From contig JABGQA010000080.1 of assembly GCA_018644665.1 (NCBI GenBank), positions 56,445 to 120,444 of the forward strand: DNA of 64,000 nucleotides. The letters are read 5' to 3'. Positions 1 through 64,000 of the stretch are shown here, in pieces. The position numbers and the translations under genes were made by a program. A model generated the notes under the pieces. That model was given only the letters and a program-made list of their open reading frames with translations. It was not told where the DNA came from and searched no databases. Position 1 is the stretch's first letter. Every line of letters starts with the position of its first letter. This stretch comes from Candidatus Poribacteria bacterium (lineage in GTDB: Bacteria > Poribacteria > WGA-4E > GCA-2687025).

Positions 1-3000
1 GGGTCGCCCGGCGGCAGCTACTCCCGTCGCACCAGCGGACTCACGAGCAGCAGCTACTTCAGTCCCGTCTTCGTCGACGGGTTCCGCGTCTCCACCGGGT
101 ATGTCTACAACACCGGCCAGCGGCCCGTCGGCATCCCAGATGTGAACGAAGCGCCCAGTCGTCTACAGGCGATGGACGTCAACACGAGTTTCGGCCGAGC
201 GTTCAACCTCGCAGGGCTGGTGAACGTACTGCCGTTCGTGCAGTCCGAAGCGCTCCCGCTGACGATCGACTTCAGCGGTGAGACGGCATTCAGCCACAAC
301 AACCCGAACTCCGTCGGGTTCGCGATGATCGACAGCATGGAGGGCGCTCGCGAGACGACCTCGCTGCCCACCTTCAAGCACCAGTGGCAGGTGGCGAGCG
401 CGCCTCCCGACGACCTGTTCGCCACGAACGAATCCCGCGTGCACTTCCCCGTGATGACTCGCGACGACGATACTCCGCCGAGGAACTATGTGCGGAACCA
501 GCGCGTCCCGGCTTCGCGCATCGACGCGCTATCGCGTAGCGCGGAGGAAAGGCTTGTCGCGGAGGTCGGGTACGAACTCCAGGACGTCATCGCAGAATGG
601 GGCGGCATCACGTACCCGCTGTCTGCCGAGGGCGTTGACTTCCTCACGCGCCAGTCGCTGGACTTGTGGGTGCGCGTCGACGGCGACGACGCCGTGACGC
701 TCCACGTCGATGTCGGGCTGTTCAACGAGGACACTGACGGGGACCGCCGCCTCGACAGCGAGGACCTCCCGCAGGACCTAACCGACACGAGCGGCGACGG
801 GGTTATCGACGCGTTGGACCTCACGCAGGACGACCTCGCCGAGGCCGACCGGTTCCGTGGCAACGGCACCCTGGAGGAGAACGAGGACACCGGGTGGGAG
901 TGGGACGGCCAACTCACCAACACGCGCATCGGGGACGACAACAAGATCCTCGACTCCGAAGACCTGAACGGCGACGCAGTGCTGGACGTCCTCGACTCGT
1001 ACTTCACCGTGAGCGTGCCGCTCGACGACATTCCGCCGGCATGGCTAAAGAAGGAGAACAGCGCGAGCGGGTGGATGTTCCTGAGCATCCCCCTGACCGA
1101 GGCCACCGCGGTTGGCATCCCGTCATGGGGCTTCGTCAAGCAGGCGCGCATCCGCCTACAGAAAAGCCGGGCCGGGACCGTGCAGGGACTGTTCCAGTTC
1201 TCCTCGATCGAGTTCGCTGGCAACCAGTGGGAGCAAGGCATCATCGCCGACGCCGCCGGGTTGGCGCGCGTCGGGACGACCGAGTTCCTGCGCGTCGAGA
1301 CGAAGGACAACTTCAACTTCGAAGACTACCTACGCGCGTACCGGCAGATCGAGGACGACCAGGAATTCCAGGAGCTGCATCCGTTCGTTCCAAGCGCGTT
1401 CGCGTTCGGCGTCCAGGAGCAGAAGGAGCAGACGCTGTCGTTGGACTTCGAGTTGGACCCGGGTTCTCTTGGCGTGACGTGGAAGCGCCTCGACGGTCAA
1501 CGGCGAGGCGACGGGCAGGACTTCTCGAAGCATCAGACGCTCAAGATGTGGGTCTACGGCCACTCGACCGGCGGCTCGTTGGTCCTGCGCCTTAGCTCCA
1601 GCTTGCGGTCTGGGTTCACCAGCTACCGGTCGTTCTCGTCCTTCGGCGCTCAGCTGGAAGAGCCGACCGTCGACGTCTTCAACGACCTGAAGGACTACTA
1701 CGAGCAGGTCGTGCCTCTCGACTTCGAGGGCTGGAGGAAGATTGAGGTACCGCTGGCGGATCTCGATGGCGATTCCCATCCAGACGCGCTCACGGTGATC
1801 GGTACTCCGTCGATCACAAGCATCGGTGGCGTTGTACTCGGCGTGATGAACACCACCGACATCCCGTTGGCGGGTGAGGTGTGGGTGAACGAGATCTACC
1901 TCGCCGACCCGCTCATCAAGTCGGGTTGGGCGCGCCGTGGTAACGGCCGTATCCGCCTGGCGAACGTCCTGCACGTCGACATGGGCTTCGCGACGCAGGA
2001 CAAGGACTTCGAGGATTCGGCCGGCCGCAACAGCCGCACGACGAACCAGTACCAGGGCTTCAGCACCAGCACGAACGACTTCAACCTGAGCGCGAGGCTG
2101 ACTGCCTTCGCGTGGCTGCCCGTGGAATACAGCATGCGGGGACAGGAATCCGAGACGGAGAATCGCGCAGGCACGATCCGCTCGTATCAGACCGGGAAGA
2201 ACAAGGTGGACAGCCAGACGATGCGCGCGTCAGTGGAACCGCCCGCGTGGCCGTCGCTCAGCATGATGTTCGACTCGCAGGAGTATTGGAACGAGCAGCG
2301 CGGCACCGAGTTCAGTGATCTTTACGTGGCGTCGTTCCGGTATGACCGGCAGGTCGTCGGCGTGACGACCGAATACCGCCACGAAGACATCACGGTCGAC
2401 CGCACGACGGCGGTTGAGAGCACAACCGGGGGTTCGACGGGGTACAGCAGCTACTACTCGAGCTTCAACGACCGCATCGTCGACAGCGGGACGGTGACGT
2501 TGCAGTTCCGGCCGATCAAGACGCTCTCGATCCAGCCGACATACGACATACGCCGTGAACTCGAACGCGCGGACGATCCGGCCGCAACGGATGAGCCCGC
2601 GACGCCCGCGGCGCAACTCCCGTACGAGCTGTCGGCCCGCGACCATCGCGTGTCGCTCCGGCCGACGATCAACAAGTCGTTCCTCGGGCTACGTCCTACG
2701 GTCAGCGCACAGGCGAGCATCCGCGAGAACTGGTTCCAGGACCAGAAGGACATCAGCATCAACTCCACGATCCGCGGCGGGTTGACGTTGCGTCTGTCGG
2801 AGATCATCAAGGTCGGCCGTCGCCGGGACAGGGGGTCGGACGATCCCGGCGTTGAGGGCGACCTGCTCGCGGGTGCCGCCACCGATGTCGAGGATCTGGC
2901 CGACCTCGCGGCCACTACAGGCGTACCGGCGGAGACGGAGTCGTCGCCCAAGCGGCTTGCGCCGGCGGATGGGCCCAGCCCGTTAGGCAGCGGGCCGCCT

Positions 3001-4515
3001 GTGCTCCCAGGATCCGAAGTCGCGCCCACGGCACCGGAAGCGACGGGTCAGGCGGCTGCCGACAACGCACCACCTCAGGACGCGACTGCTGAGACGCCGT
3101 CCGAAAGCGCGCAGCCAGGCCCGGCTATCCGCGACGGCCGCAAGCCCAGCGTCGCCGACAGCGCGCCCGACGAAACGGCCCCTGCGCCCGACGCGACCGA
3201 TGTGGGCGCACAGCCCGACGCGCCGGATGCGGGAGGCGAGAGCCAGCCAGATCCCGGTGTGGCCGCCAACGATGCTCCGCCACAGGATTCGGTAGACACC
3301 GAGGGCGACGACGAGTCCACTACCGACACGGGCGCGGCCATACCCAACACGGCGCCCCCAGTCCCCGATCAGGACACTGCGACCGACGCGGCGACCCCTG
3401 AGGGCGATGCGCCACCGTCGGTCCCAACCGCAGACGCTGACAACACAGACGCCACGGCATCGCCAGGCGCGTCGGCCGCGGGGACCACACCTCCCGAGGA
3501 CTGGGAAGACGACGAGTTCTTCAAGCAGCAGGAACGTCTGGACCGACTATCGCGGTACGGCGTCGACGACTTCGACTACCAGGACGCGCAGTTGCAGCGG
3601 GGCGATTGGCTCGGGCAAGGCAACTACGAACTGGACCGCAGCATTGAGGCCCGCATGGGACGCAACCGTGACGACGGCCTCAACGTGTTGCAACGTGTCG
3701 CGACGAGCATGACCCTCAGCGCCGACTACAGCATCGACGTGCGCGACCATCTCCGCCGCCTCGACCGCAGCACGACGATAGCGGACGCGCTGGCCTTCGA
3801 GGACGAGGCCCCGGAGCGGAGTTCTTCTACGAAGTCGAATCGCCTCTCCCTGCGCACGTCGTTCGATCCGCTACAGTGGATGTCGCTCAGTGGCGACGCG
3901 TCAGTCCGTGACGGCTTCACGAAGAACATCGGCACCGCATCGCGGCAGGACTCGCGTAACGTCGGCGCACACGTCCGGTTCTACCCCGCGAGCAACTCGG
4001 CGACGATCGAGGTGCGCTACGACTACCGGACTTCCGATCGCCGCAACACGGAGACCGTCTTCGGCACTAGCCTATCGCACGAGGCGTCGTTAACGTGGCG
4101 TCAGGTCTGGGGAGACACGCGCACGTCGCTCGGCTCCCGGGTCAGCCGCCGCAACCAGGAGCGCAGCGGGGTGTCCTCTACCGGCTTCATCGTCACGCCC
4201 AGCCTAAGCGTCGACTACACCCTACGCACGCAGAGCGGCTGGACGGTGCCGCTGCTGGGCAAGACTGTCAAGCTCGAGCAGAACCTCACGGTGACGAACT
4301 ACCTGACGACCGTCATACGGCGCGAGAAGCTGGGCGATCAGCGCGACGCGAAATCGGAGCGGTACCAGACGGCGCTCCAACTCGGCTACCACGTCAGCCA
4401 GCGCGTCCGCGCGAACGTCAACGTCAGCGTGAGCTACTTCAACGACCGCGTCGAGGCTGGCAACGACTACCTGTCGGTGTCCAGCGCGCTGATGGTGCGT
4501 GGAGAGTTCCAGTAG
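1..4515 (+). CDS. sprA: SprA/Sov-type T9SS outer-membrane translocon, 5' truncated
   Basis: The frame is open from base 1, so only the C-terminal 1,504 or so residues are present; the GTG at 142 is internal. SprA forms the giant outer-membrane barrel that passes type IX secretion substrates to the surface. Seen here: a DSMEGAR motif near nt 330, matching the family's D-x-x-EGA/S segment; Asp-rich DxDxDG-like calcium-type stretches near nt 735-830 and 950-1005 (LDSEDLNGD); RVETKDNFNFEDY near 1300; and WVNEIYLADP near 1880, like the family's VNELRL segment. Long alternating amphipathic strands follow. About 220 residues (nt 2850-3510) are Asp/Ala/Pro/Thr-rich low complexity, an insertion I would not expect in the barrel. 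The last 77 bases overlap the convergent gene. The family call is fairly sure; secretion of actual substrates is inferred. Confidence 0.8.
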   Translation, partial: GSPGGSYSRRTSGLTSSSYFSPVFVDGFRVSTGYVYNTGQRPVGIPDVNEAPSRLQAMDVNTSFGRAFNLAGLVNVLPFVQSEALPLTIDFSGETAFSHNNPNSVGFAMIDSMEGARETTSLPTFKHQWQVASAPPDDLFATNESRVHFPVMTRDDDTPPRNYVRNQRVPASRIDALSRSAEERLVAEVGYELQDVIAEWGGITYPLSAEGVDFLTRQSLDLWVRVDGDDAVTLHVDVGLFNEDTDGDRRLDSEDLPQDLTDTSGDGVIDALDLTQDDLAEADRFRGNGTLEENEDTGWEWDGQLTNTRIGDDNKILDSEDLNGDAVLDVLDSYFTVSVPLDDIPPAWLKKENSASGWMFLSIPLTEATAVGIPSWGFVKQARIRLQKSRAGTVQGLFQFSSIEFAGNQWEQGIIADAAGLARVGTTEFLRVETKDNFNFEDYLRAYRQIEDDQEFQELHPFVPSAFAFGVQEQKEQTLSLDFELDPGSLGVTWKRLDGQRRGDGQDFSKHQTLKMWVYGHSTGGSLVLRLSSSLRSGFTSYRSFSSFGAQLEEPTVDVFNDLKDYYEQVVPLDFEGWRKIEVPLADLDGDSHPDALTVIGTPSITSIGGVVLGVMNTTDIPLAGEVWVNEIYLADPLIKSGWARRGNGRIRLANVLHVDMGFATQDKDFEDSAGRNSRTTNQYQGFSTSTNDFNLSARLTAFAWLPVEYSMRGQESETENRAGTIRSYQTGKNKVDSQTMRASVEPPAWPSLSMMFDSQEYWNEQRGTEFSDLYVASFRYDRQVVGVTTEYRHEDITVDRTTAVESTTGGSTGYSSYYSSFNDRIVDSGTVTLQFRPIKTLSIQPTYDIRRELERADDPAATDEPATPAAQLPYELSARDHRVSLRPTINKSFLGLRPTVSAQASIRENWFQDQKDISINSTIRGGLTLRLSEIIKVGRRRDRGSDDPGVEGDLLAGAATDVEDLADLAATTGVPAETESSPKRLAPADGPSPLGSGPPVLPGSEVAPTAPEATGQAAADNAPPQDATAETPSESAQPGPAIRDGRKPSVADSAPDETAPAPDATDVGAQPDAPDAGGESQPDPGVAANDAPPQDSVDTEGDDESTTDTGAAIPNTAPPVPDQDTATDAATPEGDAPPSVPTADADNTDATASPGASAAGTTPPEDWEDDEFFKQQERLDRLSRYGVDDFDYQDAQLQRGDWLGQGNYELDRSIEARMGRNRDDGLNVLQRVATSMTLSADYSIDVRDHLRRLDRSTTIADALAFEDEAPERSSSTKSNRLSLRTSFDPLQWMSLSGDASVRDGFTKNIGTASRQDSRNVGAHVRFYPASNSATIEVRYDYRTSDRRNTETVFGTSLSHEASLTWRQVWGDTRTSLGSRVSRRNQERSGVSSTGFIVTPSLSVDYTLRTQSGWTVPLLGKTVKLEQNLTVTNYLTTVIRREKLGDQRDAKSERYQTALQLGYHVSQRVRANVNVSVSYFNDRVEAGNDYLSVSSALMVRGEFQ

Positions 4516-6595
4516 CGACGTCACGACGCTGCGCGTACTGACCCCACCGCTTCCTGAGCACAGTCCCATGCGGCCGCGCTGCATCGTGTCGCTCTCTCAG
4601 CGGCGCCGGCCGGCGGCGCCAATTCGTGGCGGGCCGCGACGGAGCCGGAGCCGCGAGCCAGGCAGCGTTGAATTCGTAGTGCTGCCGGCTGCTGATGAGG
4701 TGCACCATGCCGCCGGTCGCCTGGCACACGGCGAGGTACCCGAGCGGCTCGCCGTCCGCGAACCCCATCGTGAACGGCTGACCGTCCATGCTCTCCAGCT
4801 CGCGGTCAGGGCCGTCGTCGGAGACGAGGCGCGTGTGCGGCCACGTCTGGCCATCGTCGTGCGATATCGAGGCGAACAGCCCGCGCACCGGTCGGCTACC
4901 CCGCGACTCGTCGCGGATCTCCATGGATGGCTGATCTCGCCTCGGGCCAGTGAACGATGCGAACAGCAGCGGCCCTTCTCGCAGCCGGAGCAGGACGCAC
5001 CGTTGGCCGCCGGAGATCGGCGGGAATCGGCTCGCGGTGACGCGCCAGGTGCGCCCCATGTCCGTCGAAACGCCCATGGGCATCCGCCCATCCACGTTGT
5101 CGCCACGGCCGAGCGCCATCAGGCTCCCGTCCGCGCGTTCCGCGACGGCGGCGTGGATCCCCGCGATCGTCCCGCCCGGGTCGCGCCAGGACGCGCCGTC
5201 GTCGCGACTGACCCACAGCGCCGACCCGCCCTCCCCGCCGGTCACCGCATCGCATGGCAACACGAGCGCGCCGCTGCTCATCCGTAGAACCGACTCGATC
5301 GGCATCTGCCGGGCCGTGTGCTCGGGCATGATCAGGCGCGGGTCGGACCATGTGACGCCGCTATCGGTCGACGAGCGCATCACGCACGCTAGCGCGCCCC
5401 ACGTCGCGGCCGCGCCGAGGCCGTTGAAGTGGTGGATCGTGTCGCCACCGACGAGCAGGGCCGGAGCGTGGTTGTTCCGGTCTGCGACGCCCCAGAACTG
5501 GTCGGCCGGATCCCACTCAGCGTCGCCCGCCCGCCGGCGACTGGCCGCCACGGTCAGCTCGCGTCCCCGCTCTGATACGCACGAATACCACACGGCGAGA
5601 AGGTCGCCGTTCGGGCAGGCGGCAATCGCGGGCACATGGTTGTGTGCGGAGAACAGCGGGCCCATGGAGCCGGACGGGATGTGCACGTACTGACGGGGTT
5701 CTCGGAAGATGGGCGCAGTGACCGCCTCGGCCGCCGTCGCGCACGCCTGACGTACGCGAGTTTGCCAGCGGCGGGTGGCGGGCCGTCGCGCGGCGGGAGG
5801 CGATGGCGTCTCGCCGATGGCGACCCGGAAGCCGAGGAGCCAATGGCGATCGTCGGGCAGGGCTGCCATACGGTTCGCCGCGCGCAGGTAGTAGGCCACC
5901 GTCGAGTGACTCCCCCCGCGCGTCACACGTGCAGCCCCGTCGCGTGGCCCTGACGGGTCTCGCTGCGGTTCGGCTGGGTACGGGGCGTGATAGTCGCGGC
6001 ACCACTCCTCAACCAGGCCGTGCATGTCGTGCAGGCCCCACGGGTTCGCGGGCGTGCCACCGACGCGCAGACCCACAACGTCGCCTGGATCGCTCCTGGC
6101 GGGGTCCGGGTACCACGACTCCCGCGCGTTCAGGAGGCTGCCGTCGGGGGGAGTGTCGCCGGACCAGAACGGGGCGTCCGTCGCTGCCCGACACGCGTAT
6201 TCCCACTCGGCCTCCGTCGGAAGGCGGCACGCGACCCCGACGCGCTCCGCCAGCCACGCGCAATACGCGGTCGCGTCGTGCCACGAGACGAACACGACTG
6301 CCTCGTCATCCCCGGACGAGAACCCGAGCCGCCCGCGAAGCGATCGGTGGCCCGGGTCGAACTTCTCATACTGCGCATTGGTGACCGGAGTAGAGGCCAT
6401 ATAGTAGGCGTGGGTGAGGGTGACGTCATGCCGGGGATGCTCGTCCGGGTCACCAGTGCGCCGATGCGCCATACCCTCAGTGAGCGCGGCCGGAAGCGGC
6501 TCCAACGGCCTGCCCATCGAGAACGTCCCGGGAGCCACGCGCATGTATGGCGTCCCCTCCGCGTCGGCCCATCTCGGTCCCGTCGGTACTGCCAT
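4439..6595 (-). CDS. FGE/SUMF1-like domain fused to BNR sialidase-like propeller
   Basis: 718 residues from an ATG at 6595 preceded by GGGAGAG; an in-frame ATG at 6736 lacks domain or RBS support. Residues about 15-285 form a formylglycine-generating-enzyme/SUMF1 fold (VTNAQYEKF, LPTEAEWEYACRA, GLHDMHGLVEEWCRDY, RVTRGGS). Residues about 315-645 form a sialidase-like propeller with four Asp boxes (TDSGVTW, RDDGASW, TDMGRTW, HDDGQTW). The region after RGGS has no cysteines where active FGE has its Cys pair, so sulfatase activation is unlikely; the domain may bind ligand or have another chemistry. No signal peptide is evident. The last 75 or so residues match nothing I recognise and run across the 3' end of sprA, so the stop may be displaced by an old frameshift. 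The substrate is unknown; sialic acid itself is not established. Confidence 0.75.
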   Translation of the reverse strand: MAVPTGPRWADAEGTPYMRVAPGTFSMGRPLEPLPAALTEGMAHRRTGDPDEHPRHDVTLTHAYYMASTPVTNAQYEKFDPGHRSLRGRLGFSSGDDEAVVFVSWHDATAYCAWLAERVGVACRLPTEAEWEYACRAATDAPFWSGDTPPDGSLLNARESWYPDPARSDPGDVVGLRVGGTPANPWGLHDMHGLVEEWCRDYHAPYPAEPQRDPSGPRDGAARVTRGGSHSTVAYYLRAANRMAALPDDRHWLLGFRVAIGETPSPPAARRPATRRWQTRVRQACATAAEAVTAPIFREPRQYVHIPSGSMGPLFSAHNHVPAIAACPNGDLLAVWYSCVSERGRELTVAASRRRAGDAEWDPADQFWGVADRNNHAPALLVGGDTIHHFNGLGAAATWGALACVMRSSTDSGVTWSDPRLIMPEHTARQMPIESVLRMSSGALVLPCDAVTGGEGGSALWVSRDDGASWRDPGGTIAGIHAAVAERADGSLMALGRGDNVDGRMPMGVSTDMGRTWRVTASRFPPISGGQRCVLLRLREGPLLFASFTGPRRDQPSMEIRDESRGSRPVRGLFASISHDDGQTWPHTRLVSDDGPDRELESMDGQPFTMGFADGEPLGYLAVCQATGGMVHLISSRQHYEFNAAWLAAPAPSRPATNWRRRPAPLRERHDAARPHGTVLRKRWGQYAQRRDVATGTLHAPSARWTPTGSRCQPRRGR

Positions 6596-7118
6596 AGCTG
6601 GTATCTCTCCCACGCCCGCCGCCACGCGCGGCAGACCGCCCTCATGCACTCCAGGCCGCACTGGGCGGTTGTGAAGGTGGCGCGAGGTCGCTAGGGTGCC
6701 ACCTGCGCGCGCGCTTCGCTCCGTCGTTCTGTTCACGCTCGGCCCGGATGCCTGTTGAACGGGAGACTAGCACCGAACGCGTCGACGCGCAGTGCGTCCT
6801 GCCGTAGCCGCCGCCAACGCCTACCGTGCGGACGCCGGCCGGCCGCTGCCGCACATCCCCCAGGAGGCGTGCAGGCCGGTGGTGACCTGGCCGGCCGTCG
6901 CCATGCGCGGGCCGGCGACCCCGCCCTGCACGGCTGCCGAGACGGTGCGCGCCAGGCCCCTCGACAGGGCGTGGGCCGCCGTGAGCGCCACCCCGCCCCA
7001 CAGTAGCCCCAGCGAGTCTCAACAAGCCGTGACGAGCCCTGTGGCCACATGGGTCACGGGGGCCGCCGCGGGCGCACGCCCCAGGGCCCCGCCTGCGCTG
7101 ATCGGCGTTCCGCGAATC
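6596..7118. other. Gene-free stretch left of the groE promoter
   Basis: I find no convincing gene. One minus-strand frame (stop at 6821, reading back past about 7000) has almost only G or C at codon third positions, as real genes here do, but it is broken by an in-frame TGA at 7019-7021 and encodes nothing I recognise. A 56-codon ORF with a GTG start at 6991 lies in that frame without a clear ribosome-binding site. It could be a decayed gene or chance in GC-rich DNA. Confidence 0.4.
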
Positions 7119-7147
7119 TTGACACCGCATGAGCCTACGGCTAGTAT
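7119..7147 (+). promoter_or_regulatory. groESL sigma70-type promoter
   Basis: TTGACA (7119-7124), a 17-nt spacer and TAGTAT (7142-7147). The -35 is a perfect consensus and the -10 matches at four of six bases. The expected transcription start lies at the left edge of the CIRCE element, the arrangement in which HrcA blocks initiation. Confidence 0.8.
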
Positions 7148-7155
7148 TCGTGTGC

Positions 7156-7182
7156 TTGGCACTCGTGCGCCTAGAGTGCTAA
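7156..7182. promoter_or_regulatory. CIRCE operator (HrcA site)
   Basis: TTGGCACTC-N9-GAGTGCTAA: the known CIRCE inverted repeat with one mismatch in the left arm (TTGG for TTAG) and the exact 9-nt spacing. It lies between the promoter and groES, so heat-shock derepression by HrcA is inferred. No hrcA gene is in the window. Confidence 0.92.
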
Positions 7183-7265
7183 CGTTCGGAGCGCGGGCGT
7201 GGCCAAGCCTTAGACCACACACGACGACCCAGACACCCAATTACGGATCAGGGGAGGAAACCGGA

Positions 7266-7553
7266 ATGACGTTGGAACCCCTCTCGGACAATGTGTGCAT
7301 TGAGCCGCAGGAAGAAGCGGAGACGCGCATCGGAGCGATCATCGTTCCCGATACAGCCAAGGAACAGCCGCAGATCGGCACAGTCATCGCGGCGGGCCCC
7401 GGCAAGCGGGGTGACGACGGTGAACGGCGGCCGCTAGCGGTCAAGACCGGTGACACGGTCATCTACTCCAAGTACGGCGGCACGGAATTCGATATGGACG
7501 GCACGGAATACCGCGTGATGAGAGAATCGGACATCCTGGCGATCGTCAGCTAA
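7266..7553 (+). CDS. groES: Co-chaperonin GroES
   Basis: 95 residues. GroES forms the heptameric lid of the GroEL folding chamber in the cytoplasm. Seen: PLSDNVCIEP at the N terminus, GTVIAAGPGKR, KTGDTVIYSKYGGTEF and an RESDILAIV C terminus, all in the family order and of normal length. The ATG at 7266 has GGGGAGG at 7251-7257; longer in-frame extensions would start upstream of the promoter and are rejected. The mobile loop region (RIGAIIVPDTAKEQPQ) is ordinary. It is cotranscribed with groEL 31 bp downstream and controlled by the promoter and CIRCE element upstream. Confidence 0.96.
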   Translation: MTLEPLSDNVCIEPQEEAETRIGAIIVPDTAKEQPQIGTVIAAGPGKRGDDGERRPLAVKTGDTVIYSKYGGTEFDMDGTEYRVMRESDILAIVS

Positions 7554-7584
7554 GTAAGCTGTCAGCGAGAGGGCTAGAACGAAC

Positions 7585-9231
7585 ATGCCGGCGAAACAGG
7601 TTGCATTCGATGAAGAGGCCCGCGCAGGTCTGAAGAGCGGAGCCGCTCTGCTGTCCCGCGCCGTGCGCGTAACGCTCGGCCCGCGGGGCCGGAACGTAGT
7701 GCTCCAGAAGTCGTTCGGAGCCCCACTCATAACCAAAGACGGCGCGTCCATCGCCAAAGAGATTGAGCTGAGCGACCACTACGAGAACCTGGGCGCGCAA
7801 CTCATCGAGACGGCGGCGTCCAAGACCAACGACGACGCTGGGGACGGCACGACGACGGCGATCACGCTCGCATACGACATCCTCGAGGCTGGTCTCAAGG
7901 CCATCGCTTCGGGCGCCAACCCTATGAGCATGAAGCGGGGTGTTGACGACGCATGCGCGGCGGTAATCGCCCAACTGCACGAGCGATCGACCCCGGTCGA
8001 CGGCCGCGATGACTTCGAACGCGTGGCGCGCGTGTCCGCCAACAACGACGAGGAGATCGGCGCCATCATCGCCGACGCCCTCGAGACCGTTGGCAGCGAG
8101 GGCGTTGTCACCGTCGAGGAGGGCAGGACCGCCGAGACCGTCCTCGACGTTGTCGAGGGCATGCAGTTCGACAAGGGCTTCCTGTCTCCCCACTTTGCCA
8201 CGGCCGGCGACGGCTCCGAAGCCGTCCTCGACAACCCGTACATCCTCATCCACGAAGGCAAGCTGAGTTCTCCCCAGGACGTAGTCAGCATTCTCGAGAA
8301 GGTGCACCAGGTCGGGCGACCCATCCTGATCATCGCTGAGGATGTCGAGGGCGAGGCCCTGTCGACGCTGGTAGTGAACCGCATCCGCGGCAACCTCGCC
8401 GTGTGCGCCGTGAAGGCGCCTGGATTCGGTGACCGTCGCAAGGAGATGCTCCGGGACATCGGGACGCTTACAGCGGGCCAGGTGATCGCCGAAGAGTTGG
8501 GCATCCGTCTCGGGAACGTGGTCCTGGGCATGCTCGGCCAGGCCGAGCGCGTGATCATCGACAAGGACACGACGACGATCGTCCGCGGCCGCGGGGCCCC
8601 CGAGGACATCGAGGGCCGCAAGCGCCAACTCCGCGCGCAGATTGAGGACACCTCCTCCGACTACGACCGCGAGAAGCTCCAGGAGCGTCTGGCGAAGCTC
8701 GCAGGCGGGGTGGCGCTCATCCAGGTCGGCGCCGCGACTGAGGTCGCGATGAAGGAGAAGAAGGCGCGTGTCGAGGATGCGTTGAACGCGACGCGGGCCG
8801 CGATCGAGGAAGGCACGTTGGTCGGTGGCGGCGTGGCTCTGCTGCGCGCCCAGCCTGCCGTCGACGCGTTGATCGACGCGCGTGGCGACGCCCGGACGAC
8901 GGAAGCGGCCGACGAGCTTATCGGCTTGAGCTTAGTCCGCCGGGCCCTGGAAGCTCCGGTACGCCAGTTGGCGAGCAACGCCGGCGCCGAGGGCTCGCTG
9001 ATCGTCGAGCAAGTGCGAACGGCTGACACCGACTCGCAAGGCTACAACGCCGCCACACTCGTGTTCGAGGATCTCGTTGCCGCTGGGATCATCGACCCGA
9101 CGAAGGTGGTGCGGTCCGCGCTGCAGAACGCTGCGAGCGTCGCGGGAATCGTCCTGACGACGGAAGCCGCGATCACCGAGGTGCAGGCCGAGGACGACGA
9201 CGACGACGGACATGGTCACCACCATCACTAG
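7585..9231 (+). CDS. groEL: Chaperonin GroEL with Asp/His-rich tail
   Basis: 548 residues, normal length. GroEL is the 60-kDa double-ring ATP-driven folding chaperone. Seen: [12 protein letters not shown] near residue 30, the ATPase loop GDGTTT with Asp at 87 as in E. coli, [10 protein letters not shown] near 203, and the equatorial GGGVALL near 415. The usual Gly-Gly-Met repeat tail is replaced by [12 protein letters not shown], a natural metal-binding-like end. The region VGGGVALL has Val where many GroELs have Pro. It follows groES by 31 bp with a GAGAGGG ribosome site and is closed by the hairpin at 9252-9280. Only one groEL is in the window; whether there are paralogues elsewhere cannot be seen. 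Confidence 0.97.
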
Positions 9232-9251
9232 TCCGCGTCACGAATGTACGA

Positions 9252-9280
9252 ACGCCCCGCGCCATCATGGCGCGGGGCGT
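9252..9280. terminator. Strong hairpin terminator after groEL
   Basis: A perfect 13-bp GC-rich stem (9252-9264 with 9268-9280) around the 3-base loop TCA, followed by TTTCATTT on the plus strand. It lies between groEL and the convergent gene at 9282, so it probably ends groESL transcription and may also insulate the minus-strand unit. Confidence 0.85.
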
Positions 9281-9281
9281 T

Positions 9282-10139
9282 TCATTTCGGGTACTCCTGC
9301 CACGCGGCCTCGATGCGCGCCTCGCCTTCGTCACCCGAGTGCACGACCACCGAGTGACGGAACCGGAACGTCTCGCCGCGCGCCACGTGCTGCTCGCCGG
9401 CAAACAGGTTCCCTTCGCGCGGCGACAGAGGGCCATAGGCTCGCGTGAACCACCGATTGGGGTGATCCGCGTTCCCGGGATGGTCCAGGCAGGCGAGTCC
9501 CTCGACGCCCGGCCCGCCGTAGCCCACCGGGACAGGCGCGTGGTAGTCGATCCATCGCGCCGGCTCGCCGAAGGTCTCGCCTTCGCCGCGGCCTCCCTCG
9601 CTGCTCACGATGACGCCGCCGGACTTCCCATTGAAGGCGTCCGCCATGCGGATGATGGGTAGCGCTGACTCCTTGGTCGTGCCCAGCGTTAGGTCGGTTT
9701 CGGCGGCGTATGTGCTGTCCAGGAACACCTGGTAACCGTCTTCGCGCGTTAAGGACACGCCCAGCGAACGCTCCTCGGTGATGAGCGTCTCGCCCGTTGG
9801 GGCTACCCATGCGAGGCGCTGCACGAAGCCGTGCTCGCCTGCGCTAGGCGCGTCGGACAGCCAGTCGATGTGCCGGATTTCGCCCGGATTCTCCGCGGGC
9901 AACTCCAGGTAGAATGTGAAGCCGTTAACGTCGCCGTGTCCCCACCAGATGCCGTGATGGTGGATGTGGTCAGCAGGCGCGTCGGCTAGCAGGTTGCGGC
10001 CGCTAGGCGCCGCCAACATGGAGACGTACGGCTTGGTGCCGGACCCGTTCATCAGGTACGCGAGGACGACCCTGTGCCCGTCGTGCAGAATCCACCGTGC
10101 ATCGGTGCGGATGACGCTTGGCGCCGTCGGCCGTCGCAT
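9282..10139 (-). CDS. DUF6807 (PmoA-family) protein
   Basis: 285 residues from an ATG at 10139 with GGAGAGAGGA upstream; an in-frame extension to 10349 runs into the amidohydrolase gene in low-complexity Arg/Ser and is rejected. The HIHHHGIWWGHGDVNG segment near residue 65, FLDSTYAAETDLTLG, the NGKSGG segment and ARWIDYHAPV are characteristic of the DUF6807 beta-sandwich family, often labelled PmoA-like although it has no link to methane oxidation. The His cluster suggests a sugar- or metal-binding site, by analogy with galactose-mutarotase-like folds. It is the last gene of a three-gene minus unit with an amidohydrolase and a Gfo/Idh enzyme, so a part in carbohydrate breakdown is inferred. 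No signal peptide. The reaction is unknown. Confidence 0.8.
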   Translation of the reverse strand: MRRPTAPSVIRTDARWILHDGHRVVLAYLMNGSGTKPYVSMLAAPSGRNLLADAPADHIHHHGIWWGHGDVNGFTFYLELPAENPGEIRHIDWLSDAPSAGEHGFVQRLAWVAPTGETLITEERSLGVSLTREDGYQVFLDSTYAAETDLTLGTTKESALPIIRMADAFNGKSGGVIVSSEGGRGEGETFGEPARWIDYHAPVPVGYGGPGVEGLACLDHPGNADHPNRWFTRAYGPLSPREGNLFAGEQHVARGETFRFRHSVVVHSGDEGEARIEAAWQEYPK

Positions 10140-10161
10140 GGGTCTGTCCTCTCTCCGGCAT

Positions 10162-11022
10162 CTAGAGCAGGCGCGGGCCTCGCGCCGCCCACATCTCATC
10201 GTCCGTGTACCGCTGCGGCGGGTGGAGCGCTCCAGTCGGCGGCTCCCACTCGGGTAGCAGCGAGCGAATGAGCCGCGTGGCGGCGCCGTGGGCGATGCCG
10301 TCCTTCGCCGTGTGGTCGATGTCGGCGTCTTCGACGAGCCGTTGCACAAGTCGGAAATCGTAGTATGGCGCGTCGCTCCCGAACATCACCCGGTCAGCGG
10401 CCAGACCGCCTAGCAGATGCGGCAGACCCCACTCGGGCTCATCAGGCGTCGGCTTCTGCGCGATGTCGTACCAGACGTTGGCGATGTCAGCGCATTGCCG
10501 GATGGCGTCGTCGTGCGTCTGACGGTTCATCGACACGTGTCCGATGATGAAGATGATGGTTGGGAATCGGCGCGCGTACGCCGCGATGTTGGCCGTCGAT
10601 CCGGCCTGATGCAGGAGACACAACCCGGAGCCTTCGGCGACGACCTCGAGGAAGGGATGCAGCTCGGCCCCAAGCGAGTGTCCAGACAGTGCTGGGTGGC
10701 ACATGAAGCCGACCAGGCCGTCGTCCATCATCGCCCGTCGCAACTCGTCCACGCCTGCGCCCTCGTGCCGGACCTCGACGCCTGCCAGGCCGAGCGGGAA
10801 CCTGTCCGGGAACGCCTGACACGCTCGGGCGACCTCCTCGTTCTGCCGACGCGTGTCCCGGACGCCGTGTGCCTGCGGGCCGCCGGCCGTGGGGCTCAGG
10901 ATCGCCGCCGTCACGCCAGCGGACGCCATGCGCGCCATGTACCGCCCGACGCTCTGCCCAACGCTAGGGGAGCGCGACACGGTGCTGCCGATGTGGCAAT
11001 GCACGTCGATGTACGGTCTCAC
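10162..11022 (-). CDS. Amidohydrolase_2-family metal-dependent hydrolase
   Basis: 286 residues. The GTG start at 11022 overlaps the upstream gene's stop (GTGA), a sign of translational coupling. Amidohydrolase_2 TIM barrels cleave or decarboxylate cyclic and aromatic substrates with a catalytic metal. Seen: DVHCHIG near residue 6 (first His pair), LLHQAG near 137, IIGHVSMN near 158 and FGSDAPYYD near 213 with the usual catalytic Asp. The downstream gene follows by 22 bp. The substrate is unknown; with a dehydrogenase and a DUF6807 protein beside it, a lactone or sugar-acid intermediate is one possibility, inferred only from context. Confidence 0.85.
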   Translation of the reverse strand: MRPYIDVHCHIGSTVSRSPSVGQSVGRYMARMASAGVTAAILSPTAGGPQAHGVRDTRRQNEEVARACQAFPDRFPLGLAGVEVRHEGAGVDELRRAMMDDGLVGFMCHPALSGHSLGAELHPFLEVVAEGSGLCLLHQAGSTANIAAYARRFPTIIFIIGHVSMNRQTHDDAIRQCADIANVWYDIAQKPTPDEPEWGLPHLLGGLAADRVMFGSDAPYYDFRLVQRLVEDADIDHTAKDGIAHGAATRLIRSLLPEWEPPTGALHPPQRYTDDEMWAARGPRLL

Positions 11023-12050
11023 TTGCCGACCTCCACAGCTTTGCGGGCCGCGGTCGCCTCACGGGCGGCCTCGATGATCGCCAGGTTGCGCCGGGCGTCC
11101 GACATCGTCACCGGGAGCGCGTCGCCCGACCGGAGCGCCGCGAACGCGGCCCCGAAGAACGCGATGTGACCCATGGGGTCGTCGGCGGACGCCAGTGGGG
11201 TCGCCTGCCAGCCACCGGCTGCCGTCGCCACGTGCAAGGGATCGGAGTCGCGATGGTACACACGCACCGACGAGCGGGTGCCGTGGACCTCGCACCAACG
11301 GCCCGCCTCGGTGCCGAACGAGGGGGCGCACCATGTCGACGTGACTGTCGACACCGAGCCGTCCTCGTGTTCGAGGAGCATGAGCGCGAGGTCGTCGACG
11401 TCGATGTCGAACTTCACCGTCCGCACACGACCCTCAACACGGGCCACGGGCGACCCGACGAGCGCCTCGACGCAGTAGATCTCGTGATACGCCGTGTCGA
11501 TTGCGCATCCGCCGCCAGCCGACCGTGTCGCGCGCCAGTCCCTGGCGTCGAGGCCTTCGGCCTTCCTGAATACTGACTGGGCCCGGCCCCAAGTCACATC
11601 TCCGAACTGCTCGCCGCGCGCCAGTCGGATGCCTTCCCGCATCGCGTTCGACCACAACAGATTATGGACGACCGTGTACCGCACCCCCGCCGCGCGCACG
11701 GCGGCGATGATTGCGTCCGCCTCCTCCAACGTCGCCGACATCGGCTTCTCGCTGATGATGTCCACGCCCGCGCTGGCTGCCGCTACGGCGTGCTGTCGGT
11801 GGAGATGATGCGGCGTCGCTATACACACGGCGTCCAGATCGACGCCCGCGAGCATGTCTTCGCAATTCTCGTACGAGCCGTCGGCGGGGACGGCGAGTAG
11901 GGTGGCGGCTGCGGCTCTGCCTTCGGCGTCCGGGTCGGCAATGGCGACCACAGTGGCGGCGTCGCTCGCCGCGAGATACGCCCGCGCGTGCACGCTGCGC
12001 ACGATCCCGCCGCAACCGATGAGGCCCAACCTGATACGTCCGGCGCCCAT
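11019..12050 (-). CDS. Gfo/Idh/MocA-family NAD(P)-dependent oxidoreductase
   Basis: 343 residues from an ATG at 12050 with GGGAGGAGG just upstream; the frame extends to 12092 without support. The N-terminal Rossmann fold shows RLGLIGCGGI near residue 5, and ISEKPM near 95 carries the catalytic Lys-Pro typical of the family. The C-terminal domain has GGGCAIDTAYHEIYCVEAL, where the family's catalytic Asp and His lie. Members oxidise hydroxyl groups of sugars, inositols and their derivatives. It is first in a unit with an amidohydrolase and a DUF6807 protein, and divergent from a mandelate racemase-type gene across 167 bp. The exact substrate cannot be read from the sequence. Confidence 0.9.
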   Translation of the reverse strand: MGAGRIRLGLIGCGGIVRSVHARAYLAASDAATVVAIADPDAEGRAAAATLLAVPADGSYENCEDMLAGVDLDAVCIATPHHLHRQHAVAAASAGVDIISEKPMSATLEEADAIIAAVRAAGVRYTVVHNLLWSNAMREGIRLARGEQFGDVTWGRAQSVFRKAEGLDARDWRATRSAGGGCAIDTAYHEIYCVEALVGSPVARVEGRVRTVKFDIDVDDLALMLLEHEDGSVSTVTSTWCAPSFGTEAGRWCEVHGTRSSVRVYHRDSDPLHVATAAGGWQATPLASADDPMGHIAFFGAAFAALRSGDALPVTMSDARRNLAIIEAAREATAARKAVEVGK

Positions 12051-12150
12051 CCCGGCCTCCTCCCGCCGCGTCCCCGTAACTCGGACAGCCACGCGCCTGT
12101 GAGTGATACGTGTAAGCCGCGTCGCCAGTCACAGGGTTTGCGCGGCCGCG

Positions 12151-12179
12151 TTGACGTGACTCGCGTCGTCCAGTTGAAT
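12151..12179 (+). promoter_or_regulatory. Probable promoter of the enolase-superfamily gene
   Basis: TTGACG (12151-12156), a 17-nt spacer and TTGAAT (12174-12179), 38 bp before the ATG at 12218. The -35 matches five of six and the -10 four of six. It lies in the divergent region between two catabolic units. Confidence 0.5.
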
Positions 12180-12217
12180 GCGGACGCAGTCGGGTACACG
12201 CACGCGAGGAGGGTCAG

Positions 12218-13471
12218 ATGGAATTTCGCATCACGGACATCGAAGTGGTCACTGTGGACGTCCCGTTCACGGAGGTGGCCGGCCGCAACATGCGGCGGGC
12301 GATGCTCGCGTGGTCGGTCAGCGAGATCGTCCGCGTGAAGACCAACGTTGGCTTGGTTGGCGTAGGGGAGACCATCGTCAACTACACCTGGTCGCGCGGG
12401 TCTGAGGACAAGCGCCGGGAGGCGGTCGGCAGGAACCCGTTCGAGCTGCTATACCGCGACGATCTGGGCGCCGGCCTGCAGATCGCCATCTGGGATCTGG
12501 CCGCACAGCACGCGGGCGTTCCAGTCCACGCGCTCATCGGCGAGAAGGCTCGGACGAGCGCGCCCATCGCGTGGTGGTGCATCGATATGCCGCCCGCCGA
12601 CTGGGCGGACGAGGCGCGCCGCGCCGTCGCGGCCGGGTACACGACGTTCAAGCTGAAGGGCCGCCCGTGGTTCGACATCGTCGAGCAGGTAGAGGCGGTC
12701 GTCGCCGCGGCCGGTAGCGACGTCCTGATCGACGTCGATTTCAACGACTTCCTGCTCGACGCGGACAACGCCTTGGAGGTTTGCGGCGCGCTGGAACAAA
12801 TACCCAACGTCGCCATCTTCGAGACGCCCATCCCGCAGGGCGACATCGCGGGCAACAAGCGGCTGCGCGCGGAACTCAACTCCGAAATCGCCCACCACAT
12901 GGGCAACCCGCCCGTTCCGGTGGCGGCGCGCGAAGGGGTGTGCGACGGCTTCGTCCTGTGCGCCGGCGCCGACAGGATCACGCGCCAGGCACACGCCGCG
13001 CAGGAACTGGACATGCCGTTCTGGATTCAGCTTGTAGGCACCGGGATCACTACTGCCTGGGCGAGCCAGCTTGGCGCCGCGCTCGAGAACGCCACGTGGC
13101 CGGCCATCACGTGCATGAACATCCACTCGGAGCAGCTGCTTGTGCGGCCACTCGACGTGAACGACGGGCACATCGAGGTCGGGGACGACGTGGGGCTGGG
13201 TATCGAGCTTGATGAAGATGCCATCGCGCGGCTGCGCGTGGATCCGCCGGTCGAGCCCATCAATCCCAGATGGATTCACACTGTGACGTTCAGTGACGGG
13301 CAGCGGGCGCACTACCGCGACGCCGACGCGTACCGGCAGGATTTCAAGGCGCGCGGCATGCCGATCGGACACCGCGACGTGCGCTTGGAGACATGGCGCG
13401 ATGACGGCTCGCAGGCGTTCGCAGAGATGCTCGGTCGCGTCGAGGGCGGCCCCGTCCGTGAGGGCGCCTGA
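12218..13471 (+). CDS. Mandelate racemase/muconate lactonizing-type enzyme
   Basis: 417 residues, start ATG with an AGGAGGG site. Enolase-superfamily enzymes abstract a proton next to a carboxylate, usually to dehydrate sugar acids or racemise and cycloisomerise others. The N-terminal capping domain covers residues 1-125. In the barrel, K145 and K147 (FKLKG) give the KxK base motif, D172/D174 (IDVDFND) and E202 (FETPIPQ) look like metal ligands, and E223 (SEIAHHMG) is a possible third one. The C-terminal 80 or so residues, after ELDEDAIARLRVDPP, are longer than usual. It is divergent from the Gfo/Idh-amidohydrolase unit. A sugar-acid dehydratase is the most likely role but is not proven. Confidence 0.88.
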   Translation: MEFRITDIEVVTVDVPFTEVAGRNMRRAMLAWSVSEIVRVKTNVGLVGVGETIVNYTWSRGSEDKRREAVGRNPFELLYRDDLGAGLQIAIWDLAAQHAGVPVHALIGEKARTSAPIAWWCIDMPPADWADEARRAVAAGYTTFKLKGRPWFDIVEQVEAVVAAAGSDVLIDVDFNDFLLDADNALEVCGALEQIPNVAIFETPIPQGDIAGNKRLRAELNSEIAHHMGNPPVPVAAREGVCDGFVLCAGADRITRQAHAAQELDMPFWIQLVGTGITTAWASQLGAALENATWPAITCMNIHSEQLLVRPLDVNDGHIEVGDDVGLGIELDEDAIARLRVDPPVEPINPRWIHTVTFSDGQRAHYRDADAYRQDFKARGMPIGHRDVRLETWRDDGSQAFAEMLGRVEGGPVREGA

Positions 13472-13563
13472 TCCGGCCAAATAGCTGTCTCCGGCGCCAC
13501 CCTCCCGCCGTAGACAGTAACGCACGAACCCAGGGGATCTTTCGGAGGGAAGGCGGAGCGACA

Positions 13564-14622
13564 GTGGAGTCATTGGACAGTTTCTCCGGTCGGGCGCCGC
13601 GGACGTGGAAGCGCCATGGGGTCTTCGAGGGCCACATGGGCGCCCGCAGACGCGTAAGCCCCGTGAACGGCTCTGAGACGCCCGTCGACGAATCCGATGC
13701 CATGACCGCCGGGGCGTACATCGAACAACTCGCCCATGCGAACCCACGCAAGCGCGAGGAGGCGATCCAGCGGCTCTCGGAGCTGGGGTGGGAGGACACG
13801 GACGGGGCCTTGGGCGCCCTACTCCCTCGTCTCCGAGACCCGCATCCGAGCGTGCGCGCCAAGGCCGCCGACGCTCTCGGCTCCTCTGCCGACGGGGGAG
13901 CTGCCGAGCCCCTCATAGCGGCGCTGGATGACGAGAACCGCGAGGTGCGGTTCCGGGCCGCGTTCGCGTTGGAGCAGCTCGAGCCGGCGGTGGACATCGA
14001 GGTGCGGATACGGGCGTGGGACGCGGTCGTCGGTCTAGACAACCAGAACGTCTACGCGTTGTGCAATCTCAGCCTCGCGCACCGCGAGAGCGGGAACCGC
14101 GAGGTCGCCGTAGAGACGGCGTACCAGGCGATCGAACTGCACCCGGAGCACTTCTACCCCTACCTCCTCGTCGCGCATCTATACGCCGAGAAAGGCGAGC
14201 GTGAGGCCGCAGTGCGCTACTACAAGTGCGCCATTCGGTGTAACCCGGAGCATGCGCCGACCTACTACGAACTGGCGGAACTCTACCGGCTCGAGGCCGA
14301 TTACGACTCGGCGGTCGAACGCTACCAGCAGGCTCTCGACGTGGACCCGGATCACTCCGAGAGCTACTTCGGCCTTGGGTTCTGCTACAACCGCATGGAA
14401 CGCTACGACGACGCGATCGGCGCGTACACATCGTGCCTGGAACTGAGCCCCGGCCACTACGTCGCCCACAACAACCTGGGCATGGCGCACCGATACCGGG
14501 GATCTTACGAAGAGGCGATGGAGTGCTTCAAGCACGCCCTGGAGTTGAGCCCCGACTACGCGGCCGCCCAGTTGAACCTGGGCGACACATTCGTCGTCGT
14601 GTCCTCCGCGCGCGACGACTGA
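13564..14622 (+). CDS. HEAT-repeat plus TPR protein
   Basis: 352 residues from a GTG at 13564 with GGCGGAG nearby; ATG codons at 13636 and 13702 are alternative starts because the first 45 residues look unstructured. Residues about 50-140 hold two HEAT/PBS-type repeats (VRAKAADALGSSADGGAAEPLIAAL, broken here by my description at the repeat unit, and the following REVRFRAAFALEQL). Residues about 155-345 hold about five tetratricopeptide repeats (YALCNLSLAHRESG, YLLVAHLYAEKG, YYELAELYRLEA, YFGLGFCYNRME, HNNLGMAHRYRG). There is no signal peptide or enzyme motif. Such proteins are scaffolds; the partner is unknown. The next TPR gene follows after 13 bp, so the two probably act together. Confidence 0.8.
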   Translation: MESLDSFSGRAPRTWKRHGVFEGHMGARRRVSPVNGSETPVDESDAMTAGAYIEQLAHANPRKREEAIQRLSELGWEDTDGALGALLPRLRDPHPSVRAKAADALGSSADGGAAEPLIAALDDENREVRFRAAFALEQLEPAVDIEVRIRAWDAVVGLDNQNVYALCNLSLAHRESGNREVAVETAYQAIELHPEHFYPYLLVAHLYAEKGEREAAVRYYKCAIRCNPEHAPTYYELAELYRLEADYDSAVERYQQALDVDPDHSESYFGLGFCYNRMERYDDAIGAYTSCLELSPGHYVAHNNLGMAHRYRGSYEEAMECFKHALELSPDYAAAQLNLGDTFVVVSSARDD

Positions 14623-14635
14623 GCGCGCGACACCC

Positions 14636-15880
14636 ATGAGCATCATCCAGAGATGGCGGGATCGCGGCCGACGAGCGCGGGCTATCGCGCACGCGGAAGG
14701 CCTCCTGCAACAGGGCCATTACGAGTCAGCGGCTGCCGAGTTGCTGCCCTTAGTCGACGCAGACCCCGCGGACTCGATCGTCGCCCGCAAGGTCATCGAG
14801 GCGTACGCTGAACTCGGCCGCGGGGACGACGTGGCGGCGCGGCTAGCCACGCTCATCGAGGCCGATGCCCAGCAGGTCACACTCGTCAACAACGCCTCGT
14901 TTGACGATATGCGCGCCACCGATGCGTTTCGAGCCGTGTATGAGGCGGCGATTCGCGCAATCACAGCACAGCTCACGGACGCGCCGGACGACTCGGCCGC
15001 GCGGCTGTTGCTCGCGGAATACTACGAAGCCCTCGGCGATTCCTCCGCGGCCCACGCCGAATACACCCGCCTTGGGCAGGACGACGACCCCGGAACACGC
15101 GGGCGAGCCGCGTACCTGGCGGCCCGCCTCCACCTGTCCGACGGGGACACCGAACGGGCGGCCGCATGCCTCCGCGATGCCGTGTTGGCGGCGCCGGAGC
15201 TGCTGGCGTCGTGTCGTGCGGACGAGGCGTTCGCCCCGCTGTTCGGATCTGGTGTAATGGAGGAACTGGAGGCCGGCGCGCTTGCGGCGCAAGAGGACTC
15301 GCTCCGCGCGCGGGTAGCGGACGCGCCCGACAACCCGTTGCCTCGCCGTCGGCTGGTGGCGCTCCTTCGCGCGCGTGGACGCGATGAGGAGGCGCTCACG
15401 CTGATGCACGTCGCGCTTGAGGACTTCCCGACGGACGCGGAACTCCTGGAAGCGCAAGCGGACTGCCTGTTCGACCTCGCCCGCTACGACGAGGCATTAA
15501 CCAGTTACCAAGAGTCCTTGCGGCTGCACCAGGGCCGCCCATGGCCCGTGTACCGGTCCGGGGCCATCTACGAACAGCAAGGTATGCATGACGCGGCGCG
15601 CAGCGCGTACTGGGACGCGCTCGATACCACGCGCGACGACGCGGCCGTGGCATTGCTCATCTCCCGCGGGATGGCACGGATCGATGATCGCCCGGGGGTC
15701 TTCGAGGCCTTGCGGCGCGCGGGGCAGTTGTCGGCTACGCTGCGCGAACCGTCGCCCGAAGACATGCTCGCCTCGATGGCGGCTTCTGAAGAGTTCGACG
15801 CGTACCGGCAGGAGCCAGAGTTCGCCAGCGTCGTTGCCGAGCTGGAGGCGGAGAGGTCCGTGAACGCGGCCGGCCTCTAG
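14636..15880 (+). CDS. TPR-repeat protein
   Basis: 414 residues starting MSIIQRWRDRGRR, 13 bp after the preceding HEAT/TPR gene. It is built almost wholly of helical hairpins resembling tetratricopeptide repeats: residues about 20-70 (AEGLLQQGHYESAAAELLP), 115-180 (LLLAEYYEALGDSSAAHAEY), 235-300 (RRRLVALLRARGRDEEALTL; ADCLFDLARYDEALTSYQ) and 300-345 (RSGAIYEQQGMHDAARSAY). No catalytic motif, signal peptide or membrane segment is visible. It is probably a cytoplasmic interaction scaffold. It ends 37 bp from the convergent ceramidase gene, with no obvious hairpin between them. Confidence 0.78.
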   Translation: MSIIQRWRDRGRRARAIAHAEGLLQQGHYESAAAELLPLVDADPADSIVARKVIEAYAELGRGDDVAARLATLIEADAQQVTLVNNASFDDMRATDAFRAVYEAAIRAITAQLTDAPDDSAARLLLAEYYEALGDSSAAHAEYTRLGQDDDPGTRGRAAYLAARLHLSDGDTERAAACLRDAVLAAPELLASCRADEAFAPLFGSGVMEELEAGALAAQEDSLRARVADAPDNPLPRRRLVALLRARGRDEEALTLMHVALEDFPTDAELLEAQADCLFDLARYDEALTSYQESLRLHQGRPWPVYRSGAIYEQQGMHDAARSAYWDALDTTRDDAAVALLISRGMARIDDRPGVFEALRRAGQLSATLREPSPEDMLASMAASEEFDAYRQEPEFASVVAELEAERSVNAAGL

Positions 15881-15916
15881 CGGTCTGGTCGCTACAGCAC
15901 GCCCGGCTGGCCGTCG

Positions 15917-17203
15917 TCATAGTTCCCCTCCCATCTCGAAGATCCGGATGAGCGCCCGGTCCACCATGACTTCAGGGCCGCCGACCTCGATAGGCGCGAC
16001 CGCTGGGTCGCCGCCGTACCCACCCATCGCCGCGGCTTCGATCGTTGGGAAGTAGAGCTGGTGTCCGTTGCAGTAGCCGAACACGATCGCCTGCACCGGC
16101 GACCGCTCCTTGAGCCGCAGACCCAAGTCACAGAACAACTCGCCGGACACCCCGGCGAAGGCGACGTCCACGCCTGTACCGCTCAGGAGCACGGTCGTCA
16201 GATGCGGTCGGATGGAGCCCTCGAATTCGGCCACCGACGCCTTGACGATACCGGGGTAGAACGCGTCCGAGTACGCCTTGATGATCAGCCGGTTCGACCA
16301 GTCGACGCGAGACTCGAAGTCGAAGTCGTCCTCGCGAGAGTCGATGCGCGCGTCCTCGACCGTGACCGGCGTCATGTCGGTTAGCGCCGCCAACGTCGCC
16401 TCCGCGAGCTGTCCGCCCATCGAAGCCGGGCTCCGTTCGCCCGCGGGTGCGGCCGACAGGTCGCCCGCTGCGCCCTGCATGAACACGCAGACTCCTCCGG
16501 TCACCGCCTCCACGGCGCGCATCAGGTGACCGGGGTAGTCCGCCGAGAACTCCATCCGCTCGCCTTCCTCCAGCGTTGGGTGAGCGGCGTAGTTCACGAG
16601 TGTCGCGATGGCTCTGCCGTCCGGCGTCACCGTGTGGAGGAATGAGAGTTCGCGGTCAACGGGCGGCTCGTCTCCCTTCCAGTGTCGGTTGCGGTTCAGT
16701 GCGACTTCGCGCGCCGCCACACCGACGTGAGCCGGGACGACCGCGGCTGCCGCTGACACGATCACGCCGATGAGGCGCTTTTCCAGCTCCCGGACGTACG
16801 GCGCGTCCGGCGTCGGCCAGGACTCCGTCTCAATGACCGGTCCGTGGTGGGTGTGCGACCCGACCATCATCACCGTCCCGACTCCGGCCTCCGCGGCCAC
16901 GGCGGAGCGTATCGTCGCCATGGAGCCCCTCCCCGGCGAGCGCCCGAGGTCAAGCCCGACGAGAGCCACCTTGTCGTCTCCGGCCTGCAGCACGAGCGCC
17001 TTCGCGTACAGCGGATCGAGCACGCCCACGCTTGGCAGATCGTGCCTGTCGCCGTAACCCCACATCGGGAAGCCCGTCGGAGGCGTGATGTCCGCGGTGG
17101 CGGCCCCCGCGAGCACTCGGGTGTCGGCCGACGCGACGGTGGTCGCAGCCAACAGGGCCGTGAGGGTCATTGCCACGGCGAGGCCTCCGCTAGACCTGCT
17201 CAT
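15917..17203 (-). CDS. Secreted neutral/alkaline ceramidase-like protein
   Basis: 428 residues from an ATG at 17203 that overlaps the upstream gene by 14 bp; upstream in-frame sequence is a shadow of that gene. The N terminus is a signal peptide (LAVAMTLTALLAATTVASA), so export is expected. Neutral ceramidases hydrolyse the amide bond of ceramide. Seen: AGAATADITPPTGFPMWGY near residue 30, GLDLGR, GSHTHHGPVIE (metal-binding His pair), LVNYAAHPT, QGAAGDLS (around the nucleophile Ser region) and GYCNGHQLYFPT, all in family order. It is shorter than the classic 650-residue enzymes, lacking a clear C-terminal immunoglobulin-like domain. Many such short homologues in bacteria are untested, so activity on ceramide is probable rather than shown. 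Confidence 0.78.
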   Translation of the reverse strand: MSRSSGGLAVAMTLTALLAATTVASADTRVLAGAATADITPPTGFPMWGYGDRHDLPSVGVLDPLYAKALVLQAGDDKVALVGLDLGRSPGRGSMATIRSAVAAEAGVGTVMMVGSHTHHGPVIETESWPTPDAPYVRELEKRLIGVIVSAAAAVVPAHVGVAAREVALNRNRHWKGDEPPVDRELSFLHTVTPDGRAIATLVNYAAHPTLEEGERMEFSADYPGHLMRAVEAVTGGVCVFMQGAAGDLSAAPAGERSPASMGGQLAEATLAALTDMTPVTVEDARIDSREDDFDFESRVDWSNRLIIKAYSDAFYPGIVKASVAEFEGSIRPHLTTVLLSGTGVDVAFAGVSGELFCDLGLRLKERSPVQAIVFGYCNGHQLYFPTIEAAAMGGYGGDPAVAPIEVGGPEVMVDRALIRIFEMGGEL

Positions 17204-18167
17204 AGCCCACCCCCACCGGTTGGCCGGACGCCGCCGACGCGGCGATCGCCTCGAACAGGACCATGCTCTTGTAGCTCTCGGTGATGCACGACCGCGTGGA
17301 CCGCCCCTCCCGTATGGCCGCGAGGAAGTCCACGATCTCCGCGAGATGTCCCGTGTCGTTCCCGCTGTCCCCGGCGCTCGTGAACGTGGGAGGCTCTCGC
17401 CACTCTGTCGGGCTCCCGTCCTCGACAACGCGCCAGCACGACGAGTTGTGCAGCGTCATCCAGTTCCCGCCCCGCGCGGTGAGCTCCACCTCCTCCGTCG
17501 GGACCGCGAAGGAGCGTCCGCAGTTGAGGTTCATTGACCCTACGGCGCCGTTGCGGAATCGGATGCTGACAGCGTACGCGTCGAGGCCCTTGGAGAACGC
17601 GAACACCTCCGCGGCCTCGCCGAACAGATACGACACCGCATCGATGAGGTGGATGGCGAAGTCGAGGAGGAACGAACTGCGCGCGCTCTCGTTGCTGTAC
17701 TGCGACGAGGCGTAGTCGACCGAGAGCGAATAGAGGTCGTCCGGGGCGAAGGAGTCGACCCACTGCTTGGCTCGCGTGTACCCGGTGCTGTATCGCTTCT
17801 TGAAGGCCGTCGTGCAGAGCATCCCCGTCTGGGCCGAGACCCGAGCGACCCGCAGCGCCGCTTCGGCTGTCGGCGCCGGCGGCTTCTCCGTGTACACCGG
17901 ATACCCAAGGCGCATGACCTCAGGCGCAAGCTCGGCGTGCCCCTCCGGCCCAACGCACACCATCACGCCGTCCGGGCGTTCCGTGCGCAACATGTCGGCG
18001 AGGTCGGAGTACACCGCGCCGCCAAAGCGACGGGCGTTGCGCTCCGCTTTCTCATGGTCAAGGTCGCAGACACCGGCAAGCACGGCTCCGGCTGCCCCGA
18101 TGTATGGGTAGATGCGGCGCGATGAGAGGGCCCCCGCCCCCACAATGCATATCCGTGGGTCGTCCAT
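17190..18167 (-). CDS. Gfo/Idh/MocA-family oxidoreductase
   Basis: 325 residues from an ATG at 18167; the frame runs on to 18386 across the divergent gene and is not real there. ICIVGAGALSSRRIYPYIG gives a Rossmann nucleotide site in the first 20 residues. YTEKPPAP near 95 holds the catalytic Lys-Pro, and SSFLLDFAIHLIDAVSYLFG near 180 has the Asp-x-x-x-His pattern of the family. The dinucleotide motif ends in an unusual run (GAGALSSRR). It overlaps the ceramidase start by 14 bp, so the two are cotranscribed. The likely role is oxidation of a sugar or polyol; a glycosphingolipid head group is an attractive but unproven substrate. Confidence 0.87.
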   Translation of the reverse strand: MDDPRICIVGAGALSSRRIYPYIGAAGAVLAGVCDLDHEKAERNARRFGGAVYSDLADMLRTERPDGVMVCVGPEGHAELAPEVMRLGYPVYTEKPPAPTAEAALRVARVSAQTGMLCTTAFKKRYSTGYTRAKQWVDSFAPDDLYSLSVDYASSQYSNESARSSFLLDFAIHLIDAVSYLFGEAAEVFAFSKGLDAYAVSIRFRNGAVGSMNLNCGRSFAVPTEEVELTARGGNWMTLHNSSCWRVVEDGSPTEWREPPTFTSAGDSGNDTGHLAEIVDFLAAIREGRSTRSCITESYKSMVLFEAIAASAASGQPVGVGYEQV

Positions 18168-18185
18168 GGCTGTGGCCCCTGGGGT

Positions 18186-18214
18186 TTGACCGGATGCGGT
18201 CGGAAATCTACAAT
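18186..18214 (+). promoter_or_regulatory. Promoter of the uxaA-like/fba/fumC unit
   Basis: TTGACC (18186-18191), a 17-nt spacer and TACAAT (18209-18214); each box matches the consensus at five of six. The predicted 5' leader is about 75 nt and contains the palindrome at 18258-18268. Confidence 0.65.
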
Positions 18215-18257
18215 CGACAGGCGCGATTTCCCGCGCTCTGACGCGCCGCCCGCTGTT

Positions 18258-18268
18258 ATACGGCGTAT
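18258..18268. promoter_or_regulatory. Palindrome ATACG-G-CGTAT, possible operator
   Basis: An 11-bp palindrome with a single-base centre, 27 bp before the start of the UxaA-like gene and downstream of the predicted transcription start. AT-rich arms in a GC-rich region make it stand out. A repressor site is inferred; no regulator gene is nearby. Confidence 0.35.
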
Positions 18269-18295
18269 CATCTGTCCTGTGAAGGAGACCCGTGG

Positions 18296-19846
18296 ATGTC
18301 CGTAATACCACTGAGTGAGAAGGCCGTCCTTCTCCGAGCCGGCGACGATGTGGCGGTCGCGCGCGAGGTGATTTCGCCGACCACATTGGCTCTGGACGAC
18401 GGCTCCGAACTCAGCGTAGCGGACGCGATACGACCGGGTCACAAGTTCGCGCTCCGGGACATCCCCGCCGACGCGCCCGTGCGCAAATACGGCCAGACCA
18501 TCGGGTTCGCCACAGAGGGGATCGCCGCGGGGTCGCACGTGCACGTGCACAACGTCAGCGCTCGCGACTTCGAGCGGGACTACCGGTTTGCGGCCGAGGC
18601 GACTCCGTTGACGCCATACCCGGAGTCGCAGATGCGCGTCTTCGACGGGTACGCGCGGCCAAACGGGGGTGTCGGCACCCGGAACTACATCGCCGTGATC
18701 TCCACGGTCAACTGCTCTGCGAGCGTGTCGTCCTACGTCTCCCGTGAGTTCGACGAGGAGCGTCTGCGGGCCTACGCAAACGTCGACGGCGTCTTGGCGA
18801 TAACGCACAAGGGCGGTTGCGGTACGAACCTCGGCGGCGCGGACTATGTACAGCTCCAGCGGACCCTCGCCGGCTTCGCGAGACACCCAAACATCTTCGG
18901 CTATGTACTCATGGGGCTGGGCTGCGAGGTCAACCAGATCGTCGACCTAGTGCACAACCAGGGACTGCTCCAGATCGAGACCATCAGGAAGCCGCCGAAG
19001 ACGATCTCGATCCAGGAGGAGGGCGGCATACGCAAGGCGATTACCGCCGGCATCCGCGCCGTCGAGGAGATGCTACCGGCCGCGAACGAATGCCGGCGGA
19101 CACCTCAGCCGATCTCCAAGATCACGATCGGCGCGGAATGCGGCGGCTCCGACGCCAACTCAGGCATCACGGCGAATCCGGCCGTCGGCGTGTGCGGGGA
19201 TGAACTCGTCAAATACGGCGGCACGCACTGCATCGCCGAGACGACCGAGATGTACGGCGCCGAGCATCTTCTGACGGCCCGCGCTGTGAGCGAGGAAGTC
19301 GGCAAGAAGCTCGTCGGCCGCATCCGATGGTGGGAGAACTACGCGACGATGCTCGGCGCCGAGATCGACAATAACCCAACGCCTGGGAACAAGGAAGGCG
19401 GCCTGACGACCATCTACGAGAAGTCGCTGGGGGCCATCGCCAAGGGCGGGACGTCGCCGTTGACCGCCGTCTACGAATTCGCGGAGCCCATGACAGAGCC
19501 GGGCTTCGTCGTCATGGACACCCCCGGGTACGACCCCGTCTCGGTCACGGGTATGGTGGCCGGCGGCGCCAACGTCGTCTTGTTCACGACAGGCAGAGGC
19601 AGCGTCTTCGGATTCAAGCCGGTACCATCCATCAAGATCGCGACGAACTCGCGGCTCTACCACCACATGATCGACGACATGGACATCAACGCAGGTGACG
19701 CCGTCGAGGGCGGATCCGTCCACGATGTCGGCATGACCATCTTCGAGGATGTCATCGCCGTGGCCTCGGGCAAGCCAACCAAGAGCGAGCTCGCCGGTGT
19801 CGGCGAGCTGGAATTCTGCCCCTGGGTTCTCGGCCCGATTCTCTGA
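18296..19846 (+). CDS. UxaA/GarD-family sugar-acid dehydratase
   Basis: 516 residues, start ATG with GAAGGAG upstream. The family covers altronate dehydratase (UxaA) and galactarate dehydratase (GarD), iron-dependent enzymes giving 2-keto-3-deoxy acids; E. coli UxaA has 495 and GarD 523 residues. Residues 1-95 form the SAF-type N-terminal domain. The catalytic part shows RPNGGVGTRNYIAV near 122, HKGGCG near 169, MGLGCEVNQ near 203, IGAECGGSDANSGI near 280 and VVMDTPGYDPVSVTG near 405. The conserved cysteines are present. Promoter and palindrome precede it; FBP aldolase follows by 11 bp. Altronate or galactarate specificity cannot be chosen from sequence alone. Confidence 0.88.
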   Translation: MSVIPLSEKAVLLRAGDDVAVAREVISPTTLALDDGSELSVADAIRPGHKFALRDIPADAPVRKYGQTIGFATEGIAAGSHVHVHNVSARDFERDYRFAAEATPLTPYPESQMRVFDGYARPNGGVGTRNYIAVISTVNCSASVSSYVSREFDEERLRAYANVDGVLAITHKGGCGTNLGGADYVQLQRTLAGFARHPNIFGYVLMGLGCEVNQIVDLVHNQGLLQIETIRKPPKTISIQEEGGIRKAITAGIRAVEEMLPAANECRRTPQPISKITIGAECGGSDANSGITANPAVGVCGDELVKYGGTHCIAETTEMYGAEHLLTARAVSEEVGKKLVGRIRWWENYATMLGAEIDNNPTPGNKEGGLTTIYEKSLGAIAKGGTSPLTAVYEFAEPMTEPGFVVMDTPGYDPVSVTGMVAGGANVVLFTTGRGSVFGFKPVPSIKIATNSRLYHHMIDDMDINAGDAVEGGSVHDVGMTIFEDVIAVASGKPTKSELAGVGELEFCPWVLGPIL

Positions 19847-19857
19847 GAAGGGTGTAG

Positions 19858-20796
19858 ATGACGCACGATCCCACGGGCCGCCTACTGAGCTACTACCCTA
19901 CCCTCACCGACGCGCAGGCGCGCAACTTGCGGCGCATCGCCGATCACGGCCGGCTGGGTGGGACCGGCAAGTTCGTCGTCCTCCCCGTTGACCAGGGGTT
20001 CGAGCATGGCCCCGGGCCGAGCTTCGAACCTGTGCCGCAGGGATACGATCCGGACTACCATGTCCGGCTGGCCGCGGAGTCAGGGTGCAACGCGTACTCG
20101 GCTCCGCTCGGATTCGTCGAGGCGTCCCACGACGAGATTCGCCGCCACGACATCCCGATCATCCTCAAGGCCAACTCGCACGACCAGATGATGCCGGACG
20201 GCGACGATCCCAAGCTCGCGGTGACCTCGTGGGTGGACGACGCCGTGCGCCTCGGGTGCGAGGCCGTTGGCTTCGCAATCTACCCGGGCTCGAGACGCTC
20301 CGGCGAGATGTACGAGCAGGTGCGCGAGTTGGTGCGGGACGCGAGGTCCGCGGGCATCGTCGTCGTGCTCTGGGCGTATTCGCGCGGGTCCGGCCTGGGC
20401 GGCAAGGACGCGGAGACCGCGTTGGATGTCGTGTGCTACGCGGTGCACATCGCGGCGCAGCTTGGCGCGCACATCATCAAGGCAAAGCCGCCGACCGCAC
20501 ATCTTGCGCTGCCCGGCTCGGCCACGACGTACGCCAACGTCCCAATCGACACGCTCGCGGATCGCATCCGTCTAGTGATGCGATCCGCGTTCGACGGCAA
20601 GCGGATCGTCATCAACTCCGGCGGCGCGAACAAGGGGCGCCAGGACGTGATCGACGAGGTGGCCGGCCTTGCACGCGGGGGCTCACACGGCTCGATCGTG
20701 GGTCGGAACGCCTTCCAACGGCCTTGGGCCGACGCGGTCTCGCTGCTGCACGACATTCAGGACATCTTCGCCGACGCGAAGAGCGACGACCGGTAG
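19858..20796 (+). CDS. Class I fructose-bisphosphate aldolase (DhnA/FbaB type)
   Basis: 312 residues, 11 bp after the dehydratase. DhnA-type aldolases cleave fructose-1,6-bisphosphate by a Schiff-base lysine. Seen: FVVLPVDQGFEHGP near residue 38 with the conserved Asp, APLGFVE, PIILKANSHDQ, AVGFAIYPGS, ALWAYSRG-like WAYSRGSG, and AHIIKAKPPTAHL near 205 with the Schiff-base Lys, then VINSGGANK and GSIVGRNAFQRP, the phosphate-binding end. It is shorter than E. coli FbaB (350) but all key segments are there. Its place between a sugar-acid dehydratase and fumarase suggests central carbon use; a keto-deoxy-sugar phosphate substrate is an alternative. Confidence 0.9.
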   Translation: MTHDPTGRLLSYYPTLTDAQARNLRRIADHGRLGGTGKFVVLPVDQGFEHGPGPSFEPVPQGYDPDYHVRLAAESGCNAYSAPLGFVEASHDEIRRHDIPIILKANSHDQMMPDGDDPKLAVTSWVDDAVRLGCEAVGFAIYPGSRRSGEMYEQVRELVRDARSAGIVVVLWAYSRGSGLGGKDAETALDVVCYAVHIAAQLGAHIIKAKPPTAHLALPGSATTYANVPIDTLADRIRLVMRSAFDGKRIVINSGGANKGRQDVIDEVAGLARGGSHGSIVGRNAFQRPWADAVSLLHDIQDIFADAKSDDR

Positions 20797-20817
20797 CACA
20801 CGGAAAGGACACTGACG

Positions 20818-22215
20818 ATGAGCGAAGAACACCGCATAGAGCAAGACAGTATGGGGGAGCTGGCGGTGCCGGCAGACCGGTATTGGGGCTGCCAGACACA
20901 GCGCTCACTCATGAATTTCAAGATCGGCGGCGAGAGGTTCCCGCGCGAGTTCATCCGCGCCTTCGGGATCGTGAAGCAGGCGGCCGCGGAGGTGAATGCC
21001 GGCCTGGGCCTGATCGGCGACGACACTGCGGACATCGTGCAGAAGGCGGCGCAGGAAGTCATCGACGGGAAGCTCGACGACCACTTCCCGCTAGTCGTCT
21101 GGCAGACCGGTAGCGGCACGCAGACGAACATGAACGTGAACGAGGTCATCTCGAACCGCGGCATCGAGATACTCGGCGGCGAGTTGGGGAGCAAGGAACC
21201 CGTCCACCCCAACGACCACGTGAACAAGGCTCAGTCGACCAACGACGCCTTCCCGACGGCGATGCACATCTCCGCGGCAGAGCAGATCGTGCGGCTCCTC
21301 AGGCCGGCGCTCGCCGAACTGCGCGATGTGTTCGCGGCGAAGGCTGAGGCCTTCGACAGCATCATCAAGATCGGCCGCACACACCTCCAGGACGCCACGC
21401 CACTGACGCTCGGCCAGGAATTCTCCGGCTACGCCGCTCAGGTGGACTACGGCATCCAGGCGCTGGATCGCGCGCTGCCCCGGCTGTATGAGTTGGCGCT
21501 CGGCGGCACGGCCGTCGGCACCGGGCTGAACGCGCACGTCGAATTCGCCGGCCGCACCGCCGCGGCTATCGCCAAGCGCACGGACCTGCCGTTCGTATCG
21601 GCGCCCAACAAGTTCGAGGCGCTCGCCGCCCACGACGCCATCGTCGAGACGTCCGGCGCGCTGAAGGCGATCGCGTGCAGCCTCCACAAGATCGCGAACG
21701 ACGTGCGTTGGCTGGCGAGCGGCCCGCGCTGCGGGATCGGCGAGCTGCGCATCCCTGAGAACGAGCCTGGCAGCAGCATCATGCCGGGGAAGATCAACCC
21801 AACGCAGGCCGAGGCGCTCACGATGGTGTGCGCACAGGTGATCGGGAACGACGCGGCCGTGACGTTCGCGGGTGCCCTAGGCAACTTCGAACTCAACGTC
21901 TACAAGCCGGTGATGATCCTCAACACGCTGCAGTCCATCCGGCTGCTGGGAGACGCGACGACCTCGTTCCGTGTCAACTGCGCCGAGGGTATCGAGCCGA
22001 ACGAGGGGCGGATTCAGGAGCTCGTCGAGACGTCACTCATGCTCGTGACCGCGCTGAGCCCCAGCATCGGCTACGACAACGCCGCGAAGGTCGCCAAGCA
22101 GGCGTATGTCGAGGACAAGACGCTCCGGCAGGTCGTCCTGGAACTCGGCCTGCTGGACGAGGCGGCGTTTGACGAAGCCATGCAACTGGACAAGATGGTC
22201 CGGCCGTCGTCCTGA
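20818..22215 (+). CDS. fumC: Fumarate hydratase class II
   Basis: 465 residues, normal length. Class II fumarase interconverts fumarate and malate as a tetramer without iron. Seen: an [17 protein letters not shown] start, [19 protein letters not shown] near 100, [19 protein letters not shown] near 137, [17 protein letters not shown] near 186 and the superfamily signature [13 protein letters not shown] near 318. These distinguish it from aspartase and from argininosuccinate lyase, though aspartase is the closest alternative. The start has GGAAAGGA upstream, 21 bp after the aldolase gene. It closes the unit; a GC hairpin lies just downstream. Confidence 0.94.
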
Positions 22216-22244
22216 CCCGGCCGCGACACCTAACGTGACGTTGG

Positions 22245-22264
22245 CGGGCGCCTACGGGCGCCCG
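22245..22264. terminator. GC-rich hairpin between fumC and tgt
   Basis: A perfect 8-bp stem (22245-22252 with 22257-22264) around the loop TACG. It includes the tgt stop codon and lies 30 bp after fumC. No clear T-run follows on either strand, so termination is only a possibility. Confidence 0.35.
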
Positions 22265-23394
22265 TCCTGCTGTGTAGCGACGCCGCGCAGGAACAGATCC
22301 TCCGCGGAGCTCGAGAGCGCGGCCACATCCCCCGCCCGCAGCGCGTCGCGCACGCCGACCATCATACTCAGATAGAAGTACAGGTTGTGGTGCGTCAGCA
22401 GGCGCGCGACCAGCCCTTCCTGCTCCACGTACAGATGGCGGAGATACGCCCGCGAGAACCGCGTGCAGGTCGAGCAGTCGCAGGCCGCGTCGAGCGGCGC
22501 CAGATCCTCCCGGTACTGCGCGTTGCGGATGCGCACCGGCCCGGTCGATGTCCACAGGAAGCCGTGTCGGGCGTTCCGCGTGGGCAGCACGCAGTCGAAC
22601 ATGTCTACACCGCAGCGGACGGCGTGTAGGATGTCCTCCGGCGTTCCGATGCCCATCAGGTAGCGCGGGCTGTCGGCCGGAAGGAGAGGCGCAGTGTGCG
22701 CGACCATGTCGTACAGGAGCGGTTTCTCCTCGCCCACTCCGAGGCCACCGATCGCGTAGCCGGGGAACCCGAGGGCGACTGTCCGCTCGGCGCTGACGCG
22801 ACGCAGGTCCTCGTACATGCCGCCCTGTACGATGCCGAAGAGCAACTGGTCATCGCGCGCGTGCGCCGTGATACATCGGGCGGCCCAGCGCAGCGTGCGC
22901 TCGACCGACTCCTCGACGTACGCGCGGTCGCTCGGGTGCGGGATGCACTCGTCGAACGCCATGATGACGTCGGCTCCGAGCGCGTTCTGCACCTCCATCG
23001 CCTTCTCTGGGGAGAGCATCAGCTTCGTGCCGTCGATCGCCGACCGGAACTCCGCCCCCTCCTCGGTTATCTTCCGAGCGTCGGCGAGGCTGAACACCTG
23101 GAACCCACCCGAGTCGGTCAGCACCGGCCCGTCCCAGGCCATGAACCCATGCAGCCCGCCCGCCGCCGCGATCAACTCGGGGCCGGGACGCAGGAACAGG
23201 TGGTACGTGTTCGCCAACACGATCTCCGCGCCGCACGAGCGAAGCTCGGTAGGAGCCATCGTCTTGACGGTTGCCTTGGTGCCGACGGACATAAACGCAG
23301 GCGTGTTCACGTCGCCGTGGGGGGTCGTCAAGACGCCGCGCCGTGCCGGCGTGCCTTCTGGGCTCGCTGTGACTCGGAAAACTGCATCACTCAA
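22252..23394 (-). CDS. tgt: Queuine/preQ1 tRNA-guanine transglycosylase
   Basis: 380 residues from a TTG at 23394 chosen because GAGGAG (23402-23407) lies 7 nt before it; E. coli Tgt has 375. Tgt swaps guanine at the wobble position of GUN-anticodon tRNAs for preQ1. Seen: [25 protein letters not shown] near 100 with the general-base Asp, [48 protein letters not shown] near 265 with the nucleophile Asp, and the zinc site CDCSTC followed by LTHHN. It stands alone, without queA or yajC beside it, and is divergent from the unknown gene at 23540. Confidence 0.96.
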
Positions 23395-23401
23395 TGGGCG
23401 G

Positions 23402-23407
23402 CTCCTC
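23402..23407 (-). promoter_or_regulatory. Ribosome-binding site that fixes the tgt TTG start
   Basis: GAGGAG on the minus strand, 7 nt before the TTG at 23394. The only nearby ATG/GTG alternative, a GTG at 23409, overlaps the site itself and adds residues absent from typical Tgt proteins. Confidence 0.6.
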
Positions 23408-23470
23408 ACCGTGACTGATGGTAGAGGGCGCCTCCGCCGGGGGTCAACGAGGGGCCTCGTCCGGGCGAGC

Positions 23471-23499
23471 TTGACGAGCTGTCGGCCGTCGGACAGAAT
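23471..23499 (+). promoter_or_regulatory. Probable promoter of the 23540 gene
   Basis: TTGACG (23471-23476), a 17-nt spacer and CAGAAT (23494-23499), 40 bp before the ATG at 23540. The -35 matches five of six, the -10 four of six. Confidence 0.45.
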
Positions 23500-23539
23500 C
23501 GGCGCTGGGCCGCCGGGCTCGCGACAGCGAGGGTAGAGC

Positions 23540-24724
23540 ATGACGTACACGACGATGTGGGCGTACCCATGGGATCTGCTGGACGATGGCGTCGACGACG
23601 TCGTGCGACGCATGCGTGACGACATCGGTCTCGACGCGGTTAGCATCGCCACGAGCTACCACTCTGTCGAGCACCTGCGCCCGCACACGAAGGGCGCCCG
23701 GATGTTCTCGACCGTGGACGGGGGGATCTACTTCCAGCCGGACGCGTCGCTCTGGCGGGGCGTGTCCCTCCAGCCCAACGTCGCCCCTCTCGCCGCCGAC
23801 CGCGACCCGTTGGCCGAGATCTGCGCCGCGGCCGACCGCGCCGACCTGAAGGTCGAGTCATGGACGGTTTGCCTGCACAACTCGCTGATGGGCCGGCGAT
23901 ACCCGACTGCCTGCGAGCGCAACGCCTTCGGCGACCTCTACGTGCCCCACCTGTGCCCCTCCAACGCGCACGTGCGTGAGTACGTGACGACCCTCTGCCG
24001 CGACCTTGCCACGAATTACGGGCTGTTCGCCGTCGAACTGGAGTCGCTCTCGTTTGGGGGCTATGGACACTTCCACGGGCACGCCAAGGTCGGCGTCGAC
24101 ATCGGCAGCTTGGGCAGGTTCCTGATGTCGCTGTGCTTCTGCGAGAGCTGCCGGGAGATGGGCGCCGAGGCAGGCGTGGACGTGCCGGCGCTGGCCGACG
24201 GCGTCCGTGCGCAACTCATCGAGATGTTCGCCCACGGCGGAGCAAGTGTCCCCGGACGCCCCATCCTCGTAGCCGATGCGTTGGCCGAGGACTCATCGCT
24301 GGCAGCGTTGGTCGACGCCCGGCGCGCCGTCGTCACGTCGCTGACGCGCGAAGTGCGAGACGCCGTGGGCGACACGTTCCTCGTGTCGATGCAGATAGGG
24401 GATTCGACCGTTGGCGGATGGGACGGCGCCGAGATCGCCGAGGTAGCCGACGCCATAGAGCTTCTCTGTTACACCGCGCAGCCGGCTCGCGTCGAGGCGA
24501 TGGTATCCGCGGCGTCGGGTCAGTTCTGCGCTGCGGACGACCTGATAGTCGGCCTAAGCGCGTACACGCCGCACACGCCGTCGCCGAAGGTGCTCACGCG
24601 CAACGTCCGGCAGGCATTGCGCATGGGCGTACGCGGCTTCTCGTTCTACAACTACGGCATCATGCCCGAGCGCAACCTGGCGTGGGTGCGAGACGCGGTC
24701 GCGATCATCCGCGCCGCCGAGTGA
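23540..24724 (+). CDS. Unknown TIM-barrel-like protein with a CxCxxC motif
   Basis: 394 residues, start ATG, no signal peptide. I do not recognise a named family. The pattern of hydrophobic strands ([12 protein letters not shown] near 30; [12 protein letters not shown] near 106; [24 protein letters not shown] near 165, split by a conserved-looking Glu and His set; [11 protein letters not shown] near 275; [11 protein letters not shown] near 305; [12 protein letters not shown] near 370) resembles a TIM barrel such as glycoside hydrolases of the hypothetical GH-like kind. CFCESC near 197 could bind zinc or form a disulfide. E at LESLSF and the end-strand FYNYG would suit a glycosidase-like pocket. 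It ends 3 bp from the convergent lhr gene. Function should be left open. Confidence 0.6.
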
Positions 24725-24727
24725 GCC

Positions 24728-27700
24728 CTACTCCATTCGCCTGTACAGCACGACGGTGCGGTAGTCCACCATCGCGTCGAACGCAGTGCGCAGCGCGTCT
24801 ACGTAGGGGCTCTTGCCGGCGTCCTCGTCGTTGATCGTCTCGACGGTCAGCCGACTGACGGGCTGGAACGCCCGTGTGAGGAGATGGCGCAGCGGCGCGA
24901 GATACTCCGTCATCGCGACGTCGTCGGGATCTGCCGATATGGTCAGCGCCTTCCCCTGCCTCTGCGAGACGAGGACCAATTCCGAGCCGCGATACACGAG
25001 GTGCGTCCCCACCTCACGCTTCGGCATCTTGCCGCGGAACCCGTCTATGCCGAGCCCACATACCGACGCCGGGTCCGTCGCGTTCATCCAGTAGACCGCG
25101 TCCTCCGGCAGGCGCCGTTGCAGCGTGCGGAACGCCTGGTGTGACACAAACTGCAGCCCGGGCAAGCCGTGAAAGAAGCACCCACCCAACACCTCGCCAG
25201 ACAGTTCCATAAGCCGAAGGGTTCTGAACAGCGCCGCCCATCGGAACGGCGGCGCCTCGCGCTGAAGCAACTGCTTGAACAGCACCCCGTACCGATCCAG
25301 CAGCAGGCGAGCCCGGTCCTTCTTACGCTCCTCGGTTTCGATGAGGTCGGCGGTCATGTCGGGCTTCGGTAGCTGCATCCAGCTCCCGGCCTGCGTCGCC
25401 GAGCTCCTCAACCTGCCCAAGGCCGCGCGCCTGCCGCCGGCCGGGCGACGCCGGCTGGGCGTGGCGGCAACCGCCGTGTCCGCTACCTCGAACTTGCTCT
25501 CGATGCCCCGCCGCACGGCGAGGAAGGTGTCGTTCGTCGCGTCGCCGGTCCACGCCGCTTCCCACAGCTTCGCGGCGATGGCCGATGGCTTCTCCTTCGC
25601 CGTCTGCTGAACCGTCGTGAAGGTGTAGCGGCCGGCCGCTTCCGGGAGCAGGTCCGTGACCGGGCTGTCCTCAGCATCCTCCTCCTCGTCGATGGCCTGC
25701 GCGGCGGCGTCGGCTTCCAGGCTCAGAAGATCCAGGTCGGCGTCGAAGACGAACGCAAGTCTGCGGCCCTCACTCCCCACCCAACGCACTTGACCCTCCT
25801 GCATGATCGCATCCAGGAGTGGCGTCATGTACGCCGGCACGCGCGCCGGGAGGATGTCCGATTCCCACGCCTCGGCGCGCGCTGGGTAGCACGACAGCTG
25901 CTCCACGGCTTCGTACACTCCGTCGACATCGTCTCGACGCTCCGGGAGGCGCTGCACCGAGGCCAGCATCAAGGGCAGGAGTTCCAGCGCCACCGGCTCG
26001 AACGACGGCGCTGCGCGCGCGCGCGACAGTCGGAGGAGCGATTCGAAGTTCTCGGCGTCGCACACGTACCGGCCGTCTCCGCCTGTGATCAGGTCGCCGG
26101 TGATCACCTTCTCGCCGTCCATCAGATCCCCGAGGGCAAGCTCGAGGCGGCTCTTCTCGACTCCGAGCGTGGCCGCGATCACCCAGTCTTCGCGCGGGCC
26201 GTAGAACTGCAGCCACTCCCCCACGAGCGCGGTGAGCATCTCCTCTGGGTCGACGTCGTCGGACAACGTCAGCGCCGGCCCATCGGCGCCGTCCAGCAAC
26301 TCCGCGCGCGGGGGCTCGCCGGGGCCGTATAGCGCCGCCGCAACGACAGCCAGGCGTTCGAGCGCCACGATGACCGGCGCGTCGGCGCCGCGTGGGAACA
26401 CTCGCGCCACCTTCGACGCGATCGCCTCGACGACGTGCTCCGGGATTCCGTCGTGGTCGCGCCGCATCGCGTCTTGCAGCGCGGCCCACTCCCCTTCCGG
26501 GATCGCGACCCTTTCCTTCACCCAGTCCAGCAACTCCTGGGGCGTCTCGGGGGAGTAGCCGGCCGTGATGAGATGCCTCTTACCCTCGTACTCCTCGACA
26601 ACATACCGGTCCACCGTTGGGCGAAGGCCGGGAGTAAAGACGACCTCGCGGAGCAGGTCGCCACGCAGGTTCGACTCACGCCCGAACTGCGGGTCGTCGC
26701 CCTTGTACATGTACTGGTTGACCTGCCACCAGCCGATGGTTTGCGCGAACGGGCTCATACGTTGCAGCTTCGCCCCGCTCCACTGGACTACGCCGGACTC
26801 AAGCTCCTCCAGGACGCGGCGCAGGCCCTCCATGTCGAACTCATCCTGCAGTGATGTGCGCCATGCCTCCAGCAGAATGGGGAAGTCGTCGTAGCCCATG
26901 ACGGATTCGAGCAGCTTCTTCGAGCGCAAGCGGCTGAGCCAGAGCGGCATGCGCTGGCCCATCCGGTTCCGGGTCACCAGCAGAGCCCTGCCGGCGCACT
27001 CCCGGAACCTGGCTCCGAAGAACCCCGAGCTTTCCAGCCGCTTCCGAAGCAGCGATTCCAGTTCCGAGCTGCGCACGAGGCCGATGAGTTGCTCGGCTTC
27101 GATCTCGAAGGGCGCGAGAAGCACGACGCAGTCGTCCTCTGCGTACACCTCGAGCGCTTCGTCGTACTGCGCTTCCCATGCGGCAGCGAGGGCCAACGCG
27201 TACGGGCGGTTCAGACGACCGCCCCACAACGTCGTGATCACGATCTGGGTGGCGGGCGCCCCGTCCGGCCCGGTGTCGCAGTATTCGATCAGGACGTGGT
27301 GCCGGTGCGGGAGTTCGCGCTTCGTGACCTGCTTCTGCCGCATCAGGAAGTCGACGAGGCTGTCGGCGGCGGCGCCGTTCATCGAGTGGCGCGTCTGTAG
27401 ATCTGCGGCAAAGCTCGGGTCATCGAGGCGCGATGTCGCCTCCTCCAGGAAGAGGCCGATGCGCTCCGAGAAGTGGAAATCCCGGTTGTATGCCTCGCCC
27501 TTCCAGAACGGCATCGCCCGTGAGACCGTCGGTACCGACGACACGAACACGTCGTTGTGCGTCACGCGCTCGATACGCCAGCTCTGCGCGCCGAGTGTGA
27601 ACGTGGTGCCCTCTTCCTGCTCCCAAACGAACTCCTCGTCGAGGTCGCCGATGCGCGCATTCGACTCGTGGTGACGCATGTGGAAGTAACCACGGTCGGG

Positions 27701-29212
27701 GATCGTGCCGCCGGATGCGTACAGCGTCTGCATGGCCCCCTTCCGCACTGTGGCGACGTTGTCCAGCCGGTCGAGGGAGATGCGCGGTTGCAGCTCGCGT
27801 ACCCGTGTGTCTGCGTAGCGCCCCGCGAGCATGTTCAGCACGCCGTCGAACGCGTCCCGCGGCAACGCGTGATACGGATAGGTCGAGCGCAGGAAGGCGA
27901 ACAGCTCGTCGATGTCCCACCGCTCAGCCCCGACCATGGACACCACGATCTGCGCCAGCACGTCCAGCGGGCAACGAACCGGCCGTACCTCCTCGATGTC
28001 TTGATCCTCGATCGCAGCGGCGAGAACGGCCGCATGGATGAAATCGCGTGCGTGCGTCGGGAATAGGGCCGCGCGACTGACCTCGCCCACCTGATGGCCA
28101 GCCCGGCCCACACGCTGTATGGCAGACGAGATCGACGATGGCGATTGGATGAGCACCACCTCGTCCAGCGCGCCGATGTCGATACCCATCTCCAGCGAAC
28201 TCGTGGCGACGATGCCCTTGAGTTCGCCATCCTTCAGCTTCCGCTCGACCTCTTCACGGATCTCCCGCGAGAGCGAACCGTGGTGGGAGTAGGCGACCGG
28301 TTCGTCTTCGAGTTCGTTGATGAAGAGGGTGATCTTCTCGCACAGCCGACGACTGTTCGTGAACAATAGCGTCGAGCGATTTCCCGCGATGATCGTGCGG
28401 AACTCGTCTACCAGGGGCTCCCAGAAGTCGTCGCGATCGCGGTCGTCGTTCGCCGCCTGCGGGAAACTCACGCGCACGTCGTAGCTCTTCGAGGCGTCCG
28501 AGCGGATCGTCGTCACGGGGCGAGGCGTGTACTGTGCGTCGGAGCCGGCCCCGGCCATCGTGAAGCCGCCCACGAACTCGCCGACGACGTCCATCGGCCG
28601 TACGGTCGCCGACAGCGCGATGCGCTGGAACTCGCCCGATTCCCGCACCAACCGTTCCGCCGCGGTGATCAGGTGCGTGCCGCGCTTCGATCCCACGACG
28701 GAGTGGATCTCGTCGAGGAGCAGCGCCGAAACCTCCGACAGCATGGACCGTCCCCCTGCCGAACTGAGGAGCAGGTTCAGGCTCTCTGGCGTCGTGATGA
28801 GGATCTCGGGCGGATGGCGCTGCATGCGGCGGCGGTCGGCCTGCGGGGTGTCTCCGCTCCGCGTCATCACGCGGATCTCCGGGAACGGCTGGTCTGCCGC
28901 GACGAAGTACTCCTCCAGCTCCCGCAGGGGCCGCAGCAGATTGCGGCGTATGTCGTTGTTGAGGGCCTTGAGGGGTGAGACGTAGATCACGCTGGTGACG
29001 CCAGTCGGCAGTTGCTCCTCGACCAACTGGTTTAGAGCCCACAGGAACGCCGTCAGCGTTTTACCACTACCTGTCGGCGCCGTGATGAGGACGTGCTCGC
29101 CGTTCGCGATATGGGGCCACGCCTTGGCCTGTACGTCCGTCGGCTCCCCGATCTGCTCCTCGAACCAGTCGCGGATCAGCGGGTGGAACAGGTCCATCGT
29201 GTCGCCGTGCAT
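24728..29212 (-). CDS. lhr: Full-length Lhr family DNA helicase
   Basis: 1,494 residues, close to E. coli Lhr (1,538) and much longer than the 850-residue Lhr-core proteins. Seen: a Q-like motif QAKAWPHI near 28, Walker A APTGSGKT at 45-52, SPLKALNNDIRRN, TTPESLNLLL, Walker B box LLLDEIHSVVGSKRG, SATV, LLFTNSRRLCEK, SSLEMGIDIG and QRVGRAGHQ in superfamily 2 order. The winged-helix and Lhr beta-barrel region follows to about 880; the C-terminal 600 residues correspond to the extra domain of long Lhr, which in E. coli has been linked to uracil-DNA glycosylase activity. ATG at 29212 has GAGGTGAG very close; ATG at 29197 is an alternative. A DNA-repair role is inferred from the family. Confidence 0.92.
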   Translation of the reverse strand: MHGDTMDLFHPLIRDWFEEQIGEPTDVQAKAWPHIANGEHVLITAPTGSGKTLTAFLWALNQLVEEQLPTGVTSVIYVSPLKALNNDIRRNLLRPLRELEEYFVAADQPFPEIRVMTRSGDTPQADRRRMQRHPPEILITTPESLNLLLSSAGGRSMLSEVSALLLDEIHSVVGSKRGTHLITAAERLVRESGEFQRIALSATVRPMDVVGEFVGGFTMAGAGSDAQYTPRPVTTIRSDASKSYDVRVSFPQAANDDRDRDDFWEPLVDEFRTIIAGNRSTLLFTNSRRLCEKITLFINELEDEPVAYSHHGSLSREIREEVERKLKDGELKGIVATSSLEMGIDIGALDEVVLIQSPSSISSAIQRVGRAGHQVGEVSRAALFPTHARDFIHAAVLAAAIEDQDIEEVRPVRCPLDVLAQIVVSMVGAERWDIDELFAFLRSTYPYHALPRDAFDGVLNMLAGRYADTRVRELQPRISLDRLDNVATVRKGAMQTLYASGGTIPDRGYFHMRHHESNARIGDLDEEFVWEQEEGTTFTLGAQSWRIERVTHNDVFVSSVPTVSRAMPFWKGEAYNRDFHFSERIGLFLEEATSRLDDPSFAADLQTRHSMNGAAADSLVDFLMRQKQVTKRELPHRHHVLIEYCDTGPDGAPATQIVITTLWGGRLNRPYALALAAAWEAQYDEALEVYAEDDCVVLLAPFEIEAEQLIGLVRSSELESLLRKRLESSGFFGARFRECAGRALLVTRNRMGQRMPLWLSRLRSKKLLESVMGYDDFPILLEAWRTSLQDEFDMEGLRRVLEELESGVVQWSGAKLQRMSPFAQTIGWWQVNQYMYKGDDPQFGRESNLRGDLLREVVFTPGLRPTVDRYVVEEYEGKRHLITAGYSPETPQELLDWVKERVAIPEGEWAALQDAMRRDHDGIPEHVVEAIASKVARVFPRGADAPVIVALERLAVVAAALYGPGEPPRAELLDGADGPALTLSDDVDPEEMLTALVGEWLQFYGPREDWVIAATLGVEKSRLELALGDLMDGEKVITGDLITGGDGRYVCDAENFESLLRLSRARAAPSFEPVALELLPLMLASVQRLPERRDDVDGVYEAVEQLSCYPARAEAWESDILPARVPAYMTPLLDAIMQEGQVRWVGSEGRRLAFVFDADLDLLSLEADAAAQAIDEEEDAEDSPVTDLLPEAAGRYTFTTVQQTAKEKPSAIAAKLWEAAWTGDATNDTFLAVRRGIESKFEVADTAVAATPSRRRPAGGRRAALGRLRSSATQAGSWMQLPKPDMTADLIETEERKKDRARLLLDRYGVLFKQLLQREAPPFRWAALFRTLRLMELSGEVLGGCFFHGLPGLQFVSHQAFRTLQRRLPEDAVYWMNATDPASVCGLGIDGFRGKMPKREVGTHLVYRGSELVLVSQRQGKALTISADPDDVAMTEYLAPLRHLLTRAFQPVSRLTVETINDEDAGKSPYVDALRTAFDAMVDYRTVVLYRRME

Positions 29213-29292
29213 GACTCACCTCGTGGGCCGATGGAACCGGCGCGGAATCCGACGCTACGTAATGGGCCCAGCGGCGGGCCGCGTCAACGCGA

Positions 29293-30147
29293 TCAGGGAG
29301 CCGCAGCAGGCTGCCAGTTGAGCAGCACCACCGCGATGGCCGAGGCCGCAATCCCCAGGTAAAGCCGCGTGGTCGGCCGCTCGCGCAGCATGGCCACCGC
29401 GATGACCGCGGTGAGGATCAAGCTGCCGCACGCTGCAACGGGGAAGACGATCACCCCCGGCAACTCCTCGAGGGCCTTGAGAAGGAACGTCACCTGTATC
29501 ATGTTGCATGCGCCGATCGCCGCCCCCCAGACGGCCTCGCCGAGTGTCGGTAGCTTGCCGTGCCGCAGCAACAGTACGATAGACATGACGCCAGACGATA
29601 CATACACCAGGAGCACGTAGAACGCCTTCTCGTCGGGCACGTGCAACTCGGCGAAGGCCTTGGCGAATAGCCGCGAGCCGCCAACCAGCATGAAGAACGC
29701 CACCAGCCGCCACCGAAGGCCGCCAACGATCTCGCCCAGGATGTTCCTGCGAGCGTCGAGAAGGGCGATCGACCCGCCGGCCACGGTCATTCCGACAAGC
29801 TGCATGGCAGTGGGGTATTCCATCCACAGGAAGATGGAGGCCAGAATCGGCACGAGGACGGACAGCTGTACGATTGCGCCTGTAGCGGCGATCCCCTGGT
29901 GCTTGATGCCGAACAGGAGGAGGAAGTACGCGACGTAGTACACGATGCCGTTCAGCGTGCCGTACGCCCCGCCGGCCCACCCGATGTCGATCGTGTCGCG
30001 CGACAGGAACCAGACTGCCGCGATGACCGCCGCGACGATATAGTTCAGCCCGCCGACCACGATCAGGTCCCGCTTCTGCAGCCCGGCCGCCTTGACGCCC
30101 AACCCGAATCCCGAGCCGAAGACGATGTGCAGTGTGAGACTGAGCAA
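29293..30147 (-). CDS. EamA/DMT-superfamily membrane transporter
   Basis: 284 residues, about ten hydrophobic segments in two repeated halves, as in EamA drug/metabolite carriers. The frame stays open far upstream, antisense to argC, but the membrane protein begins at LLSLTLHIVFGSGFGLG; a TTG at 30147 with AAGGGA 5 nt upstream is the best start. Segments include LIVVGGLNYIVAAVIAAVWFL, IVYYVAYFLLLFGI, IVQLSVLVPILASIFLWM, LVAFFMLVGG and an end LGIAASAIAVVLLNW, with RERPTTR between the last two. It lies 80 bp downstream of lhr's start in the divergent sense of the small gene at 30241. The substrate is unknown. Confidence 0.8.
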   Translation of the reverse strand: MLSLTLHIVFGSGFGLGVKAAGLQKRDLIVVGGLNYIVAAVIAAVWFLSRDTIDIGWAGGAYGTLNGIVYYVAYFLLLFGIKHQGIAATGAIVQLSVLVPILASIFLWMEYPTAMQLVGMTVAGGSIALLDARRNILGEIVGGLRWRLVAFFMLVGGSRLFAKAFAELHVPDEKAFYVLLVYVSSGVMSIVLLLRHGKLPTLGEAVWGAAIGACNMIQVTFLLKALEELPGVIVFPVAACGSLILTAVIAVAMLRERPTTRLYLGIAASAIAVVLLNWQPAAAP

Positions 30148-30201
30148 GACCGTCCCTTCGATTAGCCGTGGCGCGGGGTGGAATCCCGGCGCGAGAACCA
30201 G

Positions 30202-30207
30202 TATAAA
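30202..30207 (+). promoter_or_regulatory. -10 box TATAAA before the small anchored protein
   Basis: TATAAA matches the -10 consensus at five of six, 33 bp before the ATG at 30241. The matching -35 region (TGGAAT, 17 bp upstream) is poor, so an activator or another sigma factor may be involved. Confidence 0.45.
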
Positions 30208-30240
30208 TGTAGATGACGCGGGAACCCAAGGAGACACGGG

Positions 30241-30615
30241 ATGAAGGCACTCGTATGGTTCGGCGCGCCGCTGTTGGCGCTTACGGTAATCGGGGCCGCT
30301 AGCTACTTGGTCGTGTGCGACACATCCAAGGCCGACGTAGACGCCGCCCAGGTGTCTCTGGTGTCGGCAGAGGCCACCGGTGACGGTTGCTGCGCCGCGC
30401 CCGAGGCGACGTCCGTCGCCCTGAAGACCGAGGCCGCCTGCCCGGTCACCGGCGCCACGAAAGTCGCGCACGCGGCTGCCGACGCTGCCGCTACCTGCCC
30501 GCACGGCCCATCCACGAAGGCCGCGGCCGACGGCGAGGCATGTGCGCACGCCGAGCAGACGCTCGCGCAAGTCGACACCGCGGTCGAGACCGACCTCGTA
30601 GCGGATGCCAACTAG
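30241..30615 (+). CDS. Small membrane-anchored, Cys-containing Ala-rich protein
   Basis: 124 residues, ATG preceded by AAGGAG at the right distance and by a TATAAA box. Residues 4-26 (ALVWFGAPLLALTVIGAASYLVV) form an uncleaved anchor or signal peptide. The rest is Ala/Thr/Asp-rich and acidic, with cysteines at GCC, AACP, ATCPHG and GEACAHAEQ, the last two next to His. Spaced Cys-Pro/Cys-His pairs suggest metal binding or disulfides outside the membrane. I know no family. Base composition matches the neighbours. It lies between the EamA gene (divergent) and argC, which starts 135 bp later and is probably separate. Coding is likely, given good start signals and GC-rich third positions. Confidence 0.65.
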   Translation: MKALVWFGAPLLALTVIGAASYLVVCDTSKADVDAAQVSLVSAEATGDGCCAAPEATSVALKTEAACPVTGATKVAHAAADAAATCPHGPSTKAAADGEACAHAEQTLAQVDTAVETDLVADAN

Positions 30616-30750
30616 CGCCGCGGACCGCACAAACCGGTCTGTGACGCGGCTCCTGAAGCGCGTCGGTCGCCTCCCCGCGCCTTGCCCCTGATTCAGCGGC
30701 ACGGGTAGCATTGGGCGCAACCCAGACTCTCTGCACAGGCGGGCTGCACC

Positions 30751-31791
30751 ATGAGAATAGGCATCGTCGGCGCGGGTAGCTACCCGGCGTGCGAGTTGGT
30801 TCGGTTGCTGGCCGGTCACCCCGGCGGCCTGTCGCTGGAGGTGATCACGTCGCGCACCGCCGACGGCAGACGCATTTCCGACGTGTCGCCGAATCTGCGC
30901 GGCTACTGTGACCTCGCGTTCGAACCGACCGGTCTGGACACGTTGCGCGGTCGCGTGGACACCGTGGTGCTGTCTGTGCCCCATCGCGCTGCCCAGGAGC
31001 ATGTGCCGTCGCTGCTGGATGCCGGATTCCGGGTGGTCGACTTCAGCGCGGACTTCCGCCTGCACGACGCCGACACCTACGAAAACTGGTACGGGACAGA
31101 GCACGTCGCTCGCGGATTCCTTGGGCGCGCCGTGTACGGCCTGCCAGAACGCTACCGCGACGACATCCGCGATGCCGACCTCGTCGCGAACCCTGGGTGC
31201 TACCCGACAAGCGGTATCCTGGGGGCCCTGCCGCTCATCGCGGACGGGCTCGTCGAGCCGGACTCCCTCATCATAGACTCCAAGACGGGCATGTCCGGGG
31301 CGAGCCGCACGCCGAGTGATTCCGCTCATTTCGTCTCGCGCCACGAGAACATCACGGCGTACAACATAGGCAAGCACCGGCACACGCCCGAGATCGAGCA
31401 GGAGTTGGGGGCCGTCACGGACGCGGACGTGACCGTCAGCTTCACACCACACCTGATGCCGATGACCCGCGGGATTCTGAGCACGATGTACGGCACGCTC
31501 CGACGGCCCACGACCACAGACGCGGTCCTCGAGCGCTACCGCGTGCGGTACAAGGACGAGGCGTTCGTGCAGGTCCTGGACGCCGGTAAGCCGGCCGAGA
31601 CCAAGGCCGTCCTCGGCAGCAACAACGTCCACATCGGCGCCGAGGTCGACGCGCGCGTCGGGCGGGTAGTCGTGACGTGCGCCATCGACAATCTAGGCAA
31701 GGGCGCGGCGGGGGCCGTGGTGCAGAATCTCAATCTGATGGCGGGCCTCGACGAGACGAGCGGCCTGGCATTCCCCGGTATGATGCCGTAG
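30751..31791 (+). CDS. argC: N-acetyl-gamma-glutamyl-phosphate reductase
   Basis: 346 residues, normal length. ArgC reduces N-acetylglutamyl-phosphate to the semialdehyde, third step of arginine synthesis, with NADPH. Seen: a Rossmann start RIGIVGAGSYPACELVRLL, VVLSVPHRAA, VVDFSADFRL near 97, VYGLPERYR, NPGCYPTSGILG near 148 with the catalytic Cys, SKTGMSGASR, NITAYNIGKHRHTPEIEQEL with the catalytic His, and FTPHLMPMTRGILSTMYG. The nucleotide loop is GAGSYPACE where most have GASGYTGAE, a small variation. No other arg gene is near. It stands 55 bp ahead of the ARC gene. Confidence 0.95.
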   Translation: MRIGIVGAGSYPACELVRLLAGHPGGLSLEVITSRTADGRRISDVSPNLRGYCDLAFEPTGLDTLRGRVDTVVLSVPHRAAQEHVPSLLDAGFRVVDFSADFRLHDADTYENWYGTEHVARGFLGRAVYGLPERYRDDIRDADLVANPGCYPTSGILGALPLIADGLVEPDSLIIDSKTGMSGASRTPSDSAHFVSRHENITAYNIGKHRHTPEIEQELGAVTDADVTVSFTPHLMPMTRGILSTMYGTLRRPTTTDAVLERYRVRYKDEAFVQVLDAGKPAETKAVLGSNNVHIGAEVDARVGRVVVTCAIDNLGKGAAGAVVQNLNLMAGLDETSGLAFPGMMP

Positions 31792-31846
31792 CCGACCCCG
31801 ATGTATCGCGCGCGCCACACACCTGATCAGGATGAGGAGGCCACGC

Positions 31847-33592
31847 ATGGCGAACGGCGAAGACTCACGCGGACGCGACCGCGGGCCCTTCGACCCGGAT
31901 CGGCGCCGCCGAGGCGAGCCGCGCCTGGAGGACGACGCCGGCCCCGAGCGTGACTCGGTATCCCTCGATCTCGTGTACGAACTCATCGCGGGGACCGAGG
32001 AGGACGACCCGCGCCGGGCAGTCATATACCAACTCCGCCGGCAGCTCATAGACGACGAGCAGCGCTACCAGGAAACGCGCCAGGAGATCAACGAGCTGGA
32101 GGGCGCCTGCGAGAAGCTCACAGCCCCCGCGAACAGGATCGGCATCTACCTCGGCTCTCCGAAAGACCGGATCGCGCAGGTGGTCGTGAGTGGGTCCACC
32201 TACTTCTCGAACGTCGACCCGCGGATCGAAATGGACACGTTGCGCGTGGGTTCGCAGGTCCTGCTGAACGAGGCGTATGTCGTGGTCGGAGATCTGGGCC
32301 ATACCGACACGGGCACTGTCGCCAAGGTCGTCGACGAACTGGACGATGGACGGATTCGCGTCGGGCAGGAACCCACCGGGCAATCCACCGTCCTCCAGCG
32401 CGGAAGCGAAATCGGCGAGAAGAAGGTGTCGTCCGGCGACGAAGTGCTCGTGGACGCCTCGGCCCGCGTGGCGTTGGAGGTGTTCCCCAAGCAGGAGGCA
32501 CGGGACTACTTCCTCGACGAGGTGCCGGACGTGTCGTGGGAGCAGGTCGGCGGACAGGACGAGGCGATAAACGCCATCCAGGACGCCATCGAGATGCCGC
32601 TGCTGCATCCCGAACTCTTCGAGCGTTTCCAGTTCACGACACCCAAGGGCTTCCTCCTATATGGGCCTCCCGGGTGCGGCAAGACACTCATCGGCAAGGC
32701 CACGGCGCACAATCTCGTGAACAAGATCCGGGAGCGCACAGGCGAGGACATCGAAGGCCAGTTCCTGCACATCAAGGGCCCCGAAATCCTGAACATGTGG
32801 CTTGGCGAGTCCGAGCGCAAGGTGCGCGAGATCTTCAGCATCGCCCGCGAGAAGCGCAAGCAGGGCATCCTCCCGTTCGTCTTCATCGACGAAGCCGAGT
32901 CCGTTCTCGGGACGCGGCGCGCCCTGCGATCGCACAACATATCGAACACTGTCGTGCCCATGTTCTGCGCCGAGATGGACGGCATCGAGTCCATCGAGGA
33001 TGTCGTCATCATCCTGGCGACCAACCGCCAGGATCTCATCGACCCGGCCATCCTGCGACCCGGCCGGATCGACCGGAAGATTAAAGTCAACCGGCCGGAC
33101 GAGAACGGCACGCGTGAGATCTTCCGCATATACCTGACCGCCGACCTGCCGCTGGACCGCGAGTTGCTCGCGCGTCACGATGACGACGCGGCCGCTGCCG
33201 CCGCCGATCTTGTCGACACCGTCGTCGACGAGCTGTACGCCGAGCGTGACGACACCCGGTTCCTCGAAGTCGCGATGGCGGACGGCCACCGCGAAGTGCT
33301 GCACCGCTCGGATCTGGTGAGCGGCGCGATAGTGGCGTCTATCGTGCAGCGGTCGAAGGAGTACGCGATTAAGCGATCCGTCGATGCCGGTGAGGAGATG
33401 GGCATTTCGTTCGACGACCTGCGAGACGCCATCGAGCAGGAGTACACCGAGAACGAGATATTCCCGCCCACCGACAACATCGGCGACTGGCTCAAGCTCA
33501 TCGACCACGATCCCGAGAGCGTCGTCTCGGTGTCGCCCATCCGCGCGAGCAAGCAGCGCGTTCGTGCCCAGGCGCTCAGGGGAGTCATCTAG
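31847..33592 (+). CDS. arc: Proteasome-associated AAA ATPase ARC/Mpa
   Basis: 581 residues from an ATG at 31847 with GAGGAGG 6 nt upstream; the ATG at 31832 overlaps that site. ARC hexamers recognise Pup-like tags by an N-terminal coiled coil and thread substrates into the 20S core. Seen: coiled coil at about 58-90 ending KLTAPANRIGIYLG, tandem OB folds at about 95-215, VSWEQVGGQDEAINAIQDAIE near 229, Walker A GPPGCGKT 273-280, FVFIDEAES 344-352, ATNRQDLIDPAILRPGRIDR near 398. The pore loop reads MWLGESE rather than KYVGETE. The C terminus (ALRGVI) lacks the QYL/HbYX-type tail that docks on 20S rings. dop follows after 6 bp. Confidence in family high; partner unclear. Confidence 0.94.
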   Translation: MANGEDSRGRDRGPFDPDRRRRGEPRLEDDAGPERDSVSLDLVYELIAGTEEDDPRRAVIYQLRRQLIDDEQRYQETRQEINELEGACEKLTAPANRIGIYLGSPKDRIAQVVVSGSTYFSNVDPRIEMDTLRVGSQVLLNEAYVVVGDLGHTDTGTVAKVVDELDDGRIRVGQEPTGQSTVLQRGSEIGEKKVSSGDEVLVDASARVALEVFPKQEARDYFLDEVPDVSWEQVGGQDEAINAIQDAIEMPLLHPELFERFQFTTPKGFLLYGPPGCGKTLIGKATAHNLVNKIRERTGEDIEGQFLHIKGPEILNMWLGESERKVREIFSIAREKRKQGILPFVFIDEAESVLGTRRALRSHNISNTVVPMFCAEMDGIESIEDVVIILATNRQDLIDPAILRPGRIDRKIKVNRPDENGTREIFRIYLTADLPLDRELLARHDDDAAAAAADLVDTVVDELYAERDDTRFLEVAMADGHREVLHRSDLVSGAIVASIVQRSKEYAIKRSVDAGEEMGISFDDLRDAIEQEYTENEIFPPTDNIGDWLKLIDHDPESVVSVSPIRASKQRVRAQALRGVI

Positions 33593-33598
33593 CCGCCT

Positions 33599-35113
33599 AT
33601 GGACCGCCTATTCGGCATCGAGACGGAATACGGGATCATCCTCGACCAGGAGGCGGCTACCGACCCGGTCACCGAATCCGTCGCTCTCATCAAGTGCTAC
33701 CGTCCCGACGACCCAACGCCGCGCTGGGACTACTCGCACGAGGATCCGTACCGGGACGCGCGCGGATTCCGCGCGGACAAGCTCCAGGAGCACCCGGACG
33801 AGAAGGAAGAGCAGAAGCAGGACCGACGCCACAGGATGTCGTTCGAGGAGATGAAGAGCGACCGGATCCTGCACAACGGGGCAAGGCTCTACAACGACCA
33901 CGCTCACCCGGAGTATTCGACGCCGGAGTGCCTGGGCCTGTTCGACCTTGTAGCGCACGATAAGGCGGGGGAGCGCATCCTACTGCAATGCGCGCGCCGA
34001 CGCTCCGAGGAGCTGGGCACCGACGTTCTCCTCTACAAGAACAACACCGACTTCCGCGGTCACTCTTACGGGTGCCATGACAACTACTTGATGGCCCGGA
34101 GGGTGCCGTTCGACTACGTCCGCGCGAGCTTGATACCGTTCAACGTCACGCGGCAGGTGTTCGCTGGCGCGGGCAAGGTAGGCATCGAGACGGAGGCAGG
34201 CCTGAAGGACGCGGCGCGCTACCAGTTGTCTCAGCGCTCCGACTTCTTCAGCGTCGAGGCTAGTGTCGACACGATGCACCGGCGGCCGCTCGTCAACACC
34301 CGAGACGAGCCACACGCCGACCGTTCGAAATACCGTCGCCTGCACGGCATCGTCGGTGACGCGAACATGTCCGAGTACGCGACCGCTCTCAAGATGGGCA
34401 CGACCGCGCTGGTGCTCGACTGCATCGAGCAGCGCGTAGTCCCCGCGTCACTCGCCCTAGCTGACCCTATCCAGGCGATCAAGGACATCTCGCACGACGC
34501 GACCTACGCCTGGCCAGTCACGCTCGCAAACGGCGCCGCCTCGGATGCCATCGCCGTGCAACGGGAGTACCTGGCCCTCGCTCAGACGCACGCGAGCGCG
34601 CGTGACGCCGACACCGAGTGGGTGCTGCAGGAGTGGGAGCGGACCCTCGCTGCCCTCGCGCGAGACCCTATGGAGTTGGTCGGCGACCTCGACTGGGTCA
34701 CGAAGAAGTGGTTGCTGACTGCTTTTGCCGAGGAGGAAGGCGTCGAGTGGGGCGACCCTTGGCTGCGCAGTCTGGACCTCGAGTACCACAACATCGACCT
34801 CGACAACGGGCTGTTCTACGAGTTGCAGAAGGACGGGGCCGTCCGACGCCTTGTTGAGGAGACCGCGGTGATGGCGGCTGTGGACACGCCTCCTGGTGAC
34901 ACACGGGCGTACGTCCGTGGCGTCGCGATGGAGCGATACGGCGGCCAGGTCCAATCGGCCCAGTGGGACTCGCTGACGTTCGGCGTCAACGGCTCGGAGA
35001 AGACGCTGAGCCTGCACCCACTCGTCGAGGCGCCAGAACTGCTCCGGCATCGCGAAGCGCTGGACGCTTCCACCGACCTCCCGAGCTTCCTGGCGGCCAT
35101 CGGCTGCGACTGA
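33599..35113 (+). CDS. dop: Dop: deamidase/depupylase of the Pup pathway
   Basis: 504 residues, usual for Dop, start ATG 6 bp after ARC. Dop and PafA share a glutamine-synthetase fold; Dop deamidates Pup and removes it from targets. Seen: GIETEYGI with the Mg-binding Glu 8/10, RWDYSHEDPYRDARGF, an acidic/basic loop at about 58-88 in the place of the Dop-loop, ILHNGARLYNDHAHPEYSTPE with the catalytic Asp at 100, LYKNNTDFRGHSYGCHDNYLM near 145, QLSQRSDFF, NTRDEPHAD and GDANMSEYATALKMGTTALVLDCIE. These are Dop rather than PafA features. In actinobacteria pup and prcBA come next; here the following gene is convergent ppx 17 bp away, so the tag gene and the protease are elsewhere or missing. Confidence 0.93.
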   Translation: MDRLFGIETEYGIILDQEAATDPVTESVALIKCYRPDDPTPRWDYSHEDPYRDARGFRADKLQEHPDEKEEQKQDRRHRMSFEEMKSDRILHNGARLYNDHAHPEYSTPECLGLFDLVAHDKAGERILLQCARRRSEELGTDVLLYKNNTDFRGHSYGCHDNYLMARRVPFDYVRASLIPFNVTRQVFAGAGKVGIETEAGLKDAARYQLSQRSDFFSVEASVDTMHRRPLVNTRDEPHADRSKYRRLHGIVGDANMSEYATALKMGTTALVLDCIEQRVVPASLALADPIQAIKDISHDATYAWPVTLANGAASDAIAVQREYLALAQTHASARDADTEWVLQEWERTLAALARDPMELVGDLDWVTKKWLLTAFAEEEGVEWGDPWLRSLDLEYHNIDLDNGLFYELQKDGAVRRLVEETAVMAAVDTPPGDTRAYVRGVAMERYGGQVQSAQWDSLTFGVNGSEKTLSLHPLVEAPELLRHREALDASTDLPSFLAAIGCD

Positions 35114-35129
35114 GTCGACCGGGCGGGCC

Positions 35130-36110
35130 CTAGCGAGCGACCATTCGCCATTCGTCGCCTTCGAGGAATCGGTCGAGCAGGACGCCGTACCGCAAGCCCC
35201 GGACGCTCACCCAGATCTCGTCGCGCCCGAAGTGGTCCATCACGTGTTCCGTCAGGACGGCGCCCGCCACAATAACGCCCGCGCGTCGCGCCTCGAGCCC
35301 CGGCGTCTCCTCCAACTCCGCACGAGTGAGCGATGAAAGACGCGCGGTCTCCCGCCGCAGCGTATCGCGTGTGAGACGGTAGCCGTGCACGGGTGGTGTC
35401 GGGTGTGTCTGGTGCGCCGCGATGTCCGCCAGCGTGGTTATCGTCCCGCCGACGCCGATGAGCACTCCGTCAGCGCCGGGCCGCGGCGCCCCAACGAACG
35501 CTTGTCGCAGATGGGCCCGGAGGGCCGCCAAGTTCTCAGCGGGAGCGGGTTCGGCGGTCACGTAAGTCTCCGTGAGTCGCACTGACCCCAGATCCAGGCT
35601 GGCCATCTGTCGAATACGGTCGTCGCCGATGATTAGCTCGGTGCTGCCCCCGCCTATGTCCGTCACGACGCACGAGTCGCCCTCGGCTGCAGGCAAGCTC
35701 GCGTCGCGTCGAACGGCGAGGTAGGAGAGTCGCGCTTCCTCCTCGCCCGGTATCACCTCCACATCGCGGCCTAGCCGGGCGGCGGCCGCGTCGATGAAGT
35801 CAGAGCCGTTCGCCGCATCGCGGAGTACGCTCGTGCCGGTGATGACGACATCGTCGACCTCCTCCTCGCGGCAGATCGCGAGGAACCGCTCCACCGTCGC
35901 CAGCGTCCGGTCCATCGCGTCCTGCTGCAGGCGGGCGGACGCGTAGAAGCCCTTGCCAAGCTGCGTGATCTCGGGGATGTCTTCGAGGATGACGTACTCG
36001 TTCGAGGACGGCCGGGCCTCCGCGATGAGCACCAGGCACGAGTTCGTCCCGATGTCGATCACGGCATAGCGCGTCGAGCGCAGCCACGGAAGTCGGGACG
36101 TGCGAGCCAT
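35130..36110 (-). CDS. Ppx/GppA-family phosphatase, short form
   Basis: 326 residues, two ASKHA subdomains only. The family hydrolyses polyphosphate ends or pppGpp. Seen: YAVIDIGTNSCLVLIAE near 16 (phosphate loop 1), VITGTSVLRDAANG near 90, PGEEEARLSYLAV near 120 with the catalytic Glu, TDIGGGSTELIIG near 150 (phosphate loop 2), and GVGGTITTLADI near 220. The HD domain of long Ppx proteins is absent. It starts 5 bp after the Ppx-HD gene's stop and is last in the pduL-CHAD-ppx unit. Exopolyphosphatase is the likelier role, supported by the CHAD protein upstream, but pppGpp hydrolysis cannot be excluded. Confidence 0.9.
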   Translation of the reverse strand: MARTSRLPWLRSTRYAVIDIGTNSCLVLIAEARPSSNEYVILEDIPEITQLGKGFYASARLQQDAMDRTLATVERFLAICREEEVDDVVITGTSVLRDAANGSDFIDAAAARLGRDVEVIPGEEEARLSYLAVRRDASLPAAEGDSCVVTDIGGGSTELIIGDDRIRQMASLDLGSVRLTETYVTAEPAPAENLAALRAHLRQAFVGAPRPGADGVLIGVGGTITTLADIAAHQTHPTPPVHGYRLTRDTLRRETARLSSLTRAELEETPGLEARRAGVIVAGAVLTEHVMDHFGRDEIWVSVRGLRYGVLLDRFLEGDEWRMVAR

Positions 36111-36115
36111 CCTGC

Positions 36116-37747
36116 CTAGCCTACCTTCCGCACACTGCTGTCCTGGGTATCCGCCGCCGAAGCGTCGCCTACGGTATCGGCGCCCAGCAGGCCTTCGGCG
36201 AACAGTTCGGCCGCGGCCAACTGCACCCGCACGGGTCGCCCTGTCGCCTCCGAGAGCAGCCCCGTGCGCTCCGCAGCAACGGACAGTTCCACCGCAGCGT
36301 CACCGTCGGCCAGAGCCAGCACCGAGATGCCCGCGTCGTCGACCTCGCAATGGAGCGACCGGATCAGTTGGAACTGGGTGCGGTCGAACGACTCCGCCAC
36401 CTGCAAGATGCCGGCGAACCGGTCCACGATCGCGCGGTCCTTCTTCGCAAGAGCCCCGTAGCCCGCGTGCTTCTTCTTGGGCCCCTGCGTCCGGTGGTAC
36501 CGCGCGGCGTTCGCCATGATTGCGACCTCGCGGGGCGTGAACCCGAGCAGTTCGCCATGCTCGATCAGGTACTGCGAGTGGCGGTGGTGCAACTGGACAC
36601 TAATGTGCATCCCGATGTCGTGCAGGAACGCCGCGTATTCCAGGAGATCGCGCTCAGACGGGTCCCAGGCGAAATGGGGTCCGAGCTGGTCGAACAGCAT
36701 CAAGGACAGCGCGGCGACGTGACGGCCGTGCGCTTCCTGCCACTCGCAGCGTCGCGCCAGGGCCAGGACGCTTCTCCGGCGAACGTCCGGGAGTATCTGC
36801 TCCTGGCGAAGCCCAACGCGGTTCCGCTCCACGTAGTCGTACAGGACGCCCTCGCGGAGCGCATATTCGCAGACGAGTACCTCCTCCACGTCGTACCGCT
36901 CGAGGATCGCGTGGTAGAGCAATGCGCCGGGGACGATGCTGTAGAGCCGCGGACGGTCGAGTAAACGCATCGCCGTGCGCTCTTTCACCGTGGAACGCGC
37001 GAGCTTGCGGCAAACGTCCCTGAGCGAGTCGGCCGACACCGCCTGCTGGTGCAGTGAATTGGTCGAGAGGAGGGCCGGCGCGTCACCGAGGGCCAGGCGA
37101 CAGAGCTGGTGGATTGTCCCGGACGTCCCGACCATCACCTCGGCGGCGATGTCCGCCGTGGGCGCGTCTAACTGCGTCATCTGTTCGGCCGCGTAGCGGC
37201 GGATCTGTCGTAGCTCGGACTTCGTCGCCGGGTCGGAAAGCTCGAAGTCGCCGGCGAGACGCAACGATCCGAGCTTCAAGCTGTCGGCATGGAGGAGTTC
37301 TTCGCGCGTGCCCCAGATGAACTCCACGCTCCCGCCGCCGATGTCCACGCACAGGAACGGCTTGCCGTGTAGGTGCACGCTCTCACGCACGGCGAGGTAG
37401 ATCAGCCTGGCCTCTTCGGGGCCGGAGATGACGCGCACGTCGATTCCGGTCTGCTTGGCCGCGACCCTGAGGAACTCGACACCGTTCGGAGCTTCCCGGA
37501 TCGCGCTAGTCGCGACCGCGAGGATGCGTTCGACGCGGTGCCGCTTGCACAGCGCGAACGCCTTGCGGAACGCCGCGAGGGCGTCTGTCATAGCGCGCGC
37601 GGATAGGCGTCCCTGGCTGTCTCGGCCGCGCCCGAGTTGCGCCGTGTCCTTCGTACTGTCCACGATCGTGATGGTGAGGTCGTCGCCGACTTCCACGATC
37701 ACCGTGTGGATGGAGTTCGTGCCGGTGTCGATCGCGGCAAGGCGCAC
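36116..37747 (-). CDS. ppx: Exopolyphosphatase, Ppx/GppA with C-terminal HD domain
   Basis: 543 residues. Ppx removes terminal phosphate from polyphosphate. Seen: LAAIDTGTNSIHTVIVEV near 3, VATSAIREAPNG near 78, SGPEEARLIYLAV near 108 with the catalytic Glu, VDIGGGSVEFIWG near 135, and GTSGTIHQL near 210. From about 310 an HD-type domain shows YAAFLHDIGMHISVQLHHRHSQYLIEH (HD pair and further His) and ARYHRTQGPKKKH. A C-terminal acidic tail follows. It lies 22 bp downstream of the CHAD gene and 5 bp upstream of a second, short Ppx, so two enzymes with different specificity may be produced from one transcript. Confidence 0.92.
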   Translation of the reverse strand: MRLAAIDTGTNSIHTVIVEVGDDLTITIVDSTKDTAQLGRGRDSQGRLSARAMTDALAAFRKAFALCKRHRVERILAVATSAIREAPNGVEFLRVAAKQTGIDVRVISGPEEARLIYLAVRESVHLHGKPFLCVDIGGGSVEFIWGTREELLHADSLKLGSLRLAGDFELSDPATKSELRQIRRYAAEQMTQLDAPTADIAAEVMVGTSGTIHQLCRLALGDAPALLSTNSLHQQAVSADSLRDVCRKLARSTVKERTAMRLLDRPRLYSIVPGALLYHAILERYDVEEVLVCEYALREGVLYDYVERNRVGLRQEQILPDVRRRSVLALARRCEWQEAHGRHVAALSLMLFDQLGPHFAWDPSERDLLEYAAFLHDIGMHISVQLHHRHSQYLIEHGELLGFTPREVAIMANAARYHRTQGPKKKHAGYGALAKKDRAIVDRFAGILQVAESFDRTQFQLIRSLHCEVDDAGISVLALADGDAAVELSVAAERTGLLSEATGRPVRVQLAAAELFAEGLLGADTVGDASAADTQDSSVRKVG

Positions 37748-37769
37748 TACACGTCCCCGTTTCGTAGAG

Positions 37770-39266
37770 CTACAGGCCGAGTCTGAAGGCTAGGAGGCGC
37801 TGCCGGTCGGCGTCGATGAAGCCGTTCCACTCCTCGAGGAACCGCGCCAAGGCGCGCTCGCGCCGGAGTTCGATCCTAACAGCAAGTAGCTCCAGGGTCA
37901 CACGCTCGACTTCTGACATGTTGGCCTGCGACTCAGCATCGCTCGTGTGCGCAGCGACATACACTCGCTGCACGGCGCAGTCATTGAGGTCGCCAAGGCT
38001 GTCCTGGAGCGCCTTCAGCTCGTTCACGGCCTTGTCCGCATCGTCGGGCAGGATGTCGCGGACGAACTCCAGGACATATCGCAGTTGCTTGATCGCGATA
38101 CGCAGATCGTGCATGCGCTCGTCATCGTCAGCGGCGAGGCCATCGGCGTATGCCAGGACCCGGCGTAGCCGAATGCCGATCATCCGCGGCGCCTCGTCAC
38201 GCACGCGCCGCAGCGCCCTCCGCCGTTCGACGGCGTGTGTCTGCGGATGGATCTGCACAAGCAGCGACTCGGTCGCGCGTATGAGGTCGTCGTATGCGTC
38301 GCCATCCAGCGTGTCCACTGTCCCTCGGATGGCCACCGTGCGGTCCCCGGAGATGTGCGCCATGAGGGTCGGCACGCGCGTCGTGAAGTCGTCCTCTTCT
38401 AAGGCCTCTATGAAGACATCCAGGTCTCGCGCCGCGTTGGTCGCCCTGGCGACCGCGCGCGTGCTGGCAGCGGCGTCACGCAATACTGCGCGCCCGAAGA
38501 CCGGCCGGAACGCCCGCAGGGCCGCTCGAAGCCTGCGCGTCGCGACGCGGAACTTGTGCAGGTCCTCAATGTCGGCGTCGCGCCGGACGCCCGGCTCACG
38601 CGCGCGGACCTCGCTATAGAGGCGGGCAGCGATCTTATACGCCGTCGCCTGCATAGTGTCGCCAGGACGGATGTAGTACCGGCTCCCGCCGTCCGCCGCC
38701 AACCGCATGGGCCGGCGCAGCGTCTGGTCGGATGCGGCCGAGGCAGCGTTTGCTGACTTCACACTGCCGGCGAAGGCGGGCGGGCCGACATATACGCGTA
38801 ACGCGCGACGCGTGTCGTCGACGTGGGCCACTTGCGTGTCGATGGCCCCGTCGTCGTCTAGCGCGGCCGCAATGGCTACCAGAGCGCAGATCCGCGCTGC
38901 CCGGCCGTCGTCGTCCGGCGCGGCGACGAGGCCGCCTAGCGAGCCGACGGCGCCGGCGACGACCGCTACGTCCGCGGCCTCGAGGCCGGCTATCCCGTGC
39001 TGGAGCACCAACTGCGCCGCCTGTGTGGGGCCTGTGGCGCCCGCCCCCAGGTCGTGCAGGCACGCCGCCGTACGCACGACCTCCAGGTCTTCCGTTGGGA
39101 GGCCATGCGCCGCCGAGGTCGAATGGAACAGGTCGGCTGCCAGCCGCACAACGCGAGCGGCGCGCTCCACGTTGGCTCCGTGGAGGCGTAGTATGCCCTC
39201 CGCGGTGGGCGTGACCCGCCCAGGAGGCTTGTTAGGTTCGCGTTCTGAGGGTGCTACGTCGCCCAT
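37770..39266 (-). CDS. Degenerate HD-like domain plus CHAD domain
   Basis: 498 residues. Residues about 20-160 resemble the HD domain of long Ppx proteins: CLHDLG with H71/D72 and a later His 89 are kept, but the ARYHR segment is replaced by AGAVGSLGG, so catalysis is doubtful. Residues about 205-490 form a CHAD domain, an alpha-helical polyphosphate-binding fold: HKFRVATRRLRAALRAFRP near 233 and HDLRIAIKQLRYVLEFVRD near 390 are its two hallmark His/Arg/Lys helices. It starts 29 bp after the microcompartment-like gene and ends 22 bp before ppx. A role in holding or sensing polyphosphate is inferred from fold and operon. Confidence 0.85.
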   Translation of the reverse strand: MGDVAPSEREPNKPPGRVTPTAEGILRLHGANVERAARVVRLAADLFHSTSAAHGLPTEDLEVVRTAACLHDLGAGATGPTQAAQLVLQHGIAGLEAADVAVVAGAVGSLGGLVAAPDDDGRAARICALVAIAAALDDDGAIDTQVAHVDDTRRALRVYVGPPAFAGSVKSANAASAASDQTLRRPMRLAADGGSRYYIRPGDTMQATAYKIAARLYSEVRAREPGVRRDADIEDLHKFRVATRRLRAALRAFRPVFGRAVLRDAAASTRAVARATNAARDLDVFIEALEEDDFTTRVPTLMAHISGDRTVAIRGTVDTLDGDAYDDLIRATESLLVQIHPQTHAVERRRALRRVRDEAPRMIGIRLRRVLAYADGLAADDDERMHDLRIAIKQLRYVLEFVRDILPDDADKAVNELKALQDSLGDLNDCAVQRVYVAAHTSDAESQANMSEVERVTLELLAVRIELRRERALARFLEEWNGFIDADRQRLLAFRLGL

Positions 39267-39295
39267 CGGCTGACTCCGACCAGGACCGTATCGGA

Positions 39296-40030
39296 CTAGC
39301 TCCGCAGCCGGACAAGGATGCCGCGCCGCTTGGCAAGATCGCGCGCGAGAGGCGTCACGACGGCTCCCATCGGAGCGACGATCTCGGTTGCGCCCTCGGC
39401 GAGGTTCGCTACCATCGCCTCAGTGACCAAGACTCCGCGCCCGCTTGGGAGATGTATGGCCCGCGACTCGCCACCCGTCGACACGCGCGCCGAGAGGGCG
39501 ATGGGCAGTTCCTCCCTGTCGCGCCATTGTACCCCAAGACGTTCGCAGGCGGCACGAACGCCATCGGCAACGCGGGCCAGTGACGAGCCATCGGGTATGT
39601 CGAAGCCCTGACCTGGACTCGCCAGGACGGTGACACCGTTCGCGAGCGCCTCCCACAGCCACTCCGGCCCAATGTCGTCGAGCGTGCCCGCGGCAAGCTT
39701 CGCGGCGTCGGCAAGGGACAGATCGGGAGCAACAACGGCGCGCACGCCAGCAGGCAGGCCAGTGCCGCCTACGGAGCCGCAGACAACACCAACCGGCAGC
39801 GCGGCTACCAGCGCGCGGGAGGCCGCAGGCATCCGCGCCGCGACAGCGACACGCGTGACACGGTGACCGCGCTCGATAGCTTCGCCTACGGCTCGCACCG
39901 CCGCGTCGCCAGCGCCGGCCGACAGCACAACCGCGACCGGTGGACCATCCGTGTCTGCTGAGGGCTCGAGTCGCGCCACGACCTCGCGCACGACGCGTTC
40001 GATCACCGCCGTGAGTTCCGTCTCCGACAT
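39296..40030 (-). CDS. Unknown PduL partner, microcompartment-accessory-like
   Basis: 244 residues. The N terminus is a predicted amphipathic helix (ELTAVIERVVREVVARLE) and then a linker (PSADTDG), much like targeting peptides of microcompartment cargo. Residues 30-150 look like a Rossmann or flavoprotein-like alpha/beta domain (VAVVLSAGAGDAAVRAVGEAIERG), ending LANGVTVLASPGQGFD. The C terminus has VLVTEAMVANLAEG and VTPLARDLAKRRGI, a segment I have seen described for accessory proteins of microcompartment loci. It follows pduL by 24 bp. I would not name a reaction. No shell protein, aldehyde dehydrogenase or aldolase is in the window, so any microcompartment link is speculation from two neighbouring genes. 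Confidence 0.6.
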   Translation of the reverse strand: MSETELTAVIERVVREVVARLEPSADTDGPPVAVVLSAGAGDAAVRAVGEAIERGHRVTRVAVAARMPAASRALVAALPVGVVCGSVGGTGLPAGVRAVVAPDLSLADAAKLAAGTLDDIGPEWLWEALANGVTVLASPGQGFDIPDGSSLARVADGVRAACERLGVQWRDREELPIALSARVSTGGESRAIHLPSGRGVLVTEAMVANLAEGATEIVAPMGAVVTPLARDLAKRRGILVRLRS

Positions 40031-40054
40031 CTCGTCCTTCCCAGCGACCGCGCG

Positions 40055-40771
40055 CTAGCAGACGGTGATTTCGACGCCCTCTCCGCCCCGCAGTCCGGCG
40101 GCGTTGGCGTCGTCGGTGTCTAGGTGCATCTGAGCGACGACCTTCGGGTGCACCCGCACGCGCACCAGCTCCAGCGTCAACGCGCGGTCACCGCCGACGT
40201 GAACGCTGACGTCCTGACGGTCCTCGACGCCGTAATAGGACGCCTCCGCAGGGTTGAGATGCACGTGCCGTGTAGGGCAGATCGCGGCGCGCACGCGGAT
40301 CGAGCCGTGTGGGCCCACCAGAGTCACGGCCTCGGCGTCGTCCAAGTCCCCGGACGTGCGGATGGGAGCGTCGAGACCGAGAGTCACGCAGTCGGTCCGC
40401 GAGAACTCGACCTGCGTGTACGGGCGCACCGGGCCGAGAATCCGCACGCTCTCGATGGCCCGCATGCGCGGCCCAACCACGGCGACAGTCTCCCGAGCGG
40501 CGAATTCGCCAGGCTGGTATAGATGCGCGTGGACGCCAAGGTGGTGACCCGTCCCGAACAGAGCCGCGAGATGCTCCTGCGTCACGTGTGCGTGGCGCGC
40601 TGAAATCCCTATGGGTATCAGCCGCATGCCAGCGGTCGTGCGGCAGGCGCGGGCCTCCTCGGCGTACGACCGGTAGGGACTTCTGTCGGGCTCGGATGCG
40701 TTGACGGCGGGGGCCTGGAGTTCGCTCAGGACACGGGCGGCGATAAGCTGGGTCAGCTCATTGTCGGGCAT
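40055..40771 (-). CDS. pduL: PduL-type phosphate acyltransferase
   Basis: 238 residues. PduL converts acyl-CoA and phosphate to acyl phosphate and CoA with two zinc ions, and is unrelated to Pta. Seen: IPIGISARHAHVTQEHLAALFG near 52 (H60, H62), YQPGEFAARETV near 85, ILGPVRPYTQVEFSRTDC near 111, and CPTRHVHLNPAEASYYGV near 165 (H169, H171), the two tandem His motifs of the family. The first 45 residues hold an amphipathic helix (ELTQLIAARVLSELQ) and flexible linker, as in microcompartment-targeted PduL. It is first in a five-gene minus unit behind the promoter at 40843-40871. No acetate kinase gene is in the window. Confidence 0.93.
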   Translation of the reverse strand: MPDNELTQLIAARVLSELQAPAVNASEPDRSPYRSYAEEARACRTTAGMRLIPIGISARHAHVTQEHLAALFGTGHHLGVHAHLYQPGEFAARETVAVVGPRMRAIESVRILGPVRPYTQVEFSRTDCVTLGLDAPIRTSGDLDDAEAVTLVGPHGSIRVRAAICPTRHVHLNPAEASYYGVEDRQDVSVHVGGDRALTLELVRVRVHPKVVAQMHLDTDDANAAGLRGGEGVEITVC

Positions 40772-40842
40772 GGAGTCGTCCGCGCCAGGTGTCTCAGCCA
40801 GTCGTTGAACGCGCCCCTCGCGCGGGCGTCGAGAGCGCCACG

Positions 40843-40871
40843 ACTATACCACCTGGCCGCGCATCTCTCAA
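40843..40871 (-). promoter_or_regulatory. Promoter of the pduL-CHAD-ppx unit
   Basis: On the minus strand TTGAGA (40866-40871), a 17-nt spacer and TATAGT (40843-40848); each box matches five of six. It lies 72 bp before the pduL ATG and is the only good promoter I see for the five genes. Confidence 0.65.
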
Positions 40872-40938
40872 GACCGCACGCGAGTCGCGGCGGGCCCGCG
40901 GACGGGCGCACTGCGGAGTGTCACAGCCGCGGAGGCGG

Positions 40939-41688
40939 CTATTCGTCGGTGTGGTTCGGGAGGCCGCGGACGTTCTCGCACGTGCGTAGGGTCGCGACGA
41001 GCTTGCCGAATAGCTTCGCCGGCGCCTCGATGCGGACGGGGATGCGGTGTTCGTCGGCGGTGATCCACACTACGTAGCCGTCGTCGGACTCCAAGCGGTA
41101 CACCGGCGTCTTGCCAACCGGTTCCGGCACTTTCACGTAGTAGCGGCTCTTGACAAGCACCGAGACCGGAATGAGCTGCTTGCCTGTATAGAAGCTGTAT
41201 TCGTACGTGTCGCCGACACGCAGTTCCTTCGATCGCAGGTAGTAGATCATCGACAGTTCGTCGAGGACATCCGGAGGGACATCGACGTCGGCGCCGCGCT
41301 TACCGTTGCGCCACACTTCGGCGGCGTTCGCGTCTCGGTCGAACTCGACGACGAAGTCGCCGCGGTACGATCGGTCCTCGAGCTGCTTCTCATACCGGAC
41401 CGGCAGCAAGTCGCGCTTGCGGATGTGCGTGACCTTGTGGTCACGGAAGTGGTAGATGCGCGACAGGAGCGCGGACGTGTGCGCCTCGGACTCGATCCGG
41501 TAGAGCGGCTCGTCCCAGTCCGTCGTCTCCTCGACCACGGTTATGGACTGGGTGCCGGCGCTCAGAGCCCCGAGCTTCACGTCGTAGATGAGCGTCTCGC
41601 CGACCTGAAGCGGGTGTGGCGACAGGTACGGCAACTCCGCCAGCGGCCTCGTAACGCGGTAGCCGGCTGAGCGGACGCCCGTCGCCAC
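40939..41688 (-). CDS. DUF3108-family exported protein
   Basis: 249 residues from the GTG at 41688. Seen: VGETLIYDVKLGALSAGTQSITV near 28, the opening of DUF3108 proteins; RDLLPVRYEKQLEDRSY near 94; FVVEFDR; LDELSMIYYLRSKELRVGDTYEYSFY near 140; and ITADEHRIPVRIEAPAKLFGKLVATL at the end. DUF3108 members are periplasmic or outer-membrane-associated and of unknown function. In frame before the GTG lies RRIWATLALLAVVATG, an evident signal-peptide core, with no ATG, GTG or TTG before the stop at 41746-41748; a CTG at 41733 may be the true start. It follows the FnIII lipoprotein closely, so both probably work at the cell envelope. Confidence 0.8.
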   Translation of the reverse strand: MATGVRSAGYRVTRPLAELPYLSPHPLQVGETLIYDVKLGALSAGTQSITVVEETTDWDEPLYRIESEAHTSALLSRIYHFRDHKVTHIRKRDLLPVRYEKQLEDRSYRGDFVVEFDRDANAAEVWRNGKRGADVDVPPDVLDELSMIYYLRSKELRVGDTYEYSFYTGKQLIPVSVLVKSRYYVKVPEPVGKTPVYRLESDDGYVVWITADEHRIPVRIEAPAKLFGKLVATLRTCENVRGLPNHTDE

Positions 41689-41745
41689 GACCGCAAGGAG
41701 CGCGAGAGTTGCCCAGATGCGCCGTGTGCCCAGGTGGAGGACCCC

Positions 41746-42633
41746 CTACCGCCGCGGCCGGCGGGCCACCAAGACAATGGGGTTCGCCGACGGCGCCAGG
41801 TCGGTGTTCAGTGGTTGCTCCTGGTATGCCCAATCGAAGGTCACGGACTCGTCAGAGACGCGCGTGACACGGATCTTCGCGTAGTGGCCATCAGGCGTGA
41901 AGAAGGCGTATACGTGCCCCTCGATCAATTCAGTCCAGAAGAAGGTGTAGCCTTCCGCGGGCGCAACGTCCACTGCTGTCATGTCCTCGTGGAACCCAAG
42001 ATCCTGCATGAGCAGGTCCTCGTGATCCGACTGCATCAATGGCGCGCTCAGGTCATCGTCCCAGCGGAAGAAGACGTCGACGCTGCGGTCGAGGAAGTCG
42101 TCGCCGTCGCGATCCCAGTGCGTAGAGCCGCGATCGGCGAGCGCGAACGCGAACCCCGCGCTCCCCGGGTCCACCAGGAAGTCGGCGAGCGTCACGTTCC
42201 GGCCTTCTGGCCTCGGCGTGTCCTCGACGTCCTCCTCGCTGAGCGGGCTCTCGTTGCCGCTCTCGTCGAACGCCAGGAGCGCGTAGTAGTACGTGTTGCC
42301 GTTGCGCACGTCCGTGTCGAGGTAGTCCGTCGCGCGGCGCCCGACGGTCGCCACGCGTGTGAAGTCGTCTCCGGGGCGGCGGCTGCGCCACACCTCGTAG
42401 CCTTCGAGGTCCGGCTCGGTGTTCGCGATCCAGGTCACAACCACGTGCCCGTCGCCGCTGATGGAACTCACGCCACGCGGCTCGCTTGGCGCCCAGTCGC
42501 TCTCGTCGGTGTCGTCTATGTCCACGAAGCACCCGGTGAAAACAAGCGTCGCGAGCAGGCCAAGGGCCCAGATGCCCGTCTCCGTGACTACCCCTCCAGT
42601 AGACCATCGCAAGCGAACAGACGCGCTATGCAT
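41746..42633 (-). CDS. Fibronectin type III domain lipoprotein
   Basis: 295 residues from an ATG at 42633 with AAGGAG 7 nt upstream. ALGLLATLVFTGC is a lipoprotein signal with lipobox LVFTGC, Cys at 35. Residues about 55-145 form one fibronectin III domain (PSEPRGVSSISGDGHVVVTW, LEGYEVWRS, YYYALLAFDESGNESPLS). The remaining 150 residues, with DRDGDDFLDRSVDVFF and TPDGHYAKIRVTRVS, are beta-rich and not a family I know. It is membrane-anchored, probably facing the periplasm or surface. The DUF3108 gene follows in the same frame. An adhesive or polysaccharide-contact role is a guess from FnIII domains in general. Confidence 0.8.
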   Translation of the reverse strand: MHSASVRLRWSTGGVVTETGIWALGLLATLVFTGCFVDIDDTDESDWAPSEPRGVSSISGDGHVVVTWIANTEPDLEGYEVWRSRRPGDDFTRVATVGRRATDYLDTDVRNGNTYYYALLAFDESGNESPLSEEDVEDTPRPEGRNVTLADFLVDPGSAGFAFALADRGSTHWDRDGDDFLDRSVDVFFRWDDDLSAPLMQSDHEDLLMQDLGFHEDMTAVDVAPAEGYTFFWTELIEGHVYAFFTPDGHYAKIRVTRVSDESVTFDWAYQEQPLNTDLAPSANPIVLVARRPRR

Positions 42634-42672
42634 CGGGCCACTCCTTCTCATATGGGCGTCCGGCTGGCCCGG

Positions 42673-43350
42673 CTACCACGGCAACGGAAGCTCCACGACG
42701 CCCAGGCCGCGGGCCGCGAAGCGCAGCGCCAACCCCGAGACAAGCGGAATCGTCAGGTTGTCGTTCAACCGCCATGGCGCTCCCTCTGCCACGGTGGCGG
42801 CCGCAGCTCCGACGAAAGCCAGCGCCACGGCCACGGGCCACACCGGCTTGACGTGCCAGAACAACGCGATACCCACCGCCAGGCAAGCCAGCAAGCAACC
42901 GGCGCTCCCCTCGAGAGTCCTCGGCGGGAAGATGCGAATCCGCCCGACGGACGTACCCACCAGCGCCGCCGTGAAGTCGCCGAACACGAGGAACAGGATC
43001 GCGGCGATCGCGACGACCGGGCTGAACAGCAGTATCGAGAGGAAGGCGCCGAGCAGGTAGTACGACGTCCCAGTCGGCGCCCGCACTTCCGACGGCCGCA
43101 GCAAGACACGGAAGACCCGTACAAACCGTCGGTTCATCGACGGGTCGGACAGCCGCGTCATGTCCGTTACCAGGTAAATGGCAGCGCCCGCGCCCACTAT
43201 CCATATCGCCAACTCCCTCGTAAGCCACGGGCCGTCCGCGCCGGGGATCGGCACCCGCAAGCCGAGGTAGTACAGAACTGGGATGACCAGCCCGGAGAAG
43301 TGGAACCCCTTGCGTCGGAGTTCGCGAACGAGTCGCCGGAGTCGAAGCAT
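42673..43350 (-). CDS. DGK1/SEC59-type CTP-dependent lipid kinase
   Basis: 225 residues from an ATG at 43350 with GCGAGG upstream; an in-frame extension to 43461 adds only unstructured sequence. About seven membrane segments. Seen: RRKGFHFSGLVIPVLYYLG near 10, FLVFGDFTAALVGTSVGR near 115 and RTLEGSAGCLLACLAVG near 140, the motif set of the polyprenol/phytol/diacylglycerol kinase family, where GD and the Lys/Arg-x-LEG stretch bind CTP. It phosphorylates an isoprenoid or lipid alcohol in the membrane. A TATACT box stands at 43453-43458 on the minus strand without a good -35. The lipoprotein gene follows after 39 bp. The substrate cannot be told. Confidence 0.85.
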   Translation of the reverse strand: MLRLRRLVRELRRKGFHFSGLVIPVLYYLGLRVPIPGADGPWLTRELAIWIVGAGAAIYLVTDMTRLSDPSMNRRFVRVFRVLLRPSEVRAPTGTSYYLLGAFLSILLFSPVVAIAAILFLVFGDFTAALVGTSVGRIRIFPPRTLEGSAGCLLACLAVGIALFWHVKPVWPVAVALAFVGAAAATVAEGAPWRLNDNLTIPLVSGLALRFAARGLGVVELPLPW

Positions 43351-43494
43351 TGAGCCTCGCCATGTGTGCGCCGCGCGACCCATCGCCGAACCAGTGTGTT
43401 CGGAAGTAACGGGCGGTCGCGGGGAAGAGTTGACGCTCCTGCCGCGGGTCGAAGTATACACGCCCGCAGGCGGTCAGCGGCCTTCGTCACGCGT

Positions 43495-44712
43495 CTACGC
43501 GTCGGCGAGGGCCTCGATGAGCGCGTCGGCGATCGCGTCCGCGAACGCGTCGTCGTTGATGTTGGCATCGAGTTCGACAAGGTCGACGGAGCCGGCCAGA
43601 TTCGCGCGCAGGGCTTCGATGAAGGCCGCGTCCGCGTCGGCGTCGTGGAACGGTTGGCCCTCGGCGTCGATCGCAGAGACGCCCTTGGTAGGCCAGAAGA
43701 ACTTCACAGGCCCGGCGGCCGCAGACAGCTTGCCCGCGATGACCTCGCCCATGGCGCGGTTCTCCTCGGCCGTCGTGCGCATGAGGGTGACCGTTGGGTT
43801 GTGGCGGTAGAACAGCCGGTCCGAGAACTTCGTCGGGATGCCGTCGGGCGGGCCGAAGTTGACCATGTCGAGGGCGCCAGGACAGACGATCTGAGGGATC
43901 CCAAGCTTCCCGGCGATTTCCAGCCGGTCGGGGCCTGCGCTCAGCTCTCCACCCGCTACCTCGTCGGCAAGCTCGGTGGTGGTGACGTCGAGCACGCCCT
44001 TGATGAACCCGCCGCGGACGAGATCCTCCATCGCGCGGCCGCCCGTGCCGGTCGCGTGGAAGACGAGTACTTCGTACCCGGCTGACTCCAGGCGCTCCCG
44101 CGCTCGGGTCACACACGGCGTCGTGACGCCGAACATCGTAGCCGCGATGAGAGGTCGGTCGTCGGCTCCTTCGGGGGCTTGGCTCTGGACCATGCCGGCA
44201 ATCGCGTGCGCCGCGTTCGAGAACACCAGGCGCGACACGCGGTTCACGCCCGCGACGTCGACCACGGAGTACATCATCGCGATGTCGCGAGTGCCGACGT
44301 ACGGCTGGACATCGCCGGCCGCGAGTGTCGACACCATCACCTTTGGGACACCGACTGGCAGCGCGCGCATCGCGGCCGTCCCGATCGTCGTCCCGGCCGA
44401 TCCACCGAGAGAGATGACGCCCTGTATCTCCCCCTCCGCGTGCAGTCTCGGGACGATCTGTGCCACCCCATCGGCCATTGCGGTGACGCTCGCTCCCCGG
44501 TCGCCCTCGGCACGCAGCTCCGACAGGGTGGTGCCGGCGGCCTCGGCCACCTCGGACGCGTCGATGTCGGGAGTGAGCTTCGGGTCACCGGCGATCCCCG
44601 CGTTGACAACCAACGTGCCCAGGCCGAGCGCCTCGATACGCTCCTTTACGAATGCGAATTCCGGGCCCTTCGTGTCCATCGTCCCGACGATCCCGACCAC
44701 CCGCTGCGACAT
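43495..44712 (-). CDS. UPF0261/Tm-1-like ATP-binding protein
   Basis: 405 residues from an ATG at 44712 with GGAAGGA upstream. Seen: GIVGTMDTKGPEFAFVKERIEALG at the start, VISLGGSAGTTIGTAAMRALPVGVPKVMVST near 100, GTRDIAMMYSVVDVAGVNRVS near 137, VFHATGTGGRAMEDLV near 215, and DMVNFGPPDGIPTKFSDRLFYRHNPTVTLMRT near 290. It matches the UPF0261 family, related to plant Tm-1, which binds ATP; the normal bacterial function is unknown. Length is usual for the family. It has its own promoter at 44750-44777 and is divergent from gnd. Confidence 0.9.
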   Translation of the reverse strand: MSQRVVGIVGTMDTKGPEFAFVKERIEALGLGTLVVNAGIAGDPKLTPDIDASEVAEAAGTTLSELRAEGDRGASVTAMADGVAQIVPRLHAEGEIQGVISLGGSAGTTIGTAAMRALPVGVPKVMVSTLAAGDVQPYVGTRDIAMMYSVVDVAGVNRVSRLVFSNAAHAIAGMVQSQAPEGADDRPLIAATMFGVTTPCVTRARERLESAGYEVLVFHATGTGGRAMEDLVRGGFIKGVLDVTTTELADEVAGGELSAGPDRLEIAGKLGIPQIVCPGALDMVNFGPPDGIPTKFSDRLFYRHNPTVTLMRTTAEENRAMGEVIAGKLSAAAGPVKFFWPTKGVSAIDAEGQPFHDADADAAFIEALRANLAGSVDLVELDANINDDAFADAIADALIEALADA

Positions 44713-44749
44713 ATCCTGTCCTTCCGCGATGAACGTCTTGGCGCGGGCG

Positions 44750-44777
44750 AGTATAGCACCCCACCCGCGCGCGGCAA
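44750..44777 (-). promoter_or_regulatory. Promoter of the UPF0261 gene
   Basis: TTGCCG (44772-44777, minus strand), a 16-nt spacer and TATACT (44750-44755); four and five of six matches. The predicted leader is about 30 nt. Confidence 0.5.
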
Positions 44778-44810
44778 TCGAGAGCGGCGCCCGACCCCCG
44801 CGCACGCCCG

Positions 44811-44839
44811 TTGCCCGGTTCACGGAGATTGCCTATGCT
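44811..44839 (+). promoter_or_regulatory. Probable gnd promoter
   Basis: TTGCCC (44811-44816), a 17-nt spacer and TATGCT (44834-44839); four of six matches each, about 60 bp before the gnd ATG. Confidence 0.4.
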
Positions 44840-44899
44840 GGCGCCCTACCGGACGACCGGCACGCGCGACCTTTGGCATGCAGGAACAGGAACCGGCCC

Positions 44900-46366
44900 A
44901 TGAGCAGTCCCAGGATGGCGATGATCGGTATGGCGGTGATGGGCAGCAACTTCGCCCAGAATTTCGCCGATAGCGGCTTCGATATAGCGATGTATAACCG
45001 CACCGACGCTCGGACGCAGGAAGCCTACGACGCCATCCCCGATTCGGCCCCCCACAAGGGCCGACTCCACCCGGTGATAGGCGACCTATCCGCGCTCGTG
45101 GACCTTGTAGGGCGGGACGGCACGTACTTCGTCATGGTGCAGGCTGGGGCGACGCAGAGCGTCCTGGACGAACTCGTGCCGATGCTCACGACGGACGCCG
45201 TGGTAGTCAACTGCGCGAACGAGAACTGGCAGATCACCGAGCAGATGGCGCGCGATCTCGAGGGCAAAGTCGACTTCTTCGGGATGGGCGTCTCCGGCGG
45301 AGAGGAGGGAGCCCGCCGCGGCCCGTCGATGATGCCCGGGGGCCCGTCGCAGGAGGTGTACGACGCGCGACTCGCTGAGGCGCTCGACGCGGTGGCAGCC
45401 AAGGCGGGCGACGGGGCCCCATGCGTCACGTACATCGGGCAGCGCGGCGCGGGTCACTTCGTGAAGATGGTCCACAACGGCATCGAATATGGGGACATGG
45501 AGCTGATCGCCGAGACGTACGACCTAATGCGCAAGGGTCTCGGGATGTCGGCGCAGGAGATCGGGGACGTCTTCGCCCGATGGAACGAGGGGATACTGAA
45601 GTCGTACCTGATCGAGATCTCCGCCGAAGTGCTTCACCAACCCGACGCGACCGGCGACGGCAACCTCGTGGACTACATCCTCGACCGCGCCCGTATGAAG
45701 GGCACGGGGACGTGGACGATCCAGAACTCGCTAGACTTCGACTCCGGCGTGTACCCCGTACCGACCATCTACGCCGCCGTCGAGACGCGCGCGATCTCGT
45801 CCATGCGCGACGAACGCGTCGCCATGTCGAGCCAGATCCCTGTCCCGCCGCAGTCGATCGCGGGAGACAAGACCGCGTTCATCGACGACCTGGAGAAGGC
45901 GCTGTTCGTGTCGAAGATATCGTCTTACACCCAGGGCATCGGCCTGATTCAGGAAGCCGCGAAGGAGTACGATTTCGGCGGACTGGACATCGCCGAGATC
46001 GCGCGCATCTGGCGCGCTGGTTGCATCATCCGCGCGCAGTTCCTCGACGAGATCACCGAGGCGTACCGGGCGGAGCCGGACCTGCTGAATCTGATGGCCG
46101 CGCCGCTGTTCCGTGACGCCGTCAGCAACGGCCTGGAGAGCCTCGAACGCGTGTGCATCGCCGCGACGCGAGCACGTGTGCCGGCGATGGCGTTCGACGC
46201 CTCCAAGAACTTCGTCCTCCAGCTCGTCAGCGACAAGATGGCCACGAACCTGACGCAGGCGCAGCGGGACAACTTCGGAGCGCACACCTACGAACGCACG
46301 GACAGACCGGGCAGCTTCCACACGCATTGGCAGCAGGCCGGCAAGCCAGAGACCGAAATCACCTGA
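44900..46366 (+). CDS. gnd: 6-Phosphogluconate dehydrogenase, decarboxylating
   Basis: 488 residues from an ATG at 44900; the frame stays open to 43976 but that part is antisense to UPF0261. Gnd oxidatively decarboxylates 6-phosphogluconate to ribulose-5-phosphate with NADP. Seen: IGMAVMGSNFAQNFADSG near 7 (nucleotide fold), NCANENWQ, GMGVSGGEEGARRGPSMMPGG near 130 (substrate loop), GHFVKMVHNGIEYGDM near 185 with catalytic Lys and the Asn, and the C-terminal GAHTYERTDRPGSFHTHW with the Arg/His that reach the neighbouring subunit. Length fits the long dimeric type. No zwf or pgl is near. SSPRM at the start is normal. Confidence 0.95.
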   Translation: MSSPRMAMIGMAVMGSNFAQNFADSGFDIAMYNRTDARTQEAYDAIPDSAPHKGRLHPVIGDLSALVDLVGRDGTYFVMVQAGATQSVLDELVPMLTTDAVVVNCANENWQITEQMARDLEGKVDFFGMGVSGGEEGARRGPSMMPGGPSQEVYDARLAEALDAVAAKAGDGAPCVTYIGQRGAGHFVKMVHNGIEYGDMELIAETYDLMRKGLGMSAQEIGDVFARWNEGILKSYLIEISAEVLHQPDATGDGNLVDYILDRARMKGTGTWTIQNSLDFDSGVYPVPTIYAAVETRAISSMRDERVAMSSQIPVPPQSIAGDKTAFIDDLEKALFVSKISSYTQGIGLIQEAAKEYDFGGLDIAEIARIWRAGCIIRAQFLDEITEAYRAEPDLLNLMAAPLFRDAVSNGLESLERVCIAATRARVPAMAFDASKNFVLQLVSDKMATNLTQAQRDNFGAHTYERTDRPGSFHTHWQQAGKPETEIT

Positions 46367-46413
46367 CCCACGCCTCGTGCACTCGATGGCTTCGGGAGCG
46401 CTCTTGGGTGGCT

Positions 46414-47658
46414 CTACGTGTGCACGGTCACCGACGTGGCCCGCCCCGACGGATCGAACGCCGCCAGTGTGGCCCCTTCCTCCTCGATGAACGTCCCGCT
46501 GCGGAACGACGAGCGACCGGCCGCTCGCGTTAGGTCGGCGCCATCCACCGAGACCCCACGCACAGCCGCGCCGGTGACACGCAGCGTTAGCTCCGGCGCC
46601 TGCACAGGAAGGTCCAAATCGACGGCGCCGTCCGCCTCTGTGATCTCCGCCATTTCGCGCTGGCAGGCATAGTTCGTGATCTCACTGCACTTCCGCCACT
46701 GAGTGCGCTCGCCGTCCGGGTCGCGCTCCTTGAGTCGATGGACGACCGTCTTGAAGGCGTTGTACCCGCGCCGGTCTTCGTCGTGCATGCCGTAGAATCC
46801 CTGCCAATGGCTGATGAGCACCGCAGGCTGGCCGGTGTCGATAAGCTCGGGGAGTCGTCCGCCCTGGAGGTCGGCTGTGATGTACTTGTCGGCGTCTGCC
46901 TCGCGGTATCCCTCCCACGATCCCGTCCAGTCACCCGTGGAGGCGATGATCTCGCCGACGGCTGTCCCGGCGTCCCGATCCGCGTACCACACGGGCGTCT
47001 CCACCGGGCCCTCACCCGTCACGCGCTTGAAGAAGTACGGGGTCGGGTTGCCGGTGACCTGACGGTTCGCGATGCCGGCCACCTTGGCGTAGAACGCCAA
47101 CGTCCGCCCGCCGAACCCACCGGGGCTCGTCACGCCCTCCGGCGTCATCCCTACGTTCTGCACGATCTCGCACGCCACGCGGATGTACTCCGTGACGAAT
47201 TCCTCCTCTTCCACCGGCAGCGTCGACCACTCGTACTGCTCCCACTCGCCGGTGTCCAGGGGCTGCATCGTCTTGGGGTCGACGACTACGGTGTGCGTGA
47301 TCATCTCCGGCGTGATGTCGTACGCCGGCACGATGGCCTCACGGCACATGCGTAGCCAACTCTCCTGCTGCTCCGTGCTGAACAGCGGCAGGCCCTGGTC
47401 AATACGGCCGAGCCCCGCCGGGTTCGGCACAACGCTGAATTTCCCGCGGACGCCGTGCTCGAGACAGAATTCCGCGAATTCGCGCGTGAATGACTCCGGG
47501 TGGACGACGGGGACGTCCTCCCAGCGACGGCCGAGCCCGTCGACGGGGTTCCGGTCGCGCATCCAGAAGTAGTTGAGATTGACCAGCACCGTGGAGTCGT
47601 CGAAGATAATCGACAGTGGCACTTTGTCGAGGGCGTGACGGGCGATCTCCACGTGCAT
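46414..47658 (-). CDS. Polysaccharide-deacetylase-like barrel protein, unassigned
   Basis: 414 residues from an ATG at 47658 with TTGGAGG upstream; extension to 47742 is not supported. The N-terminal 300 residues look like a NodB-type (beta/alpha) barrel: LSIIFDDSTVLVNLNYFWM near 14 could hold the Asp pair, HGVRGKFSVVPNP near 68, EMITHTVVVDP near 118, TPEGVTSPGGFGGRTLAFYAKVAG near 170, and ISHWQGFYGM near 280 with a His near the end strand. The last 90 residues form a beta domain (LRVTGAAVRGVSVDGADL). The usual His-x3-5-His metal motif is not clear, so de-N-acetylase activity is uncertain. No signal peptide. It ends 47 bp from the convergent gnd gene. Confidence 0.55.
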   Translation of the reverse strand: MHVEIARHALDKVPLSIIFDDSTVLVNLNYFWMRDRNPVDGLGRRWEDVPVVHPESFTREFAEFCLEHGVRGKFSVVPNPAGLGRIDQGLPLFSTEQQESWLRMCREAIVPAYDITPEMITHTVVVDPKTMQPLDTGEWEQYEWSTLPVEEEEFVTEYIRVACEIVQNVGMTPEGVTSPGGFGGRTLAFYAKVAGIANRQVTGNPTPYFFKRVTGEGPVETPVWYADRDAGTAVGEIIASTGDWTGSWEGYREADADKYITADLQGGRLPELIDTGQPAVLISHWQGFYGMHDEDRRGYNAFKTVVHRLKERDPDGERTQWRKCSEITNYACQREMAEITEADGAVDLDLPVQAPELTLRVTGAAVRGVSVDGADLTRAAGRSSFRSGTFIEEEGATLAAFDPSGRATSVTVHT

Positions 47659-48079
47659 GGCACGCAGCCTCCAATGTGATTCGCAGCCGGAGCGAGCGGC
47701 GACGGTGACGCACGGCTTACCATGCAGGCCCCGTCCCGGCAAGCGTCTGGCGCGGGACGTGGCGTCGCTTTGCCACGTATCCTGTGGTTACGCGGGGATG
47801 GCCCCCACCGTTGGAGTGGGAGAGTCGGGGCGACGCCGCGCACAGGGCGCCGGGGTTACCATTGGGAGAGCGACGCGGTCCGCGGCTCCGGTGCGGCCTA
47901 ATCCTCGGCGGGGTCATCCGCGTCTCTTGTGTGGGGGAATTCTCGGCGATACCACACTCACGCGCGTGCCCGAGAGACGCAGAGCAGACTTCGCCACTGC
48001 GGGCCGGCGTCCGTGTAACGGCGCCGCGACGCCCAGTGGGCGAGTGCAGTGCTGGCTGCCAGATGCCAACAGCAAAGCG
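47659..48079. other. 421-bp leader between divergent genes, upstream of the receptor operon
   Basis: No ORF is convincing. A 7-bp hairpin (ACGTGGC at 47757-47763, GCCACGT at 47772-47778) with an 8-nt loop is the clearest structure. I searched by eye for a Fur box, the cobalamin riboswitch box, TPP and FMN signatures and found none. The length and GC content leave room for an unrecognised leader RNA or regulator sites controlling the receptor and its enzymes. Confidence 0.4.
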
Positions 48080-50179
48080 ATGGACACTTTGATGAACGCT
48101 CGACGGCTGGTATACGCTTGCGCTGCCACGGCGGCTCTGACCCTCTCCGCCGGCTTGTCCGCTCAGGAATCGCCTGAGCGTACGCTGGAGGAGGTCGTCG
48201 TAACGGACACGACGTCGGACAGGGCGAGCGACGTCTCGACCGGGCTGAAACTCGGCCTTTCGGCGATGGAAACGCCCTCAAGCGTCGGCGTCGTCACACG
48301 AGGGACAATCGAGGCGCAGGGCGCGAACATCCTGGGTGACGCTTTGCGCAACACGGCGGGCGTGACCACCCACACCGGCTTCGGCGTCCACGATGTGTTC
48401 TTCATCCGCGGATTCGAGTCGCTTACGAACGGCCTGGTGTTAACGGACGGAGCCGCCGAGCCCGAGGTGAGCTTCTACAACCTGTACAACGTCGAGCGAG
48501 TCGAGGTACTGAAGGGCCCGGCGGCCTTCCTGTACGGAGCGAACCCGCTGTCCGGCGCGGTGAACCTCGTGCGGAAAGCTCCACGCTTCGCCGATCACGG
48601 CTCGTTCGGGATCGCATACGGGGCGTACCAGACCAACCGCGGCACTGTGGATGTAGGCTGGGCCGAGGGCGACGACATCGCGCTCCGCCTCAACGGGTTG
48701 TGGCGAGACTCCGAGAACTACCGCGACGACAAGGAAAACACGACGCTCGCTGTCAACCCCGCGCTACGCTGGCGGGCCGGCGACGACGTGACTTTCGACA
48801 TCAACTTCGAATACGCCGAGCTAGACTACGTTTCCGACGCCGGGCTTCCTCTGGTGAACGGCATGCCCGCGCCGAACGTAGCGAGGACGCAGTCCTACCA
48901 GTCGCCATTCGATCGGTCGGAGCAGACAACGCTCCGGGGTCGGTTCGACCTTACCGCGGAACTCGGGGGGTGGGTCACGCTGCGCAACAAGGCGTACTTC
49001 ACGGACCTCGACTGGCTGTCCGACGGCACGCTGTTCAACGGCGCCTTCCCCAACCAGACAGGCTCATGGGAGACCTTCCGGACACTCGCGTCCCTCGACG
49101 ATGAGCAGCGCGCGCTGGGTGACCAGCTCGAAGCGGTGCTCCGATTCGACACGGGCGCGCTGCGGCACACGCTCATGATCGGCGTCGAGGCGATGCAGTT
49201 GACCGACCGCTTCACGCTGGATGTCGCCGCCCTGCCGAACAGCGACATCTTCTCGCCGGTCGAGACCGCGACGCGGCCCCTGTTCCAGATACCGGGGGCC
49301 CTCCAGACGGTCGACGCGACGACTCTGGTCGCCGCGCCGTACCTCGTGGACCACGTGGCGCTGTCCGACCAGGTCCAGGTGCTCCTGGGCGCGCGACACG
49401 ACTGGGTCGAGTACGAGGACGACGTCAGCGGGCAGCAACGCGACTACGCGCAGTTGAGTCCCATGGTTGGGGCCGTATACGCGCCGTCCGCCACGCTGTC
49501 ACTCTACGGGAACTTTGGGCGAGCGTTCGCGCCGCCGTCCAGCCGCGTCCTCGGCGACGTCGAGGCGGAGGAGAGCACGCAGTTTGAGCTGGGCGCCAAG
49601 CACATCCTCATGGAGGGGAAAGCGCGCGCGTCGCTTGCCGTATACTCTCTCGAACGCGACATCACCATACCGGACACCTCGCAGATCACCGAGCAGCTCG
49701 GGACGCAGCGCTCGCGAGGCGTCGAAGTCGAGGCCGAGGCGCATCCCGACGACACGCTCAGCATCTATGCGTCGTACGCGCTCAACGACTCGGAGTATAC
49801 CGAGTTCATGCAGACGCTCGTCGTCCAGACCGCCGAGGGCTTCGATGTGCAGACCGTCGCCCGCGTGGGCGCGACGCCGGCGTTCGCGCCGGAGCACATC
49901 CTGAACATCTGGGCGGAGAAGCGTCTGGACAGCGGTCTCGGGCTGGCACTCGGCGCGCGTTACGTAGGCGACCAATTCGTCTCCGAGGAGAACGCCTTCA
50001 CGATCGACAGCGTGCTGACGTTGGACGCCGGCGTATCGTACGCGTACGAGGACGTCACGTGGCGCCTCAACGTCCGCAACCTCACCGATCGCGAATACGT
50101 GACGCGCGGATTCGGCGAGTTCTCAGTTATTCCCGCGCAGCCCATCACGGTGTTCAGCTCTCTCGGTTGGAGCCTATGA
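48080..50179 (+). CDS. TonB-dependent outer-membrane receptor, siderophore-receptor type
   Basis: 699 residues from an ATG at 48080 (ATG at 48092 also possible; neither has a clear ribosome site). A signal peptide (LVYACAATAALTLSAGLSAQ) is followed by a TonB-box-like EEVVVTD near 40, the plug domain to about 175 (PSSVGVVTRGTIEAQG, DALRNTAGVTTHTGFG, FFIRGFES, VERVEVLKGPAAFLYG, PLSGAVNLVRK), then a 22-strand-type barrel ending in FSSLGWSL. The plug reads like ferric siderophore receptors. The stop overlaps the next start (ATGA), tying the receptor to a chorismate lyase, CoA ligase and halogenase-like gene. It probably imports the chelate or product made or used by those genes; the ligand is unknown. 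Confidence 0.92.
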   Translation: MDTLMNARRLVYACAATAALTLSAGLSAQESPERTLEEVVVTDTTSDRASDVSTGLKLGLSAMETPSSVGVVTRGTIEAQGANILGDALRNTAGVTTHTGFGVHDVFFIRGFESLTNGLVLTDGAAEPEVSFYNLYNVERVEVLKGPAAFLYGANPLSGAVNLVRKAPRFADHGSFGIAYGAYQTNRGTVDVGWAEGDDIALRLNGLWRDSENYRDDKENTTLAVNPALRWRAGDDVTFDINFEYAELDYVSDAGLPLVNGMPAPNVARTQSYQSPFDRSEQTTLRGRFDLTAELGGWVTLRNKAYFTDLDWLSDGTLFNGAFPNQTGSWETFRTLASLDDEQRALGDQLEAVLRFDTGALRHTLMIGVEAMQLTDRFTLDVAALPNSDIFSPVETATRPLFQIPGALQTVDATTLVAAPYLVDHVALSDQVQVLLGARHDWVEYEDDVSGQQRDYAQLSPMVGAVYAPSATLSLYGNFGRAFAPPSSRVLGDVEAEESTQFELGAKHILMEGKARASLAVYSLERDITIPDTSQITEQLGTQRSRGVEVEAEAHPDDTLSIYASYALNDSEYTEFMQTLVVQTAEGFDVQTVARVGATPAFAPEHILNIWAEKRLDSGLGLALGARYVGDQFVSEENAFTIDSVLTLDAGVSYAYEDVTWRLNVRNLTDREYVTRGFGEFSVIPAQPITVFSSLGWSL

Positions 50180-50793
50180 CAACCGTCGCGCCAGTCGACG
50201 CCGGCCTCGTGCCCTCGCAGCCGCACTCGGTGGCGTACGTCGCCCAGGCGCGGCGGCCGCAGGATATGAAGCCCGCGGACATCCGAACTATCGGGCCGTA
50301 CCACCGCGCGCTGCTCGTCATGGACGGCACGCTGACGCACTTCGTCGAGGCATTTCACGGCGAGGCCCTCGACTCGGCAGGCCTACGACAGCGCACGGAG
50401 CCTTTGGTCGCGTACGACGAATGGCTCGCGGCCCCTCCCGGCATGCCCGTAATGGCGCGGGAGGCGGTCCTAACCGGCGCCATCAGCGGACGGCTGTACG
50501 CCTACGCCGAGACTCGCATCGTCACCGACCGGCTGCCGCCATGCCTGCGCGAGGCGATCGACGGGAGCGGCGAGTTGCTCGGCCGGATAATGCGCGCGTG
50601 CCGCGTGGAGACGTACCGTGAACTCCTGTGGTACGGGTTCCAGTACCCCGACGACCTTCCCGAGGCGCTGTGCGCCCACGCGGGCACACGGTTCCTGACC
50701 CGCGCGTACCAGATCATCGCGCGCGGTCGGCCCCTGATGGTCATCACTGAGAAGTTCCCACTACCGGACACCGATGAACACGCCGCCTCCTGA
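50176..50793 (+). CDS. Rv2949c/UbiC-type chorismate lyase
   Basis: 205 residues; ATG at 50176 overlaps the receptor stop. Chorismate lyases remove pyruvate from chorismate to give 4-hydroxybenzoate. Compared with what I recall of M. tuberculosis Rv2949c: DGTLTHFVEAF near 50, AETRIVTDRLPPCL near 111, ELLGRIMRACRVETYRE near 133 and LTRAYQIIARGRPLMVITEKF near 174 align in order. R95 (MAREAVL) and E192 (VITEKF) match the catalytic Arg and Glu of E. coli UbiC. The fold is cytoplasmic with no signal peptide. The stop overlaps the CoA ligase start by 20 bp, so activation of the product is the likely next step. UbiC for ubiquinone is a less likely role here because no ubi gene is near. Confidence 0.83.
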   Translation: MTTVAPVDAGLVPSQPHSVAYVAQARRPQDMKPADIRTIGPYHRALLVMDGTLTHFVEAFHGEALDSAGLRQRTEPLVAYDEWLAAPPGMPVMAREAVLTGAISGRLYAYAETRIVTDRLPPCLREAIDGSGELLGRIMRACRVETYRELLWYGFQYPDDLPEALCAHAGTRFLTRAYQIIARGRPLMVITEKFPLPDTDEHAAS

Positions 50794-52072
50794 CGACACG
50801 CGCGACGCCGAGTCGCGACGTGCGGAACAGCTGCGCCGTCTGCGCGAGATGCTCGACGCCGTCCTCCCGACCAACCCATTCTACGGCGCCAAGATGGCCG
50901 TCGCGGGAGTGACTCAAGGTCAGGACGTCGACTCCTTCGACGCCTACGCCCGCCTCCCCTTTACGACGAAGGGCGAACTGTCAGAGGACCAGGACGAGGC
51001 GCCGCCGTACGGCACGAACCTGACGTACCCGTCCCCGCAATACGTGCGGATGCACCAGACATCCGGCACGACGGGAAGCCCTCTGCGGTGGCTGGACACT
51101 GAGGAGAGCTGGAGCTGGTTCGGCGCATGCTGGGCAGACGTGTTCGGCGCGGCAGGTGTGGACGGGTCGGATAGGGTCTTCTTCCCGTTCTCGTTCGGCC
51201 CCTTCATCGGGTTCTGGACCGCGTACGAAGGCGCTCGTCGGATCGGGGCGATGGCGCTGCCGGGCGGGGCCATGTCCTCCGAGCAGCGGGTACGCGCCAT
51301 CGTCGAGCACAAGGCGACCGTCGTAGTCAGCACGCCCACCTACGCGCTACGTCTGGCCGAGGTCGCAGCCGAAGCCGGCGTCGACCTCGCGTCATCGGAC
51401 GTGCGGGTGACGATCCACGCCGGCGAGCCGGGGGCCAGCATTCCGGGCACGAAGCGCCGCATTGACGAGGCCTGGGGGGCGACCTGCTTCGACCACGCCG
51501 GGGCGACCGAAGTCGGCGCGTGGGGCTTCGAGTGCGAGGCGCACGCCGGGATGCACCTGAACGAGGCCGAGTTCATCTGCGAGGTGATCGAGCCCGATAC
51601 AGGCGACCCGGCCGACGAGGGCGAGCTCGTACTCACGAACCTCGGCCGTCTCGGCATGCCGGTGATCCGCTACCGCACGGGCGACCACGTGCGCTTGGCG
51701 GCCGGGCCTTGCCCCTGCGGACGGACGTACCGGCGGATCCAGGGCGGCGTCATTGGGCGGATCGACGATGCGCTCCTCGTGCGGGGCGTTGTCGTGTTCC
51801 CAAGCGCTGTCGAGAGCATCGTGCGCCGCTTCCCCGCTGTCGGCGAATTCGCGATACACGCGCAACGGCACGGTGAACTCGACCAGCTCACGGTGCAGAT
51901 CGAGAGCGAGGCCGCGGCGGATAGCGAAGCCACGACGGACGCCGTGGCCGCGGCGCTGCGCGAGGCGTTGGGGCTCCGAGTGTCCGTTGAGTCCGTCGCC
52001 GTGGGCTCGTTGCCCCGGTTCGACCTGAAGGCGCGCCGCGTGACCGACCATCGCCAACAGACTCACGACTAG
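50774..52072 (+). CDS. PaaK-like aryl-CoA ligase (AMP-forming)
   Basis: 432 residues, like phenylacetate-CoA ligase (about 430). Adenylating enzymes activate an aryl acid as an AMP ester and transfer it to CoA. Seen: YARLPFTTKGEL near 58, RMHQTSGTTGSPLRWL near 92 (P-loop like AMP motif), VSTPTYALRLAEVA near 186, FDHAGATEVGAWGFEC near 240, RTGDHVRL near 299 and a PaaK C-terminal domain from about 325 (GGVIGRIDDALLVRGVVVFPSAVESI). The start overlaps the lyase stop. The most likely substrate is 4-hydroxybenzoate or a derivative, by position; loading of a carrier protein rather than CoA is possible, though no carrier gene is nearby. Confidence 0.88.
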   Translation: MNTPPPDDTRDAESRRAEQLRRLREMLDAVLPTNPFYGAKMAVAGVTQGQDVDSFDAYARLPFTTKGELSEDQDEAPPYGTNLTYPSPQYVRMHQTSGTTGSPLRWLDTEESWSWFGACWADVFGAAGVDGSDRVFFPFSFGPFIGFWTAYEGARRIGAMALPGGAMSSEQRVRAIVEHKATVVVSTPTYALRLAEVAAEAGVDLASSDVRVTIHAGEPGASIPGTKRRIDEAWGATCFDHAGATEVGAWGFECEAHAGMHLNEAEFICEVIEPDTGDPADEGELVLTNLGRLGMPVIRYRTGDHVRLAAGPCPCGRTYRRIQGGVIGRIDDALLVRGVVVFPSAVESIVRRFPAVGEFAIHAQRHGELDQLTVQIESEAAADSEATTDAVAAALREALGLRVSVESVAVGSLPRFDLKARRVTDHRQQTHD

Positions 52073-52094
52073 ACCGATTCAGGGACGCAACGAC

Positions 52095-53342
52095 ATGACG
52101 CCGACCGCGGACAGCTACGACGTGATCGTCATCGGCGGAGGGCCGGCGGGGTGCACGGCGGCGGCTCTGCTTGCCGAACATGGGCGCAGCGTCCTCCTCC
52201 TTGAGCGCGACCTGTTCCCGCGGTTCAAGGTCGGCGAATCGCTCATGCCCGGCACGTACGAGACGTTCGCGCGCCTCGGCGTTCTCGACAAGCTCAACGA
52301 GACGGCGTTCCCCCGCAAGCACAGCGTGCAGTTCTACTCCGGGTCAGGGCGCGCGTCGAAGCCGTTCTACTTCTCCGACAACAACGCGCACGAGAGTTCG
52401 GTCACGTGGCAGGTCTTGCGCAGTGACTTCGACGCCCTCATGATCGCCGCGGCCGCGGACAAGGGGGCCGAGGTCATCCACGAAGCGAGCGTCCACGATG
52501 TCCTGTTCGACGGCGACCGGGCGGTCGGCGTTCGCGGGAAGTTCGGCGACGGCGACATCCGTGAAGTAAGGGCGACCGTCGTCGTCGACGCCTCGGGCCA
52601 GAGCGCGCTGATCTCGCGGCGACTGAAGATCGTGTCCACGGAGGCGGGCCTGCGCAAGGCGTCGATCTACACGCACTTCACCGGGGCGCAGCGCGACAGC
52701 GGCATCGACGAAGGCGCGACGATCATCTACCAGACCGAGGGCAAGGACTCGTGGTTCTGGTTCATCCCCCTGCCTGAGGATCGCGCGAGCGTCGGCGTCG
52801 TCGGCGACATCGACTACCTGATCCAGAGCCGTGACGGCGACGCAACGGCGATCTTCCACGAGGAGCTCTCCAAGTGCGCCCCCCTCGAGGAGCGTCTGCG
52901 GCGCGCCGAACAGGCGTTCCCGATGAAGGTGACCAAGGACTTCTCGTACCGCTCCAAGCAGGTCGCCGGGCCTTCGTGGGTGCTGGTTGGCGACGCGTTC
53001 GGGTTCCTGGATCCGATCTATTCGTCTGGGATCTACCTCGCGCTGAAGTCCGGCGAATGGGCAGCAGACGCCGTGCACGACGCGTTCGAGTCGGACGACT
53101 TCTCCGCGGAGCGACTCGGCGTCTTCGGGCCGAAGCTCAATGAGGGGATGGAGGCGTTGCGCAAGCTCGTCTACGCCTACTACACGAAGGACTTCAGTTT
53201 CGGACGCTTCCTGCGAAGGTTCCCAGAGTGTCAGCAGGGAATCATTGATATACTCAGCGGGAACGTGTACGCCGACAGCGTTCGCAGGATATTCGGCCCG
53301 ATGGCCGAGATGTGTGAACTTCCGGAAGAGATCACGCTATGA
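52095..53342 (+). CDS. Flavin-dependent halogenase-like FAD oxidoreductase
   Basis: 415 residues, ATG after a weak site, 22 bp after the ligase. The N-terminal FAD site GGGPAG lies at 14-19. FKVGESLMPG (44-53) and RKHSVQFY with K75 occupy the places where phenolic flavin halogenases of the CmlS/PltA type have their VGES segment and catalytic Lys. WFWFIP at 220-225 is the halogenase WxWxIP motif, and F304-x-x-P307-x-x-S310-x-G312 fits the FxxPxxSxG motif described for the group. GDAFGFLDP is the second FAD contact. Related geranylgeranyl-reductase-type enzymes share parts of these, so halogenation is likely but not proven; hydroxylation or reduction are alternatives. Its stop overlaps the PQQ gene (ATGA). 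Confidence 0.78.
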   Translation: MTPTADSYDVIVIGGGPAGCTAAALLAEHGRSVLLLERDLFPRFKVGESLMPGTYETFARLGVLDKLNETAFPRKHSVQFYSGSGRASKPFYFSDNNAHESSVTWQVLRSDFDALMIAAAADKGAEVIHEASVHDVLFDGDRAVGVRGKFGDGDIREVRATVVVDASGQSALISRRLKIVSTEAGLRKASIYTHFTGAQRDSGIDEGATIIYQTEGKDSWFWFIPLPEDRASVGVVGDIDYLIQSRDGDATAIFHEELSKCAPLEERLRRAEQAFPMKVTKDFSYRSKQVAGPSWVLVGDAFGFLDPIYSSGIYLALKSGEWAADAVHDAFESDDFSAERLGVFGPKLNEGMEALRKLVYAYYTKDFSFGRFLRRFPECQQGIIDILSGNVYADSVRRIFGPMAEMCELPEEITL

Positions 53343-54571
53343 ACACAACAGCGCGACGGTTCGCCTGGGCGGTAGCGCTCACAGTAGTGGTCGGCCCGGG
53401 CGTGGCCTTCGCTGACTGGACGCAGTGGCGCGGCGGCGACCGAGACGGGGTCGCGTCGGTGTCGGTGGAGGCGTGGCCGGAGGCGTTGAGCCTCACATGG
53501 CGCCACGAGATCGGAACGGGCCACGCGACCCCGGCAGTGGCCGACGGCCTGATCTACACGCATTCGCGCCAGGGCGAGGACGAGGTGGTCTCCTGTCTGA
53601 CCTTGCACGGCCACGACGTCGTGTGGAGTAAGTCGTACCCGGCGCCATACCGGATGAACCCGGCGGCGCGCGGCCATGGCCCAGGCCCGAAGTCGTCCCC
53701 AACGCTTGCGAGCGGCACGGTGGTCACGCTAGGCATTAGCGGCATCCTGTCTGCGTACGCCGCGGAGACGGGCGATCTAAGATGGCAGAAGCGATTCGAC
53801 GACCGGTTCGCGTCCACGGCGCCGGTGTTCGGCACGGCGATGTCTCCCCTCGTGGACGGCGACGTCGTGATCGCGCACGTCGGCGGCGACGGCGACGGGG
53901 CCTTGATCGCGCTCGACCTAGTGACCGGTGACGAACGATGGGCCTGGGACGGCGACGGCCCCGGCTACGCATCGCCCGTGGCGGTCGAGCTAGGCGGCGT
54001 CCTCCAGTACGTCACGCAGACGCAGAAGCACGTCGTGTCCGTGGATGCGGCATCGGGGGCGTTGCTGTGGAGCATGCCCTACACGACGCCGTACGAGCAG
54101 AACGCCATCACCCCGGTCGCATACGGTGACACGATCCTCCTGTCGGGCCTCGACAGCGGGGCCGTCGCTATACGGCCGCGCGAGGACGATGGCGCGTGGA
54201 CGCTCGACGAGGTGTGGCGCAGCGAACTGTCCATGTACATGAGTACACCGGTCCTGTCTGGCGACCGCCTCATCGGCCTTGCGGGCAAGAGGAAGGGCCA
54301 GTTCTTTTGTCTCGATCCCTCGACAGGCGACACGCTGTGGACGACCGAGGGCCGCGAAGGCGACTACGCTGGGATCGTCGGCGTCGGCGACGCGTTCGTG
54401 TGCCTGACGTCCGATGCCGAGTTGCACGTGATCCGCGACAGCGCTGACGCATACGACGAGATCGCAACGTACAAGGTCGCCGACAAGCCCACGTGGGCGC
54501 ACCCCGTCGTGCTCGATGGGCAGATACTCGTCAAGGACGAGGACTCCCTCTCGCTGTGGAGTCTCAGATAG
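53339..54571 (+). CDS. Secreted PQQ-type beta-propeller (quinoprotein-like)
   Basis: 410 residues, start overlapping the halogenase-like gene's stop. Residues 5-26 (RRFAWAVALTVVVGPGVAFA) are a signal peptide, so the protein is periplasmic or secreted. The rest is a seven- or eight-bladed propeller made of PQQ-like repeats (GATPAVADGLIYTH-type blade openers, ISAYAAETGDLRW, LDLVTGDERWAW, VDAASGALLWSM, LDPSTGDTLWTTEG), beginning with DWTQWRGGDRDG, common in planctomycete-type exported quinoprotein-like proteins. No heme site and no clear metal-PQQ dehydrogenase residues, so an enzyme role is doubtful; a structural or binding role is more likely. Coupling to the cytoplasmic aryl genes is odd. Confidence 0.85.
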   Translation: MNTTARRFAWAVALTVVVGPGVAFADWTQWRGGDRDGVASVSVEAWPEALSLTWRHEIGTGHATPAVADGLIYTHSRQGEDEVVSCLTLHGHDVVWSKSYPAPYRMNPAARGHGPGPKSSPTLASGTVVTLGISGILSAYAAETGDLRWQKRFDDRFASTAPVFGTAMSPLVDGDVVIAHVGGDGDGALIALDLVTGDERWAWDGDGPGYASPVAVELGGVLQYVTQTQKHVVSVDAASGALLWSMPYTTPYEQNAITPVAYGDTILLSGLDSGAVAIRPREDDGAWTLDEVWRSELSMYMSTPVLSGDRLIGLAGKRKGQFFCLDPSTGDTLWTTEGREGDYAGIVGVGDAFVCLTSDAELHVIRDSADAYDEIATYKVADKPTWAHPVVLDGQILVKDEDSLSLWSLR

Positions 54572-54608
54572 CCTCCCCGCTTGGTTCCGGGGACAAGGAG
54601 TTCAGAGC

Positions 54609-54830
54609 ATGAACGGCCGCCTGCCGCCCTGGCTACTCGCAGTGTTGCTCGTCCTGCTGTACGCGCTGCACAACGACATATGGTTGTGGAGCGACGCGCG
54701 GATCGTGGCGGGGCTGCCGATCGGCATGGTCTACCACATCGTGTACTGCTTCGCGGCGACGGGCATGATGGCGCTCCTTGTAAAGCACGCGTGGCCCAGC
54801 CACGTCGACGACGACGAGGAGTCTGACTGA
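54609..54830 (+). CDS. DUF3311 small membrane subunit
   Basis: 73 residues from an ATG at 54609 with AAGGAG upstream; the frame is open further back but only over the preceding gene. Two membrane helices (PWLLAVLLVLLYALH and GLPIGMVYHIVYCFAATGMMALLVKHAW) with the VYHIVYC stretch typical of DUF3311. Such proteins are encoded with sodium:solute symporters and are thought to be small partner subunits. The stop overlaps the symporter start by one base (TGATG), so translation is coupled. Confidence 0.85.
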   Translation: MNGRLPPWLLAVLLVLLYALHNDIWLWSDARIVAGLPIGMVYHIVYCFAATGMMALLVKHAWPSHVDDDEESD

Positions 54831-56314
54831 TGACGACACTCGGTATCATCATCGTCTATCTCGTCATGGTCCTGCTCGTGGGCAGCCTGAGCCATCGTCT
54901 CTCCCGCGGCACCGGCGAAGACTACTTCGTCGCCAGCAGGAGCATCGGCCCGTTCTTCCTGCTGATGTCGCTGTTCGGCACGAACATGACCGCCTTCGCC
55001 ATTCTCGGCGGCTCAGGCGAGGGGTACCACAAGGGCATCGGCGTCTTCGCGCTCATGCCGTCGATCTCCGCGCTCGTCATCCCCGTAGTGTTCTTCTTCA
55101 TCGGCACGCGTGTATGGGCGCTGGGCAAGCAGCACGGCTACTACACGCAGATACAGTTCTTCCGTGATCGCTGGAACTCCAACATCCTCGGTTTGCTCCT
55201 GTTCATTGTCTCCATCGCGCTGCTGATCCCGTACCTGCTCATCGGAGTCATGGGTGGCGGCATCACGCTGCACAACATCACGGCGAAGGCCGTGCCCGAA
55301 TGGGTCGGCGCGGTCCTCGTGACGGGCGTCGTATTCGCGTACGTCTGCTTCGGCGGGATGCGCGGCACGGCCTGGGCGAACGCCTTCCAGACGCTCGTGT
55401 TCATGATCCTCGGCGGCATCACGCTGTTCATCATCGTTCACAAGATGGGCGGCCTGTCCGGCGCCATCGCGAAGGTGCAGGCGACCCATCCAGAGCTGCT
55501 GCAGAGAGGGCCCGCGGAGCCAGGCGGTAAGAGCCTCATCAGCCCTGTGCGCATGCTGACCTACACCTGCATCCCGCTGTCCGTGGGCATGTTCCCGCAC
55601 ATGTTCATGCACTGGCTGACCGCCGAGAAGGCGGCGTCCTTCAAGACGCCCCTAATCGTGTACCCGCTCTGCATCGCCGCGGTGTGGATACCGAGCGTCC
55701 TCCTAGGCATCTTCGGAGCCGCGGAGTTCGAAGGCCTCAAGGGGCCCGCGGCCAACTACGTGCTCATCAGGATGATCGCGAAGCACGCGCCGACGGCCTT
55801 GGCCGGTCTGCTGTGCGCTGGTGTGTTTGCGGCGATCATGTCGTCGTTGGATTCGCAGGCATTGTCCCTCGGCAGCATGTTCACGCACGACATCGTTCGG
55901 CACTACGGCTTCCACGACCGTATGACCGAGAAACAGCAGATCCTCTTCGGGCGCATCTTCGTGTTCGCCGTCCTCGCTCTGACGTTCGTGCTGGCGCAGG
56001 TGACTAACCGCAGCATCTTCCGCCTTGGTGTGTGGTGCTTCACAGGGTTCGCCGCGATGTTCCCAGTGGTGTTGTCGGCTCTGTTCTGGCGCAGAAGCAC
56101 GAAGGTTGGGGCCATCGCGTCCGTCCTGACGGTGATCGTGCTGTGGACGTTCTTCTTCACGAAGGGATGGACCAACCCCGCGTATACGGTCGGCGGGACA
56201 GGCATTATGCCGGTCGTCGTGATCCTGGCGGCTTCTGCGGTGGCAATGGTCGTCGGCTCCCTCATAAGCCGTCCGCCGGAGGCCGCCACCGTCAGCAAGT
56301 TCTTCCGGGACTAG
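54830..56314 (+). CDS. Sodium:solute symporter (SSS family)
   Basis: 494 residues with about 13 membrane helices, coupled to the DUF3311 gene. SSS carriers use the sodium gradient to import sugars, acids, vitamins or amino acids. Seen: SRGTGEDYFVASRSIGPFFLLMSLFGTNMTAFAILG near 25 (split over the first helices, with the family's sodium-site region), GYYTQIQFFRDRW near 103, YVCFGGMRGTAWANAFQT near 167 and GVFAAIMSSLDSQALSLGSMFTHDI near 330 with the Ser pair of the sodium site. The partner DUF3311 is typical of one SSS subgroup. The substrate is not readable; cluster context points to an aromatic acid or a sugar. Confidence 0.9.
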   Translation: MTTLGIIIVYLVMVLLVGSLSHRLSRGTGEDYFVASRSIGPFFLLMSLFGTNMTAFAILGGSGEGYHKGIGVFALMPSISALVIPVVFFFIGTRVWALGKQHGYYTQIQFFRDRWNSNILGLLLFIVSIALLIPYLLIGVMGGGITLHNITAKAVPEWVGAVLVTGVVFAYVCFGGMRGTAWANAFQTLVFMILGGITLFIIVHKMGGLSGAIAKVQATHPELLQRGPAEPGGKSLISPVRMLTYTCIPLSVGMFPHMFMHWLTAEKAASFKTPLIVYPLCIAAVWIPSVLLGIFGAAEFEGLKGPAANYVLIRMIAKHAPTALAGLLCAGVFAAIMSSLDSQALSLGSMFTHDIVRHYGFHDRMTEKQQILFGRIFVFAVLALTFVLAQVTNRSIFRLGVWCFTGFAAMFPVVLSALFWRRSTKVGAIASVLTVIVLWTFFFTKGWTNPAYTVGGTGIMPVVVILAASAVAMVVGSLISRPPEAATVSKFFRD

Positions 56315-56317
56315 CGG

Positions 56318-57613
56318 GTGAGGATCGCGTACATCGCGGCGGGCGCCGCGGGCATGCTCTGCGGCGCCTGCATCCACGACAACACGCTCGCCGCGGCGAT
56401 GCAGCGCAAGGGCCACGATGTGGCCCTTATGCCCACGTACACGCCTATCCGCACGGATGAGCGCGACGTCAGCATCGACCGTGTGTTCTACGGCGGCGTG
56501 AACGTGTACCTCCAGCAGAAAGCGGCCCTGTTCCGGCACACGCCGTGGGCGTTCGACAGGCTGTTGGACGGGCGGCCTCTGCTAAACTCGCTCTCCCGCT
56601 TCAGCGCCTCTACCAGCGCGGCGGATCTCGGCGGGCTTACCGTCTCCATCCTCCGGGGTGAGCACGGCCGCCAGGGCAAGGAACTCGCGAAGCTCGTGCG
56701 CTGGCTGCGCGACGAGTACCAGCCGGACATCGTGCAGCTCACGAACTCGATGTTCGTCGGCATGGTCGCGCCGATCAAAGACACCCTCGGTGTGCCGGTT
56801 CTATGCGCCCTCCAGGGCGAGGACATCTTCCTCGAAGACTTGGAGGAGCCGTACCGCTCCGACGCGCACGCGCAACTGCGTGCCCGTGCGCGGGATGTCG
56901 ACGGCTTCATCGCTCCATGTAGGTACTACGCCGACGCCATGGTCGAGTACATGGATGTCCCCTCGGATCGGGTGCACGTCGTCCCCTTGGGCATCGACGT
57001 CCGAGGCCACGGCCCGGAGGCCGTTGACCGGCCAGCCGACCCCTTCGTCATCGCGTACCTGGCGCGCATCTGCCCGGAGAAGGGCCTGCACATCCTCATC
57101 GACGCGGTGATCGAACTGCTACGGGAACGCGGCGCCGATTCCGCGACGCTCCGGGTCGCGGGCTACCTCGGGAAGAAAGACGTGCCGTACCTCGCTGACT
57201 GCGTGGCCCGCATGGCGGAGGCCGGGTTCGGCGCGCGGATGGAACACCTGGGCGAGGTCGATCGCGCTGGGAAGGTCGATATGCTCGCATCGGCGCATGT
57301 GCTGAGCGTGCCCACGGTATACAAGGAGCCGAAGGGCCTGTTTGCCCTGGAGGCCATGGCCAACGGCACGCCTGTCGTCGCGCCCGCCCATGGCGGGTTC
57401 CCCGAGATGATCGAGCAGACGGGTGGCGGGATTCTCGTCGCGCCCAACTCGCCGGAGGCCGTCGCAGACGGCATAGGTCTGCTGATGGACGATCGCGACC
57501 TGCGCGACTCCCTCGGCCGCGCGGGGCATGACGCCGTGCGACGCGACCGGACTGACGAGATCATGGCCGACCGGACGCTCGCGCTGTACGAGGACTACGT
57601 CGGCGAGCGATGA
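56318..57613 (+). CDS. Glycosyltransferase family 4-type enzyme
   Basis: 431 residues from a GTG at 56318, 3 bp after the symporter. GT-B retaining glycosyltransferases move a sugar from a nucleotide donor. Seen: RIAYIAAGAAGMLCGACIHDNTLAAAMQRKG as the N-terminal acceptor domain opening, VLCALQGEDIFLEDL near 165, FIAPCRYYADAMVEYM near 198, VHVVPLGIDVRG near 220, IAYLARICPEKGLHILIDAV near 248, and EPKGLFALEAMANGTPVVAPAHGGFPEMIE near 345 with the E-x7-E donor motif. It may glycosylate the aryl product of the upstream genes, or be unrelated; the position in the run of coding genes is the only link. Confidence 0.88.
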   Translation: MRIAYIAAGAAGMLCGACIHDNTLAAAMQRKGHDVALMPTYTPIRTDERDVSIDRVFYGGVNVYLQQKAALFRHTPWAFDRLLDGRPLLNSLSRFSASTSAADLGGLTVSILRGEHGRQGKELAKLVRWLRDEYQPDIVQLTNSMFVGMVAPIKDTLGVPVLCALQGEDIFLEDLEEPYRSDAHAQLRARARDVDGFIAPCRYYADAMVEYMDVPSDRVHVVPLGIDVRGHGPEAVDRPADPFVIAYLARICPEKGLHILIDAVIELLRERGADSATLRVAGYLGKKDVPYLADCVARMAEAGFGARMEHLGEVDRAGKVDMLASAHVLSVPTVYKEPKGLFALEAMANGTPVVAPAHGGFPEMIEQTGGGILVAPNSPEAVADGIGLLMDDRDLRDSLGRAGHDAVRRDRTDEIMADRTLALYEDYVGER

Positions 57614-57727
57614 CCGGGCCCCACCGCCGCGCACGGGGGCGGCGTTGCCTTCCCCGCGGGTGAAGCCGATGCTAGGGCCGTTCCCGGCGCGGTGGCCGCA
57701 CGACACACGACGACGGAGCAACGACGT

Positions 57728-58198
57728 ATGGCATGGCTAATCTTCGCTCTGATGACAGTGGCGTCTTGGGGCGTCTACGGGGTCTTACTGCACACTGGGG
57801 CGATCGGCATGGCCGACCCAGTGCACGGGCGGTACAAGGCGTTCCTCTTCGTTGGTGTCGCGTACCTCCTCGTGGCGGTGCTGGGGTCTATCGTGATGCT
57901 CCAGATGAACGGGGCGTCGTGGGACTTCCCCAAGAAGGGGATGGTCTGGTCGACGCTCGCCGGAGTGGTCGGGGCGATCGGCGCGCTCGGCGTGTTGCTG
58001 GCATTTGGCGCCAAGGGGTCTCCGGCCGTCGTCATGTCGATAGTCTTCGCCGGCGCCCCGATCGTGAACGCGATCACGGCTCTGATTGTCCACCCACCAA
58101 CGGGCGGGTTCAGTGCGCTGCGCTGGCAGTTCGTCGCTGGTATCGGCTGCGCGGCGGTGGGCGGATGCCTCGTCACCCTTTTCCGCCCCGGCGCCTGA
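57728..58198 (+). CDS. Small four-helix DMT-like membrane protein
   Basis: 156 residues from an ATG at 57728; GTG at 57692 would add a non-hydrophobic 12 residues. About four or five helices (WLIFALMTVASWGVYGVLLHTG, AFLFVGVAYLLVAVLGSIVML, VWSTLAGVVGAIGALGVLLAFG, AVVMSIVFAGAPIVNAITALIV, FVAGIGCAAVGGCLVTLF). The GSPAVVMSIVFAGAP segment looks like half of an EamA-type carrier, so it may work as a dimer. 114 bp separate it from the glycosyltransferase gene, with no strong promoter, and the thioesterase follows by 14 bp. The transported compound is unknown. Confidence 0.78.
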   Translation: MAWLIFALMTVASWGVYGVLLHTGAIGMADPVHGRYKAFLFVGVAYLLVAVLGSIVMLQMNGASWDFPKKGMVWSTLAGVVGAIGALGVLLAFGAKGSPAVVMSIVFAGAPIVNAITALIVHPPTGGFSALRWQFVAGIGCAAVGGCLVTLFRPGA

Positions 58199-58212
58199 CC
58201 GAGAGGTACTGA

Positions 58213-58638
58213 ATGTCGAGTGAATTCGTCACGACGCGGCGGATGGAGTTCGCCGACACCGACCTGGCGGGGATCGTGCACTTCTCGCGGTACACGGTCT
58301 TCATGGAGACCGCCGAGCACGAATTCCTGCGGTCGATCGGCACGGACATCCACGTCAAGCGCGACGGCGACATCGTGAGTTGGCCGCGTGTCTCCATATC
58401 CTGCGACTACGTGCAGCCGTCCTACTACGGCGAGGAGCTGGAGATCGGCGTGACCGTCCTGCGGCGTGGCGAGAAGTCCGTCACGTACGGATTCGACTTC
58501 CGACGCGGCGACGACGAGATCGCCCGCGGGAAGACGACCGCAGTGTTCTGCGTGTGCAACCCGGGCGAGAAGCTGCGCTCGCTGGCCATACCCGCCGACA
58601 TCGCCGAGCGTCTGGACGCCATCGCGGTGACGGAGTAG
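58213..58638 (+). CDS. YbgC/4HBT-type acyl-CoA thioesterase
   Basis: 141 residues, a normal single hotdog domain. 4-Hydroxybenzoyl-CoA thioesterase and YbgC hydrolyse short or aryl acyl-CoA. Seen: RRMEFADTDLAGIVHFSRYTVFMETAEHEFLRSIG with D17 at the catalytic Asp position of 4HBT, H23 and the E at 32-35 of the helix, then RVSISCDYVQPSYYGEELEIGV. The family includes Tol-Pal-linked YbgC, but no tol gene is near. Being 5.4 kb downstream of the aryl-CoA ligase on the same strand, a role in releasing or proofreading an aryl-CoA is plausible and unproven. Confidence 0.87.
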   Translation: MSSEFVTTRRMEFADTDLAGIVHFSRYTVFMETAEHEFLRSIGTDIHVKRDGDIVSWPRVSISCDYVQPSYYGEELEIGVTVLRRGEKSVTYGFDFRRGDDEIARGKTTAVFCVCNPGEKLRSLAIPADIAERLDAIAVTE

Positions 58639-58646
58639 GCCCTGCG

Positions 58647-59324
58647 ATGGACACTCGGCTCGCGATATCAGATGTGACCAAGGTCTTCCCAGGGGAGGCC
58701 GGCGAAGTCGAGGTGCTGTCCGGGGTCACGCTGGCCATCTCGGCGGGCGAGTCGCTTTCGATCACCGGGCAATCCGGTTCTGGCAAGAGCACGCTGCTGC
58801 ACCTGATCGGGACGCTCGACACGCCCACAGCCGGCACGGTGACGTTCGACGACGAGGACCCCTTCTCGCTGCCCGAGCCTGCGCTCGCGCGCTTCCGCAA
58901 CGAGCGGATCGGGTTCGTGTTCCAGGATCACCATCTGCTGCCGCAATACTCCGTGACAGAGAACGTGCTCATCCCCGCGCTGCCGTTCCGGACGGGCGGG
59001 GCACACGCGGAGAAGAGAGCGACGGAGCTCATCGACCGCGTGGGCCTATCGCACCGCGCGAGCCACCGGCCAGGGCAGCTGTCAGGGGGTGAGCGACAGC
59101 GTGTCGCCGTCGCCCGCGCGCTCATCAACGGCCCAGGCGTGCTGCTCTGCGACGAGCCGACGGGGAACCTCGACCCGGACACCGCGGACGCAGTCGCCGA
59201 CCTTCTCCTCGAATTGCACTCGGCGGAGCGCACGATCCTGATCGTCGTCACGCACAGCTTGGAACTCGCGGCCCGTTTCGGCAGACATGTCCGCATGGAA
59301 TCCGGCAAATGCGTCGAAGCCTAA
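58647..59324 (+). CDS. LolD/MacB-type ABC transporter ATPase
   Basis: 225 residues from an ATG at 58647, 8 bp after the thioesterase; longer in-frame sequence is a shadow of that gene. Walker A GQSGSGKST near 41, Q-loop FVFQDHHLLPQYS near 92, signature LSGGERQRVAVARAL near 145, Walker B VLLCDEPTGNLD near 167 and the H-loop VTHSLELA near 203. The family powers lipoprotein export (LolCDE), MacB and YbbAP-type systems. It overlaps the large permease gene by 16 bp, so they form one transporter. No LolA or LolB gene is near. Confidence 0.93.
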   Translation: MDTRLAISDVTKVFPGEAGEVEVLSGVTLAISAGESLSITGQSGSGKSTLLHLIGTLDTPTAGTVTFDDEDPFSLPEPALARFRNERIGFVFQDHHLLPQYSVTENVLIPALPFRTGGAHAEKRATELIDRVGLSHRASHRPGQLSGGERQRVAVARALINGPGVLLCDEPTGNLDPDTADAVADLLLELHSAERTILIVVTHSLELAARFGRHVRMESGKCVEA

Positions 59325-62300
59325 CGCACTACCGAGCGATCCACGTCGCCGTGGTCCTCGGAGCGGCCGTCGCAACGGCGACGCTGACGGGCTCGCTCGT
59401 CGTCGGCGACTCGGTCAAGGCAAGCCTACGCGCGCTCACGCTCGACCGGCTAGGCGCCACCGACGACGCGCTGTCCTCCGAGCGACTCTTCCGCGCGACG
59501 CTCGCCGCCGACGACGCCTTCGCCGAGTCGTACACATCCCTCGCGCCTGCGATTCTGCTCAACGGCGCCGCACGAGCCGCGTCGGGCGGCCGTCGGGCGT
59601 CCGGCGTACAGATCGTCGGCGCGGACGCCCGGTTCGCCGCCCAGTACGCCTCGAGTGTCGCTCTGGTCGAGGGGCTCGCTGCGAGCAATGGCGGACGTGT
59701 ACCGCCGGTTGTCATCAACGAGGCCCTGAGCCGCGAACTGTCGGCGGCGGTCGGTGACGAGTTGCTGCTGTCGTTCGGGCGACGGGGCGACGTGCACCCG
59801 GAATCGCTGTTCGGCTCGCGCGATGCGGCCGACGCGCGGGGCCTCATGCGCGTCGTCGTGTCGGGCGTGGTCCCTGATCGAGGCGTTGGCCGCTTCGCGT
59901 TGCGCCCGCACCAGCACGCGCCGATGAACGCGTTCGTCCCGTTGGACGCCCTACAGCGCACTCTCGACCGCGCCGGCGACGTCAATCTGATGCTTGCCAC
60001 GCGCGGTCCTACCACGGCTGGCGCGGCCGCACTCCTAGACGCCGCCGACAAGGCGCTGACCGTGGCGGACCTCGGCCTCCGCATCCGGGAGTACGACGAC
60101 GTCCTGATCATCGAGAGCGAACAGCTCGTCCTGTCCGATGGCATCGCCGAAGCCATCATGGCCGCCGCGAGCGATGTTGCGATGGAGCCCCTGCCGGTCC
60201 TCACGTACGTGGCGACGCGGATGGCAATCGACGGACGGGAGGCGTCTTACGCGATGGTCGCGGCCGTCGACCGACCTACGCTGCCGCCGCCGAACGCTCA
60301 CGCTGGAGCCTTGACCGAAGCGGAGCCCGCGCCCGGGCGCTCGATCGTCCTCAGCGAATGGCTGGCACAGGACCTGGGGGCAAGCCCGGGCGACGAGGTG
60401 CTCATGAGCTACTTCGTCGTTGCCCCGGACGAGACGCTGCTGTCCCGCGAGGCTTCGTTCGTGGTCGCCGCCACGTCGCCGCCGGCCGGTCTCGTCGCGG
60501 ACAGGCGACTGACGCCTGCCATCGAGGGGCTGGGCGACGCCGACGACATCGGCGACTGGGACGCCCCGTTTCCGGTGGACATGTCCCGCGTCACCGAGCG
60601 GGATGAGGACTACTGGGATTCCTACGGGGCCACGCCCAAAGCGTTCGTGTCGTTGCGCGATGGCCAGGATCTGTGGGCCGGACGCTTCGGGTCGCTCACG
60701 TCCGTTCGTCTAACGCCGAAGCCAGGGCAGTCAACGCACACGGCCTCCGAGGAGTTCGGTCGGGCTCTCCTTGCCCGCGCCCGGCCGTCGCAGGCCGGGT
60801 TCGCCGCACACGCCGTGCGCGAGGACGGGCTCGCGGCGGCGACCGGAGCCACTGACTTCAGCGGCCTGTTCGTGGGTTTCAGCATGTTCCTGATCGCGGC
60901 GTCGGCCCTGCTGACGCAACTCCTGTTCCGCCTGGGCGTCGAGCATCGCGCCCGAGAGATCGGGACACTGCTCGCCGTGGGGTTCCCCGCGGCCGCTGTC
61001 CGGCGCCGGTTCCTCGGGGAGGGCGCCCTGCTCGCCGTCATTGGGGCGACGGTTGGGGTCGGCGTCGGCGTGGGGTACGCATGGTTGATGATCGCGGGTC
61101 TCCGGACGCTCTGGGTCGGAGCCGTCGGAACGCGCGATCTGGCGCTACACGTACGCGCGGGCTCCCTCGCCCTTGGTTGGGGTATCTCGGTCGTCGTCGT
61201 GGCTGCGGCGATCGCTCTGGCTGTCCGACGCTTGGGTAGGATCCCAGCGCGGGCGCTCCTGAGCGGCTCGGCACCCGACCTCCACACGTCCACGCCCCGC
61301 GTCGCCCGACTCGTCGCGACTCCGGCCTCCGTCCTCTCGGCGCTGATCATGGGGTACGGCCTTCTCACCGGCGCGGCGGCATCGCCATCGCTCTTCTTCG
61401 CCAGCGGGGCACTCGCGCTTGTGGGCGGCCTTGCCCATTTCGCTACGTGGCTCGGCCGTGCGGGGCGCCGACGCCGGGAGCTGCGCGCGACCATCGACCT
61501 GAGCGCGCGAAGCGCCGCACGGCGCCCGTCGCGGAGCATGCTGTCGGCGACGCTCATCGCGTGCGCGTGTTTCGTGATCGTTGCGGTCGGTCTCAACCGA
61601 CACGCGCCACTGTCGAGGGAGGAGGCGCGCGATCCGGCGTCCGGGTCTGGCGGGTTCGCGCTCGTCGCTGAAGCGGACATCCCGCTACATCACGACCTGA
61701 ACACGCCTGAGGGTCGCTTCGAGCTGGGGCTCGCCGCGAAGGCGGAGTCGTTGCTGGCGGAGTCGCCCGTGCTGGCGCTCCGTACGGTGCCTGGCGAAGA
61801 CGCCAGTTGCCTCAACCTGCATCGCCCGTCGGTCCCAACGCTGGTGGGCGTCACGGACGCCTTCATCTCGCGCGAGGCGTTCACCTTCACCGACGCCATC
61901 GACGGGGCAGGCGGCCCGTGGGAGCTGTTGCGACGTGACTTCGGCCCCGGAGTGATACCCGCCATCGCGGACGCCAACTCCGCGCAATGGATCCTGCACA
62001 TAGGCGTGGGGGACGACCTGGTAACGACCAACGAGGTTGGACACCAGATCCGTCTCCGCCTCGTCGGCATGCTGGCGACGAGCGTCCTCCAGAGCGTGAT
62101 GCTCGTGTCGGACGACGCCCTGCGAGCCAACTTTCCGGGCCGCAGCGGCGCGGCCTTCTTCCTGATCGACGCCCCGCCGGGCGGGGCGGACGATCTCCTG
62201 GCGGCGCTCGAGGGCGGCCTCGCGGCGTATGGCTTCGACGCGATGCCGACGGACGCGAAGCTGGCGCAGTTCCGGGCGGTCGAGGACACGTACCTCTCGA

Positions 62301-62668
62301 CCTTCCAGGCGTTGGGCGGACTGGGGCTGCTCCTCGGGACAGCCGGGCTGGCGGTCGTGCTCCTGCGCAACATGATTGAGCGCCGCGGCGAACTGGCCAC
62401 GCTCCGCGCGTTCGGCTTCCGCCGCGGGACGCTGCTCGTGATGCTGATCGTGGAGAACGCGTTCCTGGTGGCCGTCGGCCTCAGCGTGGGTACCGTCGCC
62501 GCGCTGATCGCCGTGCTACCGGCAATCACCGCTGCCGATGCGCACGTGCCGTGGGGGTCGGTGGGCGCCACGCTTGTCGCCGTGTTCGCGTGCGCGGTTG
62601 CCGCGACCGCTCTTGCCGCGGCATACGGCCTCCGCGCGCCGCTCCTCGCGTCGCTGAAGGCCGAGTAG
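59309..62668 (+). CDS. Large FtsX-like ABC permease, YbbP/MacB type
   Basis: 1,119 residues, start ATG inside the ATPase gene. It is a two-module FtsX protein: a helix at 9-32 (RAIHVAVVLGAAVATATLTGSLV), a large periplasmic domain to about 505, then an FtsX-type helix cluster near 510-625 (LFVGFSMFLIAASALLTQLLF, VGVGVGYAWLM), more helices at 680-720, a second soluble domain at about 790-970, and a C-terminal FtsX domain at about 990-1,110 (LLLGTAGLAVVLLRNMIERRGELATLRAFGFRRGTLLVM). This resembles YbbP-like permeases rather than LolC/E. The TolC-type exit of MacB is not evident. The substrate is probably a lipid or lipoprotein. Confidence 0.88.
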   Translation: MRRSLTHYRAIHVAVVLGAAVATATLTGSLVVGDSVKASLRALTLDRLGATDDALSSERLFRATLAADDAFAESYTSLAPAILLNGAARAASGGRRASGVQIVGADARFAAQYASSVALVEGLAASNGGRVPPVVINEALSRELSAAVGDELLLSFGRRGDVHPESLFGSRDAADARGLMRVVVSGVVPDRGVGRFALRPHQHAPMNAFVPLDALQRTLDRAGDVNLMLATRGPTTAGAAALLDAADKALTVADLGLRIREYDDVLIIESEQLVLSDGIAEAIMAAASDVAMEPLPVLTYVATRMAIDGREASYAMVAAVDRPTLPPPNAHAGALTEAEPAPGRSIVLSEWLAQDLGASPGDEVLMSYFVVAPDETLLSREASFVVAATSPPAGLVADRRLTPAIEGLGDADDIGDWDAPFPVDMSRVTERDEDYWDSYGATPKAFVSLRDGQDLWAGRFGSLTSVRLTPKPGQSTHTASEEFGRALLARARPSQAGFAAHAVREDGLAAATGATDFSGLFVGFSMFLIAASALLTQLLFRLGVEHRAREIGTLLAVGFPAAAVRRRFLGEGALLAVIGATVGVGVGVGYAWLMIAGLRTLWVGAVGTRDLALHVRAGSLALGWGISVVVVAAAIALAVRRLGRIPARALLSGSAPDLHTSTPRVARLVATPASVLSALIMGYGLLTGAAASPSLFFASGALALVGGLAHFATWLGRAGRRRRELRATIDLSARSAARRPSRSMLSATLIACACFVIVAVGLNRHAPLSREEARDPASGSGGFALVAEADIPLHHDLNTPEGRFELGLAAKAESLLAESPVLALRTVPGEDASCLNLHRPSVPTLVGVTDAFISREAFTFTDAIDGAGGPWELLRRDFGPGVIPAIADANSAQWILHIGVGDDLVTTNEVGHQIRLRLVGMLATSVLQSVMLVSDDALRANFPGRSGAAFFLIDAPPGGADDLLAALEGGLAAYGFDAMPTDAKLAQFRAVEDTYLSTFQALGGLGLLLGTAGLAVVLLRNMIERRGELATLRAFGFRRGTLLVMLIVENAFLVAVGLSVGTVAALIAVLPAITAADAHVPWGSVGATLVAVFACAVAATALAAAYGLRAPLLASLKAE

Positions 62669-62671
62669 GTC

Positions 62672-63493
62672 TCAACCACTCCAGGGCCCGAAGACGGCCT
62701 CGGCGGTGCCGGCCAGGAGTTGCTGCATAGTCTCGTGCTCGATGCCGGGCGCGTGTTCCGTGAACAGCGTCAGCCCCTCCGTGTACCCGCACTGCTCGAC
62801 GATGAACGGGAAGTCCGTCGCCCACATGAGGCGTTCGGCGCCGTAGGCGTCGAGAAGCCGAGAGATCCAGGGATGCAGGTCGGCGTACGGCCAATCGACG
62901 CGCGACGCGCGCGGGAACTGAGACAGCTTCACGTGGAGATTCGGGTGTCGCGACAGCGCAACAAGGTCCTCGAACTCGGCATTCTCGCCCGCGGAGGACC
63001 TGCAGTGGCCGAAGTGGTCGATGACCGCTACGGTCTCCGGCGACGCCTGGCAGAGGGCATCGATCGCGTCGAAGTGCGACGGGGAGACCAGGAACCCGAC
63101 ACGCATGCCGAGGTCGCCGGCGGCAGCGTAGAGTTGATGTCCAAGGTCAGAGCCCAACCCCTGACCATCCGGGAACAGCCCAGGGTTCACACGCACGGCG
63201 ATGTAGCCCTCGTCGCGCCACCGCGCTAGTTCGCCGACCGGGTCAGCGTGCTGCGGGTCGACGAGGCACATGCCCTTGAACCGGCCCGGCTCGTCGCGCA
63301 GCGCGCCGGACACGTAGCGATGGTCGAACCGATACACGATCGGTTGGATGATGAGCGCGCCGGCGACGCCCGCCGCGTCCATGCACTCGATCAGGAAGTT
63401 CGTGTCGGCGCGCGCCGTGGGCGTCCGTCCCTCGGCGAACGGGAACTCGGCTCCGTCTCCCCAAACATGCAGATGCGGGTCGATGATGCGCAT
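62672..63493 (-). CDS. Amidohydrolase_2-family hydrolase
   Basis: 273 residues from an ATG at 63493; ATGs at 63547 and 63574 are possible but lack ribosome sites. Seen: RIIDPHLHVWGDG at the start (metal His pair), IQPIVYRFDHRYVSGAL near 47, AVRVNPGLFPDG near 97, AVIDHFGHCR near 155, HVKLSQFPR near 180 and MWATDFPF near 217 with the catalytic Asp, ordering typical of amidohydrolase_2 enzymes such as those splitting lactones or aromatic acids. It ends 3 bp from the convergent permease gene. Divergent from the SnoaL-like gene over 134 bp. A gamma-resorcylate-type or lactonase-type substrate is plausible; none is shown. Confidence 0.85.
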   Translation of the reverse strand: MRIIDPHLHVWGDGAEFPFAEGRTPTARADTNFLIECMDAAGVAGALIIQPIVYRFDHRYVSGALRDEPGRFKGMCLVDPQHADPVGELARWRDEGYIAVRVNPGLFPDGQGLGSDLGHQLYAAAGDLGMRVGFLVSPSHFDAIDALCQASPETVAVIDHFGHCRSSAGENAEFEDLVALSRHPNLHVKLSQFPRASRVDWPYADLHPWISRLLDAYGAERLMWATDFPFIVEQCGYTEGLTLFTEHAPGIEHETMQQLLAGTAEAVFGPWSG

Positions 63494-63521
63494 GCGGACA
63501 GGCCCTTCGAGAGTGATCACG

Positions 63522-63550
63522 TTGAGCGCGCGAACCGGTTCGCCCATAGT
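63522..63550 (+). promoter_or_regulatory. Probable promoter with a perfect palindrome in its spacer
   Basis: TTGAGC (63522-63527), a 17-nt spacer and CATAGT (63545-63550), four of six matches each. The spacer contains GCGAACCGGTTCGC (63530-63543), a perfect 14-bp palindrome, a likely repressor site between the divergent amidohydrolase and SnoaL-like genes. Confidence 0.5.
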
Positions 63551-63627
63551 GGCAGAACGAACACAGACGGGCAAGCCGCGGCCGCCCGGTCGGCGGACGC
63601 TTCCCGCGCCGCGTTAGGAGACGAGAC

Positions 63628-64000
63628 ATGACGGCGGCCGAGACCGTTCACGAGTACTTCGACGCTCTCGTCGCTGAGGATGGCGACCGCCTGACAGCGC
63701 TGATGGCGCGCGCGCCACACTTCACGAAGATCGGCACTGACGAGGGCGAATGGGTAGAGGGCTGCGACCGCATCGCCGAGTACTTCGCGGGGGTCGCGGC
63801 CTCGACGGAGGGCCTGCGCATCGACACGCGGCGGCTGCGTATCGAGGAGCGGGAAGGAGTTGCGTGGTTCCGCGCGCTTCAGGTGTGGCGGCTAACGTGG
63901 AGCGGACGAGATGAGACCCTGCAGATGCGCCTTACCGGCGTGCTCGAGCGTGTGGACGGCGCCTGGCGGTTCGTGCAGATCCACGCGTCCGTCGGCGAGA
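63628..64000 (+). CDS. SnoaL-like/NTF2-fold protein, 3' truncated
   Basis: 124 codons are present and the frame is still open at the window edge. ATG at 63628 with AGGAG 7 nt upstream. Residues resemble the SnoaL_3/DUF4440 cone-shaped alpha+beta fold: TAAETVHEYFDALVAEDGDRL at the start, RAPHFTKIGTDEGEWVEGCDRIAEYF near 28, then alternating strands (TRRLRIEEREGVAWFRALQVWRLTW; LQMRLTGVLERVDGAWRFVQIHAS). Members are small enzymes or steroid-like ligand binders of many functions. A divergent amidohydrolase gene and the palindrome between them suggest shared regulation. Function unknown. Confidence 0.75.
   Translation, partial: MTAAETVHEYFDALVAEDGDRLTALMARAPHFTKIGTDEGEWVEGCDRIAEYFAGVAASTEGLRIDTRRLRIEEREGVAWFRALQVWRLTWSGRDETLQMRLTGVLERVDGAWRFVQIHASVGE

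Follow-up and report, generated by a model that had tools for sequence, protein, structure and literature searches.

Most known flavin-dependent halogenases are tailoring enzymes that occur sporadically in natural-product clusters. PltA, Bmp2 and Mpy16 act on thioester-tethered groups and, together with ChlB4 and CmlS, we take them to be carrier-protein-dependent. For the marine bromophenol clusters (bmp5-bmp6-bmp7; Microbulbifer 4-BP), the accessible part of PMC10579414 describes a chorismate lyase that feeds a flavin halogenase, a phenol part assembled without NRPS or PKS genes, and a Bmp5-type enzyme that acts on free 4-hydroxybenzoate together with a P450. Here we analysed a 64,000-nucleotide stretch of Candidatus Poribacteria DNA (the window) containing a locus that resembles these clusters in the first two respects. 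In contrast to them, its halogenase-like enzyme is of the PltA/Bmp2 kind, and no P450 domain was found among the Pfam matches of its 12 genes.

The locus and its second half

The source MAG (7.47 Mb, completeness 92.86, contamination 5.32) carries the locus on contig C171, where ORF calls and a Pfam scan gave a string of 12 genes on the + strand (48080-62668), all in the same orientation and with short intergenic gaps along its entire length. The first five are those described by an earlier note on this DNA, in the order it gave and with Pfam matches above cut-off: a TonB-dependent receptor (48080-50179), an Rv2949c-like chorismate lyase (50176-50793), a PaaK-like acid-CoA ligase (50774-52072), a flavin-dependent halogenase-like enzyme (52095-53342; hereafter the flavoprotein) and a PQQ-like, BamB-type propeller (53339-54571; PQQ_2, 99.8 bits, cut-off 27.6). 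The overlap that it reported at three of the four junctions agrees with the measured spacings of -4, -20, +22 and -4 nt, the lyase start overlapping the receptor stop as ATGA. Its range already ran to 62668 but passed over seven genes downstream. These encode a DUF3311 small membrane protein (54609-54830; 35 bits, cut-off 30, with a query that began one codon early at 54606), a sodium:solute symporter (SSF, 54830-56314; PF00474, 159.7 bits), a GT4-type glycosyltransferase (56318-57613; PF00534, 97.3 bits), a 168-aa protein with no Pfam or NCBIfam match (57692-58198), a 4HBT-type thioesterase (58213-58638; PF13279, 44.4 bits), an ABC transporter ATPase (58647-59324; PF00005, 121.9 bits) and an FtsX-like permease (59309-62668; PF02687, 81.4 bits). 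As the note had stated, peptide synthetase and polyketide genes are missing: the Pfam matches of the 12 genes include no NRPS, PKS or carrier-protein domain.

A one-genome-per-species scan with the flavoprotein alignment yielded 402 relatives, and the best 80 of these 402 loci were analysed. By record title they come mostly from Poribacteria and Latescibacterota and also from KSB1, with Gemmatimonadetes/Gemmatimonadota, Gemmatimonadaceae, Deltaproteobacteria, Acidobacteria and plain 'bacterium' among the remaining titles. A search for the five-gene order in other genomes, which the earlier note had set as a check, found it in a genome of the same genus (G001, locus L092), the closest named record in which the locus occurs (Candidatus Poribacteria MAG, isolate ARS61), and in L103, where the end of a HemN-like gene lies just 5' of the block. 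With a third genome (G005, L034) holding receptor, lyase and ligase up to a contig end, the arrangement is more than chance.

Latescibacterota loci such as L104, L111 and L113 carry a longer same-strand string, which runs from an Fe-alcohol dehydrogenase through a propeller, a HemN-like radical SAM protein and a second propeller to receptor, ligase, flavoprotein, GT4, 168-aa protein, 4HBT, ABC and FtsX; DUF3311 and symporter are added in other loci. In the source genome this string is split, with Fe-alcohol dehydrogenase, propeller, HemN-like protein and propeller on contig C142 (L175, 7919-12943) and the remainder in the window. The locus thus forms one half of a larger set of genes, the core of which is shared by at least three little-known, uncultured groups of bacteria; the earlier note described five window genes and missed the half on the other contig. 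Arrangements vary, and gene order is not universal. In G004 (L033, L124) propeller, receptor, PhyH oxygenase, lyase, ligase and flavoprotein are followed on the opposite strand by HemN-like protein, propeller and Fe-alcohol dehydrogenase, and the core genes of family f6 are scattered. Among the 80 loci the ligase has a homologue in 59, the 168-aa protein in 26 and the ABC ATPase in 22. Loci of families f2 and f7, where a TRAP binding protein follows the flavoprotein and mostly no downstream unit was seen, would suit a division of the window string into an aryl unit, from receptor to propeller, and an unrelated envelope/transport unit, from DUF3311 to FtsX, that merely adjoins it. We consider this division improbable, given the short gaps throughout the window string and the conservation of the neighbourhood in Latescibacterota and KSB1 loci.

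Within the Poribacteria class the HemN-like protein and the flavoprotein each occur in 49 of 58 genomes (the source genome being one of the 58), and 50 have an orthologue of the ligase; 52 passed the ligase search, with G007 and G011, at 36-37% identity, not counted as orthologues. All three are present in 48 of the 58 genomes and none in eight, three of which are less than 80% complete; gaps in MAGs may depress such counts. The two partial sets are those of G005, which lacks the flavoprotein and whose ligase runs into a contig end, and G022, which lacks the HemN-like protein. Outside the class, 32 of 80 genomes related to the Latescibacterota genome G070 gave a flavoprotein match; many of those that gave none are small. 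The ligase/flavoprotein/HemN-like set is near-core in the Poribacteria class only and patchier outside it. The HemN-like enzyme and the flavoprotein might alternatively form a working pair acting on a peptide, protein or tetrapyrrole, with the ligase serving another purpose; this is very unlikely, as the ligase has a matching presence pattern and sits between both in many strings.

Flavoprotein and CoA ligase

The description of the fourth gene product as halogenase-like was borne out by its sequence, its lysine K75 and its predicted fold. The flavoprotein scored 92.4 bits against PF04820 (Trp_halogenase; cut-off 21) and contains GGGPAG, WFWFIP and FLDPIYSSG, which match the halogenase motifs GxGxxG, WxWxI(P) and FxxPxxSxG, whose roles are set out in the accessible part of PMC12871659. 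K75 aligns with the lysine of FasV, PltA, Mpy16 and Bmp2 and is kept in 81 of 81 aligned rows (this count and the 71 and 46 rows for ligase and lyase below include the window protein). The predicted fold is far closer to halogenases than to monooxygenases, nearest to FasV (8ZOP), Bmp2 and PltA, and Foldseek against the PDB returned the same top group; QhpG was not among the 50 structural matches listed for the model and is not thereby excluded. Scores against the CmlS equivalog (NF033113, 201 of 900 bits) and the models for QhpG (NF049967, 143.3 of 240 bits) and LodB (119.4 of 400 bits) all remained below the curated cut-offs. A protein search that retained 8000 candidates scored at least 7934 of them as relatives with E-values of 1e-40 or lower. 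Together these data place the flavoprotein in the halogenase type, with halogenating activity predicted.

Were the flavoprotein instead a monooxygenase turning aryl-CoA into a catechol, the product could be a catechol-type iron chelator, retrieved by the siderophore-type receptor. We regard this as unlikely. The predicted fold matches halogenases far better, and the protein keeps both K75 and the WxWxIP motif, features which are said in the accessible part of PMC12871659 to prevent monooxygenation. In addition, no receptor was seen in 54 of the 80 loci, some of which are cut by contig ends.

The ligase matched AMP-binding_C_2 (68.6 bits, cut-off 25) and fell below the cut-off of the general AMP-binding model (27.3 of 29.9). 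Given that it scored only 214.1 of the 646.3 bits required by the PaaK equivalog TIGR02155, it is PaaK-like rather than PaaK. Its PDB relatives are 4R1L and, second best, 6HDW, a 2-hydroxyisobutyryl-CoA ligase with Tyr164 and Ser239 in its pocket according to the accessible part of PMC8388817. At the aligned places (offset of 11 inferred) the window ligase has Phe144 and Ala216, which are kept in 71 and 69 of 71 aligned rows, respectively. As both pocket residues differ, a non-aryl acid is less likely as the substrate. The aryl-CoA ligase of the earlier note stands, as a prediction, in a PaaK-like enzyme that lacks the two pocket residues of its one non-aryl relative with a described pocket and misses the PaaK cut-off.

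Importers adjoin the CoA ligase, and the same part of PMC8388817 notes that ligases of the PaaK-like family often initiate degradation. Both points would suit a catabolic locus that activates and breaks down an aryl or haloaryl acid taken up through receptor and symporter. In that case, however, the chorismate lyase in the string would produce the very compound being degraded, and the Pfam matches of the 12 genes include no ring-cleaving, ring-reducing or beta-oxidation domain. A catabolic role seems to us distinctly improbable.

Possible source of an aromatic acid

The lyase belongs to PF01947 (44.9 bits, cut-off 22). All 46 of the 46 aligned rows carry Arg95 and Glu192, which line up with an Arg and a Glu in 2NWI, a relative of solved structure; we take them to be the catalytic pair that the earlier note had reported as present. 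The family is present in 47 of the 58 class genomes, 46 of which also have the ligase; four have the ligase alone, one (G049) the lyase alone and seven neither (Fisher p 8e-6, with genomes treated as independent and kinship uncorrected). Lyase and ligase lie within 3 kb of each other in 10 of the 58 genomes, are neighbours in L103, and in the KSB1 genome L177 the lyase is immediately 5' of the ligase, so that the adjacency is found in several lineages.

The lyase does not define the cluster, and in this respect the reading of the earlier note is not supported as stated: the lyase lies inside only eight of the 80 flavoprotein loci and its family is present in 11 of 35 locus-bearing genomes examined. 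We rejected UbiC as a hidden replacement: PF04345 matched an E. coli positive control and none of 28 locus-bearing genomes without the lyase family (24 of the 35 plus four class genomes), a search that covered UbiC among the chorismatases. The lyase seems to supply locally an acid for which other lineages have a different source. Separately, a quinone-precursor role was set aside, no UbiA- or UbiD-like gene being evident by eye near stand-alone lyases, a weak observation with three neighbour families Pfam-scanned.

The receptor has Plug and barrel domains and scored 270.3 bits against TIGR01783 (TonB-dependent siderophore receptor; cut-off 223.5), with a query that started five codons 5' of the in-frame ATG at 48080. 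It is of the siderophore-receptor type, and siderophore binding is predicted. A receptor homologue is present in 26 of the 80 loci and a TRAP-TAXI binding protein lies within 2 kb 3' of the flavoprotein in 39; the two occur together in none of the 80. Receptor and TRAP look like interchangeable importers for one task, though both sets track lineage. This exchange leans towards substrate import without deciding the matter, and a TRAP protein in place of the receptor is at least as compatible with substrate import as with uptake of the cell's own product. In seven genomes of family f2 the best TRAP-TAXI binding protein adjoins the flavoprotein (7/7) and a fused TRAP permease lies within 3 kb of a lyase (6/7, G017 being the exception). 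A split pair of this kind is only suggestive, since each of the seven has at least two binding proteins and at least two permeases over cut-off. The source genome has neither a TRAP-TAXI binding protein nor a fused permease.

Proposed pathway and known systems

These data allow us to propose, at somewhat less than an even chance, that the locus acquires or makes an aromatic acid, activates it as a CoA thioester and then halogenates the bound ring. We infer each reaction from the genes, their order and recurrence, the conserved residues and the predicted folds. In the window the lyase would turn chorismate into 4-hydroxybenzoate, whereas relatives lacking it would import the acid; the ligase would then form the aryl-CoA and the flavoprotein would halogenate the thioester. 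The HemN-like enzyme and Fe-alcohol dehydrogenase of the second half may modify the product further, the 4HBT enzyme may release it and ABC/FtsX may export it. Receptor, propeller and symporter would bring in the acid, or retrieve the product or its metal complex. We propose CoA as the tether because the window genes have no carrier-protein domain, are tightly spaced, and encode an enzyme related to PltA, with its tethered substrates. The overall reading of the earlier note survives in the recurring order, the halogenase type, the ligase pocket and the lyase-ligase adjacency, and not in the lyase as the defining gene.

A more far-reaching version, possible but rather doubtful, is that a flavin halogenase acts directly on aryl-CoA in a pathway that needs no carrier protein. 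This pathway would be near-core in the Poribacteria class and present in Latescibacterota and KSB1, and would combine an importer that can be exchanged (TonB receptor or TRAP) with a HemN-like radical SAM partner. Its product would be a halogenated aryl compound serving as a signal, chelator or building block, made by bacteria for which such compounds are not known. Literature in which subscription papers were mostly outside scope did not yield the combination of halogenase, CoA ligase, HemN-like protein and exchangeable importers, and the locus has no description in the accessible parts of PMC7876137, PMC12871659, PMC8269204, PMC8388817, PMC10579414, PMC9426513 and PMC6644159. If halogenation of aryl-CoA is correct, it would add a new substrate class for flavin halogenases and a halogenation route beyond the usual antibiotic assembly lines. 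It would also give a testable function to a large flavoprotein family and mark these groups, which count sponge symbionts among their members, as a candidate source of halogenated aromatics.

In contrast to the sporadic occurrence of halogenases in natural-product clusters, the halogenase-like enzyme described here is kept with a ligase and a radical SAM partner in most of the class, without assembly-line genes. That partner shares CxxxCxxC and the HemN fold with HemN and with NocN, a class C radical SAM methylase. The class C radical SAM/HemN signature is CxxxCxxCxC; its fourth cysteine is absent from the HemN-like sequence, and the L044 homologue misses the hemN cut-off (TIGR00538, 189.9 of 324.95 bits). 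The maturases QhpG, LodB and GoxB belong to the same superfamily as the flavoprotein, which misses the curated QhpG and LodB cut-offs, and the string has no substrate subunit of the maturase kind. PltA, Mpy16, Bmp2, ChlB4 and CmlS are closest in predicted fold, at about 30% identity and with the lysine at the same position; unlike PltA-type systems, the string has a CoA ligase in place of a carrier protein. It is this ligase, standing between lyase and halogenase-like enzyme, that also sets the string apart from the bromophenol clusters.

Borders and a conserved protein of the string

The genes bordering the string (window positions 43,495-47,742 and 62,672-63,574) were evaluated by Pfam scan and encode a UPF0261 protein, a 6-phosphogluconate dehydrogenase, a 442-aa protein with no Pfam match, and an amidohydrolase lying on the strand opposite to the string. 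These flanking genes appear unrelated to it. Within the string, the 168-aa protein (57,692-58,198, plus strand) has no Pfam or NCBIfam match and shares 64-73% identity with its counterparts in most homologous loci beyond the genus.

Related genes at other loci

Stand-alone copies of the chorismate lyase in family f2 (L041, L043, L045, L047) have a common neighbourhood that includes a Kelch protein, a TRAP permease and a protein with an O-methyltransferase domain. In family f7 (L072, 6,395-12,742; L073), the ligase and flavoprotein are bordered by HAD hydrolases, a Kelch protein and a protein resembling glucose/sorbosone dehydrogenase; neither receptor nor lyase was seen at these two loci.

Further copies in this genome and its genus

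An additional PaaK-like ligase (60% identity) is encoded outside the string at L090 (contig G000:C114, 9,070-10,512). Another HemN-like/flavoprotein pair, with no ligase or lyase within its locus, occurs at L091 (G000:C128, 7,944-10,771) and also in the same-genus genome (G001:C422). Compared with the first pair, its HemN-like protein shows ~40% and its flavoprotein ~45% identity.
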